Shown here one piece after another: positions 1 to 48,399 of a stretch of DNA of 48,399 nucleotides; positions within the stretch are counted from its first letter, which is position 1; the number at the start of each line of letters is the position of its first letter. Source of the DNA: Pyramidobacter piscolens W5455 (lineage in GTDB: Bacteria; Synergistota; Synergistia; Synergistales; Dethiosulfovibrionaceae); the NCBI RefSeq assembly GCF_000177335.1, contig NZ_ADFP01000123.1:1-48399 (forward strand), written 5' to 3'. A program made the position numbers and the translations under genes. A model generated the notes under the pieces. The model saw nothing but the letters and a program-made list of their open reading frames with translations, did not search any database and was not told the origin of the DNA.

Positions 1-98
1 CTATATATGAGACGACGTCTGAATTTAGGGGCAAAAACAACATGATATTTGCAGTTCCAAGTCGTATGTGATAAAGTTTCATTGGCATTTTGTGCCAT
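1..98 (-). CDS. tnpA: IS200/IS605-family transposase TnpA, N-terminal fragment
   Basis: Only the first 32 codons lie in the window; the gene continues past the left edge. The translation begins MAQNANETLSHTTWN and continues CKYHVVFAPKFRRRLIY, which is the characteristic start of IS200-type Y1 (HUH) transposases (SHTxWNCKYHxVFAPKYRR). The ATG at 98 follows a GGGAG ribosome site about 8 bases upstream. The catalytic HUH and tyrosine motifs are outside the window, so activity cannot be judged. The surrounding 250 bases are visibly more AT-rich than the dipeptidase gene next to them, consistent with an acquired element. Confidence 0.85.
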   Translation of the reverse strand, partial: MAQNANETLSHTTWNCKYHVVFAPKFRRRLIY

Positions 99-218
99 TT
101 CTAAGCTCCCTTCGATTATTTCGGATACGGTTGCCAGCCACTTCTATCATAATCCCAGGGAGCATTTCTTTCACTTCGATAAAAAACAAAATACTTAACC
201 ATAGCTTAAAGCTTCCTG

Positions 219-241
219 AACCCCCGGCACAGCCGGGGGTT
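219..241. terminator. Left-end hairpin of the IS200-like element
   Basis: AACCCCCGGC, a 3-base ACA loop, then GCCGGGGGTT, followed by TT and CTTT. It reads as an intrinsic terminator on the plus strand and is also the kind of subterminal hairpin found in IS200 left ends. Confidence 0.65.
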
Positions 242-256
242 TTCTTTGAACAAAAA

Positions 257-300
257 GAGGCCGAAGGCTGATGAAATCTGATTCATCAGCCTTCGGCCTC
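257..300. terminator. Bidirectional terminator after the first dipeptidase
   Basis: A perfect 19-bp stem (257-275 with 282-300) around a 6-base loop, flanked by A-rich sequence on the left, so transcripts from the minus strand end in U-rich sequence. It closes the operon that starts at 5413 on the minus strand. Confidence 0.85.
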
Positions 301-306
301 TTCGAA

Positions 307-322
307 TGTTCCACGTGGAACA
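307..322. promoter_or_regulatory. parS: parS-like site 1
   Basis: TGTTCCACGTGGAACA is a perfect 16-bp palindrome matching the ParB/Spo0J binding consensus TGTTNCACGTGNAACA. It is intergenic, between the dipeptidase stop at 362 and the terminator. The palindrome extends two bases on each side (305-324). Confidence 0.85.
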
Positions 323-361
323 TTGCTGTCAGGTTAATTCATGCCGTTTTTTCGGGGAGTT

Positions 362-2029
362 TTAGCGCCCGTTCTTCACGTCGTCGGCCATCGTGCCGCC
401 GAAATCGACGGCCTTGAGCCACGCGGGGTTGTAGCCGGGCTGCTTGATTTTGTTGTCTTCGACGTAGAAGGGCATTTGTCCGTACTTGGAGATCAGCTGC
501 GCGGCGAAGCCCCACCAATCCTTTTCCAGCGCCTTCATGTTGGTGGCGCAGTAGTTGGTCAGGAACGCCTTGGCCGCGGCGGGATCTTTGGCGTAGAGCT
601 CAAGCGCCAGTTTTTCGACGCCGGGCTGCGCGTCAAAATAACGCTGTTCGATCGTGGCCTTCTTGGCGCGGATCTCGGGGTACATCATGTCCCAGCGGTG
701 CTGCGCCCACTGCTGCACGAAGTTGAACGCCCACCAGGGGTTCTCCGTGTTGAAGTTGACGCGGTCGTTGTCGCCCCAGTTCTGCGGCAGTTCGGTGACG
801 CCGGCGTAGATGGGCGTGTAAACGGTCGTGTCGGGAGCGGCGAGGCCGAACCACAGCACGCCGCCGATCGCCGCGGGCAGGTCGGCGCGGGTCTGGCCGA
901 TGAAGCTGTACGAGCACTGAGGCACGGCGATAGCGCGTTCCCAGGAAGCCCATGCCTTGCGGTCTTCCATGTCGTGCTTGGGCTTCTGCGGACGGAAGCG
1001 GGCGGGCGAACCGAAGGGGCCGGCTGCCAGGCCTTTGGTCATGTCGTAGGGCGTTCCTTCGAGGTGATCGCTGTAGATCTTCTCCAGATCCTGAACGGTC
1101 AGCTTGTGATCGGGCTTGACCGAGAACGGATAATCCTGAAGGCCCGAGCCGGGCGTCAGTTTGAGGGAAGGCGCGACGATGTCGAAGGCCCGCCACTCGC
1201 GGCGCGAGCTGCCGAAGCTGTTCTTGGCCGCTTCGCCGTAGCTGCCGTTGTCGAAAATGTGTGAGAAGTTGAAGGGCTCGCCCTTCTTCCACCAGCCCAT
1301 TTCTTCGGCCAGCGCGGTGATGTTGGCGGAATACATGAAGTTGTCCTTGTCGTTGAAGTCGATCACGCCGAGGCGGGAACGGTTGGCGCCGACGAAGAAC
1401 TCGTCGTCGGGCACGCGGCGGGCCGCCCAGATGGCGCCCGGTTTGCCGCTGTCTTTCGTCCACAGCAGGCCGGCGCCGCAGATCTCGAAGACCCACAGTT
1501 CTTTGCCATCGCTGATGACCAGCCCCTCGCCGCCGTCGCCGTAGCCGTATTTTTCGGCCAGTTCGCCCATGACCTTGATCACTTCGCGGGCGGTCTTGCC
1601 GCGTTGCAGGCCGAGGGCCTCGAGGTTCTCGATGTAGAACAGGCCGCTGGCGCTCTGCACTTCGTCGCGGCCGGTCCACGTATGCTCGCCGATCATGACC
1701 TGATGCTCGTTGAGGAACGGATAGCCGATGTGGAAATACGTGTAGGTGCGCTCGGCCTGAGGGATCTGTCCGGCGACCGTCAGCGAACGGCCGGGACGGC
1801 TGTCCATGCAGGAGACGATCTTGACGTCGACCATTTCGCCGGGCTGGTGCTCGCCGCCGGGCACCACGCGCACGCGGGCGTCGTACCAGCTGTCGCAGGT
1901 ATGGGCGACGAGGATCGAACCGTCGGCGGTGGCCTTCGGGCCGACGCCCATGGGCGTGCAGGCGACCGACGCCGAAGCGGCGGCCAGCAGCGCGGCGCTA
2001 GCGAAAAGCGTTGCGGAAATGCGTTTCAT
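362..2029 (-). CDS. Secreted C69-family dipeptidase (copy 1)
   Basis: 555 aa, Ntn-hydrolase dipeptidase of peptidase family C69 (PepD family), which cleaves dipeptides from the N-terminal side. The signal peptide ends S-V-A directly before Cys24, and CTPMGVGPKATADGS is the family's nucleophile segment (Cys followed by a glycine-rich strand and DGS). The C-terminal block PGYxxxWLxxVDFGG is shared with copies at 7251 and 13156. Start at 2029 is supported by AGGAGG 8 bases upstream. It is the last gene of the minus-strand operon 5413-362, following the M14 hydrolase by 33 bases. Family assignment is firm; actual substrates are unknown. Confidence 0.93.
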   Translation of the reverse strand: MKRISATLFASAALLAAASASVACTPMGVGPKATADGSILVAHTCDSWYDARVRVVPGGEHQPGEMVDVKIVSCMDSRPGRSLTVAGQIPQAERTYTYFHIGYPFLNEHQVMIGEHTWTGRDEVQSASGLFYIENLEALGLQRGKTAREVIKVMGELAEKYGYGDGGEGLVISDGKELWVFEICGAGLLWTKDSGKPGAIWAARRVPDDEFFVGANRSRLGVIDFNDKDNFMYSANITALAEEMGWWKKGEPFNFSHIFDNGSYGEAAKNSFGSSRREWRAFDIVAPSLKLTPGSGLQDYPFSVKPDHKLTVQDLEKIYSDHLEGTPYDMTKGLAAGPFGSPARFRPQKPKHDMEDRKAWASWERAIAVPQCSYSFIGQTRADLPAAIGGVLWFGLAAPDTTVYTPIYAGVTELPQNWGDNDRVNFNTENPWWAFNFVQQWAQHRWDMMYPEIRAKKATIEQRYFDAQPGVEKLALELYAKDPAAAKAFLTNYCATNMKALEKDWWGFAAQLISKYGQMPFYVEDNKIKQPGYNPAWLKAVDFGGTMADDVKNGR

Positions 2030-2062
2030 GTTCTTTTCCTCCTTGTGAATTGGTTTTGGGGC

Positions 2063-3232
2063 CTAATCGTAGTACAGACGACCCTTGGGAGCTTCGGCGG
2101 GATTGTGGAACAGGAATCCCAGTCCTTTCTCCATGATTTCGCCGTAACCGGGAACGCCTTCGATCAGAATGGTCTTGTCGGGATGGATCATGTTGTTGAC
2201 TTCGATCAGCGTCAGCACGGTCTGTACGTGTCGCGCCACGCGTTTTTCCGCCGGCCAGCCGTTCTCGTCGATGGGCGAGTAGAGCAGATGGTGCTCGCCG
2301 GCCTTCATGACGAAGCGGTCTTTGCCCGACATCGCCAGCTCTTCGTCGGTGATGCCGCGGATACGGTCGAGCATTGGCTCGGCCACTTCGCACAGATAAG
2401 ACGTGGCGTCGGAGTGGTCGCCGATCTCGCGGTGCGACAGGCCATGCAGGGCCTTGGGCGAGAATTCCATGCCGATGGGAACGTCGAACATCGTCGAGGT
2501 CAGCATCATCGAGGTCATGGCGCCGACGTCCTGTCCTTTTTCGTGCACGACCATCGTGTTCTCGACGGGATATTCCAGCTCGGCTTCGTGGAAGTCCATC
2601 GTCATGTCGACGTGTTCTTGGCGGATCAGCTGCATGGCAGCGTAATTCGTGCGTTCCGTGAGCAGCCCGTTGGCGCGCCCAGGCCAGGCGCGGTTGGCGT
2701 TGCGGATGTCCATGTAGGCCAGGTTCTGGCCGCTGGGGTAGTGGATGTACACTTCGGGATCGGGCCACGAGTCGAGAGGATTGCTGGCGCGGTCTCCGAA
2801 GCGCCAGCGTTTGACGCCCCAGTCCGTTTTGACGTGAGTGAAGCGGGGATAGGCTTCGCCCAGACGCGTGAGCGTCGAGCCGCTGGTGTTCAGGCGGTCG
2901 ATGACGATCACCTGTCCCTGCGTGACCTTGACGTTTTCCGTGAAGGCCTGGGCCGACATGTTGGCGACCGGCTCTTCGGGATGCGTGCCGCCGATGATCA
3001 GAATCGTGCCGCCGGGCACGCCGCTGTCGAAGAAGTACACGTTGGCGTCGTTGACGGAGCCTTTGAGGCCGCCTTCGGGGTAATAATCGCTCAGCTTTTT
3101 GACCTGCGTCAGCGCCGCGCTGGGCACGACCGGTTCCTTGAATTCGCGGTGCTCCTTGAAGAGCATGCCCGCGGTGGCGGCCGCCGCTCCGGCGACGACG
3201 AGAGCAAGGCATTTTACGGCTTTCAGATTCAT
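2063..3232 (-). CDS. Succinylglutamate desuccinylase/aspartoacylase-like M14 metallohydrolase, exported
   Basis: 389 aa. The fold class is zinc carboxypeptidase M14 in its AstE/AspA branch, which removes acyl groups from N-acyl amino acids. Visible motifs: GGTHPEEP with His84 and Glu87 as the HxxE zinc pair, NRAWPGR in the substrate-binding region, and the MDFHEAELEYP segment that supplies the third ligand. Residues 1-25 form a hydrophobic export or anchor segment, which the cytoplasmic AstE and AspA enzymes lack, so this copy probably works in the periplasm. Start has GGAGGGGG just upstream. It lies 16 bases after the 54-aa membrane protein and before the C69 dipeptidase, suggesting that acylated amino acids or small peptides are processed here. 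The exact substrate is inferred, not shown. Confidence 0.8.
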   Translation of the reverse strand: MNLKAVKCLALVVAGAAAATAGMLFKEHREFKEPVVPSAALTQVKKLSDYYPEGGLKGSVNDANVYFFDSGVPGGTILIIGGTHPEEPVANMSAQAFTENVKVTQGQVIVIDRLNTSGSTLTRLGEAYPRFTHVKTDWGVKRWRFGDRASNPLDSWPDPEVYIHYPSGQNLAYMDIRNANRAWPGRANGLLTERTNYAAMQLIRQEHVDMTMDFHEAELEYPVENTMVVHEKGQDVGAMTSMMLTSTMFDVPIGMEFSPKALHGLSHREIGDHSDATSYLCEVAEPMLDRIRGITDEELAMSGKDRFVMKAGEHHLLYSPIDENGWPAEKRVARHVQTVLTLIEVNNMIHPDKTILIEGVPGYGEIMEKGLGFLFHNPAEAPKGRLYYD

Positions 3233-3248
3233 TGCGCGCCCCCTCCTT

Positions 3249-3413
3249 TTACTTGAGGCGCAGAAGGCGCAGTACGAAGGGCATCATGATGATGCTGTAA
3301 AGCACGGCTTTCTGCGGATCTTTCGTTTTGACGAAGTTCATGACCACCGCCAGCAGGAAGAACGCGGCGATCCCGTAATACAGCCACATAACGATATTGT
3401 TCAGCATGATCAT
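3249..3413 (-). CDS. 54-aa single-pass membrane protein
   Basis: Small ORF starting ATG ATC ATG CTG AAC, with GGAGG 9 bases ahead that overlaps the 3' end of the permease gene, and a TAA stop 16 bases before the M14 gene. The product begins MIMLNNIVMWLYYGIAAFF, has one clear hydrophobic span (about residues 5-26), a charged NFVKTKDPQK linker, and a second weakly hydrophobic stretch ending RLLRLK. No known family recognised. Its position between permease and hydrolase with tight spacing and a good ribosome site argues that it is real, perhaps a small accessory subunit of the permease. Confidence 0.7.
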   Translation of the reverse strand: MIMLNNIVMWLYYGIAAFFLLAVVMNFVKTKDPQKAVLYSIIMMPFVLRLLRLK

Positions 3414-3419
3414 GATCGA

Positions 3420-4754
3420 CTAACCTCCAATCACAGCGGCGAGCTCTTTGCTGTACACCATGCAGGCCGTGCAGACGGCGAGGATGAAGAGCATGGGGAC
3501 CAGCGCGGTCTTGACGAAACCGCCCCAGTAACTTCCCTTGTAGTCAAGCTCCATGACCGCCGCGCGCCCGACCACCGCGGTGGGCGGCAGACAGTCGCCG
3601 ACGGGCCACATCACCGACCAGGTGGAAAGCGACACGATCGGGTCGAGCCCGAGCATGTTGAACAGCATGATCAGCGGCACGCCGAACAGCGGCGCGACGG
3701 CGTACTGGAGCACGCCTTCGGAAAGCGGCAGGATGATCCACAGCGTGGCGAACAGCACCGTCAGCGGCAGCGTCACCACCATCAGCGACAGCAGCCCGCG
3801 GGCGCCGCTCAGCGCCAGCACCTGGATCAGCGTGCCGACGACGACCATCGCGCCGACCAGGCCGAGCAGGTTCTCGACCGTCTGACGGGCGACCGCGAAG
3901 ATGCGCAGGCGAATGGGGCTCAGCACGATGACGGAAAGAGCCGAGATCATGAACACCAGCGGCAGGCCGAGGACGGGGAAGTTGAAGGGGAACGCGCGTC
4001 CGGCGATGACCAGACCGACCAGCACCACGAAGGGAATGACGGCTTTCTGCCAATTCCATCCGGCCGGAGCTTCGGGCAGTTCCTTCAGCGCCTGCTCCAC
4101 GTCGATCGGTTTACCGCGCCCGGCCAGCCAGAAGGTGGAGAACAAAGCGCCGACGATCGACATCAGCGCCAGCGGCGCGCCGAATCCGACGTAGGGCATG
4201 TTCGCGCCGGCGGCCGCCATCATGGCCCACAGGTTGATGGGCGGGCAGGCTGCGCTCATGGCCGCGAGCAGGAAGATTAACGCCACGCGGCGGTCTTCGG
4301 AGACGCCCATAGTCATCAACACCGAACCGACCAGAGAGCCGACCGTCAGCACCGTCGTCGCTCCCGAACCGGTGATGGCGCCGGGAACCAGCATCAGGAC
4401 CGTAAGGAAGAGCAGGCAGACGAAACGGTGCGCGTGGAAGCTGCGCACGATGCAGCGCACGATGTAGGCCACGCCGCCCGACTCCTTGTAGAGCATCATG
4501 AAAAACGTGGCCGTCAGGAAGGTCAGGCACACGTCGAAGTAAGTGAAGGAACCTTCGACCACGTGACGGATCATTTCCACGAAGGGAAGGGGCGAGCGGG
4601 GGTCGACGCCCTTCGGAAGCAGCGCGTGCACCGCCAGCCCGACCAGGGCCGAGAGGAACATGGACAGCTCCGTGCTTATCTTCATTTTCTTGCCGATGGC
4701 GAACGCTACGACGACCGCAGCCAGCACCAGCGAAGAATGGACAAACATAGTCAT
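3420..4754 (-). CDS. DctM-like (IT superfamily) permease
   Basis: 444 aa, about 11-12 hydrophobic segments. Two repeats carry the family's helix-breaking motifs: ITGSGATT and ACPPINLWA in the first half, and VGDCLPPTAVVGR in the second. This resembles the large permease of TRAP transporters (DctM) and related ion-coupled carboxylate carriers. No DctQ-sized small subunit or DctP binding protein is adjacent; instead there is a DUF6305 protein upstream and a 54-aa membrane protein downstream. Start at 4754 chosen because AAGGA lies about 11 bases upstream; ATG 4748 or TTG 4760 are possible. Substrate unknown; an organic acid or N-acyl amino acid is plausible from the neighbouring hydrolases. Confidence 0.75.
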   Translation of the reverse strand: MTMFVHSSLVLAAVVVAFAIGKKMKISTELSMFLSALVGLAVHALLPKGVDPRSPLPFVEMIRHVVEGSFTYFDVCLTFLTATFFMMLYKESGGVAYIVRCIVRSFHAHRFVCLLFLTVLMLVPGAITGSGATTVLTVGSLVGSVLMTMGVSEDRRVALIFLLAAMSAACPPINLWAMMAAAGANMPYVGFGAPLALMSIVGALFSTFWLAGRGKPIDVEQALKELPEAPAGWNWQKAVIPFVVLVGLVIAGRAFPFNFPVLGLPLVFMISALSVIVLSPIRLRIFAVARQTVENLLGLVGAMVVVGTLIQVLALSGARGLLSLMVVTLPLTVLFATLWIILPLSEGVLQYAVAPLFGVPLIMLFNMLGLDPIVSLSTWSVMWPVGDCLPPTAVVGRAAVMELDYKGSYWGGFVKTALVPMLFILAVCTACMVYSKELAAVIGG

Positions 4755-4810
4755 TGACAAATACGTCCTTTCAACGGAAAAAATTTAAATGGAAAAGAGC
4801 GCGGAAAAAT

Positions 4811-4848
4811 AAGGCGTTCCAGCGGCGAACAGGCTGCGGGAACGCCTT
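4811..4848 (-). terminator. Hairpin between DUF6305 gene and permease
   Basis: AAGGCGTTCC pairs with GGAACGCCTT; on the minus strand it is followed by ATTTTT. It starts 5 bases after the DUF6305 stop. Such hairpins after binding-protein genes let the first gene be expressed above the membrane genes. Confidence 0.7.
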
Positions 4849-4852
4849 TGCC

Positions 4853-5413
4853 TTATTCGGCGGCCTTCAGCGCGGGGCCGATGGCCAGAGCGTCCTTGAC
4901 GACAAGCAGAGGCTTGTTGTGCTCCCGGGCATACTTGGTGAAGAAACCGTCGCTGTCGCTGTCGGTGACGACGAGAATCACGTCGGCGTCCTTCATGACA
5001 GCCTCGATGGAAGCGGCGTCGGAATTGTCGGTGCGGCGGGCCATGCCTTCGATGTGAGCTCCGATCACGGTCATGCCGAGCTTCTTGGCTTCGGCGATCA
5101 GTTCGGTGCAGCGGGCGATTTCGTTTTCAACGTTGGTACCGGCGGCGCCCATCCCTTTCATGCTGGTGCCGGAAGTGACGATCAGCGTCTTGGCGTTGGC
5201 GGCGGCCAGCTTGTCGGCGGTGAGCTTGTTGTCGTGATTGGCCGCAATCTTGGACTGCATGGCGGACATGTGCACCATAACGGCGCCGGGGCTCTGGCCG
5301 CAGGTGGTGACGATGAAGGGAGCGTTCAGCTTGGGGACTTCCACGGCGAACGCGAAGCTGCCCAGCACGCCGATGGCGAGCAGGGCGACAAAAACGGCGG
5401 ATAACTTTTTCAT
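4853..5413 (-). CDS. DUF6305-family secreted protein (copy 1)
   Basis: 186 aa with a signal peptide (residues 1-23, ending A-F-A). The mature part alternates strands and helices like a Rossmann-type fold: TLIVTSGTS, TELIAEAKKLGMTVIGAH, ARRTDNSD, ADVILVVTDSDSDGFFT. It shares the blocks GQS, EIxRCxExIAEAKK, RRxxNS and DG(F/Y)FT with the gene at 37934, so the two are paralogues; I recognise them as DUF6305. Function is not established. As the first gene of the operon, followed by a terminator-like hairpin and then a permease, a role as an abundant periplasmic partner of that permease is a reasonable inference. CGGGAGG supports the start. Confidence 0.75.
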   Translation of the reverse strand: MKKLSAVFVALLAIGVLGSFAFAVEVPKLNAPFIVTTCGQSPGAVMVHMSAMQSKIAANHDNKLTADKLAAANAKTLIVTSGTSMKGMGAAGTNVENEIARCTELIAEAKKLGMTVIGAHIEGMARRTDNSDAASIEAVMKDADVILVVTDSDSDGFFTKYAREHNKPLLVVKDALAIGPALKAAE

Positions 5414-5448
5414 GAAAAAACCTCCCGTAAAATTAAATGGCGAAGCAA

Positions 5449-5499
5449 CTGAACGATTCAGCCCGTTTTTTCCTGCGGAAGCGGCGCTGAATCGTTCAG
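5449..5499. terminator. Hairpin between second dipeptidase and DUF6305 gene
   Basis: CTGAACGATTCAGC pairs perfectly with GCTGAATCGTTCAG (14 bp) around a 23-base loop. It lies 15 bases after the dipeptidase stop at 5514. There is no good U-run after it on the minus strand, so it may protect the 3' end rather than stop transcription. Confidence 0.55.
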
Positions 5500-5513
5500 A
5501 CGTTTCCGAATGC

Positions 5514-7115
5514 TTAACTCTTCTTGTTGTTGATGTACTTGGTGATCAGCGTTCTGTTCAGCTGATGCCAGGCTTTTTCGGCCTTGTCCATGCAGTCGAT
5601 GGTGAAATCGGTGACCATCTTGCCGGCGGCGGCGGGATCCTTCTTGTAGAGCTCGGCGCCTTCCTTGTCGATACGGGCCGTCTCCTCGAAGAAGCTCTTC
5701 TCGAGGGGGGCGCGCACGGCTCCGAGGTCCGCCATGGCCTCGGCGTAGCGTTTCAAGACGAGGTCGTCGGCGAGCATGAACGTCCACTGGGCGGATTCGG
5801 GCGTGTAGCTGTCGCGGTCAAACTGACGCCAGCTGGCTTTTGTGTCGGTGGCGCCGCAGTAGATGGGGACGTAGCAGGTGGTGTGGGGCGCGTCGAAGCC
5901 GAACCAGAGGATCGTGCTCAACGGCTTGGGCATGCCGGCGCGGGTCTGGGCGACGAAGCTGTAAGCGCAGTTGATCACCGAGACCGGGCGGCTGTAGTTC
6001 ATCTTCAGCAGCGCGCGCATGTCGCGGCTGGGGAACGGCGAAGCCAGAGGGCTTTTGACGAGCTTGCCGTCCTTGCGGATGAACCATTCGTCGGCGTCGT
6101 ACATATCGAACTGCGTGCCGTCGTGATGGCTGCGCAGCATCGCCTGCACGTCCTGCACGGAGAGTTTCCGGCTAGGCTTGACGGCGAAGGGGTAGGACGT
6201 CGCTTCCGCCAGCGGATCCCATTCGCGCTCGGGGTCGAGACGGCGGTACAGCGAGTAGAGACGGTTGCGGACCCAGTCGGACGACAGCGCCCAGCCGCCC
6301 GTGTAGGGCGCGTAGGCTTTCGCCCAGTTGAAGGGGACGCCGCTTGCGGGATCCCACCAGCCCATGTCGATGGCGAACTGACGGTAGTCCTTGGAGGCCA
6401 TGAAATTGTCCGTGTCTTCGGGGCGGACTTCCTGGATGCGGGCCACGTTGCAGGTGATCAGCACCATGTCGTCGGGGACGCGCTGGGCGACCCAGTACGC
6501 GCCGGGCTTGCCGCTTTCGGGGGTCCACATCATGCCGGAAGCGCGGATCTCGAACAGCCAGGCTTCCTTGCCGTCGGCGATGGTCAGGCTTTCGCCTTCG
6601 AAATCGCAGGAGCCGAGGAAGCCGTACTTTTCCGCCAGAGAGCCGATCAGGGCGATGGCTTCGCGGGCGGTTTTGGCGCGCTGCAGGGCGAGGACTTCGA
6701 GCTGCTCGATCGTCAGGATGGCGCGCGCGTCCGGGCGGAACGTCTTCATTTCCACCTTCTGGGCGAACGTGCTTTCGCCGATCGCCAGACCGTATTCGTT
6801 CATGAAGGGGTAACCGACGTGGAAATAACCGTAGGTTTCCGGGGCCTGGGGGATTTCGCCGATCCTCGTGAGTTCGGCGGATTCGTCGTTGGTGATGTTC
6901 CAGAAAACGGGCGTCATCTCGCCGTCGGCATGCTTGCCGCCGGGGATGAAGCGCACCCGCGCGTCGTAGAACGCGCCGTCCGCGGTATGGGAAGTGATGA
7001 CGGAACCGTCGGCGGAGGCTTTCGCTCCGACGACCACGTCGGTGCAGGCCGAAGCCGCTCCGGCGAGAAGCATGGCGCCAAGTACGCTGGAAATAACGGT
7101 GCGCTTTGCTCGCAT
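5514..7115 (-). CDS. Secreted C69-family dipeptidase (copy 2, divergent)
   Basis: 533 aa. The signal peptide ends A-S-A before Cys24, and CTDVVVGAKASADGS is the C69 nucleophile segment. Further family blocks: GEIPQAPETYGYFHVGYPFMN, the EQLEVLALQRAKTAREAI helix, and WFGFDAPHTTCYVPIYCG. It lacks the C-terminal PGYxxxWLxxVDFG tail found in copies 1, 3 and 4 and has different residues after Cys (TDVV against TPMG), so its specificity probably differs. CAAGGAGG sits 9 bases before the ATG. Located between copy 3 and the DUF6305 operon on the same strand, with hairpins on both sides. Confidence 0.92.
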   Translation of the reverse strand: MRAKRTVISSVLGAMLLAGAASACTDVVVGAKASADGSVITSHTADGAFYDARVRFIPGGKHADGEMTPVFWNITNDESAELTRIGEIPQAPETYGYFHVGYPFMNEYGLAIGESTFAQKVEMKTFRPDARAILTIEQLEVLALQRAKTAREAIALIGSLAEKYGFLGSCDFEGESLTIADGKEAWLFEIRASGMMWTPESGKPGAYWVAQRVPDDMVLITCNVARIQEVRPEDTDNFMASKDYRQFAIDMGWWDPASGVPFNWAKAYAPYTGGWALSSDWVRNRLYSLYRRLDPEREWDPLAEATSYPFAVKPSRKLSVQDVQAMLRSHHDGTQFDMYDADEWFIRKDGKLVKSPLASPFPSRDMRALLKMNYSRPVSVINCAYSFVAQTRAGMPKPLSTILWFGFDAPHTTCYVPIYCGATDTKASWRQFDRDSYTPESAQWTFMLADDLVLKRYAEAMADLGAVRAPLEKSFFEETARIDKEGAELYKKDPAAAGKMVTDFTIDCMDKAEKAWHQLNRTLITKYINNKKS

Positions 7116-7171
7116 GGTTCTTTACCTCCTTGTGATGGGTCAGACGTTCGAATTCTCCGTTTTACGAGACG

Positions 7172-7226
7172 AAAAGCCGGCGGAGCCCTTTTGCGCCGGG
7201 AGCGGAAAAGAGCCCCGCCGGCTTTT
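7172..7226 (-). terminator. Terminator after third dipeptidase
   Basis: AAAAGCCGGCGG pairs with CCGCCGGCTTTT across a GC-rich loop, so it is bidirectional in appearance. It follows the stop of the dipeptidase that ends at 7251 on the minus strand. Confidence 0.75.
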
Positions 7227-7250
7227 TAACGCTGGTGCGGAAGCGAAAAG

Positions 7251-8909
7251 TTATTTGCTGTTGGTTGCTTTCAGATCGCGTTCGGTCATGCCGCCGAAAT
7301 CGACCGCCTTGAGCCATTCCGTGGGGTAGCCGGGGGTCTTCTGCGATCCGTCGGGCTGCATGACGCCGCCGTCGCAGTATTTGCCGATCAGCTCGAAGGC
7401 GAAATCCCACCAGCCGTCGTTGACTTCGTTCATGGCCTTGTTGGTGTAGGCCGTCAGGTATTCGACCGCCTTCTTGGGATCCTTCTTGTACAGCTCGACG
7501 GCGTGGTCTTCGATCGTCTTCTGGTCGGCGAAGAACTTGTCCTCGTAGCTGGCCTTCTTGGCGCGGATCTCGGGATAGATGGCGTCCCAGCGGATCGTCG
7601 CCCAGTTGTTGACGAGGTTGAACGCCCACCAGGCGCTGTCGCGGTCGAACACGTGGCGCTTCGTCTCGCTCCACGCCTTGGGCACGGAGGTCACGCCGCA
7701 GTAAATGGGCACGTAAACGGTGGTGTCGGGGGAATCCTCGCCGAACCACAGCACGCCGCCCACGGCGTCGGGCATGTCGGCGCGGCTCTGCGAGACGAAA
7801 CTGTAGGAGCAGCGGAACAGAGCGATGGGACGCTCCCAATCGTCGCCTTTGCGATCCTCGGGACGCACGTCCTTGGGCGTCTGCCAGCGGCTGGGGCAGC
7901 CAAAGGGACCGGCGGCCAGACCCTTGGTGAGGTCGTAGTCGGTGCCTTCGAGGTGGTCGCTGTAAACGTCCATGATGTCCTTGACGGAGAGTTTCTTGTC
8001 GGGCTTGACGGAGAAGGGGTACATTTCCCACTTGGCCAGCACGGGGAACTTCTGCGAAGGAGCGACCAGGTTCAAGGCTCTCCACTCGCGGCGTGCGGCG
8101 TAGTAGGCGTAGCCGTAAGGCTCGGGATTGAAGATGGCGGAGAAGTCGAACGGTTCGCCCTGCTTCCACCAGCCCATGGCCTCGGGCAGCTTGGTGATGT
8201 CGGTGGAGTGCATGGTGTTTTCGGTGTCGTTCAGATCGATGACGCCGAGGCGCGAACGGTTGGCGCCGACGAACACTTCATCGTCGGGAAGGCGCTTGGC
8301 CGCCCAGTGGGCGCCGGGATTGCCGGAATCCTTGTTCCACAGCCCGCCGCCGCAGACTTCGAAGACCCAGCATTCCTTGGGATCGCCGATGATCAGCGTC
8401 TCGCCGCCGTCGGCGTAACCGTACTTTTCGGCCAGCGCGCCCATGACCTTGATCGCTTCGCGGGCCGTCTTGGCGCGGGCCAGACCGAGCGCTTCGAGAT
8501 TCTCGATGTACATCAGTCCTTCGGTGGAAGCCAGTTCGTCGCGGCCGCTCCAGGTGAACTCGCCCATCATCAGCTGCTGATCGTTCATGAAGGGATAGCC
8601 GATCTGGAAGTAGGTGTAGGTGTGCGCGGCCTGCGGGATCTCGCCGACTTTGCGCAGCGGCTTGTTGGGGCGGGTGTCGACGCACATGACGTTGTAGATG
8701 TCGACCATTTCGCCTTCTTTGTGGTCGCCGCCGGGAATGATCTTGATGCGGTTGTCGTACCAGCCGTCGCAGGTATGGCTCACCATGACGGAGCCGTCCG
8801 CCGACGCTTTGGCCCCCACGCCCATGGGCGTGCAGGCCATCGACGCCGCCGCCGAGAAGAGCAGGGCGGCGCTGGCGAAGGCCGCTGCCGAGAAACGTTT
8901 CATTTCCAT
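7251..8909 (-). CDS. Secreted C69-family dipeptidase (copy 3)
   Basis: 552 aa, closely similar to copies 1 and 4. The signal peptide ends S-M-A before Cys26, then CTPMGVGAKASADGS. Shared blocks include HTCDGWYDNRI, EIPQAAHTYTYFQIGYPF, WAAKRLPDDEVFVGANRSR, LEGTDYDLTKGLAAGPFG and the tail PGYPTEWLKAVDFGG. ATG 8909 has GGAGG 9 bases upstream; ATG 8903 is a less well spaced alternative. It is followed by its own terminator at 7172-7226, so it is probably a single-gene transcript. Role: releasing amino acids from dipeptides in the periplasm for fermentation (inferred from the family and the signal peptide). Confidence 0.93.
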   Translation of the reverse strand: MEMKRFSAAAFASAALLFSAAASMACTPMGVGAKASADGSVMVSHTCDGWYDNRIKIIPGGDHKEGEMVDIYNVMCVDTRPNKPLRKVGEIPQAAHTYTYFQIGYPFMNDQQLMMGEFTWSGRDELASTEGLMYIENLEALGLARAKTAREAIKVMGALAEKYGYADGGETLIIGDPKECWVFEVCGGGLWNKDSGNPGAHWAAKRLPDDEVFVGANRSRLGVIDLNDTENTMHSTDITKLPEAMGWWKQGEPFDFSAIFNPEPYGYAYYAARREWRALNLVAPSQKFPVLAKWEMYPFSVKPDKKLSVKDIMDVYSDHLEGTDYDLTKGLAAGPFGCPSRWQTPKDVRPEDRKGDDWERPIALFRCSYSFVSQSRADMPDAVGGVLWFGEDSPDTTVYVPIYCGVTSVPKAWSETKRHVFDRDSAWWAFNLVNNWATIRWDAIYPEIRAKKASYEDKFFADQKTIEDHAVELYKKDPKKAVEYLTAYTNKAMNEVNDGWWDFAFELIGKYCDGGVMQPDGSQKTPGYPTEWLKAVDFGGMTERDLKATNSK

Positions 8910-9380
8910 TCCTAATGACCTCCTTGAAATCTGCCTGCCGTTTGCAGGAATCTAAGAAAACTCCGCGCCGCCCTCATGGGCAGAACGGTATTGCACAGAA
9001 AATATTCGAAGAAGGAACCTGCGGAAATTTGCAAAACCGAGGGGAAGGCGTTGAACGAAGCCTCTTCTCAAGCATTGAGAAAGTCGACGCAAATTTTCGG
9101 TTAAAGAAACGTTCAGATCGTGAAAAGTGTAACAGCTTTTCCCCACAAGATAAAGATTTAGGAAATTATTCCGTCGTTTTTGTTCTTTACGTGTGTTGTT
9201 GTCTGAAAATTATGAGTCATTGAGAGAGGCTGCCCCAAAACTACAGAATTGTCTTTCAAGGTGAATGATGCCACTTCGTTCCGAATTATACGCGGTGTTG
9301 TAACGCTGAATAGAGTTCATCAAAAAAGAATCATAATCATCGGCACGGCCAGTGGTTATGATCGCCGCGACGAGTGTTTT
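8910..9380. other. Intergenic region without a recognisable gene
   Basis: About 470 bases between the third dipeptidase and the reductase gene, both on the minus strand, so it must contain the dipeptidase promoter. AT-rich stretches are present but no convincing -35/-10 pair stands out. A short palindrome TTCTCAA-GCA-TTGAGAA lies at 9065-9081. The reductase terminator is at 9330-9362. No credible coding region is seen. Confidence 0.6.
9330..9362 (-). terminator. Probable terminator of the ArsC-like gene
   Basis: On the minus strand ATCATAA pairs with TTATGAT around a 19-base loop and is followed directly by TCTTTTTT. It begins about 20 bases after the stop codon at 9381. Confidence 0.55.
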
Positions 9381-9746
9381 TCACAGGCGTTGTTTTTTCA
9401 GAGCCTTGCCCCAGTCCGCTTCTTTGAAACCGGGCAGCGCCGCTTCAGGCGTAATCAGCAGGGGACGCTTGACGAGCATTCCGTCTGTGGCCAGAAGCTC
9501 ATACGCTTCCTCGTCGGACATGTCGGACAGGCGGTCTTTGACGTTCAGCGAACGATAGAGCATTCCGCTTGTGTTGAAAAAGCGCCGCACAGGCAGACCG
9601 CTTTTTTCGTGCCACGCGCGCAGTTCGGCGGCCGTGGGGCGATCGTCCGCGATGGCGCGCTTTTCGTAGGGAACGCCGTTGTCTTTCAGCCACTGTTCGG
9701 CCTTTTTGCACGTGCTGCATCTCTCGTAACACAGAAAAAGATTCAT
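9381..9746 (-). CDS. ArsC/Spx/YffB-family thioredoxin-fold protein
   Basis: 121 aa, the usual size for the family. MNLFLCYERCSTCKKAEQWL is the N-terminal strand with the CxxC redox pair (CSTC), then KRAIADDRPTAAEL, the FNTSGMLYRSL motif and the KRPLLIT cis-proline segment. Members include arsenate reductases and regulators of RNA polymerase (Spx), but most YffB-like copies have no proven role. The start at 9746 is preferred because MNLFL is the normal family start and GGAG lies 10 bases upstream; an open frame continues far upstream but does not look coding. No arsenic genes are nearby, so an arsenate function is not supported by context. Confidence 0.85.
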   Translation of the reverse strand: MNLFLCYERCSTCKKAEQWLKDNGVPYEKRAIADDRPTAAELRAWHEKSGLPVRRFFNTSGMLYRSLNVKDRLSDMSDEEAYELLATDGMLVKRPLLITPEAALPGFKEADWGKALKKQRL

Positions 9747-9836
9747 GCTTCTCACGCTCCGTTCCATGATTGCGCCGGCAGCGCGGCCGGCTTTGTCTTG
9801 AAATCCATATCGCACAGAAATGTTATGGTGGCTCAT

Positions 9837-10174
9837 TGTAAAATGAAGTTGAACATCAGAGAGGTAAGAAACAAAACAAGACCCATATGATGTCAAATAT
9901 AAGCGCCGGCCGATACCACCTCGGAGGATGCCGCTACGGATCAGGCACATTCTATCACAGAAGGATGCCCAAAGGGAAAACATCTGACTTACGCTGTGGC
10001 CCCCATCCAGGGACGTCTCAAAGACGGGCACTCGAGCATTCAGGGAGCTGGAGAGCGCAACTGCGCCCCCACGCTGCGGACGTTGATGCGATTTCATGGA
10101 GAAATCCGAATTCACCGCTTCTGTCGAACGGCGTCGCTTTCTTTACGCTCTCTGATGTTTAACTTCATTTTACA
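9837..10174. repeat. Inverted repeat pair (27 bp, 26/27 match) bounding about 340 bp
   Basis: The left arm (9837-9863) and right arm (10148-10174, reverse orientation) share TGTAAAATGAAGTT, then AACATCAGAGAG, with one mismatch; similarity continues outward as CTCAT. Each arm reads inward as ATG AAG TTR AAC ATC AGA GAG (MKLNIRE) and stops after 15 or 18 codons. MKLNIRE is a common start for XRE-type HTH proteins, so the arms could be stubs of duplicated regulator genes or the ends of a small element. On the left side a fair promoter (TTGAAA 9798, 17-base gap, TGTTAT 9821) points into the repeat; on the right arm a GGAG lies 11 bases before the ATG. The interior contains no convincing gene. Confidence 0.7.
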
Positions 10175-10246
10175 TGAGTCTCCTCTTTTTATTTTCATTC
10201 GGCATGTGTTATTATTAACAAATGAGATCTTTGTCTTTTTGCGCGG

Positions 10247-12304
10247 ATGCGCAAGATGGCGATATCGATCATCCGAACGAGTGACGGTGCTGAGATGACG
10301 AGAATTTCCCGTGCGGCGTCGCGAACGACGCTGTTGATTTTTTGCCTGATGCAGATTCTGTGGAGCGGAAAACCCGCCGCTGGGGTTGAAGCGGCGCCCG
10401 ACATGGTGATCGGTGCGGGCGAAGGGCGGACAATACGCGTGCTCTGCATGGAGACGCAGCCTCCGTATCTTCAGATCGACTCTCGCGGCAGGATGCGGGG
10501 CGTGTACGTCGATCTGCTCGAACTGATCGCCCAGAAGGAGAAGATGCGCTTTCTCCTTTCGCCGCGCGGCGCGGGCGACGTGAGGAACTCCATGTACCAG
10601 ATCCAGCCGGAGATCGTGCTCGGCGCGCTGTACCCCGTGGATCCCGAGCAGGAACGATTCGGTTATCTCCCCGTGCGCAATCTCGACCCGATCGATCCCG
10701 GCATGGCCGAGAACGTGGCGCGGATCCGCGAGGACTTCCCCGAAAACGAGCGGGATTCGCTGTGTTTCGCCCTGCCGTTCCTGTGGGAGTCGTCGACCGT
10801 GTTTCTGCCGAGCGGGCGGACCGACGGGCTGAGCGAGCTGCGCGGAAAAAGGATCTGCGTCGTCGCCGGCGCGCCGGAAGAGAAATTTTTGACGAATCTG
10901 GGATTCAAAAAGGAGATCATGCACTGTCCGTCCGCGGCCGACGGGCTGCGCATCCTGGCGTCGGGCATGTGCGACGCCTTCGTCTGCGAGACGTTCCAGG
11001 GGCGCTATCAGCTGGCGCAGACGCGGCGGTACCGCTATGCCGTCGACGCGCGCAAGCTGCCGCTGCAGTCTTACGAGCGCGGGCTGGTGGTGCTGCACGG
11101 CGACGCGGCGATGGCGCTCAAGATCGGCCACGCGCTGGCGGAGATGAAGCTCGACGGGCGCTACAACGCCGTGATGAACAAATGGCTGGGGCAATACGAC
11201 GAATTCGTGCTCAGTCCGCAGATCCTCATGCAGGCGGGCTGCGTCGTCCTGCTGTTCATCGCCGCGATCCTCTTCTGGAACCACGAACTGAAGCGGAAGA
11301 TCCGCATCGCCGCCAGCGAGCGCGACCGGATCCTCGATTTTGTCTGCGACGGGATCCTCGCCGTCGATCCTTCGGGGCGGATCACCATGCTGAACCGCAT
11401 CGCCAAACTGCTGCTGGACCTGAAGGACAGCGACGTCGGCAAGCTCGCCGACGAACTGATCCCCGGGCTCGACATCCAGAAAGTGATCGGCGACTGTCAG
11501 CCCGTGTACAATCTCGAGCAGAACCTGCGCGAGGCGCTGGTGTCGTGCAACAAGGTGCCGGTGTTCATCAACGGGAACTGTTACGGCGCCATCGTCACGC
11601 TGCGCGATCTTTCGGAACTGCAGGCGATGGCGGAGGAGATGACGGGCGTGAAGATGTACGTGGAATCGCTGCGCATCCACAATCACGAGTTCATGAACAC
11701 GCTCCAGGCCATTTCCGGCCTGATCCAGCTGAGGCAGTACGACAGGGCGGTGGCCTACATCGCCGCGGAAACGGATTCGAGCCAGTCGGCGCATTCGTTC
11801 ATGACGGAACGGATCAAGAACGCCGCCGTCTGCGGCGTGCTGATGGGCAAGGCCGGGCTGTGCCGCGAGCAGGGCATCAATTTTGTTCTCGAAGCCGACA
11901 GCTCCTGCGCCGATCACAGCGCCGAGATCAGCGAGCGGTCGCTGGTGATCGTCGTCGGCAATCTGATGCAGAACGCGGTGGAGGCGCTTCAGGAAAAGGG
12001 CGTCGACGAACGCGCCGAGATCCGTTTTTCCATGTACGACGAATCGGGCTACATCTTCCTGAGCGTGCGCGACAACGCCGGTCTGATGAACGCCGGCATC
12101 GCGGAGCGTCTTTTCGACAAGGGCTTCAGCACGAAGAAAAAAGGACGGCCTTCGGGCTTTGGACTTTATACGATCAGCAATATCGTAACGTCGCTTGGCG
12201 GCGACATTTCAGTGGATTTTGCGGAGGGGGAGTACACGGATTTCACCGTGACGATCCCTCTTCCGAAGAAACAGGAGGAGCTCGTTTATGCCGGAAGCTA
12301 TTGA
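10247..12304 (+). CDS. CitA/DcuS-type sensor histidine kinase with a solute-binding sensor domain
   Basis: 685 aa, inner-membrane kinase. Order: N-terminal membrane segment or signal (about 22-40), a periplasmic domain (about 60-315) resembling family-3 solute-binding proteins (IRVLCMETQPPYLQ, GVYVDLLELIAQ, FLWESSTVFLP, LRGKRICVVAG), a second membrane span (about 326-343), a PAS domain (about 355-460), the HNHEFMNTLQ phospho-acceptor box with His near residue 480, and an ATPase domain with NLMQNAVEAL (about 570) and SGFGLYTI (about 634). The H-box and Spo0B-like layout are those of the CitA/DcuS group, but the usual periplasmic PAS sensor is replaced by a binding-protein-like domain. The start is uncertain: ATG 10247 or ATG 10295, neither with a strong ribosome site. 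Overlaps the response regulator gene by 17 bases. Confidence 0.88.
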   Translation: MRKMAISIIRTSDGAEMTRISRAASRTTLLIFCLMQILWSGKPAAGVEAAPDMVIGAGEGRTIRVLCMETQPPYLQIDSRGRMRGVYVDLLELIAQKEKMRFLLSPRGAGDVRNSMYQIQPEIVLGALYPVDPEQERFGYLPVRNLDPIDPGMAENVARIREDFPENERDSLCFALPFLWESSTVFLPSGRTDGLSELRGKRICVVAGAPEEKFLTNLGFKKEIMHCPSAADGLRILASGMCDAFVCETFQGRYQLAQTRRYRYAVDARKLPLQSYERGLVVLHGDAAMALKIGHALAEMKLDGRYNAVMNKWLGQYDEFVLSPQILMQAGCVVLLFIAAILFWNHELKRKIRIAASERDRILDFVCDGILAVDPSGRITMLNRIAKLLLDLKDSDVGKLADELIPGLDIQKVIGDCQPVYNLEQNLREALVSCNKVPVFINGNCYGAIVTLRDLSELQAMAEEMTGVKMYVESLRIHNHEFMNTLQAISGLIQLRQYDRAVAYIAAETDSSQSAHSFMTERIKNAAVCGVLMGKAGLCREQGINFVLEADSSCADHSAEISERSLVIVVGNLMQNAVEALQEKGVDERAEIRFSMYDESGYIFLSVRDNAGLMNAGIAERLFDKGFSTKKKGRPSGFGLYTISNIVTSLGGDISVDFAEGEYTDFTVTIPLPKKQEELVYAGSY

Positions 12305-12974
12305 TGTGCTCATTGTCGAAGACGATCCGATGGTGGCGGCGATCCACCGCCAGTTTATCGGCGCCGTCTCGGGATTTATCGTCGCGGGAGTGGTTTCCAG
12401 CGGCAAAGACGCGCTGGAATTCTTGCAGCGGCATCCCGTTCGCCTCGTGATCCTGGACGTTTTCCTGCCGGGCATGGACGGCGTGGCCACGCTGCAGAAG
12501 ATCCGCGAGATGAACCGCACCGTCGGCGTCATCGTCGTGTCGGCGTCGCGCGATACCAACACGATCAACGCCGTGCTCAAGGCGGGGGCTTTCGATTACG
12601 TGATCAAGCCCTTCGTCTTCGAGCGCATCCAGACGTCGCTGCGTTCGTTCCAGCAGCTGGAAAACCGCCTCAACCGCGGCGCCGACCAGATCGACCAGAA
12701 GGAACTGGATCGACTGCTGCAGGTCCAACAGAAAGAGACATCTACCAACGATCTGCCCAAGGGGCTGAACCCGCAGACGCTGCAGCAGGTGAAGAACCTC
12801 CTCGGGCACGCCGCCTCGCCGCTGTCTTCGGTCGAAACGGCGCAGGCCCTGAAGATCTCGCGCATCACGGCGCGCCGCTATCTGGAGTATCTTGTCGCCG
12901 CCGGCGAGGCGACGCTGGAACTGGAATATCAGAAAGTCGGCCGCCCCACGAACCGCTACGCGCTGAGGAAATAA
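12288..12974 (+). CDS. CitB/DcuR-type response regulator
   Basis: 228 aa. An N-terminal receiver has the acidic pair Asp12/Asp13, the phospho-acceptor Asp57 in LVILDVFLPG, a Ser/Thr in VIVVSAS and Lys in YVIKPF. The C-terminal half (about 165-228) is a winged-helix-type DNA-binding region with SSVETAQALKISRITARRYLEY, typical of the CitB/DcuR group. The start codon lies inside the kinase gene's 3' end, with AGGAGG upstream, so the two are translationally coupled. Such pairs usually control uptake and fermentation of di- and tricarboxylates; here the target could be the acid-metabolism block at 17520-24721, but no operator has been identified. Confidence 0.92.
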   Translation: MPEAIDVLIVEDDPMVAAIHRQFIGAVSGFIVAGVVSSGKDALEFLQRHPVRLVILDVFLPGMDGVATLQKIREMNRTVGVIVVSASRDTNTINAVLKAGAFDYVIKPFVFERIQTSLRSFQQLENRLNRGADQIDQKELDRLLQVQQKETSTNDLPKGLNPQTLQQVKNLLGHAASPLSSVETAQALKISRITARRYLEYLVAAGEATLELEYQKVGRPTNRYALRK

Positions 12975-12998
12975 GGACCGAGGCGCGCCGGTTCCGCA

Positions 12999-13014
12999 TG
13001 TTCCACGTGGAACG
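12999..13014. promoter_or_regulatory. parS: parS-like site 2
   Basis: TGTTCCACGTGGAACG, 15 of 16 bases symmetrical, matching the parS core. Located 25 bases after the response regulator stop and before the shared terminator. Confidence 0.8.
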
Positions 13015-13084
13015 CTTCGCCTCAAATCCCGTCGGAGTCCGGAACGGCGTGGTATAGAAAAAAAGAAATTGCGCGTTTTCGATC

Positions 13085-13139
13085 AAAAGAACGAGGGCGG
13101 ACGGCCGGATTTTATCCGGCCGTCCGCCCTCGTTCTTTT
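13085..13139. terminator. Strong bidirectional terminator
   Basis: A 26-bp perfect stem with a 3-base TTT loop, beginning AAAAGAACGAGGGCGG and ending in the complementary CGTTCTTTT. It separates the convergent response regulator (+) and fourth dipeptidase (-) genes and can serve both. Confidence 0.92.
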
Positions 13140-13155
13140 GTGTCCGTTTGCGCTT

Positions 13156-14850
13156 TTACAGGGAGATGCCCGAGAACGAGCCGCTGAGCTTTGGGCCGCC
13201 CAGCTTTTTCAGGTCGCGTTCGGACGTCGCGCCGAAATCGACCCGTTCCAGCCATTCGGCGGGATAGCCGGGCGTCGTCATCGCCCCCTGCGGCGTCATC
13301 ACGCCGCCGTCGTGGTATTTCCCGATCAGCTCGAAGGCGAAGCTCCACCAGCCGTCGCACAGCTCGTCCATCTGCGCGCAGGTGTGTTCGGTGACGCGCT
13401 GCACGGCCTCTTCGCCGCGGCCGCGGGCGCAGAGGTCGGCGATCTCGTTCTCGAAGCCCGTCTGCGCGGCGAGGAAACGCTCTTCGTACCGGGCGCGACG
13501 GGCGCGGATATCCTGATACATGGCGTCCCATCTCAGACAGGCCCAGTTGTTCACCAGCGTAAACGCCCACCAGGCGCAGCTGCGGTCGAAGACGTGGCTC
13601 TTGCCCTCGCGCCACGGCGCGGGCACCTCCAGCACGCCGCTGTAAACGGGGACGTAGACGGTCGTGTCCGGGGCGCCGAGACCGAACCACAGCACGCCGC
13701 CCACGGGATCGGGCAGCCAGCCGCGGCACTGGGCCACGAAACTGTACGCGCAGCGGTAGATGGCGATGGATCGCTCCCAGTCGTCGGTTTTGCGCCCCTC
13801 GGGGCGGCTCGCGGCGGGCGTGAACCAGCGCACGGGGCAGCCGAAGGGACCGGCCGCCAGCCCCTTGGTGAGGTCGTAGTCGGTGCCTTCCAGATGGTCG
13901 CTGTACACGTCCATCAGATCCTGCACGGTCAGTTTTTTGTCGGGAACGACGCTGAACGGATAGGCTTCGTGGCAGTCGATGACGGGGAATCCCCGCGACG
14001 GCGCGACGAGATTCAGCGCGCGCCATTCGCGCCGCGAGGCGTAGAATGCGTAACCATACGGTTCGGGGTTGAAGATCTTGGAAAAGTCGAACGGTTCGCC
14101 CGGCTTCCACCAATCCTGTTTTTCGGCGTAGCCGGTCAGCTCCGAGCCGAGCATGAGCGTATCGCTTTCGGCCAGTTCGATCACGCCGAGGCGCGATCGG
14201 TTGGCCCCCACGAAGAAGCCGTCGTCGGGGATGCGCCGCGCCGCCCAGTGCGCGCCGGGGCGTCCGCAGCCGGGCTCCCAGTCCGTTCCGGCGCCGACGA
14301 TTTCGAAGACCCAGGCTTCGTTGGGGTCGCCGACGACCAGAGTCTCGCCGCCATCGGCGTAGCCGTGTTCCTCGGCGAACTGCCCCATCAGGCGCACGGC
14401 GTCGCGCGCGGTCGCGCAGCGGGCCAGCGCCAGCGCTTCGAGATTCTCGATGTAAAAGACGCCCTGCGGCGAGGCCAGCTCGGGACGCCCCGTCCAGGTG
14501 AACTCGCCGATGATGACCTGCTTCTCGTTCATGAACGGGTAGGCGATCTGGAAATAGGTGTAGGTGCGCGCCGCCTGAGGCACGGAGCCGACCTTGCGCA
14601 GCGGCTCGGCGGGGTGGTTGGCGTGACACATGACATTGTAAATGTCGACCGTCTCACCGGGCGCGTGCTCGCCGCCGCGGATCACGCGGATGCGCTGGTC
14701 GTACCAGCCGTCGCAGCTGTGCGTGACCAGCACCGAACCGTCGGCGGTGGCGTTGCGTCCCGCGCCCATGGTCGTGCAGGCCCGCGCCGCAGAGGCGTGC
14801 GCCGCCAGTGCGGCCGCCGTTAAAAGGATGAAAAGAACGAAGAAGGACAT
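13156..14850 (-). CDS. Secreted C69-family dipeptidase (copy 4)
   Basis: 564 aa from the preferred start. The signal peptide ends A-R-A before Cys25, followed by CTTMGAGRNATADGS. Family blocks match copies 1 and 3: HSCDGWYDQRIR, VPQAARTYTYFQIAYPFMN, LEGTDYDLTKGLAAGPFG and the PGYPAEWLERVDFG tail. The start at 14850 is chosen because GGGAGG lies about 8 bases upstream and a normal signal peptide follows; an in-frame upstream ATG at 14895 would bury it. Divergent from fprA, with about 230 bases between. Confidence 0.93.
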   Translation of the reverse strand: MSFFVLFILLTAAALAAHASAARACTTMGAGRNATADGSVLVTHSCDGWYDQRIRVIRGGEHAPGETVDIYNVMCHANHPAEPLRKVGSVPQAARTYTYFQIAYPFMNEKQVIIGEFTWTGRPELASPQGVFYIENLEALALARCATARDAVRLMGQFAEEHGYADGGETLVVGDPNEAWVFEIVGAGTDWEPGCGRPGAHWAARRIPDDGFFVGANRSRLGVIELAESDTLMLGSELTGYAEKQDWWKPGEPFDFSKIFNPEPYGYAFYASRREWRALNLVAPSRGFPVIDCHEAYPFSVVPDKKLTVQDLMDVYSDHLEGTDYDLTKGLAAGPFGCPVRWFTPAASRPEGRKTDDWERSIAIYRCAYSFVAQCRGWLPDPVGGVLWFGLGAPDTTVYVPVYSGVLEVPAPWREGKSHVFDRSCAWWAFTLVNNWACLRWDAMYQDIRARRARYEERFLAAQTGFENEIADLCARGRGEEAVQRVTEHTCAQMDELCDGWWSFAFELIGKYHDGGVMTPQGAMTTPGYPAEWLERVDFGATSERDLKKLGGPKLSGSFSGISL

Positions 14851-14977
14851 CGCAAAAACCTCCCTGCAAAAATGTGATCGTATCCTGCCGTCCATTATAA
14901 CCTTTCGCCGTTTTTTTGCGAAAACGCTCCGGGCGCCCGCTGCGGACGCGCGTGAGACGGAAAGACGTTCGCTCGCC

Positions 14978-15006
14978 TTGCATGTCCCGACCCCGAATCG
15001 TATAAT
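14978..15006 (+). promoter_or_regulatory. Sigma-70-type promoter for fprA
   Basis: TTGCAT, a 17-base spacer and a perfect TATAAT (15001-15006), about 80 bases ahead of the fprA start codon. Confidence 0.8.
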
Positions 15007-15084
15007 AGAATAGTATGGTTTTCATATATCGCTCGTTTCGTGCCGACGGCGCGTCGAAGTTCATTCTGACCGGGAGGTTTTTTC

Positions 15085-16284
15085 ATGTTGAAGGCGATTT
15101 CCGTATCGGACAAAATCTGGTGGGTCGGCGTCAACGACCGCAAAACGCCGCTCTTCGAAAATCTGTGGTCGCTGCCCTACGGCGTCTCCTACAATTCCTA
15201 TCTGATCGACGACGGAAAAGTGGCGCTGATCGACGGCGTCAAGGCGGAATTTTTCGGCGAATATCTCGAGCGCATCCAGAGCATCATCGGCGGCCGCCCC
15301 GTGGACTATCTGATCGTTAACCACGTCGAGCCCGACCATTCCAGCGCTATCCGCATGCTGCGCCAGGTGTACCCCGACATCACCGTCGTCGCCGACAAAC
15401 AGGCGCTGGCTTTGATCGGGCAATTCTATGGCCCGTCCATGAGCGCGAAGGAAGTGAAGGACGGCGAAACGCTGCCGCTGGGCGCGCACAGCCTGACCTT
15501 CGCCACGATCCCGATGGTGCACTGGCCCGAGACGATGATCTCCTTCGAGAACTCCAGCGGCATCGCCTTTACCTGCGACGCTTTCGGCGGCTACGGCGCG
15601 CTCAACGGCAGCATCTTCGGCGACGAGCTGGACATGCGCGTTTACACCGACGAAGCGCGCCGCTATTACGCCACTATCGTGGCCCGCTTCAGCGTCAACG
15701 TGCAGGCTGCCCTCAAAAAGGCCGCTGCGCTGCCGATCAGGATGATCTGCCCTTCGCACGGCCCCATCCACCGTGGCGACGGCGTGGAAAAAATCGTCCG
15801 GCTTTACGACGGCATGAGCCGCCAGGAGACGACGCAGAGCGCCACGATCGTCTATGGCTCCATGTACGGCAACACCGCCCGCATGGCCGAGTGCGTCGCC
15901 GACGGCCTGTGCCGCGGCGGCGTGGCGGACGTCAAAGTCCACGACGCCGGCACGGCCGACTTGAGCGGGATCATCCGCGACGCGTGGTGCAGCCGCGGCC
16001 TGGCGCTGCTGAGCTGCTGCTACAACATGGGCATGTTCCCCGCCATGATGCCCGTGGTGGAAAAGATCGACAACTGCAAGATCAGCGGCCGCGTGCTCGC
16101 CGTCGCCGGATGCTACAGCTGGAGCAAGGGGGCCGAGCTCAAACCGCTGCAGGCGCTGGCCGCCAAGCCCGGCTGGGACCTGATCGAGAACGTCGTGGAA
16201 GTGAAAAGCTGTCCCACCGAAGCCGACGAAGCTGCCCTGCGCGAAGTGGGCGCGGAAATGGCGCGTCGGATTCGGGCGGACTGA
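15085..16284 (+). CDS. fprA: FprA-family A-type flavoprotein (flavo-diiron protein)
   Basis: 399 aa, cytoplasmic. The N-terminal two-thirds is a metallo-beta-lactamase-like diiron domain with NHVEPDHSS (His80, Glu82, Asp84, His85), HWPET and the CDAFGGYG ligand segments, and the SHGPIHR motif. The C-terminal flavodoxin domain starts near residue 253 with IVYGSMYGNTARM, the FMN phosphate loop. Flavo-diiron proteins reduce oxygen to water and/or nitric oxide to nitrous oxide and protect strict anaerobes. Preceded by its own promoter (14978) and followed by a terminator, so a single-gene transcript. GGGAGG lies 9 bases before ATG. Confidence 0.95.
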   Translation: MLKAISVSDKIWWVGVNDRKTPLFENLWSLPYGVSYNSYLIDDGKVALIDGVKAEFFGEYLERIQSIIGGRPVDYLIVNHVEPDHSSAIRMLRQVYPDITVVADKQALALIGQFYGPSMSAKEVKDGETLPLGAHSLTFATIPMVHWPETMISFENSSGIAFTCDAFGGYGALNGSIFGDELDMRVYTDEARRYYATIVARFSVNVQAALKKAAALPIRMICPSHGPIHRGDGVEKIVRLYDGMSRQETTQSATIVYGSMYGNTARMAECVADGLCRGGVADVKVHDAGTADLSGIIRDAWCSRGLALLSCCYNMGMFPAMMPVVEKIDNCKISGRVLAVAGCYSWSKGAELKPLQALAAKPGWDLIENVVEVKSCPTEADEAALREVGAEMARRIRAD

Positions 16285-16328
16285 CATCGGTAAAATTTTA
16301 CGCGTTCCACCGTCCGGCAGGAGAGCGC

Positions 16329-16377
16329 AAAACTCGGGACGAAGCCTCCGCAGGATGACGGCTTCGTCCCGAGTTTT
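16329..16377 (+). terminator. fprA terminator
   Basis: An 18-bp stem (16329-16346 with 16360-16377), AAAACTCGGGACGAAGCC and its complement, followed by TT. Confidence 0.88.
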
Positions 16378-16540
16378 TGAGTCATTGCAAAACGCTTTGT
16401 TCGAGGTTGGGGTCACAGTCCTTTTCGTTCGTTGAGGAGCGTCTTTTACGCGAAAGGCGCGATATCTTGAAAAGGGGCGTTCTTTGCCGCGAGGGAAAAA
16501 TTTCTCGCCGTGGGAGCGTTCTCTCCGAGGAGATGAGAAA

Positions 16541-17212
16541 ATGTCGTACCACTCCGCAATTCCCCAGTCCGCCACCGAGGAAGTGACGCGTTATTTGCAT
16601 CGCCAGCTGCTGGTGAGAAAACGCTTCCAGCCCGGCTCGTTTATCCGCGAGAACGACGTGGCCACCGAACTCAACGTGAGCCGCTCGCCGGTGCGCGAAG
16701 CGCTGAAGGTCCTCGAGTCTTACGGCATCGTCAAAACTCTGCCGCGGCGCGGCGCCCTGGTGCTGCAGTATACGAACGCCGACGTGGGGGAAATCTACGA
16801 TGTGCGCGTACTGCTCGAGTCGAAAGTCTATTCCCGGATCGTGAAGAACCATCTGTTGAACGACGAACATTACAGGCATTTGATGAAGTGTATCGACGAT
16901 TATCGCGACATCCGCACGACCTTCGAGAAAAACCTTCAGGAAGGGCAGCTGGACTTCTTCGATCTGGAGTGCCGCTTCCACTTCTATATCCACGAGATCT
17001 CGGGACTGTCCTGGACTTCCGAGCTCCTGAAGAAAACTTATTCGCGCCTGTTCCAGTACATGATCCACAACGTCGGCCTCGAGGACTTGGACAGCATCCT
17101 CACGTTCCACACCAACATCGTGGAAAACCTGAGAAGCGGCGATTTGGCGGCGTTGGGAGAGAACCGTATCGAAAGCTACATGCTGGACAAAGCCTACCGC
17201 CCCGACAAGTGA
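16541..17212 (+). CDS. GntR-family transcriptional regulator, FCD (FadR-like) type
   Basis: 223 aa. An N-terminal winged helix (about 10-75) with PGSFIRENDVATELNVSR, SPVREALKVLESYGIV and PRRGALV, the GntR signature. The C-terminal FCD domain (about 85-215) is all-helical with FHFYIHEISG and HTNIVENLRSGD, which carry the metal- or ligand-binding histidines. FCD regulators usually sense small organic acids. It is next to the malate/citrate-type transporter, malic enzyme and lyase genes, so control of that block is likely (inference). GAGGAGATGAGAAA precedes the ATG at 16541, preferred over an upstream in-frame start. Confidence 0.9.
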   Translation: MSYHSAIPQSATEEVTRYLHRQLLVRKRFQPGSFIRENDVATELNVSRSPVREALKVLESYGIVKTLPRRGALVLQYTNADVGEIYDVRVLLESKVYSRIVKNHLLNDEHYRHLMKCIDDYRDIRTTFEKNLQEGQLDFFDLECRFHFYIHEISGLSWTSELLKKTYSRLFQYMIHNVGLEDLDSILTFHTNIVENLRSGDLAALGENRIESYMLDKAYRPDK

Positions 17213-17298
17213 ACCGATTCTCGACAGAAACGGAGTATGGTCAGCGCTCCGGGGAAGCTCAAGTTCTTAAATGAAGAAACAGGATGAAGTGTTTTGCC

Positions 17299-17330
17299 GA
17301 TCCTTCCGGGGGAATTCCTGCGGAAGGATC
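17299..17330 (+). terminator. Terminator of the GntR regulator
   Basis: GATCCTTCCG pairs with CGGAAGGATC (12-base loop), followed by TTTCGTTTTC. Confidence 0.8.
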
Positions 17331-17412
17331 TTTCGTTTTCGTTCGGTTGGCAAACCGCGCCGGCAGATCTAATACTAATTCTTGATAGAAAGTGTTAACA
17401 TAATTTTCCGGC

Positions 17413-17485
17413 CGCTGCGGGGGGCAGTCGCTCAGGACTGCTTCGACTGCTGCGCAGATCGCTTTGTGAATCTCCCCCCGCAGCG
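17413..17485 (-). ncRNA. Structured element downstream of the 2HCT transporter
   Basis: An outer 12-bp stem (CGCTGCGGGGGG 17413-17424 with CCCCCCGCAGCG 17474-17485) encloses a second 7-bp stem (GCAGTCG with CGACTGC, 17424-17430 and 17444-17450). It begins about 35 bases after the transporter stop on the minus strand. It could be an elaborate terminator (an AAAATTAT follows) or a small RNA derived from the 3' UTR. The rest of the 308-base gap 17213-17519 holds only the regulator terminator. Confidence 0.45.
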
Positions 17486-17519
17486 CCCTCGTATTCGGCT
17501 TTTTGATCAACAAACAGTA

Positions 17520-18818
17520 TTAGATGATCTGCAGCAGCACGCTGGCGAGGATCAGCATGAAGGCGCCGCCGATGCGGGAGGAAATTTGCGCGAAGGGCAT
17601 CAGTTCCATGCGGTTGGCTGCGGAAAGAACGGCCACGTCGCCCGTGCCGCCCATGTTGGCCATGCAGAGGCCGGCGGTGATGGCCGACTCGACGGGATAG
17701 AAGCCGACGAGGCGTCCGACCAGAGCCGAACCGATGATGGCGCCGAGCACCGTCACGCCGACGAGCAGCAGATACTGTCCGGAGAAGGCGGAAACGATTT
17801 GGCCGAGATCGGTGTAGGCCACGCCGATGCCGACGAGGAGCGTCGCCGTCAGATTCTTCATGATGAACTGGAACCACTGGTAGCAACAGATCTCGTAGTA
17901 CTGGGGGAGAATGCCCAGCGCCTTGACGACGGCGACGGAGATGATCATCCAGGCGTAGCTGTGGATCTTGGGAATGAAGAAAGCGATGATGCGTCCCCAG
18001 GCGAAAAATGCCGTCGCCAGCAGCAGGCCGACGCCCATGACTGTCAGGCTGACGGCATCGCGCTTTTTGAGGAATTCTTCGTCGGCTTTGATGGTGTCGT
18101 CGGCCCCCTTGGCGATCAGCAGGTCGCCGTTGCCGGTGAGGCTGGGGAAGGTCTTGCCGAGTTTGCTCAGCAGTCCGCCGGCGACGATCGCCATGGCGTT
18201 GCCGAGGGCGACGGCGGGGATCATGATGTTGATGATGTCCTCGGGTTTCTGCGCCAGCGTTTCGCCGAAGATCTTCGACAGCGGTACGGCGCCGGCGCCC
18301 ATGCCGCCGCCCATGATCGGCACGGCGATGTAAAGGATGGCCTGCTTGGCGCCGTAACCGGTCAGTTCGCCGACGAGGCCGGCGAGACCAAGCGCCACGA
18401 CGACGCCGCCGACGATGGCGGGCAGGTAGCGGATGGCGGCGCGGATCAGCAGATCGCGGTTCATGCCGAGGATCGAGCCGCAGATCAGCGCGGCGATGTA
18501 GAAGTCAAGAAAGCCCTCGCCCTTCATGAAGTTGGTGACGATCTTGACGGTCGCGTCGGGAATGAGATGATAGTAACAGAGTGCCGCCATGCCGAAAATG
18601 ATGACGATGGCGCCGCCGCCGAGGTAGGTATTGACGATCGGGCAACGGTTGCCGATCTCGTTGAGAACGGCGCCGACGACGATCATGAACGGAAAGGCGC
18701 CGATCATGCCTTTGGGCAGCACGCCCATATACGTCGCCACAAGGACGATGGCCGCGAAGACGGCGAAGATCTGCCAGGGCATGTTGAACAGCCTGAGGCT
18801 TTTGCTTTCTTCAGACAT
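17520..18818 (-). CDS. 2-hydroxycarboxylate transporter (CitS/MaeN/CimH-type)
   Basis: 432 aa, integral membrane, with about 11 hydrophobic spans. The two re-entrant loop motifs of the 2HCT family are visible: [13 protein letters not shown] in the first half and [18 protein letters not shown] in the second. The family carries citrate, malate or lactate with sodium or protons, or exchanges substrate for product. The gene lies 100 bases downstream of malic enzyme on the same strand, so malate uptake coupled to its decarboxylation is the likely job. GGAGG is about 9 bases before ATG. Confidence 0.93.
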
Positions 18819-18918
18819 TTGTGGAATTCCTCCTCAGAACGGAAAATTTTTCGCGGCGCGGCGTCCGCTCGGCTCGAGCGACGCCGCGCCGGTACAGCCA
18901 TAGGGGATGGAAAAGTTT

Positions 18919-20097
18919 TTACAGCCGCGCCACGCCGGTCTTGCGGGCAGCGTCGGCCACGGCTTTCGCCACTGCGGGCACGACGCGCTTGTCGAACGAG
19001 TCGGCGATGATATGGTCGGGCGTCAGCTCGGCGTCGGGGATCAGCGCGGCCAGCGCATAAGCGGCGGCCAGCTGCATCTCGTCGTTGATCTGTGTGGCGC
19101 GGCAGTCGAGCGCGCCGCGGAAGATGCCGGGGAAGCCGAGGCAGTTGTTGACCTGGTTGGGGAAGTCGGAGCGCCCGGTGCCGACGACCATCGCGCCGGC
19201 GGCCTTGGCTTCGTCGGGGAAGATTTCGGGCACGGGATTGGCCATGGCGAAGATGATCGCCTTGGACGCCATGGTCTTCACCATCTCGGGCTTGAGCGCG
19301 CCGCCGACGGAGGTGCCGAGGAAAATGTCGGCTCTTTTGATGACGTCGGCCAGCCGGCCTTTTTCGTGATTCGGATTGGTGATCTTGGCGAGCGCGAGCT
19401 TGGCGGGGGCGAGGTCCATGTCGTCGGAGAGCGCGCCCTTGCTGTCGAGGGCGATGATGTTCTTCGCCCCGGCCAGCGTCAGCATCTTGCTGATGGCCGT
19501 GCCGGCCGCTCCGGCGCCGTTGAGGACGATTTTCACGTCGGCGATCTTCTTGCCCACGACTTTGAGCGCGTTGATCACGGCGCTGAGCAGGATCACGGCG
19601 GTGCCGTGCTGGTCGTCGTGGAACACGGGAATGTCGCAGACGGCCTTGAGCCGGTCCTCGATCTCGAAGCAGCGGGGCGCGGCGATGTCTTCGAGATTGA
19701 TGCCGCCGAGCGTGGCGGTGATGTTTTTGACGATGCCGATGATCTCTTCCGTGTCCTGCGTCTCGATGCAGATGGGGATCGCGTCGATGCCGGCGAAGTT
19801 CTTGAAGAGACAGCATTTGCCCTCCATCACGGGGATGGCCGCCTTGGCGCCGATGTTGCCGAGGCCGAGCACGGCGCTGCCGTCGCTGATGACGGCGACG
19901 ACGTTGCTCTTGGACGTGTAGGTGTAGACTTCCTCCGGCTTCTTGTTGATGACGCGGCAGGGTTCGGCGACGCCGGGCGTGTAGGCGACGGCCAGCTCCT
20001 GCATGTTGGTGACAGGCATCTTGCTGACCATGGCGAACTTGCCCACGGTCTCCTTGTGGCGTTCCAGCGCGATTTCGTAAATTGTCTTTTCTGTCAT
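18919..20097 (-). CDS. NAD(P)-dependent malic enzyme (short bacterial type)
   Basis: 392 aa, cytoplasmic. It converts malate to pyruvate and CO2 with reduction of NAD(P). Seen: the [11 protein letters not shown] catalytic segment, [22 protein letters not shown] metal-binding region, [12 protein letters not shown] dinucleotide loop, and [12 protein letters not shown]. Length matches the compact malic enzymes without the phosphotransacetylase domain. Upstream, AGGAGG lies just before ATG, and a TATAAT (20162-20167 on the opposite strand) is in the divergent gap with citD. Transcribed with the 2HCT transporter. Confidence 0.95.
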
Positions 20098-20134
20098 CGA
20101 TAACTCCTCCTTTTGAGTGTGGAGCGGAGATTGC

Positions 20135-20231
20135 TGTAAACGAAACGTTGTAATTTTTTCTATTATACATGAAACTCTTCGGAAATGCCGTATTTTTATT
20201 TTTTAACGACTGACGAAAAATATTGTTTACA
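20135..20231. promoter_or_regulatory. Divergent control region with mirrored TGTAAAC/GTTTACA elements
   Basis: In the 226-base gap between malic enzyme (-) and citD (+), TGTAAAC at 20135-20141 is mirrored by GTTTACA at 20225-20231. Each lies beside one of the two promoters. They could be half-sites for the nearby GntR regulator, but this rests only on position and symmetry. Confidence 0.35.
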
Positions 20232-20253
20232 GACGGAATGGCCGTGCTAGAAT
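20226..20253 (+). promoter_or_regulatory. Promoter of the lyase-hydratase operon
   Basis: TTTACA, a 16-base spacer and TAGAAT, about 70 bases before the citD start. The -35 overlaps the GTTTACA element. Confidence 0.6.
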
Positions 20254-20323
20254 AAAAACGATTCAGATGATCTATCGGCGCCTAAGAAAGGCGATTTCGT
20301 CCTTTGACAGGGAGGGATTCCAT

Positions 20324-20596
20324 TTGGAGATCAGGAGAAAAGCCGTCGCCGACACGCTCGAGTCGAGCGACGTTCTCGTGGAGATCGAACCGGGGCGCGG
20401 CGTGACCGTCGAGCTGGAATCGGTCGTAACGGAGCAGTTCGGCGCGGCGATCGAGGAAACCGTCCGCAGGGTGCTGAAGGAATTCGCGGTGGAGGACGCC
20501 TCGCTGCGCGTCGTCGATCGCGGCGCGCTCGACTGCACGATCCGCGCCCGAATGGAGACCGCGATCAAGCGCGCGGCGGAAGGGGAGGAAAAATAA
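20324..20596 (+). CDS. citD: Citrate-lyase-type acyl carrier protein (gamma subunit)
   Basis: 90 aa. The start TTG at 20324 is preferred because GGGAGGG lies 7 bases upstream and the protein then begins MEIRRKAVADTLESSD like other CitD; the open frame extends upstream without a ribosome site. Ser14 in LESSDVLV is the attachment site of the phosphoribosyl-dephospho-CoA group. The acyl carrier holds the acetyl group during the lyase cycle. It abuts citE with no gap (stop TAA then ATG). The same fold serves citrate lyase and citramalate lyase. Confidence 0.9.
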   Translation: MEIRRKAVADTLESSDVLVEIEPGRGVTVELESVVTEQFGAAIEETVRRVLKEFAVEDASLRVVDRGALDCTIRARMETAIKRAAEGEEK

Positions 20597-21475
20597 ATGC
20601 GCCGTTCCATGCTGTTCCTGCCGGGCAACACGCCCAACATCATCGTCAACGGCGACGCGCTCGGCGCCGACAACGTCATCCTCGACCTCGAAGACGCCGT
20701 CGCGCCGGACCAGAAAGACGCCGCTCGCATCCTCGTGCGCAACGCCGTCAAGACGCTCGGCTTCGAGAGCGTCGAGCTGACAGTGCGCATCAACTCGCTC
20801 GACACTCCCTACTGGCGGGCCGACCTCGACGAGATCGTGCCGCTGCGTCCCGACCTGATCATGCCCACCAAAGTCGGCGGCGCCGAAGACGTGCTGACGC
20901 TCGACGCCTACATGGCCGAGGTGGAAAAGAAAAACGGCCTTCCCGCCGGGACCGTGAAGCTGATCCCGCTGATCGAAACGGCGCGCGGGCTGGAAAACGC
21001 CTACGCCATCGCCGGCGCTTCGCCGCGCGTGGCGGCGATCTTCCTCGGCGCCGAAGACCTGACCGCCGACCTGCGCTGCCCCCGCACCAAGGAAGGCGCG
21101 GAGATCTTCTACGCGCGCAGCCGCATGGTGTCGGCCGCCCGCGCCGCCGGGATCGACGTCTACGACACGCCGTTCACCGACGTCAACGACGACGAGGGGA
21201 TCGTCAGGGACGCTCGGTTGGCGCGCAGCCTGGGCTTCAGCGGCAAGGCCGTGATCTCGCCGCGCCACGTGCGCGCCGTCAACGAGGCCTTCAGTCCGAC
21301 GCAGAAGGAGGTCGACTACGCCCGCGAAGTGCTGGCCGCCATCCGCCAGGCCAAGGAACAGGGGCGCGGCGCGATCTCGCTTTACGGCAAGATGATCGAC
21401 AAACCGATCGTCGCGCGCGCCGAGCAGACTATCGCCATGGCCGAGGCCATCGCCAAAGGAGGGCGCGAAGAATGA
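20597..21475 (+). CDS. citE: Citrate/citramalate lyase beta subunit
   Basis: 292 aa, TIM-barrel lyase subunit that splits the acyl-ACP thioester to acetyl-ACP and a 2-oxo acid. Motifs: RRSMLFLPGN, DNVILDLEDAV (metal-binding acidic residues), PTKVGG, IPLIETARG, FLGAEDLTADL and GKAVISPRHV. It overlaps citF by 4 bases. Sequence alone does not tell citrate (giving oxaloacetate) from citramalate (giving pyruvate). Confidence 0.93.
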   Translation: MRRSMLFLPGNTPNIIVNGDALGADNVILDLEDAVAPDQKDAARILVRNAVKTLGFESVELTVRINSLDTPYWRADLDEIVPLRPDLIMPTKVGGAEDVLTLDAYMAEVEKKNGLPAGTVKLIPLIETARGLENAYAIAGASPRVAAIFLGAEDLTADLRCPRTKEGAEIFYARSRMVSAARAAGIDVYDTPFTDVNDDEGIVRDARLARSLGFSGKAVISPRHVRAVNEAFSPTQKEVDYAREVLAAIRQAKEQGRGAISLYGKMIDKPIVARAEQTIAMAEAIAKGGREE

Positions 21476-22881
21476 AAGACAGCAAAGTCATCGCCACGCT
21501 GAAAGACGCCGTCCTCCGTTCCGGGCTGAAAAACGGCATGAGGATTTCTTTCCATCACCACCTGCGCGACGGCGACGGCGTGATGAACATGGTTCTGGGC
21601 GAGCTGGCCGCCATGGGCTACCGCGATCTGACGGTCAACAGCAGCTCCGTGTTCGACGTGCAGAGTCCCATTATCGACCACGTTAAAAGCGGCGTCGTCG
21701 GCCGCATCGAAACCAACTACATGGGGGCCAAAGTGGGGCGCTTCATCTCCGCAGGCGGCATGAAGGAACCGGTCGTTTTCCGCTCGCACGGCGGACGCCC
21801 GAGCGCCGTCGAAAACGGCGTCACGCCGATCGACGTGGCGTTCGTCGCCGCGCCCACGGCCGACCCCATGGGCAACGCCACGGGAAAAATCGGCAAAAGC
21901 GCCTGCGGCTCGCTCGGCTATGCTGAAGCCGACGCGCGCTGCGCCAAGCGTACGATCGTCGTCACCGACAACCTCGTCCCGTATCCGCTCGAGGACGCCA
22001 TGATTCAGGAACAGTGGGTCGACGGCGTCGTCGCCGTGGACAGCATCGGCGATCCGCAGGGCATCGTCTCCGGCACCACGCGCATCACCCGCGATCCCGT
22101 CGGCCTTGTCATGGCGCGCACCACCGTCGACGTGATCCGCGCCTCCGGGCTGCTCAGGGACGGTTTTTCGTTCCAGACCGGCGCGGGCGGCGCTTCTCTG
22201 GCCGCGGCCAAGTTCCTCAAAGACGTCATGCTGGCCGAAAAGATCCAGGGCAGCTACGCCCTCGGCGGCGTCACCAGCGCCATCGTCGACATGCTGAACG
22301 CCGGCTGCTTTCGCTCGATCATGGACGTGCAGTGCTTCGACCTCGGCGCGGTGGCCTCGATCCGCGACAATCCGCGTCACGTGGAGATCTCGGCGACGCG
22401 CTACGCCTCGCCGACGTCCAAGTCATGCTGCGTCGACAGCCTCGACGCGGCCATCCTCGGCGCGACGGAAATCGACACCGACTTCAACGTCAACGTGCAC
22501 ACCGATTCCAACGGTTTCATCATGGGCGGCAGCGGCGGCCACAGCGACGTCGCCGCCGGCGCAAAACTGTGCATCATCGTCGCGCCGCTGATCCGCGCGC
22601 GTCTGCCCATCGTCACCGACCGCGTCACTACGATCTCCACGCCGGGGCGCACGGTCGACGTGCTCGTCACGCAGAAAGGCGTGGCAGTCAATCCGGCCCG
22701 CGCGGCCCTGCGCGATCGTCTTGCCGAAGCGGGCGTCAAAGTCGTGGACATCCACGACCTCAAAGCCGCGGCCGAGAAGCTGACCGGCGCGCCCCGCCGC
22801 CCCGCGCGCGGGACCCGCGAGGTGGCGAAGGTCGTGTACCGCGACGAAACTCAGATCGACAGCATCAAGAGCGTGAAATAA
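21472..22881 (+). CDS. citF: Citrate/citramalate lyase alpha subunit (CoA/ACP transferase)
   Basis: 469 aa, somewhat shorter than typical CitF (about 500). It exchanges the acetyl group on the carrier protein for the substrate acid. Seen: FHHHLRDGDGVMNMV, the SSVFDVQSPIIDHVKSG block, FRSHGGRPSAVENG, SFQTGAGGASLAA and GGSGGHSDVAAGAKL. ATG overlaps the citE stop, a sign of coupling. No citC, citX or citG, which activate the carrier, lie in this window. Confidence 0.93.
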   Translation: MKDSKVIATLKDAVLRSGLKNGMRISFHHHLRDGDGVMNMVLGELAAMGYRDLTVNSSSVFDVQSPIIDHVKSGVVGRIETNYMGAKVGRFISAGGMKEPVVFRSHGGRPSAVENGVTPIDVAFVAAPTADPMGNATGKIGKSACGSLGYAEADARCAKRTIVVTDNLVPYPLEDAMIQEQWVDGVVAVDSIGDPQGIVSGTTRITRDPVGLVMARTTVDVIRASGLLRDGFSFQTGAGGASLAAAKFLKDVMLAEKIQGSYALGGVTSAIVDMLNAGCFRSIMDVQCFDLGAVASIRDNPRHVEISATRYASPTSKSCCVDSLDAAILGATEIDTDFNVNVHTDSNGFIMGGSGGHSDVAAGAKLCIIVAPLIRARLPIVTDRVTTISTPGRTVDVLVTQKGVAVNPARAALRDRLAEAGVKVVDIHDLKAAAEKLTGAPRRPARGTREVAKVVYRDETQIDSIKSVK

Positions 22882-22952
22882 TTTTGCGCGGGGCAATCCT
22901 TTTGCCGGAGCGGTCCCGCATTGGCGAAAACGCCGAAGGGGGAGATGGCAAG

Positions 22953-24203
22953 ATGCATGCCACGGAAAAAATCCTCGCCGCCCACGCCGGACGCGCGTCC
23001 GTCGCGGCAGGCGAGATCGTCAACTGCACGGTCGACGTGGCCGGGATCAACGACCTGTATCTGCAGACCGTGCGCTCGTTTTTCGAGATCGGCGGCGTCA
23101 CAGTCCATTCGCCGCAGAACGTGGTGATGTTCCTCGACCACTACGCGCCGGCCTCGTCGATCCAGCAGGCCGACAACCAAAAACAGTTCCGCGAATTCTG
23201 CGACGCGCAGAACATCGCCAACCTCATGGACGTGAACGAAGGCGTCTGCCACCAGATCTGCGTGGACAAGGGATTTTCGCGCCCCGGGCGCCTGATGGTG
23301 ATCACCGACTCGCACACCACCACTCACGGCGCGCTGGGGGCGTTCGGGACCGGCGTCGGTGCCACCGACATGGCCGCGATCCTGATCTCCGGGCAGCTGT
23401 GGTTCCGCGTGCCCGAAGTGATAAAAATCGTCCTCGACGGTGCGCCGCGCAAAGGCGTGTTCGCCAAGGACGCGATTTTGCACGTCATCGGCGCGCTCGG
23501 AGCGGATTACGGCGTGTACAAGGTGATCGAGTTCTGCGGCGAAGCGGTCGCGGACATGCCGCTGTCGGAACGGCTGACGTTGTGCAACATGACCACCGAG
23601 ATCGGCGCCAAGACGGCGTGGATCCAACCGGACGAAATCACCTTCGCCCACATGGAACGTCTCGGCGTCGGCGACTACGTTGTGTACGAGACCGACCCCG
23701 ATTACCGCTACGCGGCGGAGCATCGTTTCGACCTCGGCGCGCTCGAGTCGCAGATCGCCGAGCCTGACAGCGTCGACAACGTGCATCCGATTTCGCACGG
23801 CGCCGGCACGAAGATCCAGCAGGCGTTCCTCGGCACCTGCACGGGCGGCCGCTTCGAAGACCTGGAAATCGCCGCGCGCATCGTCAAGGGACGGAAAGTG
23901 CCGCGCGGCACGCGCTTCGTCGTCGTGCCGGCCAGCCGCAAAACGCTGCTCGAAGCCGTCAAAAGCGGCGTCATGGAGACGCTCGTCGAAGCGGGCGCCA
24001 CGTTCGTCACGCCCGGCTGCGCCGCCTGCCTGGGCACGCACGAGGGCATGCTCGCGGCGGGCGAGAACTGCATCAGCTCTTCCAGCCGCAACTTCCCCGG
24101 GCGCATGGGCAGCGCCGAGGCGCGCATCTACCTTGGCTCTCCCGCCGCTGTGGCGGCCGCGGCGATCGCCGGCGAGATCGTCGATCCCGCCGAATTCCTG
24201 TGA
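22953..24203 (+). CDS. LeuC/aconitase-family hydratase, large subunit
   Basis: 416 aa. Iron-sulphur hydro-lyase of the isopropylmalate isomerase/homoaconitase type. Cluster cysteines are visible in FLGTCTGGRFEDL and in TPGCAACLG; DSHTTTHGALGAFGTGVG is the active-site block. The start at 22953 is chosen for GGGGGAG upstream and because the frame before it is the shadow of citF. It is 71 bases after citF and 14 bases before the small subunit. No leucine genes are present. Placement directly after the lyase suggests the hydratase makes or uses the lyase substrate, for example mesaconate to citramalate. Confidence 0.9.
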   Translation: MHATEKILAAHAGRASVAAGEIVNCTVDVAGINDLYLQTVRSFFEIGGVTVHSPQNVVMFLDHYAPASSIQQADNQKQFREFCDAQNIANLMDVNEGVCHQICVDKGFSRPGRLMVITDSHTTTHGALGAFGTGVGATDMAAILISGQLWFRVPEVIKIVLDGAPRKGVFAKDAILHVIGALGADYGVYKVIEFCGEAVADMPLSERLTLCNMTTEIGAKTAWIQPDEITFAHMERLGVGDYVVYETDPDYRYAAEHRFDLGALESQIAEPDSVDNVHPISHGAGTKIQQAFLGTCTGGRFEDLEIAARIVKGRKVPRGTRFVVVPASRKTLLEAVKSGVMETLVEAGATFVTPGCAACLGTHEGMLAAGENCISSSSRNFPGRMGSAEARIYLGSPAAVAAAAIAGEIVDPAEFL

Positions 24204-24217
24204 TCAGGAGGCCTCCC

Positions 24218-24721
24218 ATGGAAAAAATCATTTCCGGCCGCGCCAGCGTCTTCGGCAGCAACATCGACACCGATCAGATCTATCCCGGACGCTTCCTCTC
24301 CGAGACCGATCCCGACGACGTGAAGCGCCACGCCATGGCCGGCGCCGACCCCGACTTTGCGGAAAACTTCCAGCCCGGCGGTCTGATCGTCGCCGGCACG
24401 AACTTCGGCTGCGGCTCGTCGCGCGAACACGCCGCCGTCGCCCTCAAGGCCGCCGGCGTCAGCGCCGTCGTCGCCGAATCCTTCGCGCGCATCTTCTTCC
24501 GCAACGGCGTCAACCTCGGCATTCCGCTCGTGACCTGTGCGGGCGTTTCCCAAAAAGTCAAAGACGGCGACCGCCTTGTGCTCGACCTTTCCCGCTCGCT
24601 CCTGAAAAACGAGACCAGTGGCGAGGAACTGCCCTGCGAACCCGTCGGCGATTACGCTTTGACGATCCTCGAAGCCGGCGGCATCAAGCTGCTGCTGAAA
24701 GAGCTCTACGGCCGGCGCTGA
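24218..24721 (+). CDS. LeuD/aconitase-family hydratase, small subunit
   Basis: 167 aa, swivel domain partner of the gene at 22953. Motifs: FGSNIDTDQIYPG, NFGCGSSREHAA and ESFARIFFRNGVN. The substrate-selecting loop after IYPG reads RFLSETDP; the leucine enzymes usually have YLRT at this point, so a different substrate is likely. AGGAGG is 6 bases before ATG 24218, preferred over an earlier in-frame start at 24200. Last gene of the operon; terminator at 24744. Confidence 0.9.
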   Translation: MEKIISGRASVFGSNIDTDQIYPGRFLSETDPDDVKRHAMAGADPDFAENFQPGGLIVAGTNFGCGSSREHAAVALKAAGVSAVVAESFARIFFRNGVNLGIPLVTCAGVSQKVKDGDRLVLDLSRSLLKNETSGEELPCEPVGDYALTILEAGGIKLLLKELYGRR

Positions 24722-24743
24722 AACGGGCGTTTGGGTACGAAAA

Positions 24744-24769
24744 AACCGGCCCCTGCGGCAGGGCCGGTT
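24744..24769. terminator. Bidirectional terminator between hydratase and PH-domain genes
   Basis: AACCGGCCCCTG, CGG, then CAGGGCCGGTT with one bulged base; A-run on the left side and CAATTTTTC on the right, so it serves both convergent genes. Confidence 0.85.
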
Positions 24770-24785
24770 CAATTTTTCGAAAAAA

Positions 24786-25199
24786 CTACTCGCCTTTGGC
24801 GAGGGCGATGTTTTTGGACACGGTGGAGATCATGCGGGCGATGTCGGTCTTGCGCACCCAGGAGATCACCACATCGTCGCCGGAGACGCCGGCGGTGCTG
24901 ATGCGGAGCCTGCCGAAGAAAAAGCCGCGCTCGCCGCGGATGGAGTTGATCTTGCCGTAGGGGAAAATGCGGTCGTCGCTGCCGTAAACGATGCCCGAAT
25001 CGAGCACCATGAAGCGGCGGTTGGTCGCCACGACGAGCACGGTGTTCTTCCTGCCGTCATAGCCGCTGGTCAGGAACTCGATCACTTCGCCTTCGTCGAG
25101 GATCTTGGGCAGGGCGCGGCGTTCTTTTGCGGTGAACCACTTGTGATAGGGGCCGATTTTACGCAGCTGCTCGCGAATGACTTCTTTCGATACTGGCAT
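24786..25199 (-). CDS. Bacterial PH-domain protein (bPH type)
   Basis: 137 aa, no signal peptide, cytoplasmic. It has an N-terminal helix (residues 1-30), then EVIEFLTSGYDGRKNTVLVV, ATNRRFMVLD, FPYGKINSIRGERGFFFGRL and a C-terminal helix. The TNRRxxxLDSG and IPxxxI-like pattern matches the short YvbH/bPH_3-type PH domains found in many bacteria. These have no defined biochemical role; some act at membranes. GGAGG 9 bases before ATG 25199 fixes the start. Upstream gene on the same strand is the alpha/beta hydrolase. Confidence 0.75.
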   Translation of the reverse strand: MPVSKEVIREQLRKIGPYHKWFTAKERRALPKILDEGEVIEFLTSGYDGRKNTVLVVATNRRFMVLDSGIVYGSDDRIFPYGKINSIRGERGFFFGRLRISTAGVSGDDVVISWVRKTDIARMISTVSKNIALAKGE

Positions 25200-25353
25200 G
25201 GGAAAATCCCTCCTGAAAATATACTGGATTGGATGACGAAGAAGATTCATTTTTTTGTTCAGGGCATGAAAATCCTTCGTAAAATTATACCCTCGATTTC
25301 GAAATTTGAGAACCTGCATCGCCTTTTTTCGAGAGGGAGGAAAGGGAAACGGG

Positions 25354-25398
25354 AACGCGGAGCCGACTGTCCGACGACGGCCGGCTCCGCGTTTTTTT
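25354..25398. terminator. Hairpin after the alpha/beta hydrolase
   Basis: AACGCGGAGCCG pairs with CGGCTCCGCGTT, followed by T-rich sequence on the plus strand. It touches the hydrolase stop codon, so it marks the end of that minus-strand gene, although the U-run is on the other side. Confidence 0.5.
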
Positions 25399-26599
25399 AT
25401 CCGCGGTCTCTCGCGTCCAGAGCGTCCATCCAGCGGCAGATCGTGTCCAGCGCCAGCTCGGTGTCGCCGCAGCTGCAGTGGTCGCCGGCCCCTTCGCGGT
25501 CGGTGAAGAGGCGGAAGGTGAGCGAGCGCGCGTTTTTCAGCAGCGCGATCTCTTTGCCGATCAGCGTGTAGGGGATCATGATGTCGCGCTGCGCGCCGAG
25601 GATGAGCACGTCCTGATCGATTTTTCCCGCGACGGGCGCCAGATCGTACTCGCCGATCGTCTTCCCGAAATCGAACAGCGTGGCCGCGCCGTAATGCGGC
25701 AGCATTTTCGCCAGCGCCAGCGCGTGCAGGTCCCCCTTCTTCACGCTGCGGCGGAAGATTCCGTTGACGACGCTTCTCATGTTCGTTTTCAGAAGGAAGC
25801 GGAACGCTTGGGCGCGCGCTTTCCCGGCCGTGCCCCGATAGACGTCCCAGAACGAGGGGAAAACCGACCAGCCGATCACGCGCGAGATGCGTTTGTCGAA
25901 CGCGGCGGCCCGCGGCGCGAAATAGCCGCCGAGCGAGACGCCGACGATCGCCGCGTCGCGCAGGCCGAAGCGTTCCGTGACCGCCATGACCGGCTTTTCC
26001 CACGCGGCGGTAAAGGGGAGGCCGCGCAGCCGCGTCACCGCGCCCTGCCCCGGCCCTTCGAACAGATAGACTTCGTAGCCCCGCTCGCGCAGGTACAGCA
26101 TCGGGAAAAAGAATTCCTCGTAATAGGAGTCGTTGCCGCCGTGAACGAGAAACGTCCCTTTTTTCTCCCGCTCCGGCGCCGCGCGCATGACGGGCAGCGC
26201 GACGCCCTCATAGGGAACTTCCAGACGCTCGACGATGGGCGGACCGCCGTCGCTTGGCGCGAAATAATCCGCAAAGTATCCGTAAAACAGCTCGCGGGCT
26301 TTGTCGTAACACGCGAGGGCGTCGGGATCGTCTTCGCTCATGTAGAATTCGGCCATCCGGTAATAGGCGATGGCGTTGGCGACGCGCTCTTCGGCGAGCG
26401 CCCGGGCGCCGAGCTCCATGAGGGTCCTTTTCCAGTCGTCGAAGTCTTTGATCCGACGCGAGACGCGCTCCACCTCCTCCAGATCGCCGCCGCTCCAGTT
26501 GATCATGCGGTTTAGCTGATAGTTGATGTGCGGTTCGTCGTTGAGGTCGTGAAAGCCCTTTTTGAAGACGATCGGCGCGTTGACGTCGTATTTTTTCAT
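25397..26599 (-). CDS. Alpha/beta hydrolase with N-terminal helical domain
   Basis: 400 aa, cytoplasmic, no signal peptide. Residues 1-135 are helical (WKRTLMELGARALAEERV, AIAYYRMAEFYM), followed by the hydrolase core: FLVHGGNDSYYEE (oxyanion region), nucleophile elbow GVSLGGYFAPR, catalytic Asp in LGAQRDIMIP and His in GAGDHCS. The architecture resembles the FrsA / 2,6-dihydropseudooxynicotine hydrolase group. The substrate cannot be told. AAAGGAGAGG precedes the start. A single gene with no linked partner on either side. Confidence 0.85.
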   Translation of the reverse strand: MKKYDVNAPIVFKKGFHDLNDEPHINYQLNRMINWSGGDLEEVERVSRRIKDFDDWKRTLMELGARALAEERVANAIAYYRMAEFYMSEDDPDALACYDKARELFYGYFADYFAPSDGGPPIVERLEVPYEGVALPVMRAAPEREKKGTFLVHGGNDSYYEEFFFPMLYLRERGYEVYLFEGPGQGAVTRLRGLPFTAAWEKPVMAVTERFGLRDAAIVGVSLGGYFAPRAAAFDKRISRVIGWSVFPSFWDVYRGTAGKARAQAFRFLLKTNMRSVVNGIFRRSVKKGDLHALALAKMLPHYGAATLFDFGKTIGEYDLAPVAGKIDQDVLILGAQRDIMIPYTLIGKEIALLKNARSLTFRLFTDREGAGDHCSCGDTELALDTICRWMDALDARDRG

Positions 26600-26719
26600 G
26601 AATTCCTCTCCTTTCGGCCGTTCCTCCGCGGCATGCGGACGCGCTTTTCACTTTTATCTGTTAAATATTATAGCAGACGCGGCGGAAAATCGTCCGCCGC
26701 CGGCTCTTTCATAAAAAGA

Positions 26720-26754
26720 CGAGGCGCTTCACCCGCTGAAGGTGAAGCGCCTCG
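26720..26754 (-). terminator. Terminator of the tRNA operon
   Basis: CGAGGCGCTTCACC pairs with GGTGAAGCGCCTCG; on the minus strand TCTTTTTATG follows. It lies about 45 bases after the tRNA-Glu gene. Confidence 0.88.
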
Positions 26755-26800
26755 ATATTTTTCGTTCCCCCGCCGCGTTTCCGAGCGAGAATAAAAAAAA

Positions 26801-26876
26801 TGGCACTCTCTAGGGGATTCGAACCCCTGTTACCGGGCTGAGAACCCGATGTCCTGGGCCACTGGACGAAGAGAGC
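26801..26876 (-). tRNA. tRNA-Glu (anticodon CTC)
   Basis: 76 nt with encoded CCA. Acceptor GCTCTCT/AGAGAGT, D-arm GTCCAGTGGCCCAGGAC, anticodon stem TCGGG/CCCGG around loop TTCTCAG (anticodon CTC), T-arm AGGGGTTCGAATCCCCT. Confidence 0.95.
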
Positions 26877-26885
26877 GCATAAAAA

Positions 26886-26959
26886 TGGCTGGGATACAGG
26901 GATTCGAACCCCAATTCTCTGATCCAGAGTCAGATGTCCTGCCGTTGGACGATATCCCA
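26886..26959 (-). tRNA. tRNA-Gln (anticodon CTG)
   Basis: 74 nt with encoded CCA. Acceptor TGGGATA/TATCCCA, anticodon stem TCTGA/TCAGA around loop CTCTGGA (anticodon CTG), T-loop TTCGAAT. U1-A72 is usual for bacterial tRNA-Gln. Nine bases upstream of tRNA-Glu, so both come from one transcript. Confidence 0.95.
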
Positions 26960-27005
26960 AAGCCGCATGTCGAATTGTGCTCGGCGTCTTTCGCAAAGCA
27001 AGGGA

Positions 27006-27034
27006 ATAATAGCATGTCTCAAAAAAAATTGCAA
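27006..27034 (-). promoter_or_regulatory. tRNA operon promoter
   Basis: On the minus strand TTGCAA, 17 bases, TATTAT, about 46 bases ahead of tRNA-Gln. Confidence 0.85.
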
Positions 27035-27117
27035 GACCCCGATCGAGAAAATCCCGGGAATGTCCTCGAAGCGGTTGTATTTCGTCCGAAAATAACGCTC
27101 CAAAGGGGCCGCAGCGT

Positions 27118-27146
27118 TTGAACTTATGGCGTCCAGAGTCTATAAT
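27118..27146 (+). promoter_or_regulatory. Promoter of the fba-lptA-lptB operon
   Basis: TTGAAC, a 17-base spacer and a perfect TATAAT (27141-27146), 65 bases before the aldolase start. Confidence 0.85.
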
Positions 27147-27210
27147 TGAGCTGAAAGTTTCTGCGGCACACATTTTCTCCTCAAAATTTATTTCAAAAGG
27201 AGTCCGACAA

Positions 27211-28473
27211 ATGAACGTCAACGACAAACTTTACCGCAAGGCTCTCGACCGCCGTCCCCTGAACGTGAGGAACCGCTGGGAAAGCGAAGATGTGGGACTG
27301 TTCAGCGGCCGCGATATTTTCGCCGCCATGAAGGAGAACGAGGCGATCGTGCTGGCGGCGAACGCCCGTCATCCGCTCACGGCCAAGGGCGTGCTGCGCG
27401 CCGCCAAAAAACACGACGCCGCCGTGCTGATCGAGATCGCCAAATCGGAGACCAATTACTGCGGCGCCAATTTCGGCAATCTCGTCGATTATGCCGTGCA
27501 GTATTCCAGGGAACTGGGGCACGGCGCGGTCTTCGCCATGCACGTCGATCATTACGGCATCAAGGGCAAAGATGACGTGATGAAGGCGGTCACGCAGATG
27601 GGCGAGATCGTCGCCAAGGGCTGGACGTCGGTGGCCATCGACGCCTCGCATCTCGACGACTGGAACAATCTCTGCGCCACGCGCGACGTGGCCATGCACA
27701 TCCCGCCTTATTTCGGGCTCGAGGCCGAGGTGGGCGAGATCAAGGGACCGGGCGAATTTTCCACGGTGGAAGAAGCTTTGTATTTCATCGGCGGGCTCAA
27801 CTCGTGGGGCATCTTCCCCGATCTGATCGCCATCTCCAACGGCAGCAAGCACGGCACTTACGACAAGACGATGGGGCAGGACGAGGGCATCAACCTCGAT
27901 CGCACGCAAGAGATCGCCGCGGCGCTGCGGCCTTACGGCGTCGGCATCGCCCAGCACGGCATCTCCGGCACCGACATCGAAAAGTGCGCCAGATTCCGCA
28001 AGTACGGCATCGTCAAGGGCAACGTGGCGACGCTGTTCCAGAACGTGATCTTCGGCATCAAGATGGAGCCCGACACGGGCAACGCGGTGATCGAGGGCGA
28101 TTCCTACGTCAAGGAAGCGGACCGCGGCATCCCCGTCGATCTGTGGGACGAGATCGTGGCGTACTGCGACGGCAAGGGCATGAGCCGCAAGTCGGGCGAT
28201 TACAAGAAGGCGAATCTGCCCTTCTGCGACAAGATTCTCGCCCTGCCCGACAAATACCTGGACCGCATCCTCGACGAGACGGAGTACTGGGCGGAACGTT
28301 TCATCAAGGCGTTCAACGCCGAGGGCACGGCCGAGAAGGTGATCGAGGTCGTCAACCGCCGCGGCACGTGGAATCCGCTGCCCGAGCGCAAGATCATCGC
28401 CGACCGCGCCGATTTCCGCGCCGACACCGCGCCCACCAAGGGCGGCAACGACGGCGGCGATTATTCAGAATAA
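27211..28473 (+). CDS. fba: Class II fructose-bisphosphate aldolase
   Basis: 420 aa, cytoplasmic, zinc-dependent cleavage of fructose 1,6-bisphosphate, also acting in gluconeogenesis. Seen: VLAANARHPLTAKGV, AMHVDHYG (zinc ligand His and catalytic Asp), PYFGLEAEVGEIKG, ISNGSKHGTYD (second zinc His) and QHGISGTD (third His and phosphate loop). It is longer than E. coli FbaA by about 60 residues, with a helical C-terminal extension. AAAGGAG is 8 bases before ATG 27211. It is 3 bases from lptA, an unusual partner. Confidence 0.88.
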   Translation: MNVNDKLYRKALDRRPLNVRNRWESEDVGLFSGRDIFAAMKENEAIVLAANARHPLTAKGVLRAAKKHDAAVLIEIAKSETNYCGANFGNLVDYAVQYSRELGHGAVFAMHVDHYGIKGKDDVMKAVTQMGEIVAKGWTSVAIDASHLDDWNNLCATRDVAMHIPPYFGLEAEVGEIKGPGEFSTVEEALYFIGGLNSWGIFPDLIAISNGSKHGTYDKTMGQDEGINLDRTQEIAAALRPYGVGIAQHGISGTDIEKCARFRKYGIVKGNVATLFQNVIFGIKMEPDTGNAVIEGDSYVKEADRGIPVDLWDEIVAYCDGKGMSRKSGDYKKANLPFCDKILALPDKYLDRILDETEYWAERFIKAFNAEGTAEKVIEVVNRRGTWNPLPERKIIADRADFRADTAPTKGGNDGGDYSE

Positions 28474-28476
28474 GCG

Positions 28477-29397
28477 ATGAGAAACTTTTCCGCGAAAATT
28501 CTTTTGAGCGTTCTGCTGCTGACGGAGGGAGGCGCTGCGCTGCCGGCGGCTCCCGTCGCCACGCAGCTGACCGCCGACGCCATGGACTACGATATGGAAA
28601 GCGGCGAGTTCAAGGCGCAGGGACACGTGACGCTGAAGCGCGAGGACGTGACGCTGACTTCCGCCTATGGCGAAGCCAGCACGAAAACGCAGAAGGCGCG
28701 CCTGTGGCGGAACGTGCACGCTTTCGGCACCCACCGCGGCGAAAAGCTCGACGCCGTATGTGCCGAGCTTGTGGCCGACTTTTCCGCACCTGGCGGCAGT
28801 TACGCGATGAAAGGCAACGTGGACGCCGTCTTCGGCAGCCGCGTGCTGCGCGCGGCCGTGGCGCGGCTGGGCGGGCGGACTTTCGGAGCCGAGGACGTGA
28901 CGCATTTCGAGGACAAAGACCGCAACATGGTCATGACCTGCGCCGCGCTGAGCGGCGATTACGATGCTCAAGGGCTTCGCGCGGCCGAGGGAAAGGGGAG
29001 CGTCACGGTCGTGCAGCAGGACGAACAGAAAACGTCGCACCTCTGGTGCGACGAGCTGTCCTATTCCCGCGAGGCCGACACGCTGACGGGGGCCGGCAAC
29101 GCCAAAATTCACGTGCAGTCCAAAAGCGGCAGGACCAGAGAGACGACGATCGAATGCGAAAAACTCGTCTACTCCGTGGGCGGCAACGTCGTGACGGCGA
29201 CGGGCAACGCCCGGGCCGTGCAGGACGGCCGCCGCATCAGCGCCCAGACGCTGATCTACCATCCCGACACCGGACGGCTCGAGGCCAAAGGAACGCCGCG
29301 CATCTCCGTGGACTTGACGAATCTGAAACCGTCGCCGCGAACGCCCGCGAAGAACGGCGCTCCTGCCGCGGGAAGCGAAAAAGGCGGCAAGAAATGA
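28477..29397 (+). CDS. lptA: LptA/OstA-domain periplasmic protein
   Basis: 306 aa, with a signal peptide (about 1-24). The body repeats the OstA pattern: LTADAMDYDMESGEFKAQG, VTLTSAYGEAS, a middle stretch, and then AQTLIYHPDTGRLEAKG near the end. LptA bridges the periplasm and carries lipopolysaccharide to the outer membrane. E. coli LptA is about 185 aa, so this protein probably contains more than one OstA segment or includes LptC-like function; no lptC gene is adjacent. It overlaps lptB by 4 bases (ATGA). The basic tail ends GSEKGGKK. Confidence 0.8.
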   Translation: MRNFSAKILLSVLLLTEGGAALPAAPVATQLTADAMDYDMESGEFKAQGHVTLKREDVTLTSAYGEASTKTQKARLWRNVHAFGTHRGEKLDAVCAELVADFSAPGGSYAMKGNVDAVFGSRVLRAAVARLGGRTFGAEDVTHFEDKDRNMVMTCAALSGDYDAQGLRAAEGKGSVTVVQQDEQKTSHLWCDELSYSREADTLTGAGNAKIHVQSKSGRTRETTIECEKLVYSVGGNVVTATGNARAVQDGRRISAQTLIYHPDTGRLEAKGTPRISVDLTNLKPSPRTPAKNGAPAAGSEKGGKK

Positions 29398-30128
29398 GCG
29401 CCGTCAAAACGCTGAGCGCGACGGGGCTGAACAAGAGCTTCAAAAAACGCCACGTCGTCAACGACGTCAGCCTCGAGTTCAGCACCGGCGAGGTGGTGGG
29501 CCTGCTCGGCCCCAACGGCGCCGGCAAGACGACGAGCTTTTACATGATCGTCGGCCTGATCGAGGCCGATTCGGGCGTCGTCAAGATCGACGACCGCGAC
29601 ATCACGGGACTGCACGTGTACCAGCGCGCCCGCTGCGGCATCGGTTATCTGCCGCAGGAAGCCTCGGTGTTCCGCAGCCTGTCCGTGCGCGACAACATCG
29701 ATCTGGTGCTTCAGGAGCGCGGCATCGAGGCGGGGCGGCGCCGGCAGATCGTTGACGAGCTGGTGGAGGAATTCGGTCTGACGGCTCTCGTCGACGTGAT
29801 GGGCTATTCGCTTTCCGGCGGCGAGCGCCGCCGGCTTGAGGTGGCGCGAACGTTGGCGCTCGATCCCGATTTCATCCTGCTTGACGAGCCGTTCGCCGGC
29901 ATCGACCCGATCGCGGTCGGCGACATTCAGCAGATCGTGAAAACCCTGAAGGACAAGGGTTACGGCATCATGATCACCGACCACAACGTGCGCGACACGC
30001 TGGCCATCACCGACCGCGCCTACATCATCTATCAGGGCGAGATCAAGGTGAAGGGAACGTCCGCGGAGATCGCCGACGATCCCTTTGCGAGAAAATATTA
30101 TCTGGGCGATTCGTTTCGTCTTGATTGA
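29394..30128 (+). CDS. lptB: LPS export ABC transporter ATP-binding protein LptB
   Basis: 244 aa. Walker A GPNGAGKTT (residues 39-47), Q-loop in GYLPQEASVFR, signature LSGGERRR, Walker B FILLDEPFAGIDP and the switch His in ITDHNVRDTL. The YLPQEASVFRxLxVxxN block is typical of LptB. It energises LptFG at the inner membrane to extract LPS. ATG overlaps the lptA stop. The long open frame extending upstream in this phase is a shadow of the aldolase gene. Confidence 0.94.
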   Translation: MSAVKTLSATGLNKSFKKRHVVNDVSLEFSTGEVVGLLGPNGAGKTTSFYMIVGLIEADSGVVKIDDRDITGLHVYQRARCGIGYLPQEASVFRSLSVRDNIDLVLQERGIEAGRRRQIVDELVEEFGLTALVDVMGYSLSGGERRRLEVARTLALDPDFILLDEPFAGIDPIAVGDIQQIVKTLKDKGYGIMITDHNVRDTLAITDRAYIIYQGEIKVKGTSAEIADDPFARKYYLGDSFRLD

Positions 30129-30143
30129 AGAGGCGGTTCCGGT

Positions 30144-30602
30144 TTATTCGAGCGCGGCGATCTCGTCGAGCCGTCCCTCGGCGATCCATGCGGCGCACGC
30201 CTGCGCCGCCCGGGCCGCGGCGGGCGTGAGCCCGATGCCGAAATCGACGCTCTGCGGCTGGATGGCGACGACCCAGGCTTCGCAGTCAGGCGGCAGCGTG
30301 CCGGCCAAAAGCTGCGGCAGCGGCAGATCGTGGCTGGTGAAGGAAGGATCGTCGACGCGCGTCAGCGAAAAACGTCGCAGGCTTCCGGGCGGCAGTCCCA
30401 TGTCGGAGGCGTCGATCAGCAGGAAACGGCGCGGCCGTTCCCCTTCGAGCGTGGCGAGGTAATTGGCGGGCGCCAGCTCGCAGCGGCGCAGCGAAAAGTT
30501 CGGCAGTTTCTTTTCGCCGAGCAGACGCACGACCTCGAGCCCGGCGGCGTCGTCGCGCAGCAGGGGATTGCCGAGACCCCAGACGGTGGTATGGATTCTC
30601 AT
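30144..30602 (-). CDS. Hydrogenase maturation protease (HyaD/HycI family)
   Basis: 152 aa. The N-terminal GLGNPLLRDDAAGLEVV contains the nickel-sensing Asp/Glu, and LLIDASDMG carries the second metal Asp. These proteases remove the C-terminal tail of the NiFe hydrogenase large subunit after nickel insertion. No hydrogenase gene is in the window, so its target must be elsewhere. It converges with lptB, with 15 bases between, and is divergent from murJ. Confidence 0.85.
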   Translation of the reverse strand: MRIHTTVWGLGNPLLRDDAAGLEVVRLLGEKKLPNFSLRRCELAPANYLATLEGERPRRFLLIDASDMGLPPGSLRRFSLTRVDDPSFTSHDLPLPQLLAGTLPPDCEAWVVAIQPQSVDFGIGLTPAAARAAQACAAWIAEGRLDEIAALE

Positions 30603-30643
30603 ATTCTTGCGGCCCCTTTCGATTGGCCGGCCCGAAACGGAAA

Positions 30644-30659
30644 TGTTCTACGTGGAACA
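30644..30659. promoter_or_regulatory. parS: parS-like site 3
   Basis: TGTTCTACGTGGAACA, one base off the perfect palindrome (T in place of C at position 6). It sits inside a longer inverted repeat, CCGAAACGGAA... to ...TTCCGTTTCGG (30632-30670), between the divergent maturation protease and murJ genes. Confidence 0.7.
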
Positions 30660-30730
30660 TTCCGTTTCGGCAGTTCGAGTCTCTTTTGTGGAAAATCCGC
30701 GAAAACACGCATGAGAGCGGGAGAAACTTT

Positions 30731-32299
30731 ATGGCAAGCGAAAAATCGGGAAACATGATCCGCAACGCCCTGACGATGATGATCGGCACGTTTTCAAGCC
30801 GCGTTCTCGGGCTGCTGCGCGAGGTGATCACCGCGGCGTATTTCGGCGCCGGGCGGTCGCTGGACGCTTTTTTCGTGGCCTACACCGTCGCCAATCTCGG
30901 CCGACAGCTGTTGGCCGAGGGCGCGCTGTCGGCCTCCTTTGTGCCGGTGTTCTCGCAGGTTCTGGAGCGGGACGGGCATCGCTGCGCCGAGCGTCTGGCC
31001 CGTCAGGCGCTGACGGTGATCCTCGGCGCCGGCGCGCTGGCGGTGGCCGCCGGCATCGTGTTCAGCCCGCAGCTGATCGCCCTGATCGCGCCGGGCTTCG
31101 CGGGCGAAAAGAAAATTCTGGCGGTGACGATGACGCGGCAGCTTTTTCCGTTCCTGCTGCTGATTTCCGTCGCTGCGCTGGCGATGGGGGCGCTCAACAG
31201 CCTGAACTGCTTTTTCGTGCCGGCGCTCGCCCCCGCGCTCAGCAACGCCGTCTATATTATGACCGTCCTGTTCTGCGCGTCAAGATTCGGCGTGGAAAGC
31301 CTGGTCGGCGCGGTGCTTTTGGGCGGCGCGGCGCAGCTGGCGTTCCAGTGGTGGTGGGCGGCCTCCCGCAAGGGCATGCTGCTGGCGCCCGCCCGTCCGG
31401 ATTGGCAGGATCCGGATCTTCGGCGCATGCTGGCACTGTTTCTGCCCTACGCGGCCGGGCTGTCGCTGAATCAGGTCAATCCCGTGCTGGGGCGGTTGTT
31501 CGGTTCGTTCCTGTCCGACGGTTCCATCTCCATGCTGAACTATTCGAACCGCGTCATCCAGCTGCCGCTCGGCCTGGTGGTGATCGCCATTTCGCAGGCG
31601 GTGCTGCCGGAACTGGCGCGCTGCGTGCGGCAGGGCGACGAGGTCTTTGCGGGCACGCTGCGCGACGCGCTGCGTTTCGCGCTGTTCGTGATCGTGCCGG
31701 TAACTCTGGGCATGCTGCTCGTGGCTGGCGAGGCTGTGAACTTTCTGTTTTTCCGCGGCGCTTTCGGCGTGGAAGCGTGGCGCGGCACGGCTTCGACGCT
31801 TTTTTACGCGGCGCTGGGACTGCCGGGCATGGCCTGTTCGACGGTGCTGATGCGCGCGCTTTTCGCCCGTTCGCTGCCGCGCGCGGCGATGACGATGACG
31901 GCCGCCAGCGTGGCGGGCACGCTGCTGTTCTCGGCGGCGCTGGTGTTCCCCATGGAGATGGACGGCATCGCGCTGGCGAGTTCGCTGGCGTTCACGTTTT
32001 CGAGCGGTGTCGGCGTGGCGTTGCTGCGTCGTGCCATGTCGGCGCCGCTGCGGTTGTTTTCAGGCGGCTGGCTGGCGAAGATCGCCGCGGCCTGTGCGGC
32101 GACCGCGGCCGTGGGGCTGGCCTGGCGGGCGCTGTGGCGCTATCCGGCTGAGGCGTCTCTGCTGTGGCGGGGCGTCTGGCTCGTCGGGATCGCCGCGGCA
32201 TGCGCGGCCGTTTACGGCGTTGCGACGTTGAAGCTGAAATGCGAAGAATGGAATCTGATCTCTCAGGCTCTGCGCCGGAAAGCGCCGCCGGAGAGATGA
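30731..32299 (+). CDS. murJ: Lipid II flippase MurJ
   Basis: 522 aa, MOP-superfamily membrane protein with about 14 spans. The N-terminus MIRNALTMMIGTFSSRVLGLLREV and AAYFGAGRSLDAFFVAY are the MurJ signature, followed by LLAEGALSASFVPVF with the essential-region Arg/Glu residues and LGLVVIAISQAVLPELA. It moves lipid II across the inner membrane for peptidoglycan synthesis. GGGAGAAACTTT precedes ATG 30731; the upstream in-frame start at 30623 would run across parS site 3 and is unlikely. Confidence 0.93.
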   Translation: MASEKSGNMIRNALTMMIGTFSSRVLGLLREVITAAYFGAGRSLDAFFVAYTVANLGRQLLAEGALSASFVPVFSQVLERDGHRCAERLARQALTVILGAGALAVAAGIVFSPQLIALIAPGFAGEKKILAVTMTRQLFPFLLLISVAALAMGALNSLNCFFVPALAPALSNAVYIMTVLFCASRFGVESLVGAVLLGGAAQLAFQWWWAASRKGMLLAPARPDWQDPDLRRMLALFLPYAAGLSLNQVNPVLGRLFGSFLSDGSISMLNYSNRVIQLPLGLVVIAISQAVLPELARCVRQGDEVFAGTLRDALRFALFVIVPVTLGMLLVAGEAVNFLFFRGAFGVEAWRGTASTLFYAALGLPGMACSTVLMRALFARSLPRAAMTMTAASVAGTLLFSAALVFPMEMDGIALASSLAFTFSSGVGVALLRRAMSAPLRLFSGGWLAKIAAACAATAAVGLAWRALWRYPAEASLLWRGVWLVGIAAACAAVYGVATLKLKCEEWNLISQALRRKAPPER

Positions 32300-32344
32300 C
32301 GCCGGTCTGTTTCGCGGCGCGGATAAAGCGGAGGTGAATTTGCA

Positions 32345-32890
32345 GTGATGAGGAAGACGATAAAAATTTTGGGGGTGGCGGCGCTTCTGGCGATAGGGGC
32401 GGTTTCGGCGCTCGCCGCTTCGAAGAGCAAAGACGAGGAACTGATGAGAGCCCGCTCGGCGCTGCTGTGGATCGGCGGCACGCGCGTCGGCGACCTGATG
32501 GTCGGAGCCGACGCCAAGCTGCAGTTCCAGTTCGTGGATCGAACTCTGTCGGCGCGCATCTACGCCGCGCCGAACAACTTTCCCGACGACATCGTCTGGA
32601 ACGCGTCGTATATCGACAAGGCGGCGCGCGCCAAGTGCAATCTGGTGATCCTCGGCTACCGGGCCGTGAACCGCTGGAACTTCGATCCCGGCAAGCTGAC
32701 GGTCAACGGCGAACCGCTGCCGGCCGGGCGCATTTACACGAGTCTGCTCTCCAAGGAGACGGGCAATCTGGCGCCCGATACGCAGGACGCGATCGCCTTC
32801 GGCGTGCTGCGTTCGCAGTCGCGCGGCGGCAGCGAGGTCGTTTTCGGTTACGACGGATATTCCGTGAAATTGACGATTCCCGAGAGGTGA
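32345..32890 (+). CDS. Secreted hypothetical protein
   Basis: 181 aa. A signal peptide (about 1-25, ending LAAS) precedes a domain of about 150 residues rich in beta-strand pattern (SALLWIGGTRVGDLMVG, LQFQFVDRTLSARIY, RWNFDPGKLTVNGEPL, GGSEVVFGYDGYSVKL). It looks like a small periplasmic beta-sandwich. No family recognised. The start is GTG 32345 (GGAGG 10 bases upstream) or ATG 32348. It lies between murJ and the zinc ribbon/tsaD genes on the same strand, with short gaps, so is co-transcribed. Confidence 0.75.
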   Translation: MMRKTIKILGVAALLAIGAVSALAASKSKDEELMRARSALLWIGGTRVGDLMVGADAKLQFQFVDRTLSARIYAAPNNFPDDIVWNASYIDKAARAKCNLVILGYRAVNRWNFDPGKLTVNGEPLPAGRIYTSLLSKETGNLAPDTQDAIAFGVLRSQSRGGSEVVFGYDGYSVKLTIPER

Positions 32891-32896
32891 GTGAAA

Positions 32897-33073
32897 ATGG
32901 CGGGGCATGTGTTCAAGTGCGCGCTCTGCGGCGAGCGGGTCAGTTCCGACGTCCGCCCGGCGCGCTGCCCGAAGTGCGGGGGCAAGGCGTTCGTCCATGA
33001 AGAGGGCGAACCGTTGCGGAGAAAGGCAGGCTGCACGGGGTCGTGCGGCGGCTGCAGCGGATGCTGTCACTAG
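32897..33073 (+). CDS. Small zinc-ribbon protein with Cys-rich tail
   Basis: 58 aa. Two CxxC pairs, FKCALCGERV and ARCPKCGGKAF, form a rubredoxin-like or zinc-ribbon knuckle. The tail CTGSCGGCSGCCH adds five more cysteines and a histidine, enough for a second metal site. AGAGGTGAG lies before ATG. Its 3' end overlaps the tsaD start by 13 bases. Role unknown; such ribbons often bind RNA, DNA or redox partners. Confidence 0.75.
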   Translation: MAGHVFKCALCGERVSSDVRPARCPKCGGKAFVHEEGEPLRRKAGCTGSCGGCSGCCH

Positions 33074-34104
33074 AGAAAGTTTTTCTGACGCTGGGGATCG
33101 AAAGCAGCTGCGACGACACGTCGGTGGCGTTGCTCGCAGGGCCGCGGCGCATCCTCAGTTGGAAGATCTCCAGCCAGATCGAACGACACGCGGCGTTTGG
33201 CGGCGTCGTCCCGGAGTACGCCTCGCGCATGCATCTGGAAGCGATTCTGCCGCTGACGCAAACCGTGCTCGAAGAAGCCGGCGTCGCCGATCCCGCGAAA
33301 CAGATCGGCCTCGTGGCGGTGACGCGCGGCCCCGGGTTGATGGGCTCGCTGCTGGTCGGCGTGATGACGGCCAAGGCGTACGCGCAGGCGTGGAACGTTC
33401 CCGTTCTCGGCGTCAATCATCTGGAAGGGCACATCTACGCCAACGTGGTCGATCACGAAGATTTGCAGTTTCCCTTTTTGTGCATGGTCGTTTCCGGCGG
33501 TCACACCGAAATCGTGCTCGTCAGGGGCTGCGGCGAATATGAAATGCTCGGCGCCACGCAGGACGACGCGGCCGGCGAGGCCTTCGACAAAGTGGCCAAG
33601 GTGCTCGGCCTGCCCTATCCCGGCGGCCCGGTCATCGACCGTCTGGCCGTTGCGGGCGACGCGGACGCGTTCAGTTTTCCCGACATGGTGCACCATCTGG
33701 ACGGGTTGAATTTCAGTTTCAGCGGCCTGAAAACGGCGTCGATCAATCAGGTGAACCGCCTGCGCCAGAAGGGCGAAACGGTCCCGCTGGAGGACTTCTG
33801 CGCTTCTTTTCAGGCCACGGTGGTGAAGACTTTGATCGTCCGTCTTGAACAGGCCGTGCGGCTGACGGGCGTGACGTCGGTGGCGATCTCCGGTGGCGTG
33901 GCGGCCAACAGCGCTTTTCGCCGCGCGGTGGCGGAACACGAAGGCTGGAATCCCTTTCTGCCCTCGAAGATGTTCTGCACCGACAACGCGGTGATGGTGG
34001 CCGCGGCCGGCTACGCGGCCTGGCAAAGCGGCCGTCGCGGCGGTCTTGGGCTGGCGCCCGATCCGGCGCTTGATTTCGGCGAAGACGAGGTGGTCGGAGA
34101 ATGA
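33061..34104 (+). CDS. tsaD: tRNA N6-adenosine threonylcarbamoyltransferase TsaD
   Basis: 347 aa, cytoplasmic. It transfers the threonylcarbamoyl group to A37 of tRNAs that read ANN codons. Seen: LGIESSCDDTSVAL (start of the ASKHA fold), NHLEGHIYAN (metal-binding HxxxH), MVVSGGHTEIV, GEAFDKVAKVLGL and ISGGVAANSAFR. ATG 33061 is preferred since it leaves a normal N-terminus; GTG 33043 would add six residues. It overlaps the zinc-ribbon gene at the 5' end and the prepilin gene at the 3' end. tsaB, tsaE and tsaC are not in the window. Confidence 0.95.
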   Translation: MLSLEKVFLTLGIESSCDDTSVALLAGPRRILSWKISSQIERHAAFGGVVPEYASRMHLEAILPLTQTVLEEAGVADPAKQIGLVAVTRGPGLMGSLLVGVMTAKAYAQAWNVPVLGVNHLEGHIYANVVDHEDLQFPFLCMVVSGGHTEIVLVRGCGEYEMLGATQDDAAGEAFDKVAKVLGLPYPGGPVIDRLAVAGDADAFSFPDMVHHLDGLNFSFSGLKTASINQVNRLRQKGETVPLEDFCASFQATVVKTLIVRLEQAVRLTGVTSVAISGGVAANSAFRRAVAEHEGWNPFLPSKMFCTDNAVMVAAAGYAAWQSGRRGGLGLAPDPALDFGEDEVVGE

Positions 34105-34556
34105 GGAACGCGCGAAAGAGCAAGGGATTTACGCTGATCGAACTGCTGATCGTGATCACGGTGATCGGCATCCTTTCCGGCAGCGTGATGCTGACGATGG
34201 GATCGAGCGCCGATAAGGCCGAAGCGACGCGGATCGTCACCGATCTGCACAGCCTCAAGCTGGCGGCCGGGCTGTATTACGCCGATAACGTCGGCGGCGC
34301 GCTCTCGCCCGACATCGCCAGACTGAAAACCTACGTGACCGCGCCGGAAAAGCTGAGCGGCGATCAGTACGAATTTGTCGCCGGAGCCGACGCGGGACAG
34401 TGGTTCGTCGGCTACAAGGTCGCGGGGGCCGACGTAGGCGTGCGCGAGAACCTGAAGAAAATGGCCGCCGCCAACGGCTTGCGTGTCGGCACGACCTCGG
34501 CGGACACCGACGTGTACGACGGCGGCACGGCGGGCATTTATGTGCGCGTCAAGTGA
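34101..34556 (+). CDS. Type IV prepilin-like protein
   Basis: 151 aa. The N-terminus RKSKGFTLIELLIVITVIG is a type III signal: prepilin peptidase would cut between Gly and Phe and methylate Phe, and Glu5 of the mature form is present. The hydrophobic helix is followed by a globular domain (SADKAEATRIVTDLHSLKLAAGLYY, and a C-terminal GGTAGIYVRVK). Size is between pseudopilins of type II secretion and true pilins. ATG overlaps the tsaD stop by 4 bases. No pilus assembly gene is nearby, so the machinery must be encoded elsewhere. Confidence 0.9.
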   Translation: MRNARKSKGFTLIELLIVITVIGILSGSVMLTMGSSADKAEATRIVTDLHSLKLAAGLYYADNVGGALSPDIARLKTYVTAPEKLSGDQYEFVAGADAGQWFVGYKVAGADVGVRENLKKMAAANGLRVGTTSADTDVYDGGTAGIYVRVK

Positions 34557-34678
34557 CGCTGGTTCCCGAAAAAGTGGGGAAGGGACGGCCAAGGCTTCGA
34601 GAAAAGCCGCCGCTTTTTGCGGCACGCCCGCAGACTGAAAAGGGAAAAAAGCGGAAGTGTCGTTCCCCCGGCATTATG

Positions 34679-34716
34679 AAAAAGGCGCTGAGAGACCTGT
34701 CTCTCAGCGCCTTTTT
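34679..34716. terminator. Terminator after the prepilin gene
   Basis: AAAAAGGCGCTGAGAGA pairs perfectly with TCTCTCAGCGCCTTTTT around a 4-base loop. It serves the converging prepilin (+) and zinc-importer (-) operons. Confidence 0.9.
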
Positions 34717-34815
34717 CTGTCATCGCGTGCGTCATAGGACTGTCAATCGATTCTTGAGAACGCCTTAGCATCTGGGCGCTCGCTCGCCGCCGGGCCGTTC
34801 CGTTAAGAGGTGACG

Positions 34816-35226
34816 TTAAAAGTCGATGGCGGACTGGCCGACGCGGTAGTAGGTCGTACCGTTGTCCTCGTATTTCTCGTAAACGCCTTCCACGGTGATG
34901 GGCGCTTCGAGATCGGGGAAATCTTCGGGGTAGAACAGCTCGCCGGCGACGCCGAACTCGAGGCTGTTCTGCGCCAGCGGAATGACGCAGTTGTAGAAAA
35001 TCTTGTCGGGATCGGGCTGTCCCTGAGCGTCGACGCCCTGGATGATGGCGAACTGGCCGGCCATTTTGACGCGGCGGCCGAGGTAGCTTTCGGGATTGTT
35101 TTTGATGTCGCGGACGACGGCGAACAGCATCGTGCGCCCCATGGCGGTGAGGTTGACGTCCGGCGCGCCCGGCGCGGGGATGGCCAGCGCCGCGAGAAGG
35201 AGCAGCGCCGCGGCGAGGCGTTTCAT
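34816..35226 (-). CDS. Secreted OB-fold-like protein of the zinc operon
   Basis: 136 aa. A signal peptide (about 1-20, ending APG) is followed by a beta-rich domain: YLGRRVKMAGQFAIIQG, IFYNCVIPLAQ and APITVEGVYEKYEDNGTTYY. The strand pattern GxxVxMxGxF ... ITVEGxY resembles a small OB-fold, and a lone Cys sits in the middle. No exact family recognised. It overlaps the permease stop by 4 bases (ATGA), so is part of the metal-importer operon and probably has a metal-related periplasmic task. Confidence 0.7.
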   Translation of the reverse strand: MKRLAAALLLLAALAIPAPGAPDVNLTAMGRTMLFAVVRDIKNNPESYLGRRVKMAGQFAIIQGVDAQGQPDPDKIFYNCVIPLAQNSLEFGVAGELFYPEDFPDLEAPITVEGVYEKYEDNGTTYYRVGQSAIDF

Positions 35227-36074
35227 CGCGAAACGCCTCTCAAACGGCCGAGCGCCGCGCAGAACAAGAAAGAGATGATGTTGCCGGCGACGATGGTGGA
35301 GCCCACGGGCGTCCCCGCCAGCACGGAGACGACGATGCCGGCGGCGGCGCACAGCACGGAAACGGCGGCGGAGCAGAGCGTGACCGAGAGGAACGACGAG
35401 AACAGCCGCATGGCGCTCAACGCCGGAAAAATGATCAGCGCCGAAATCAGCAGCGAACCGACGAGATTCATGGCCAGCACGATGATCACGGCGACGACGA
35501 CGGCGATGACCAGATTGTACAGCCCGGCGCGCGTGCCGGTGGCAGCGGCGAATTCTTCGTCGAACGTGACGGCGAAAATCTTGTGGTAGAACAGCACGAA
35601 CACGGCGATGACAATGAAGGACAGAACAGCGCAGAGCTTGACCTCGAACGGGTCCAGCGTCAGGATCGAGAAAGAGCCGAAGAGAATGCTGCACACGTCG
35701 CCGGACAGATTGGCCGAGCGTGAAAACACGTTCATGAGCAGATAGCCCAAGGCGAGAGCGCTGACGGAGAGCATGGCGACGGCGGCGTCGCCTTTGATGC
35801 GGCGATTTCTTCCGCCCTGGAGCAGCAGCACGGCGCAGATCACGGTGACGGGGAGCGTCAGCGCCGTGGTGCTGTTCATCTTCAGCACGGCGGCCACGGC
35901 CATGGCGCCGAAGGCCACATGCGACAGACCGTCGCCGATCAGCGAGAAGCGTTTCAGCACCAGCGTCACCCCGAGCAGCGACGAGCACAGCGCCACGAGC
36001 ACGCCGACGATAAACGCGTAGCGCACGAAAGGATACTGAAAATACGCGGCGAGTTGTGTGAACATGGCTGACAT
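35223..36074 (-). CDS. znuB: Metal ABC transporter permease (ZnuB/MntB family)
   Basis: 283 aa, about 8 membrane spans. RFSLIGDGLSHVAFGAMAVA is the coupling-helix motif of zinc/manganese importers, followed by IFPALSAMRL near the C-terminus. Start at 36074 (MSAMFTQ) with GGGGGA about 9 bases upstream; the open frame runs further into znuC but that part is shadow. The gene overlaps znuC by one base. Confidence 0.9.
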   Translation of the reverse strand: MSAMFTQLAAYFQYPFVRYAFIVGVLVALCSSLLGVTLVLKRFSLIGDGLSHVAFGAMAVAAVLKMNSTTALTLPVTVICAVLLLQGGRNRRIKGDAAVAMLSVSALALGYLLMNVFSRSANLSGDVCSILFGSFSILTLDPFEVKLCAVLSFIVIAVFVLFYHKIFAVTFDEEFAAATGTRAGLYNLVIAVVVAVIIVLAMNLVGSLLISALIIFPALSAMRLFSSFLSVTLCSAAVSVLCAAAGIVVSVLAGTPVGSTIVAGNIISFLFCAALGRLRGVSR

Positions 36075-36787
36075 CACTGCTTTCCCCCTTGCCCGTGCGT
36101 AAAGATCCGGCCGGCGGCGCTGCTTAGGTATTCCGCGCAAGGGCCGAAGAAGTATTTCCCGTCGCCGAGGTGGAGGATATGCGTGGCGTAGCGCACGGCA
36201 GCGGCGATATCATGGGAGATCATGACGACCGTGAGCCCCTCGTCGCGGTTCAGCGCCGCCACAAGCTCGTACATTTCCGTCGTGACTTTGGGGTCGAGAC
36301 CGGTCACGGGCTCGTCGAGCATGATCAGCTTGCGCGTGGCACAGAGCGCGCGGGCGAGAAGCACGCGCTGCTGCTGTCCTCCCGAGAGTTCGCGGTAGCA
36401 ATGGCCAGCCAGCGCCGCCAGGTTGAGGCGCTCCATGTTCCGCGCCGCCAGTTCCTTTTCCCGGCGCGAGTAGAACGGGCGCAGCCCCATGCGGTTCAGG
36501 CAGCCCGACAGCACGATCTCCCTGACGCTGGCGGGAAAATCTTTCTGCACGAAGGTTTGCTGGGGAAGGTAGCCGATCTCGGTCCGTTTCAGCCCTTCAC
36601 CGGTGACGACGCGTCCCCTCCGCAGCCTGATCAGACCGAGGACGGTCTTCATCAGCGTACTTTTGCCGGAGCCGTTTTCGCCGACGATGTAGAGATAGTC
36701 GCCGCGCTCGACGGCGAAGTTCAGCCCTTCCACGACGGCCGCGTTTTCGTAGCCGACGGCGACATTTTCGCAGGTAAGCAGAGCCAT
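36074..36787 (-). CDS. znuC: Metal ABC transporter ATP-binding protein (ZnuC family)
   Basis: 237 aa. Walker A VGENGSGKST, GYLPQQ Q-loop, signature LSGGQQQRVLLARAL, Walker B LIMLDEPVTGLDP and switch His in MISHDI. The QKDFPASVREIVLSG block is typical of zinc/manganese importers. Fifteen bases after znuA; overlaps znuB. Confidence 0.92.
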   Translation of the reverse strand: MALLTCENVAVGYENAAVVEGLNFAVERGDYLYIVGENGSGKSTLMKTVLGLIRLRRGRVVTGEGLKRTEIGYLPQQTFVQKDFPASVREIVLSGCLNRMGLRPFYSRREKELAARNMERLNLAALAGHCYRELSGGQQQRVLLARALCATRKLIMLDEPVTGLDPKVTTEMYELVAALNRDEGLTVVMISHDIAAAVRYATHILHLGDGKYFFGPCAEYLSSAAGRIFTHGQGGKQ

Positions 36788-36802
36788 GGCGGTCTTCCCG
36801 TC

Positions 36803-37747
36803 CTAGTCGAGCGCTTCGCGCAGCGCGGCAAGGTTGTCTTGCATGAACGAAAGGTAGGTCACGCCGCGTTCCAGATCCCCGGCGGTGCAGGATTGCATGG
36901 AGTTCATGACGACGATCTTCCGCTCCCGGCCGCCGGCCGTGCGCAGCACCGTTGCGGCGATCTTGCGGTCCGAGTTTTCCAACACCAGCACGGCGGGCAC
37001 GTCGAGCTCCCTGACCTTGCCCGCCAAAACGGCCAAGGTTTTGAAACTGGCTTCGCTTTCGGCCGAACAGCCTCTGAAAGCGGCGTAGTGTGCCAGTCCG
37101 TAGTCTTCGGTCATGTAGATGAAGGGGAAGCGGTCGGCGAAGACGACGGCGCGGCGCTTGGCCGAGGCGGTCATGGCCGCGTATTCGCCGTCGAGCGCCT
37201 GCAGCCGGGCGATGTAGGCCGCGGCGTTGGCGCGGTAGAGCGGCGCGCCTTCGGGATCGAGTGCCGCCAGCTTTTCGGCGATGAGACGACAGAAGCGCTG
37301 GGCATGACGCAGCGACAGCCACACGTGTTCGTCCAGCTCCGGCTCTTCGTGCGCGTGATCATGATGGTGATGCTCCGACGTTTCGCCGGCCGCGGGAACT
37401 TCTTCCCGGGCGCTCTCGCCAAGAGAGGCAAGCAGATCGATCACGGCCACGTCCCGGCTGACCGCGCCGGACAGAGCGCTGTCGGAAGCGCCGCCCACGC
37501 CGATGAAGAGGTCGCACGACGAAACCAGGATCATGTCGTTGACGGTAGGCTGATAGCTGTGCAGGTCCACGCCGTTGTCGAAAAGCAGTTTCAGGCGAAC
37601 CTGGCCGACCCGTTCGCCGAGAATGACGCGTACCCAATCATAGGCCGGAAAAACAGTGGCGACCACGGTCAGCTTCTTGTCCGCCGCCGCGGCCGGGGCG
37701 CGGCACGCCAGCGTCAGCGCGGCCAGCAGCAGGAAAAATCTTCTCAT
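36803..37747 (-). CDS. znuA: Zinc/manganese-binding periplasmic protein (ZnuA-like)
   Basis: 314 aa. A signal peptide (about 1-22) is followed by the cluster A-I binding-protein fold. First ligand region VDLHSYQP, then a charged His-rich loop SEHHHHDHAHEE (zinc-collecting), second ligand DEHVWLS, and the C-terminal half with GCSAESEAS. The third usual His (in FHDAFxY of ZnuA) is replaced here by FADRFPFIYM, a variation that leaves only two obvious His ligands plus acidic residues. First gene of the operon; ACGGAGG precedes the start. Likely repressed by a Zur/Fur-type factor, but no box is evident. Confidence 0.88.
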   Translation of the reverse strand: MRRFFLLLAALTLACRAPAAAADKKLTVVATVFPAYDWVRVILGERVGQVRLKLLFDNGVDLHSYQPTVNDMILVSSCDLFIGVGGASDSALSGAVSRDVAVIDLLASLGESAREEVPAAGETSEHHHHDHAHEEPELDEHVWLSLRHAQRFCRLIAEKLAALDPEGAPLYRANAAAYIARLQALDGEYAAMTASAKRRAVVFADRFPFIYMTEDYGLAHYAAFRGCSAESEASFKTLAVLAGKVRELDVPAVLVLENSDRKIAATVLRTAGGRERKIVVMNSMQSCTAGDLERGVTYLSFMQDNLAALREALD

Positions 37748-37933
37748 TTCTGAAAACCTCCGTTACAGAAAATTTAAAATTGTCCGCGCCTCTGTGCTAT
37801 AATCGCAAAAGGGCGGACTTTTTTGCGCCATGGGCAGAAATATATTTCAAAAGCTAGCACGCGGCATCGCCGCTGTCAAATGAAAAGAATGCATAAGTTC
37901 GGTTGCCGTAACGCTGAGGAGATATTTTCAAAG

Positions 37934-38563
37934 ATGAGAAGAATCTTTTGTTGGGGCGTCTTTTTCTGCGCGGTCTTCCTCCGGACGGCAAACGCCGCGG
38001 CCGCGAATCCGCCGTTGCCCCGGGTCGAAACGCCCGTGCTGATCACTGGCTTCGGTCAAAGTCAGGACACCAATTCGGTCAACATTTTGTGCCGTCGGTT
38101 GCAGATCGACTATGACTACAAGCTCGACGTTCCCGCCGGGGAAGTGGACTGGAGCCGCTACAAGACCATCTTCGCCGTCCTGGGGTGCAGCAGCAGCGTG
38201 TACTGCTGCTCGTTCGACGCCGATTCGACGGCCATCGTCATCACCCGCGACGGCAAACCCAGCCCTACGGTGTCGGGGCTGAGCATCCTCGACGAAGCGG
38301 CTCGCTGTTCCGAGATCCTGGCCGAGGCGAAGAAACGCGACGTGAAAGTCATCGCCATGCACGTGGGCGGCGAGCCGCGCCGTCTCAAGAACTCCGAACC
38401 GTTCCTGCCCTTCGCCAGCGCCGCCGACTTCATGATCGTCCGTTCGGACGGCAATCTCGACGGCTATTTTACCACGCTCTGCGCCGAAAAAAGCGTGCCG
38501 CTCTTCACGATCGAAAAGACCGCCGACCTGAAGAAGATCATTCCGCTTATGATACAGCCCTGA
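37934..38563 (+). CDS. DUF6305-family secreted protein (copy 2)
   Basis: 209 aa from the preferred start, with a signal peptide (about 1-22, ending ANA). Paralogue of the protein at 4853: VLITGFGQSQD, ARCSEILAEAKKRDVKVIAMH, EPRRLKNSE and DGNLDGYFTTL match the corresponding segments. It has extra cysteines (CSSSVYCCS) that the first copy lacks. ATG 37934 is chosen because a signal peptide follows at once and GAGGAG lies 12 bases upstream; an in-frame ATG at 37823 would put the signal 37 residues inside. A TATAAT at 37798-37803 could be its -10. No permease is beside it; the next gene is the LarA-like protein. Confidence 0.72.
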   Translation: MRRIFCWGVFFCAVFLRTANAAAANPPLPRVETPVLITGFGQSQDTNSVNILCRRLQIDYDYKLDVPAGEVDWSRYKTIFAVLGCSSSVYCCSFDADSTAIVITRDGKPSPTVSGLSILDEAARCSEILAEAKKRDVKVIAMHVGGEPRRLKNSEPFLPFASAADFMIVRSDGNLDGYFTTLCAEKSVPLFTIEKTADLKKIIPLMIQP

Positions 38564-38754
38564 TGGCCGCTTCGCAGCCGGCGGCGGGAGTTCCTCGGCG
38601 CATAGCCGCGCGTTCATGATGTTATACGCTTTCACGACTTGGACAAAGAGAAGGACTTGTGATAGGAATGAATTGCCAGTCCGACTTTCGAGAATGCGCG
38701 CTCCTGCGCGGGACCTCCTCGAAAGATCGCTATTTTTTCATGAAGAGGAAGTGC

Positions 38755-40029
38755 ATGTTCATGTCGTTCATCGATGAAGCGCTGGATCCCATCCGGATCC
38801 CCCGGTTCGTGAAAGTCCGCCAGAACTTTCCCCGCCCTTGCGTGCCGGACCCCGCCGGTGAGTTGCGTACCGGGCTGGAAACGGGGCGCTATCTCGATTC
38901 CGTCGCGCCCGGTATGACCGTTGCCATCACCGCCGGCAGCCGCGGCATCACAAACTATCCGTTGATCATCAGGACGCTGGTCGAGGCGGTGAAAAGGCGC
39001 GGCGGCGAGCCCTTTATCTTCCCCGCCATGGGCAGTCACGGCGGCGCCACCGCCGAAGGGCAGAAAAACATGCTGGCCGGCCTCGGCATCACCGAAGAAA
39101 CCATGGGCGCGCCGGTTCGCTCCACCATGGAAACGGTGCGGCTCGGCACGGCGGCCAACGGCCGCCCCGTCTATCTCGACAGCTACGCCGACGCGGCCGA
39201 CGCCATCATCGTCGTCAACCGCGTCAAGCCGCACACGGGATTTCGCGGCGCGGTGGAGAGCGGCATCTGCAAAATGTGCGCCATCGGCATGGGCAAGCAG
39301 AAAGGCGCTGACTTCTGCCACGCCGAAGGCTTCGGGCGTATGGCCGAGAACATTCCCGCCATCGCCGCCGTAACGTTGGCCAAGAAGAACGTGCTCTGCT
39401 GCGTGGCCCTGCTGGAAAACGCCTATCACGAGACGGCGCAGATCGAGCTGATGCGCAAAGACGAAGTGCTCGAGCGCGAGCCGGCGCTGCTCAAGCGCGC
39501 CTGGGAGCTGCTGGCGAAGATCCAGCTCGACGAGTTCGACGTGCTGATCATGGACGAGATCGGCAAGAACATCGCCGGCACGGGCTTCGACACGAACGTG
39601 GTGGGACGCTACAACACGCCCTACGCCTCCGGCGGCCCGAAAATCACCCGCGTCGCCGCGCTCGACATCACCGACGTCTCGCACGGCAACGGCAACGGTC
39701 TGGGCATGCTCGACATGACCACCATGCGCGCCTACAAAAAGTTCAGCATGGAGCAAACCTATCCGAACGCCATCACTTCCACCGTGCCGCTGACGGTGAA
39801 GATCCCCATGGTGCTGAAGAGCGACCGCCAGGTCATCCAGGGGTGCGTCAAGACCTGCAACGTGCTCGACCCGTCGAAATTGCGCCTCGTGCGCATCAAG
39901 AACACCATTGCCCTCGACGAGATCGAAGTTTCCGAAGCTTTACTGCCGACGGTTGCCGCCCATCCGCACATGGAGGTTGTCGGCGCGCCGTACGAACTGA
40001 AATTTGACGCGGACGGCAACCTGTTCTAA
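38755..40029 (+). CDS. LarA-like (DUF2088) protein
   Basis: 424 aa, cytoplasmic. The N-terminal half resembles the lactate racemase catalytic domain: GMTVAITAGSRGI, FIFPAMGSHGGATAEGQ, VVNRVKPHTGF and GMGKQKGAD. The C-terminal half has DEIGKNIAGTGFDTNV and the DITDVSHGNGNG motif. LarA is a nickel-pincer racemase; this subgroup has not been characterised as far as I know, and the larB/C/E cofactor genes are not here. Start uncertain: ATG 38755 has GAGG 6 bases ahead, ATG 38740 and 38761 are alternatives. Stands alone, with a terminator 28 bases after the stop. Confidence 0.78.
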   Translation: MFMSFIDEALDPIRIPRFVKVRQNFPRPCVPDPAGELRTGLETGRYLDSVAPGMTVAITAGSRGITNYPLIIRTLVEAVKRRGGEPFIFPAMGSHGGATAEGQKNMLAGLGITEETMGAPVRSTMETVRLGTAANGRPVYLDSYADAADAIIVVNRVKPHTGFRGAVESGICKMCAIGMGKQKGADFCHAEGFGRMAENIPAIAAVTLAKKNVLCCVALLENAYHETAQIELMRKDEVLEREPALLKRAWELLAKIQLDEFDVLIMDEIGKNIAGTGFDTNVVGRYNTPYASGGPKITRVAALDITDVSHGNGNGLGMLDMTTMRAYKKFSMEQTYPNAITSTVPLTVKIPMVLKSDRQVIQGCVKTCNVLDPSKLRLVRIKNTIALDEIEVSEALLPTVAAHPHMEVVGAPYELKFDADGNLF

Positions 40030-40056
40030 CCGCTCCGCAAAGAATCAGTATGAGAT

Positions 40057-40102
40057 AAAAACGCCGCGGCCTGGTCAGCGCTGACCGAGCCGCGGCGTTT
40101 TT
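40057..40102. terminator. Terminator after the LarA-like gene
   Basis: AAAAACGCCGCGGC pairs with GCCGCGGCGTTTTT; the loop itself contains the palindrome GGTCAGCGCTGACC. Confidence 0.9.
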
Positions 40103-40160
40103 GTCATCGTGCGTTTTTCATGTTGAAGGAATCGTGTGACTGTCCGTGTTCGATGCGGGA

Positions 40161-40176
40161 TGTTCCACGTGGAACT
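40161..40176. promoter_or_regulatory. parS: parS-like site 4
   Basis: TGTTCCACGTGGAACT, 15 of 16 bases of the perfect palindrome, in the gap between the convergent LarA-like gene and the fifth dipeptidase, 5 bases from the dipeptidase stop. Confidence 0.8.
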
Positions 40177-40180
40177 TTTT

Positions 40181-41977
40181 CTATGCCGCGGGTTCCGTGA
40201 ACGTGAAGAAGACGCGCCCGCCGAAGGAGCGGCCCCATTGGTCGCGTCCGCCGAGCCAATAGTCGAAGGTTCCGGGCACGCCGGCCTTCTGCAAGTCGAC
40301 GGCTTTGACGCGGACGGTCCAGCGGCCGCCGTCGGCCCGCAGCGAGCCGGCGACGGGGCGGATGCCCATGAGGCGGGCGTTGGTGCCGCCCAGCGTGAGC
40401 AGCAGCGACCCCTCGGCGGGGATCCGTCCGTCCGTGAGCGCGAAGCCGAATTCGATCTCTTCGGCGCTGTCCATCGCTGCGGCGGCGGGGAAAGCGCTCA
40501 CGGCGACGGGGCGCAAGTTTTTCTGCTGCTCCGCCAGGTCGCGCAGCGCCTGCGCGGCGACGGCTTCGTCCCGTTCGCTCAGCAGCGTCACGGCGCGCGC
40601 TCTGTCGTGGAGCGTCGCGGCGCGCGCCTGCAGTTCGCTTTCGCTTCGCGCGAGGGTGTTTTCGTAGCTCCACAGCCAGCGCTCGTGCTCGTCGTGATGC
40701 TGCTGGAAGACCAGTTCGAAGAGGTTCTGGAAGTCGCGCAGCTTTTGCCAGCCGTCGTCGCGCCATGTCGCGATCTCCGCGTCGGGGCGGCAGTGAACGG
40801 CCAAAAGCGCCGGCGCTTCGTCTCCCATCGTGTCCAGCGCGGCGGGCACGCCGCAGAACGGGTGGAAGGGCAGATAGGGCAGTTCGCTGGGGCGTCCTGC
40901 GCACAGCCACATCGTCGTGGTCTCGGGACGATCCCGATCGCCGAAGACGGTGACGGACGATTCCATGGTCGTGCCCGTGCAGATGCGGCGGATCTCCGTG
41001 TCGTGCGGCGCGCCGCCGGGGAACTGCATACGCGCCCAGGCGGGGTCGAGGAACGAGCCTTCGTAGTAGCAGCGCAGGATTTCCATGACCTGTTCCACGG
41101 CGACGGGACGCTTCGGCACGACGGCGAAGGGGTAGCGGTCTTCGCGCCAGAAGGGGCTGCGCGTCAGGATCGAATAGCCGGCGGCGCTGCGGTACGTGTT
41201 GCCCGGCCCCATCCAGTCCTTTTCGGCCTGATAGGCACGCGCGAAGTCGAACGCGCCCTGAGCGGGATCGTACCAGCCTTTCTTTTGTGCGTACTCGACC
41301 AGATCGGGCGAGACGATGAAGTTGTCGCGGTCGTCGAAATTGATCTCGTGGATCGTATAGTAATTGGGAATGAACGCCGCCTCGCGGTCGCCGACGCGGC
41401 ACGCGGCGTAACGGCGGCCGCTGACGACCTGGAGCATCCAGGCTTCGTCGGCGTCGGCGCAGGTGTAGGATCTTCCGGAAGAAACGTAGCCGTAGCGTTC
41501 GAGCATTTCGACGCCGATTTCCACGGCATGGCGGGCGGACGTCGCGCGCTCGGCCATGACGCGGCGCAGGTTAAAGCCGATGCCGCCCTCGCTGAGCCGC
41601 GAGGCGTCTTCGGGGTCTTCTTTGGAGTCCACGCAGCTGTTGCTGACGATCAGCACGCCCTGGTCGTTGTAGAAGGAATCGGCCGTCGACATGCCGCCGG
41701 CGGCGCCTTTCATCTCGCTCCAATAGAAGCCGTGCGTGTGCGCCGCCTGTGGGATGACGGCGTGCCCGTCTTCGGCGGGCAGCGTTTCGCCGGGAGCGTG
41801 GTCGGCGGCGGGGACACAGCCGTGTCGGTTGACGAGGCGTCCGCCGTCGTCTTCGTTGTGGCCGACGATCACATGCCCCGTCGGCGAAACTTCGCGCCCG
41901 ATCACCACGGTCGTACAGGCGCGAGCCGCGGCGGGCAGCGCGATCAAAAGCGCCAGAGCCAGAATGACAAGATCCAT
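40181..41977 (-). CDS. Secreted C69-family dipeptidase (copy 5, with C-terminal domain)
   Basis: 598 aa. The signal peptide ends A-R-A before Cys21, then CTTVVIGREVSPTGHVIVG, a variant of the C69 nucleophile block in which DGS is replaced by TGH. The catalytic domain is diverged but keeps IPQAAHTHGFYWSEM, HGF and GGMSTADSFYNDQGV. Residues 430-480 look helical or coiled coil (DEHERWLWSYENTLARSESE), and about 485-598 form an added beta-rich domain (SLLLTLGGTNARLMGI, GTFDYWLGGRDQWGRSF) that other copies lack. Start at 41977 gives AAGG 9 bases upstream. Single gene next to parS site 4; probably a different specificity from copies 1-4. Confidence 0.9.
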   Translation of the reverse strand: MDLVILALALLIALPAAARACTTVVIGREVSPTGHVIVGHNEDDGGRLVNRHGCVPAADHAPGETLPAEDGHAVIPQAAHTHGFYWSEMKGAAGGMSTADSFYNDQGVLIVSNSCVDSKEDPEDASRLSEGGIGFNLRRVMAERATSARHAVEIGVEMLERYGYVSSGRSYTCADADEAWMLQVVSGRRYAACRVGDREAAFIPNYYTIHEINFDDRDNFIVSPDLVEYAQKKGWYDPAQGAFDFARAYQAEKDWMGPGNTYRSAAGYSILTRSPFWREDRYPFAVVPKRPVAVEQVMEILRCYYEGSFLDPAWARMQFPGGAPHDTEIRRICTGTTMESSVTVFGDRDRPETTTMWLCAGRPSELPYLPFHPFCGVPAALDTMGDEAPALLAVHCRPDAEIATWRDDGWQKLRDFQNLFELVFQQHHDEHERWLWSYENTLARSESELQARAATLHDRARAVTLLSERDEAVAAQALRDLAEQQKNLRPVAVSAFPAAAAMDSAEEIEFGFALTDGRIPAEGSLLLTLGGTNARLMGIRPVAGSLRADGGRWTVRVKAVDLQKAGVPGTFDYWLGGRDQWGRSFGGRVFFTFTEPAA

Positions 41978-42028
41978 GAAAAGCATCCTTTCCCGAAAAA
42001 ATGATGGAATCGAAACAGCCTCTGCAAA

Positions 42029-42060
42029 AAAAGGAGAGGAAAAGTTTTCCCTCTCCTTTT
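42029..42060. terminator. Terminator of the dipeptide importer operon
   Basis: AAAAGGAGAG pairs with CTCTCCTTTT, with the complementary T-run on both sides. It lies about 45 bases after the OppF-type gene. Confidence 0.75.
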
Positions 42061-42103
42061 CCGCCGCCGATTATAGAAAAACTTCGAGCGGACGTCAAAA
42101 ATT

Positions 42104-43105
42104 TCAGCGATCAAAAAGGTGGCACTGCACCCAATGTCCCGGCGCGATCTCCCGTTCTTCGGGCACGCGCTGCGAGCAAACGGGCATGGCGCAGCGGCAG
42201 CGCGTGTGGAAGCAGCAGCCCGACGGCAGGTTCACGGCGCTGGGGATCTCGCCTTCCAGACCTTCGGCGTTGCGCATGTTGTGTCCCGTCAGCGTCGGGA
42301 TCGAAGAGAACAGCGCCTTGGTGTAGGGATGCTGCGGAGACGCGAAGATCTGCTCCTTGCTGCCCTTTTCGACGATGCTGCCGAGATACATGACCGCCAC
42401 CTGGTTGGAAATGTGCTTGACCACCGAAAGGTTGTGGGCGATGAACAGATAGGAGAAGTGGAACTCGTCTTTCAGGTCCATGAGCAGATTGAGGATCTGC
42501 GCCTGAATGGACACGTCCAGCGCCGACACCGGTTCGTCGGCGATGATGAATTCCGGCTCCACGGCCAGCGCGCGGGCGATGCCGATGCGCTGGCGCTGTC
42601 CGCCCGAAAACTGGTGCGGATAGCGGCTCGCCTGTTCGGGCCGGATGCCGACGCGGGACAGCAGGTCGAGCGCGCGGGCGCGCGCTTCCTTTTTGCTGCC
42701 GGCAACCCTGTGGAACAGCATCGGCTCCGTGAGGATCTCCATGACGTTCTGGCGCGGGTTCAGCGAGGCGTAGGGATCCTGGAAGATCATCTGCATTTTT
42801 TTGCGCAGCGGCAGCATCTCGTCCAGCGGAATATGCGCGATGTCCTGCCCGCGGTAGCGGACCGAGCCGCCGGCCGGTTCGATCAGGCGGATGATGCTGC
42901 GCGCGGCCGTCGATTTGCCGCAGCCCGATTCTCCGACGAGGCTGTAGACCTGGCCTTCTTCGAGGTCGAAACTGATACCGTTGACGGCGTGAACGATACG
43001 TTTGCGGCGCACGACGCGCCCGCCTTCGAAACGGATCTGGCTGAGGAGCGAGCGGTCGAGGTCGAAACGCTGTTCGAGATTTTTGACTGAAAGCAGACAG
43101 CTCAT
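42104..43105 (-). CDS. dppF: Dipeptide/oligopeptide ABC transporter ATP-binding protein (DppF/OppF)
   Basis: 333 aa. Walker A GESGCGKST, Q-loop MIFQDPYASLNPR, signature QFSGGQRQRIGIARAL, Walker B FIIADEPVSALDVSIQ. The C-terminal oligopeptide-transporter tail has SGCCFHTRCRCAMPVC, a Cys cluster seen in many OppD/OppF. Cytoplasmic motor of the importer encoded by 47724-42104; last gene, GGGGAGG before ATG. Confidence 0.93.
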   Translation of the reverse strand: MSCLLSVKNLEQRFDLDRSLLSQIRFEGGRVVRRKRIVHAVNGISFDLEEGQVYSLVGESGCGKSTAARSIIRLIEPAGGSVRYRGQDIAHIPLDEMLPLRKKMQMIFQDPYASLNPRQNVMEILTEPMLFHRVAGSKKEARARALDLLSRVGIRPEQASRYPHQFSGGQRQRIGIARALAVEPEFIIADEPVSALDVSIQAQILNLLMDLKDEFHFSYLFIAHNLSVVKHISNQVAVMYLGSIVEKGSKEQIFASPQHPYTKALFSSIPTLTGHNMRNAEGLEGEIPSAVNLPSGCCFHTRCRCAMPVCSQRVPEEREIAPGHWVQCHLFDR

Positions 43106-43106
43106 G

Positions 43107-44090
43107 TTACTTCACCTCCCCGCAGAGCGGAAAATGGCAGGCGGCGCAGTGCCCCGGGGCGACCTCGCGCAGCTGCGGCGCTTCGCGGCGGCAGCGCTCC
43201 TGCGCGCGGGAACAGCGCGGGCTGAAATAGCAGCCCGAAGGCAGGTCGAACATGTTGGGGACGATGCCGGGGATCGTGTCGAGGCGCTCTTTTTCCGTGC
43301 CCAGATCGGGGATCGAGCTGATCAGCCCGTGCGTGTAGGGATGGGCGCTGCGGTCGATCACGTCGCGCGCCGCGCCGCTCTCGACGATCTTGCCGCAGTA
43401 CATCACGTTGATGCGGTCGGCGACTTCCGAAACGACGGCCAAATCGTGGGTGATGAGCATCAGCGAAGAGCCCTCGGCGCGGATCAGATCGGTCATGAGC
43501 TTGAGGATCTGCGCCTGAATCGTCACGTCCAGCGCCGTCGTCGGCTCGTCGGCGACGATCAGCCGCGGGCGGGCCGCCAGCGCGATGGCGATGACGACGC
43601 GCTGCCTCATGCCGCCGGAAAATTGGTGCGGATAGTTTTTAAGGCGGCTTTCCGGATTGGAAATGCCTACGGCCCTGAGCAGATCGACGCTGGCCTGGCG
43701 GCGCTCGCCGCGGCTCATGCCCGTGTGCAGCCGCAGCGTTTCGTCGAGCTGCTGTCCGATCGTGTAGACGGGATTGAGCGACGTCATCGGGTCCTGGAAG
43801 ATCATGGAGATGTCCTTGCCGCGCAGCTTGTTCATCTCGTGCTCGGAAAGCTTCATAAGGTCTTTGCCGTCGAACAGAATCTCGCCCGATTCGATATAGC
43901 CCGGCTCTTCGATCAGGCGGATCAGCGAAAATCCCGTCACCGACTTGCCGCCGCCGGACTCGCCGACCACGGCCAGCACTTCGCCCTGCCTGATGTCGAA
44001 CGACACGTCGTCCACGGCCTTGACGGTGCCCTTGAACGTTTTGAACCACGTGCGCAGGTGCCTCACCTGCAAAAGAAGTTTATCGTCCAT
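43107..44090 (-). CDS. dppD: Dipeptide/oligopeptide ABC transporter ATP-binding protein (DppD/OppD)
   Basis: 327 aa. Walker [23 protein letters not shown], signature [16 protein letters not shown], Walker [17 protein letters not shown] and LITHDLAVV. The tail has [16 protein letters not shown]. Second ATPase of the pair. It follows the DppC gene after 10 bases and ends 1 base before dppF. Confidence 0.93.
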
Positions 44091-44100
44091 GGGCGGCGCC

Positions 44101-45000
44101 TCATTTCAGCTTGGGGTTCATCTCGTCGCGCAAAAAGTCGCCGAGAAGGTTGATGCCGAACACGATGATCATGATGTACAGCCCTGGCAGGATCGAGACC
44201 CACCACAGGCCGCTGTAAAGCACCGTGAAGCCGTCGTTGCAGAGCATACCAAGCGACGGGCGCGAGATCGGCACGCCCAGGCCGAGGAAGCTCAGCGTCG
44301 CCTCGGTGAGGATGAAGCCGCCCACCTGGATCGTGGACAGCACGACGATGGAGGCGAAGACATTGGGCAGCACGTGCTTGTAAAGGATGCGCCAGTTCGG
44401 CAGGCCGATCACGTGCGTGGCCTCGATGTATTCGCATTTTTTGACGCGCAGCGTTTCGCCGCGCACCGTGCGCGCGTAGCGCACCCAGCCGACCAGCATC
44501 AGCGACAGCAGGATGTTGGTGATGCTGCGCCCCAGCATGGACATCAGAAACAACGCGATCAGCATCGACGGGAACGACAGCTGCACGTCGGCAAAGCGCA
44601 TGATGAGCGCGTCCACCTTGCCGCCGAAATAGCCCGAGATCAGCCCCAGCACGATGCCGATGCCGCTGGCCATCAACGTGCCCAGCAGGCCGATGACCAG
44701 CGAGACGCGACTGCCGTAGACCATGGCGCTGACCATGTCGCGCCCCTGCTGGTTGGTGCCCAGCAGGAACTTGGGGTCGCCGCCCTCCAGCCAGAACGGC
44801 GGCTTGTAGGCGTCGCCCAGGTCGAGCTCGGCCATGTTGTAGGGATTCTGCACCGTGAACTGCGGCCCCACGACCGCGATCAGGATCACGAGCAGGACGA
44901 TCGCCGCTCCGGCGATCGCCGTAGGGGAGTGGCGGAAATTGTAAAACAGTTCCGAATCCAGAAAGCGTGCGACTCGGCTTTTCTCTTGTGCGTCAGACAT
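44101..45000 (-). CDS. dppC: Dipeptide ABC transporter permease DppC
   Basis: 299 aa, with an N-terminal cytoplasmic stretch, one span at about 28-48 and five more spans. It has LLGTNQQGRDMVSAMVYG, typical of DppC/OppC, and the EAA coupling motif EATHVIGLPNWRILYKHVLPN. Forms the inner-membrane channel with DppB. GGAGGGGG before ATG. Confidence 0.93.
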   Translation of the reverse strand: MSDAQEKSRVARFLDSELFYNFRHSPTAIAGAAIVLLVILIAVVGPQFTVQNPYNMAELDLGDAYKPPFWLEGGDPKFLLGTNQQGRDMVSAMVYGSRVSLVIGLLGTLMASGIGIVLGLISGYFGGKVDALIMRFADVQLSFPSMLIALFLMSMLGRSITNILLSLMLVGWVRYARTVRGETLRVKKCEYIEATHVIGLPNWRILYKHVLPNVFASIVVLSTIQVGGFILTEATLSFLGLGVPISRPSLGMLCNDGFTVLYSGLWWVSILPGLYIMIIVFGINLLGDFLRDEMNPKLK

Positions 45001-45014
45001 TTTTCGTCCCCCTC

Positions 45015-45980
45015 CTACTGCAAGTCGATGCGCGGATCAATGAAAACGTAGAGCAGGTCCACGATGAAGTTGATGAACACGAACATCACCGCCACGAACA
45101 GAATGTAAGCGGCGATGATCGGCCGGTCGGCGCTGGTCACGGCGTCGATGAGCATCTTGCCGATGCCCGGCCAGGCGTAGATCGTCTCCGTGATCGTCGT
45201 GAACGCGATCAGATTGCCCAGCTGCAGTCCGAAAACCGTCACCACCGGGATCAGCGTGTTCTTGAGCGCGTGGCCGAACAGCACCTTGCGGTTGGGCACG
45301 CCCTTGGCGCGCGCGAACTTGACGTAATCCTGGCGCATGTTCTCCTGCATCCCCGCGCGCGTGAGGCGGATGATCGTCGCCACGTTGCCCAGCGCCAGCG
45401 TGATCGACGGCAGGATGATGTGCGCCCAGCCGTCGGCGGTGGCGAGGCTGGTTGTGATGCCGAAGATCACGCCCGTTTCGCCGCGCCCGGAAACAGGCAG
45501 GATGCCGAGATACAGCCCGAAGAAATAAATCATCACCATGCCGATCCAGAACGACGGCATGGAGATCCCGGCGATGGACATGGCCATAACGCTTTTGCTG
45601 AAACGGCTCTTCGGGTACGCGCCGGACCATACGCCCAGCGGGATGCCGAGAAAGATCGAGAGCACCATGGCCACGGCGACGATGTCCAGCGTGGCAGGAA
45701 GCCGTTCGGTGATCAGCGCCAGCGCCGGCAGATGGTACATGTACGACTGGCCGAAATTGCCGTTCAAGACGTTCTTGACGAAGATCCAGTACTGCACGTA
45801 CAGCGGCTTGTCCAGGCCGAGATAGGCCGAGACGGCCGCGATCTCCTCGGGCGTCGCGTTCTCTCTCACCATCAGATACACGGGATTGCCCAGCACGCTC
45901 GTGAGCACGAACACGATCAGCGAGACCACGAGCACGACCAGCACGAGCTGGGTCAGCCTTTTGACTAAAAATTGAAGCAC
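45015..45980 (-). CDS. dppB: Dipeptide ABC transporter permease DppB
   Basis: 321 aa, six spans. N-terminal FLVKRLTQLVLVVLVVS, then LGLDKPLYVQYWIFVKNVLNGNFG (the DppB/OppB extracellular pattern), and the EAA motif FARAKGVPNRKVLFGHALKN. GTG 45980 is preferred: GGAGG lies 11 bases upstream, whereas the GTG at 45992 is inside that ribosome site. Confidence 0.92.
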   Translation of the reverse strand: MLQFLVKRLTQLVLVVLVVSLIVFVLTSVLGNPVYLMVRENATPEEIAAVSAYLGLDKPLYVQYWIFVKNVLNGNFGQSYMYHLPALALITERLPATLDIVAVAMVLSIFLGIPLGVWSGAYPKSRFSKSVMAMSIAGISMPSFWIGMVMIYFFGLYLGILPVSGRGETGVIFGITTSLATADGWAHIILPSITLALGNVATIIRLTRAGMQENMRQDYVKFARAKGVPNRKVLFGHALKNTLIPVVTVFGLQLGNLIAFTTITETIYAWPGIGKMLIDAVTSADRPIIAAYILFVAVMFVFINFIVDLLYVFIDPRIDLQ

Positions 45981-46050
45981 CTTAAAGGTCACCTCCGCGG
46001 AAGAAGCCTATTTCGGAGCGAAAAAGGCGGAAAAAGACTTTCATCAAAGA

Positions 46051-46084
46051 CAGACGGTTCTTTTCGCGTGAAAAGAACCGTCTG
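46051..46084 (-). terminator. Hairpin between dppA and dppB
   Basis: CAGACGGTTCTTTT pairs perfectly with AAAAGAACCGTCTG (14 bp, 6-base loop). On the minus strand no long U-run follows, so it likely stabilises the dppA message or partly stops transcription, giving more binding protein than permease. Confidence 0.7.
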
Positions 46085-46113
46085 CGTTATTTTGTGGTTT
46101 TCGGGAACCGAAA

Positions 46114-47724
46114 TTATTTCTTGAACGTGACGTCCCACGCGTACACGTATTTGTTATAGCGCGGCGCGTAGTCAATGCGCGGCCCGACGGCGTACACGTC
46201 CATCTGAAAATGCAGCGGGATGTAGGCCACGTCGTCGGCGGCCAGCTTCCACGCCTGACGGACGATCTGGTCGCGTTTTTCGGCGTCGACGGTCGCCATC
46301 GCTTCCTCGACCAGCTTGTCTACTTCGGGATTGCTGTAGTAGCCGCGATTGACGCCGCCCCAGCCCTGTTTGACGTACTCGCCGGGTTTCATCGAGTAAA
46401 TCATGTCGAGGGCGATCAGCGCGCCTTCGCCGCCGGAATCGGCCCAGCCGGTCTGGCACAGATGCGTGTTGTCTCCCGACTTGTTGCTGGCGCCGATATA
46501 GGAAAAGAAAATATTGCGCGACATCAAATTGGGCACGACTTTGATGCCGACCTTCTCGAGGTAGGACGCGCAGGCCGTGGCGATGGGGCCGTCGTTGATG
46601 TAACGGTCGTTTGACGCGTCGAGCGTTACCTGAAAGCGCGTGCCGTCGGCCTGGCGGGGATAGCCCGCTTCGTCGAGCAGACGCTCGGCCAGCGCCGGAT
46701 CGTAGGCGAGGCGCTTGATCTCGGGATTGTAGCCGTTGTAACCCTCGGGGCAGTAGGTTGCGGCGGGAAGGGCGAAGCCGTTCATGATCTTGGCGACGAT
46801 CTCGTCCTCGTTGATGGCGTGATACATGGCGGCGCGGACGCGCTTGTCGACCATCGGGTTCTTCCCCGTGGGCGAGACCAGCGGGAACTTGGAATCCTTG
46901 CTGGGGTTTTCCACGCAGGACGGATTGAGGTAGATGACGCGCAGGCTGGGCATCTTGACGATGCTGATGTTTTTGTTGCGCTCGATCATGGCCACGTCGC
47001 GCACCGGCACGTCAATGATCATGTCGACGGCGCCGGACATCATGTTGGCCGTGCGGGTGCCGGGGTTGGTGATCGGCTTGTAGACGACGTTCTCGGCCTC
47101 GGGCTTGGCGCCCCAGTAGGCTTCGTTGCGCTTGAAGACGATGCGGTCGCCGCGCACGTGCTCGGCCAGCGTGTACTTGCCGGTGCCGACGGGATGGTTG
47201 GCGTTGTAATCGTCGTCGTGGGCTTCGCAGGTCTCCTTGTCGAGGATCACCACGTCCTTGACGTGGGCCAGCAACAGCACGTTGGGCGCCTTGCAGGTGA
47301 TTTTGACGGTGTGATCGTCGATCTTCTCGCTCTTGTCGACAGTGGCGAACGCGTAAATGAAAGCCGACTTGCCGGCCGTATTGGCGCGCTCGAACGAGAA
47401 CAGCACGTCGTCGGCGTTGAAAGCGTTGCCGTTGTGGAACGTGACGCCTTTGCGCAGATGGAACGTCCAGACCGAAGCGTCTTCGTTGGTCTCCCAGCTC
47501 TCGGCCAGAAGCGGCTGCGGTTTGATCTCCCGGTCAAGGGTCACGAGCGGCTCGAAGACGTGTTCCATAATGGCGTTGTTGAGGTCTTCGTTCAGCGAGT
47601 AGGGATAGAACGAATAGGCGTCGCCCGTCAGGCCGATCGTCACGTCCCGCGGGCCCGCCGCGCAGGCGGCCGAAGTCCCCAGCGCCAGAGCGGCCAGCGC
47701 GCACCACAGAGTACTTTTCTTCAC
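46114..47724 (-). CDS. dppA: Peptide-binding periplasmic protein (family 5, DppA-like)
   Basis: 536 aa. A signal peptide (about 1-22, ending ACA|A) precedes a family-5 solute-binding fold: [35 protein letters not shown], the [18 protein letters not shown] segment, and [16 protein letters not shown]. It captures di- or oligopeptides and hands them to DppBC. GTG start at 47724 with AGGAGG 7 bases upstream; promoter at 47770-47798. First gene of the operon. Substrate range cannot be set from sequence; heavy peptide use by the organism fits. Confidence 0.92.
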
Positions 47725-47769
47725 GGTAATTCCCTCCTGATTCGATGATAAGTTTTAAGAGCCGTTTGA

Positions 47770-47798
47770 ATCATAATTTTTATGGATACAAAATTCAA
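47770..47798 (-). promoter_or_regulatory. Promoter of the dpp operon
   Basis: On the minus strand TTGAAT, 17 bases, TATGAT, about 45 bases before the dppA start, in an AT-rich gap. Confidence 0.8.
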
Positions 47799-47940
47799 CA
47801 CTAAAATATATTAATCATTACGATAATGACAGTTAATTTTGCATTAAAATGTTTACTATCGGCAAAGGCGCAGATGAAACGCCTCTTCATCACGCGCGTT
47901 GGGCGGCGCTCTTGCGAATGGAAAAAGGCGTTCGGGCGAC

Positions 47941-47989
47941 ATGAAACATGGGCGGCGGATTCCTGCCGAATCCGCCGCCCATGTTTCAT
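47941..47989. terminator. Terminator of the AsmA-like gene
   Basis: A 22-bp perfect stem (47941-47962 with 47968-47989) with loop CTGCC; ATGAAAC and GTTTCAT at its base give U-rich ends on the minus strand. It is about 35 bases after the stop at 48025. Confidence 0.88.
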
Positions 47990-48024
47990 AACTGCCGCTT
48001 TTCTGTTCCGCGGGCGTCCGTCTC

Positions 48025-48399
48025 TTATTTGCCGAAGAGGCTGTTCAGTCCTTTTTCAAGTTCTTTGTTGAGCTGATCTTTGACGCTGTTCTTGCCGGAT
48101 GTGTCGCCGGCCCCGCTTTTGCCGCCTATGAGTTTTTCGGTGAGCTTGTTCACGGCGTCTTCTTTGGCCTTTTCAACGGCGTTCTTGGCCTGAGCCTTGA
48201 CGTCGGTGACTTTGGCGTTTTCCTGCTGGGCTTCTTGGGCGTCCCAGGTCTTGCCGTTGACTTTGAAACTGCCGATCTTGGGGTCGTCAATGGTGCCGCC
48301 GACGTGGAAGGTCAGATTGCGGAAGTCGTTGACGCCCCAGCTCTTGCTGGCGCCGGCGATACCGCCGCCGATCAGTCCGGCGATGCCGCCGGCTCCGCC
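48025..48399 (-). CDS. AsmA-family protein, C-terminal part
   Basis: The last 124 residues of a gene whose start lies beyond the right edge. FRNLTFHVGGTIDDPKIGSFKVNG is the end of the AsmA-like C-terminal domain (V.G.DDPK), here followed by a helical, charged tail: AQEAQQENAKVTDVKAQAKN, AVEKAKEDAVNKLTEKLIGG, and LNKELEKGLNSLFGK. AsmA-type proteins span the periplasm and help lipid traffic to the outer membrane. Followed by a strong terminator, so it ends its operon. Confidence 0.7.
   Translation of the reverse strand, partial: GGAGGIAGLIGGGIAGASKSWGVNDFRNLTFHVGGTIDDPKIGSFKVNGKTWDAQEAQQENAKVTDVKAQAKNAVEKAKEDAVNKLTEKLIGGKSGAGDTSGKNSVKDQLNKELEKGLNSLFGK

Follow-up and report, generated by a model that had tools for sequence, protein, structure and literature searches.

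The window, which is the whole stretch of 48,399 nucleotides of the gut bacterium Pyramidobacter piscolens W5455 that was analysed, carries near its beginning a cassette of five genes. All five predicted ORFs were confirmed on the minus strand and are close-packed, with intergenic gaps of 92, 6, 16 and 33 bp in the order DUF6305 gene, permease, mini-protein, hydrolase and C69 gene. This agrees with an earlier sequence-only reading, which had described a tightly spaced five-gene group on one strand ending at a strong terminator. The terminator is a hairpin of 20 pairs followed by a T tail; terminator-like sites across the region numbered 10 against 9.9 by chance, and this hairpin was much the longest of them. 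The five genes stand as described, but the limit set at five does not, since the same-strand block goes on upstream with two further C69 genes. The features are as follows.

255..302, minus strand: terminator closing the cassette (20-pair stem, then T tail)
362..2029, minus strand: exported C69 (Ntn) dipeptidase family member with Cys right behind the signal peptide (PF03577, PDB 5iau)
2063..3232, minus strand: AstE/AspA-like zinc amidohydrolase, predicted membrane-anchored and probably extracytoplasmic (invariant residues, profile matches, N-terminal hydrophobic segment)
3249..3413, minus strand: 54-aa two-helix membrane protein, here called MINI (alignment, presence in all fully flanked cassettes)
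3420..4760, minus strand: DctM-like IT-superfamily permease (TTG start, or ATG at 4754)
4811..4848, minus strand: terminator-like hairpin between the DUF6305 gene and the permease gene (tail ATTTTT)
4853..5413, minus strand: DUF6305 protein with a signal peptide and one alpha/beta (flavodoxin-like) domain, the proposed binding component (PF19823, AF2 model, invariant residues)
5449..5499, no strand: perfect 14-bp inverted repeat upstream of DUF6305, read from the sequence
5514..7115, minus strand: second exported C69, upstream of DUF6305 (PF03577, E 1.4e-63)
7251..8909, minus strand: third exported C69, upstream of DUF6305 (PF03577, E 1.3e-66)
10247..12304, plus strand: DcuS/DpiB-like histidine kinase with an extracellular SBP_bac_3 domain, a candidate sensor (Pfam)
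12288..12974, plus strand: DcuR/DpiA-like response regulator paired with the kinase (Pfam)
13156-14895: fourth C69 gene of the window

Elsewhere in the Synergistaceae, relatives of the SBP_bac_3 kinase adjoin the cassette; this conserved neighbour, HKa, is present in L047, L048 and L052. The presence of a kinase with this sensor domain nearby counts in favour of an importer.

The window copy of the DUF6305 protein belongs to the Pfam family PF19823 (E 1.4e-48, 164.9 bits against a cut-off of 25). Residues T36, G39, Q40, G82, S84, E98, R101, G123, R127 and D155 are invariant in the alignment. The AF2 model (pLDDT 90.5) predicts one domain of flavodoxin-like fold rather than a Venus flytrap. A structure search against the PDB gave no significant match (best E 1.7e-3, TM < 0.5), and a search of the PDB by sequence gave short or spurious matches only. 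SGNH hydrolases and cutinases are among the weak fold matches. Assignment to the SGNH hydrolases was rejected: the residue after Q40 varies (S/G/A/N) and is not a conserved serine, therefore there is no SGNH-type nucleophile at this position. The sequence-only reading had proposed that DUF6305 replaces the usual binding protein. The gene is tied to a carrier by gene order and its product is exported or lipid-anchored; in many Clostridia it is of the lipoprotein type, on a long linker. A hairpin lies between DUF6305 and the permease with z below -2 in 35 of the 52 cassettes whose gap is at least 35 bp, as would be expected of an overproduced DUF6305. Position, hairpin and lipoprotein tethers thus fit the proposal, whereas the predicted fold does not. 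Because that fold is a single flavodoxin-like domain, we put the binding-protein role forward as a candidate function that we infer. A single domain, unlike the substrate-binding proteins of TRAP, TTT and TAXI systems, counts against an importer.

The permease matches Pfam DctM with E 0.028, below the curated cut-off. DctM was matched by 26 of 37 permease relatives (best 6.5e-13), and CitMHS, DcuC and Na_H_antiporter match as well. The profile search found the isethionate TRAP protein DctMQ (9pym, E 7.6e-4). In Foldseek, the AF2 model (pLDDT 93) resembled IseQM (TMq 0.69), SiaQM (0.68) and ArsB (0.68). The permease is thus predicted from its model to have the elevator-type fold of the IT superfamily, which includes TRAP. 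As the sequence-only reading had noted, the usual TRAP partners are absent, and this holds for all five cassettes of the Pyramidobacter genome. The eight DctP and eight DctQ genes of this genome lie outside the cassettes and share contigs with each other; the nearest DctP gene is about 19 kb from a cassette (on C79), and only the 54-aa protein adjoins the permease. Membership of TRAP by DctP and DctQ was rejected, neither subunit being in the cassettes. The mini membrane protein pointed out earlier is present, and can now be described as having two hydrophobic helices and a conserved C-terminus, PFVLRxLRxK. It had no solid match in Pfam or NCBIfam, and its assignment to a known family was rejected accordingly.

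The sequence-only reading had labelled the first hydrolase M14. A hydrolase gene is indeed present, but the enzyme belongs to the AstE/AspA branch. The match of the window copy to Pfam AstE_AspA is below the curated cut-off (E 0.022), and relatives reach 4e-11. Profile matches to 2qj8 and to DoeB (6twl) range from E 4e-11 to 1e-8. In 33 AstE-like sequences HxxE (H84, E87), H215, N178/R181 and E282 are invariant, a pattern of HxxE...H zinc site, carboxylate Arg and catalytic Glu by which the protein is a predicted AstE/AspA-like zinc amidohydrolase. The cassette's C69 protein (362-2029) matches PF03577 (E 7e-63) and the dipeptidase 5iau (E 3e-22). Its predicted nucleophile, read directly from the window sequences, is the Cys of ...SVACTPMG... 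after the signal peptide. Export or anchor signals were found on the cassette parts that had been said to be exported.

An earlier suggestion was to count how often DUF6305 and this permease family co-occur, and the two families proved to be bound together across phyla. In 188 Synergistota genomes, 113/136 DUF6305 genes lie at most 300 bp upstream of a permease gene on the same strand, and 124/133 permeases have DUF6305 within 3 kb. The two families occur together in 69 of these genomes and DUF6305 alone in none. DUF6305, permease, MINI and the AstE-like gene are present in 55/55 cassettes with enough flank, as is an exported Ntn hydrolase, either C69 or gamma-glutamyltransferase (GGT). Their hosts are Synergistota, Clostridia, Atribacterota, Thermotogota, Bipolaricaulota and Halanaerobiales. 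GGT takes the place of C69 in one branch, and the Pyramidobacter genome has three cassettes with C69 and two with GGT. The genes are grouped far beyond chance. A literature search on DUF6305, TIGR04332 and related terms found nothing on this module and, among the papers covered, none naming DUF6305, in line with the earlier statement that no description of such a system was known. The five genes are thus one copy of a conserved and apparently undescribed transport-and-digestion module found in several phyla.

PgsB, PgsC and TIGR04332 of the poly-gamma-glutamate system occur no more than 8 kb away from about half of the cassettes. TIGR04332 is within this distance in 22/44 and 5/11 fully flanked cassettes, and half of the cassettes with full flanks lack Pgs genes over that distance. 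Matches beside the cassette reach E 7e-111 for PgsB (TIGR04012), 8e-38 for PgsC and 3e-111 for TIGR04332, and these neighbours recur in Clostridia, Bipolaricaulota, Halanaerobiales and Synergistota. In the genome co-occurrence behind this link, 63 genomes had both, 6 and 9 had one only and 110 had neither (Fisher P 9e-33, a value that ignores kinship). In L117 and L118 a single operon runs DUF6305-permease-MINI-AstE-GGT-PgsB-PgsC-TIGR04332-kinase-regulator. In Halanaerobium, PgsB and PgsC adjoining the cassette score above the cut-off, and a natural DUF6305-AstE fusion adjoins pgsBC. An Asp/Glu racemase gene adjoins the cassette copy on C64. No Pgs genes lie beside the window cassette. The genome's own pgsBC-TIGR04332 genes are on other contigs, with two TIGR04332 loci against five cassettes and a LytR-CpsA-Psr gene upstream of pgsBC. 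The PgsB homologues of Synergistota, including that of this genome, are below the curated cut-off; this and the separate contigs count against an importer. Synthesis genes beside uptake genes are also odd for an importer unless the polymer is recycled.

We tentatively propose, at a little under an even chance, that the module is a conserved TRAP-like elevator importer with its own outer hydrolases, DUF6305 as binding component and a glutamate or gamma-glutamyl ligand. The exported Ntn hydrolase (C69 here, GGT elsewhere) and the AstE/AspA-like enzyme would act outside the membrane on amides of the glutamate type, most likely cleaving gamma-glutamyl peptides or poly-gamma-glutamate fragments. 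DUF6305, overproduced and secreted or lipid-anchored, would take the released carboxylate via invariant Q, S, K, R, R and D motifs and pass it to the DctM-like permease, and in such a complex the 54-aa two-helix protein would stand in for DctQ. The carrier would then import the ligand, probably driven by an ion gradient. Because PgsB, PgsC and TIGR04332 are frequent neighbours, the module may in many hosts serve a poly-gamma-glutamate system as its arm for recycling or processing.

Other explanations should be considered. Synergistota ferment amino acids, and the module may serve general scavenging, in which amino acids released from peptides by C69 and GGT are deacylated by the AstE-like enzyme and the permease takes up amino acids or dipeptides; the Pgs link would then be secondary. 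The dipeptidases among the structural relatives of C69, the several C69 genes in the window and the lack of adjoining Pgs genes there are consistent with this idea. However, it leaves the recurrent PgsB-PgsC-TIGR04332 neighbours, GGT and the Asp/Glu racemase unexplained, and we regard it as unlikely. Uptake and processing of N-acyl amino acids, as the sequence-only reading had supposed, would suit the AstE/AspA/DoeB-type relatives, which are N-acyl amino acid deacylases. This substrate is highly improbable, since no acyl-amino-acid genes recur nearby and polyglutamate and gamma-glutamyl genes recur instead.

It is also conceivable that the module serves the export and assembly of a polyglutamate capsule. 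In place of PgsA/PgsE-type partners, the permease, MINI and DUF6305 would then move or hand on polymer or precursors; the AstE-like enzyme, together with GGT or C69, would trim or attach the polymer in a CapD-like manner. The joint operons of L117 and L118 and the LytR-CpsA-Psr gene argue for this, and the mini-protein resembles PgsE/CapE in size. We consider it quite unlikely, as the permease is predicted to fold like elevator carriers of small molecules, Pyramidobacter has five cassettes but just two TIGR04332 loci, which lie on other contigs, and half of the fully flanked cassettes lack Pgs genes within 8 kb. Distinctly doubtful, too, is the idea that DUF6305 is an enzyme or a hydrolase regulator beside a permease that, like other IT carriers, needs no binding protein. 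Its single domain with strictly conserved polar residues, the fusion to AstE and the weak matches to SGNH hydrolases and cutinases point in this direction, whereas the variable residue after Q40 and the position, hairpin and lipoprotein linkers, which are binding-protein traits, point away from it.

The module shares with TRAP systems (DctPQM, SiaPQM, IseQM) an exported partner encoded upstream and a small membrane protein adjoining the permease; its large permease is predicted to have the same fold and to be of a distantly related sequence family. It differs in having neither a DctP or TAXI protein nor a four-helix DctQ, but a small single-domain DUF6305 protein and a membrane protein of about 54 residues. 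With PgsBCA, CapBCADE and the capBCA loci with a TIGR04332-type CapA, some of its operons share homologues of PgsB, PgsC and TIGR04332 and GGT-family enzymes. To our knowledge, no known poly-gamma-glutamate system has a DctM-like permease, DUF6305, this mini-protein family or the AstE-like enzyme. PghP-type polyglutamate hydrolases are zinc enzymes of carboxypeptidase-like fold that act on gamma-glutamyl bonds (PMC4497714); the AstE-like enzyme is likened to them by class and fold, not by sequence, and differs in its AstE/AspA branch and membrane anchor.

TAXI-GltS is an elevator-type secondary carrier for glutamate that acquired a binding protein outside TRAP and TTT (PMC12344293). It is a precedent for a binding-protein-dependent secondary carrier, with glutamate as substrate, whereas the present module has another carrier family, a non-flytrap partner, hydrolases and a mini-protein. 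The authors of that work ask why binding proteins so rarely pair with secondary carriers; according to them, more such classes would put the elevator mechanism to the test as the explanation (PMC12344293). The module described here is a candidate for such a class, one whose binding partner is unusual. It offers a role open to testing for DUF6305, as well as for a membrane microprotein that is conserved but outside Pfam and NCBIfam, and it suggests that in anaerobes polyglutamate synthesis is accompanied by a dedicated set for uptake and hydrolysis.

The window is contig C123 of the 2.56-Mb draft assembly; upstream of the cassette are two further C69 genes on the same strand, and a kinase gene is nearby.

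4853-5413, minus: DUF6305 (PF19823), first of the five genes
3420-4760, minus: DctM-like permease, second gene, after a gap of 92 bp
3249-3413, minus: ~54-aa two-helix membrane mini-protein (MINI), third gene, after a gap of 6 bp
2063-3232, minus: AstE/AspA-like hydrolase, fourth gene, after a gap of 16 bp
362-2029, minus: C69 dipeptidase, fifth gene, after a gap of 33 bp
5514-7115, minus: exported C69, second copy
7251-8909, minus: exported C69, third copy
10247-12974: kinase with an extracellular SBP_bac_3 domain

At its 3' end the cassette has a hairpin of 20 pairs followed by a T tail; the earlier description of five genes on one strand closed by a strong terminator holds. Amino-acid sensing would fit the nearby kinase. 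Pyramidobacter sp. C12-8 has a permease with 100% identity to the one in the window. Elsewhere in the window (17520-24721), genes for a 2-hydroxycarboxylate carrier and malic enzyme (minus strand) face CitE/CitF citrate lyase-type genes and an aconitase-type small subunit gene.

We searched 188 Synergistota genomes with the Pfam model for DUF6305 and with a permease-family profile built here (A2), whose scores split into two clear groups; thus, family members are separable from ordinary TRAP permeases. DUF6305 was above the cut-off in 69 genomes, the permease in 71, and both in 69. The permease was located within 300 bp downstream of DUF6305 on the same strand for 113 of 136 DUF6305 copies, and a further 11 copies were within 3 kb of a permease. 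The sequence-only reading had named scarcity of DUF6305 near such permeases as one refutation; given these counts, it therefore survives that test. The remaining copies are mostly at contig ends or belong to a solitary paralogue confined to Pyramidobacter, the genus to which copies without a permease are almost confined. The window carries such a solitary, divergent gene, a sixth DUF6305 gene (37823-38563, plus strand), which is divergently oriented to the genes of a zinc ABC transporter (ZnuA, 36803-37747). Of the conserved residues, GQ, S, E, R, RR and D are retained in it, and the KGxGAAG loop is missing.

A permease-based scan of 84,980 genomes gave 58 loci in Synergistota, Clostridia, Atribacterota, Thermotogota, Bipolaricaulota and Halanaerobiales, counts that are no census outside Synergistota, since such a scan is biased towards the subfamily of the window copy and many of the loci come from metagenome bins. 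The order DUF6305, permease, MINI, AstE-like hydrolase is kept in nearly all 58. All four were present in 55/55 cassettes with at least 3 kb of flank on both sides, each also with C69 or gamma-glutamyltransferase (GGT) within 4.5 kb. In the permease tree, most GGT copies group in a single deep branch, separate from the C69 copies; long branches leave the deep joins unsure. P. piscolens W5455 itself has five cassettes, three with C69 (C123, C120 and C61) and two with GGT (C64 and C79). In the C79 copy (locus L104), a malonate decarboxylase alpha subunit gene (6510-8234; PF16957, E 7e-274) lies between DUF6305 and the permease; in the C61 copy (locus L103, 4478-10441), DUF6305 is behind the hydrolase, and the place before the permease is taken by a glycerate kinase gene. 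The observation of the cassette is thus confirmed and is much stronger than was visible from sequence alone.

The permease belongs to the IT superfamily. In the PDB, its profile had a single match, over the full length, to the isethionate TRAP permease (E 7.6e-4), and its confidently predicted model (pLDDT 93) matched IseQM, SiaQM, ArsB and NaCT about equally (TM 0.67-0.69). The cassettes of this genome contain no DctP or DctQ; the eight of each are elsewhere, near one another, in agreement with the earlier remark that the permease lacks its normal TRAP partners. In the scheme proposed below the cassette would work like a TRAP transporter, but it lacks DctP and DctQ, two of the features that define a TRAP transporter, so it is not classed as one. 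The nearest precedent in kind is the TAXI-GltS system (PMC12344293). No description of the module was found in a literature search that had most subscription journals outside its reach.

Sequence signals mark DUF6305 as exported, with a lipobox and a long Ala/Pro/Glu-rich linker in many Clostridia. The structure predicted for it (pLDDT 90.5) consists of one alpha/beta domain, for which a structure search gave no significant match, and the invariant residues of DUF6305 are grouped in four motifs: TxxGQ, GxSxKGxGAAG, HxxGxxRR and xDGxF. MINI contains two hydrophobic segments; its C-terminus (...PFVLRxLRxK) hardly varies, and it had no convincing match among curated families. The AstE/AspA-like hydrolase has, by sequence, an N-terminal membrane anchor, a complete zinc site and a carboxylate-binding pair.

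In the window, a terminator-like hairpin (4811-4848, tail ATTTTT) separates DUF6305 from the permease, and the corresponding gap (at least 35 bp) folds markedly better than mononucleotide-shuffled sequence in 35/52 cassettes. A hairpin between genes is the usual route to an excess of binding protein over its permease. The DUF6305-permease hairpin may thus be an indirect hint that DUF6305 is made in excess.

Clustering of flanking genes gave PgsB (TIGR04012), PgsC (TIGR04011), TIGR04332 ('poly-gamma-glutamate system protein'), GGT (TIGR00066) and a two-component system as the commonest real neighbours. The typical Clostridial order is C69-DUF6305-permease-MINI-AstE-PgsB-PgsC-TIGR04332, and two Synergistota operons (L117 and L118) read DUF6305-permease-MINI-AstE-GGT-PgsB-PgsC-TIGR04332-kinase-regulator; PgsB homologues of Synergistota score below the curated cut-off. 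In the two subfamilies, 22/44 and 5/11 of the fully flanked cassettes had TIGR04332 within 8 kb. Of the 188 genomes, 63 had both TIGR04332 and DUF6305, 9 had TIGR04332 alone, 6 had DUF6305 alone and 110 had neither (Fisher P 9e-33, kinship ignored), and in single-contig genomes 12/18 TIGR04332 copies had a DUF6305 gene within 10 kb. In Halanaerobium, a natural DUF6305-AstE fusion gene directly follows pgsBC and TIGR04332 (Halanaerobiales loci L090, 5997-7205, and L091, 6056-7282). CapA of a capBCA locus carries the annotation 'poly-gamma-glutamate system protein' (PMC5362203), which suggests that TIGR04332 covers this type of CapA. In P. piscolens W5455, pgsBC-TIGR04332 is on C21, and C44 carries another TIGR04332 gene, neither beside a cassette; an Asp/Glu racemase gene adjoins the C64 copy. 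The C21 genes (locus L114, 6491-10359, pgsB-like, pgsC and TIGR04332) follow a LytR-CpsA-Psr gene at the contig end, a possible sign that a polymer is attached to the envelope. The Clostridial module is often flanked by a gene for a lipoprotein that has a PrsA-like peptidylprolyl isomerase domain (L098, 12774-14009, and 12 further Clostridial loci).

Both C69 and GGT belong to the Ntn hydrolases, and they replace each other between cassettes, which suggests that the outer amidase steps they carry out are equivalent. Amides adjacent to a carboxylate are the substrates of the AstE/AspA class. In the simplest scheme using all parts, gamma-glutamyl material would be cut by the outer hydrolases to free a glutamate-type carboxylate, which DUF6305 would gather and the permease with MINI would bring into the cell. 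The acyl amino acids proposed from sequence alone should give way to gamma-glutamyl or glutamate-type compounds as the substrate. The other part of that proposal, an uptake system with DUF6305 as the partner, is plausible, and we infer its ligand, direction and complex.

Follow-up and report, generated by a model that had tools for sequence, protein, structure and literature searches.

The window analysed here, a stretch of 48,399 nucleotides from Pyramidobacter piscolens W5455, contains a set of genes that we interpret, with slightly better than even confidence in the picture as a whole, as a catabolic island for C4/C5 2-hydroxydicarboxylates in which a hydratase supplies a lyase with a C5 acid. 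In this scheme, a carrier of the 2-hydroxycarboxylate (2HCT) family would take up (S)-malate and/or (S)-citramalate, a malic enzyme would convert malate to pyruvate and CO2, and CitDEF, acting as a citramalate lyase, would split (S)-citramalate into acetate and pyruvate. The lyase would be fed by a LeuCD-type hydratase that hydrates either mesaconate or citraconate, both of them unsaturated C5 diacids. The gene content, the clade of the lyase, its signature residues and the missing glutamate route are read directly from the sequence.

A preliminary description of this DNA had placed citD, citE, citF, leuC and leuD in a single operon with the hydratase directly behind the lyase. This arrangement stands: the five genes are contiguous on the plus strand and are framed by a promoter-like site and a terminator-like hairpin, Table 1, and family models identify homologues of all three lyase subunits. 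The gene set described, citDEF plus a hydratase, was correct but overlooked the divergently encoded malic enzyme and 2HCT carrier. The promoter scan, a consensus match only, returned one site in the region against 0.6 expected. At 17369-17522 the window also holds a MITE-like repeat of about 160 bases, which folds strongly (z -3.9), has inverted ends (ATCTAATACT) and is present in some 45 copies in the genome.

Table 1 Features of the proposed dicarboxylate island (positions in the window)
Feature	Position	Strand	Assignment and basis
citD	20324-20596	+	acyl carrier subunit, 90 aa; TTG start codon preceded by AGGGAGG; TIGR01608, 102 bits, cut-off 63.5
citE	20597-21475	+	proposed citramalyl-ACP lyase subunit; TIGR01588, 316.2 bits (cut-off 443.4), and tree
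citF	21472-22881	+	proposed ACP transferase subunit of citramalate lyase; tree and M351, Y83, G353
leuC-like	22953-24203	+	LeuC-type large hydratase subunit, CTGG subfamily; LeuC/HacA subfamily models
leuD-like	24218-24721	+	LeuD-type small subunit; LeuD/DmdB subfamily; loop DTDQIYPGRFLSET
promoter-like site of cit-leu operon	20226-20253	+	consensus scan, 10/12 matches, TG before second hexamer
terminator-like hairpin after leuD	24744-24769	+	9 pairs, then T; consensus match only
malic enzyme-like protein for decarboxylation of malate or oxaloacetate	18919-20097	-	divergent from citD
2-hydroxycarboxylate carrier, malate-carrier residue type	17520-18818	-	2HCT family, PF03390

That CitDEF is a citramalate lyase, as had been proposed, is backed by the phylogeny of CitF and CitE, by three CitF residues, by the CitE model scores and by the binding-site residues of the carrier, and on this evidence we consider it likely. 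The best CitF match in a plasmid collection, at 69.2% identity, is from Peptoclostridium acidaminophilum, whose citramalate lyase (EAL2_RS13800-13810) shares with that of the window the citD-citE-citF order, 69% identity in both CitF and CitE, the clade and the CitF residues. There, however, the three genes directly precede a GntR gene, glmS, glmL, glmE and methylaspartate ammonia-lyase, and thus stand with glutamate mutase and methylaspartase, whereas the window lyase stands with LeuCD, malic enzyme and the 2HCT carrier. Four related clostridial genomes (G307, G386, G442 and G544; CitF 63-65% identity) have the same cluster and, unlike the window, an intervening pair of genes that match class I fumarases in size and kind, here named MesAB after PMC4682846. 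In a tree of 63 CitF sequences, the window type, P. acidaminophilum and these four genomes form a clade (support 100/98) distant from the citrate lyases of E. coli and Klebsiella, to which CitF and CitE are 48-49% identical; comparison with known enzymes, suggested earlier as a check, thus groups the window type with the lyases of methylaspartate clusters. The CitE tree gives the same clade (96/94), and the next outgroups are one glutamate mutase-linked genome (G149), a TRAP-linked row and three 2HCT-linked rows (L179-L181).

The family models differ in how they treat the two lyase types. Against the citE equivalog TIGR01588, citrate-type CitE scores 520 (Klebsiella), 470 (E. faecium) and 452 bits (E. 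coli); the window protein scores 316, that of P. acidaminophilum 303 and that of L124 214 bits, all under the cut-off of 443.4, so that the window CitE falls short of it, as do two methylaspartate-linked ones. TIGR01584 is passed by the CitF of both the window (574.8 bits, cut-off 501.45) and P. acidaminophilum, and so does not separate the citrate from the citramalate type. Columns 28/125/192/205 of CitE were dropped as determinants, as 5vxc, a citrate lyase beta-like mitochondrial protein that we take to be a citramalyl-CoA lyase, has V at 192 in the alignment. According to PMC4682846, citramalate lyase activity was not found in E. coli extracts in which citrate lyase was highly active.

Three CitF positions were read in 116 rows, 40 of them classed as 'other'. 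Y83 and G353 accompany M or I at position 351 in all 19 CitF with a link to glutamate mutase or methylaspartase, and the window reads M/Y/G; the combination R/G/A is found in the three named citrate lyases (3/3) and in 25 of 27 TTT-linked CitF, the remaining two being M/G/A and L/-/G. Eight 'other' rows are M/Y/G: the window, L087, L088, L089, L082 and the three 2HCT-linked clostridial CitF (L179, L180 and L181). Counts for IDH-linked CitF are circular, these classes having been split by the residue itself, and were left unused. Since the residues follow one clade, they are not independent of the tree. Position 351 is Arg in both solved CitF sequences, next to the invariant GASGGH loop, and we infer that this Arg may hold the carboxylate that is present in citrate and absent from citramalate. 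M351 alone was dropped as a mark, as it also occurs in two aconitase-linked rows (L186, L252), and an 'Acn' neighbour at the window CitF row proved an artefact of an open frame running through leuC.

The residues of the carrier, aligned to Klebsiella CitS numbering, are M186, Y348, M402, T405 and R428. Citrate in CitS is contacted by N186, Y348, R402 and S405 (PMC5451387, PMC4718727), and LlMleP, which carries malate only, has M, L, M and T at CitS positions 186, 348, 402 and 405, with a modelled clash between its Met at 186 and the citrate 3-carboxylate (PMC5451387). M186 is present in all eight carriers that adjoin an M/Y/G CitF and in none of the 12 that adjoin another CitF. The same type of carrier is found in P. 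acidaminophilum, where it adjoins a malic enzyme at a separate place from the lyase genes; the window malic enzyme is 58% identical to that malic enzyme. The binding-site residues point to malate and citramalate as the probable substrates of the carrier, rather than citrate; for the carrier as for the lyase, we infer the substrate.

A different use of the same genes, which we regard as improbable, would be the consumption of citrate, isocitrate or aconitate, with CitDEF as citrate lyase, LeuCD as an aconitase-like enzyme making citrate and the malic enzyme-like protein decarboxylating oxaloacetate. The gene content does resemble the E. faecium operon malic enzyme-2HCT-citCDEFXG, in which carrier, malic enzyme and CitDEF also occur together, and that of two clostridial 2HCT-linked loci (L180, L181) with malic enzyme, carrier and citCDEF; the stereochemistry of LeuCD enzymes fits citrate as well. 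The E. faecium operon nevertheless differs in its R/G/A CitF, V186 carrier, citC/X/G genes and lack of LeuCD, and against citrate use stand the CitF and CitE clades, the CitE score under the cut-off, M in place of R351 in CitF, and M in place of both N186 and R402 in the carrier. Moreover, the genome has a second, full-length CitF of the citrate type (R/G/A), which adjoins a TTT carrier (L085), and an Iso_dh-family search of the genome found no isocitrate dehydrogenase. This last result also rules out an isocitrate dehydrogenase partner such as that in the LeuCDx2-IDH-CitDEF clusters of the phylum. Those clusters, conserved in other Synergistota (L067-L080, L276, L282, L306) as FadR-HD protein-LeuCD-LeuCD-IDH-like-CitDEF, combine a third type of CitF (L/-/G) with a first LeuC in which the usual DH and SCTN motifs are missing; they could convert 2-oxoglutarate via isocitrate and citrate to acetate and oxaloacetate and so provide a citrate-based route for glutamate.

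The preliminary description had set the lyase within glutamate fermentation and named glutamate mutase and methylaspartate ammonia-lyase as genes to look for elsewhere in the genome. This setting did not hold up: neither gene, nor a class I fumarase, was found in the genome (2.56 Mb, 140 contigs, 98.8% completeness). Glutamate mutase E occurs in 2 of the 149 genomes of the phylum, and the 22-bit methylaspartase match in this genome, under the cut-off, is probably enolase. Classical methylaspartate fermentation, in which mesaconate would arise from glutamate in the same cell, shares the lyase clade with the window, but in view of these absences we consider it very improbable here. In known methylaspartate clusters, according to PMC4682846, the putative mesaconase is encoded by class I fumarase genes, and Thermanaerovibrio acidaminovorans is described with citrate lyase activity and without methylaspartase (PMC3035242). 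LeuCD was also considered as a component of classical clusters and rejected, there being no LeuC match in the P. acidaminophilum replicon or in five genomes (G149-G153) located by way of their glutamate mutase loci; a sixth genome, G154, has five such matches.

Several other loci in the phylum touch on this chemistry. A clear methylaspartate ammonia-lyase (>300 bits) is present in 10 of 149 Synergistota genomes (including L110-L117), and glutamate mutase E was matched in none of these ten. Glutamate mutase-type genes stand with a TRAP carrier, an ICL/PEPM-like lyase and an HD protein at L107 (G088:C10:12000-31900) and L120, the former additionally with LeuCD; the ORF lists of both are without methylaspartase, and they perhaps represent a different B12 mutase pathway.

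The association of LeuCD with the lyase is a property of the genus. LeuCD of the window type adjoins CitF in five genomes (G000, the present one, and G046, G047, G054 and G141) and malic enzyme in a sixth (G545), the contigs of G141 and G545 being short. Since one or the other arrangement is kept in all six genomes of the genus, it is not due to chance. The best LeuC matches have E-values of E-172 to E-282 within the genus and of about E-85, or are lacking, elsewhere in the family. Full-length citC is found in five of the six genomes; the present assembly gave only a 31-bit partial match, also seen in other genomes of the genus. The absence of citC was set aside as a sign of a dead lyase and is probably an assembly gap, because contig C131 stops about 1.3 kb short of the place where relatives carry the gene, and beyond this only repeats match. 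A third CitF (L/-/G type) occurs at L233 and L235 in two genomes of the genus (G046, G047), in G046 with PrpF-like and MmgE/PrpD-like genes and LeuCD as neighbours, and was not found in the present genome. At L231 (G000:C75:6000-24000) the latter has a single run of TctA, TRAP, LysR, MmgE/PrpD-like, LeuCD, MmgE/PrpD-like and aconitase-like genes, the PrpD-like ones named by eye.

The substrate of the hydratase is the least certain part of the scheme. The observation that no leucine genes lie nearby holds and can be extended: the Iso_dh family has no match anywhere in the genome (98.8% completeness), which therefore has no LeuB, ruling out leucine biosynthesis and a role as 3-isopropylmalate dehydratase. 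The Fumerase domain PF05681 likewise has no match in the genome; the hydratase consists of PF00330/PF00694 and, judged by these domains, is not of the class I fumarase type, the usual mesaconase. For both subunits the nearest solved structures are those of the M. jannaschii isopropylmalate/citramalate isomerase (4nqy/4kp1, 3vba), which differs in having CTN where the window has CTGG, YLVY in the small-subunit loop (3vba) where the window has FLSE, and a biosynthetic setting. The small-subunit loop had been described as RFLSE in place of YLRT; PGRFLSET is confirmed, but the comparison needs correcting, since YLRT belongs to the small subunit of the M. jannaschii homoaconitase (2pkp). The window LeuC falls in a group of 31 LeuC rows (SH-aLRT 99), all of which have CTGG, a motif absent from 51 of the 52 other rows (the exception being L192); the LeuD of this group mostly reads DTDQIYPG, and the window-type subunits form a separate branch with the altered loop.

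Elsewhere in the phylum, the CTGG group is found in FadR-LeuCD-TTT-racemase-malic enzyme operons of Acetomicrobium-type genomes. At L093, the racemase scores 579 bits against a cut-off of 500 for the curated nickel malate racemase LarAH6; this operon shares with the window the LeuCD subfamily (~53%) and malic enzyme, and has a TTT carrier and the racemase in place of 2HCT and CitDEF. A clustered racemase-like gene adjoins LeuCD at L096 (G043), and in G030 LeuCD adjoins TTT and an Iso_dh-family gene that reaches no family cut-off; telling neighbours were not seen at L092, L097 and L101. Because the neighbours include nickel malate racemase, maleate-like substrates are suggested for the group, which may hydrate maleate to D-malate. 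The window LeuCD could thus be a maleate hydratase making D-malate, a parallel entry to the malate branch beside the same lyase and carrier rather than a supplier of citramalate. Although the island does include a malic enzyme, it has no racemase, the genome has no Iso_dh-family D-malate dehydrogenase, and the window-type subunits are on their own branch with a changed loop; we regard this alternative as unlikely, if far from negligible. Our literature search on maleate hydratase found no reference to a LeuCD-type sequence. Given the differing loop and the association with a citramalate lyase, it is reasonable to guess that the window LeuCD acts on a methylated substrate.

In favour of LeuCD feeding the lyase we count the genus-wide linkage (6/6), an isopropylmalate/citramalate isomerase as the nearest solved relative of both subunits and the lack of a class I fumarase in the genome. 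LeuCD enzymes convert citraconate to (R)-citramalate, and the known citramalate lyase acts on (S)-citramalate. The pair therefore fits only if the hydratase has an unusual mesaconate geometry or the lyase accepts the (R) form; otherwise, LeuCD would serve a parallel acid rather than feed the lyase. The mesaconase proposed in the preliminary description is thus possible, but judging from the relatives of the hydratase, cis substrates such as maleate are the better candidates. It is conceivable, though doubtful, that LeuCD is an aconitase-superfamily mesaconase that forms (S)-citramalate from the trans diacid and stands in for class I fumarase, to which it is unrelated, in a scavenging route without the glutamate pathway. 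The mesaconate or citramalate would then be made by others, for example by clostridial glutamate fermenters or through host itaconate breakdown.

If the scheme is true, citramalate lyase would have a role in scavenging, independent of glutamate fermentation. Among the listings and passages covered by our literature search, none described this citDEF-leuCD operon, and the LeuCD subfamily of the window has no function-level model in NCBIfam. CitF positions 351/83/353 together with carrier positions 186/402 would provide sequence marks separating citramalate operons, now mostly annotated as citrate lyase, from citrate operons. Itaconate, a host immune metabolite, gives rise to mesaconate and citramalate (PMC12460153), and one could thus speculate that a bacterium using these acids may be relevant in the gut or the mouth.
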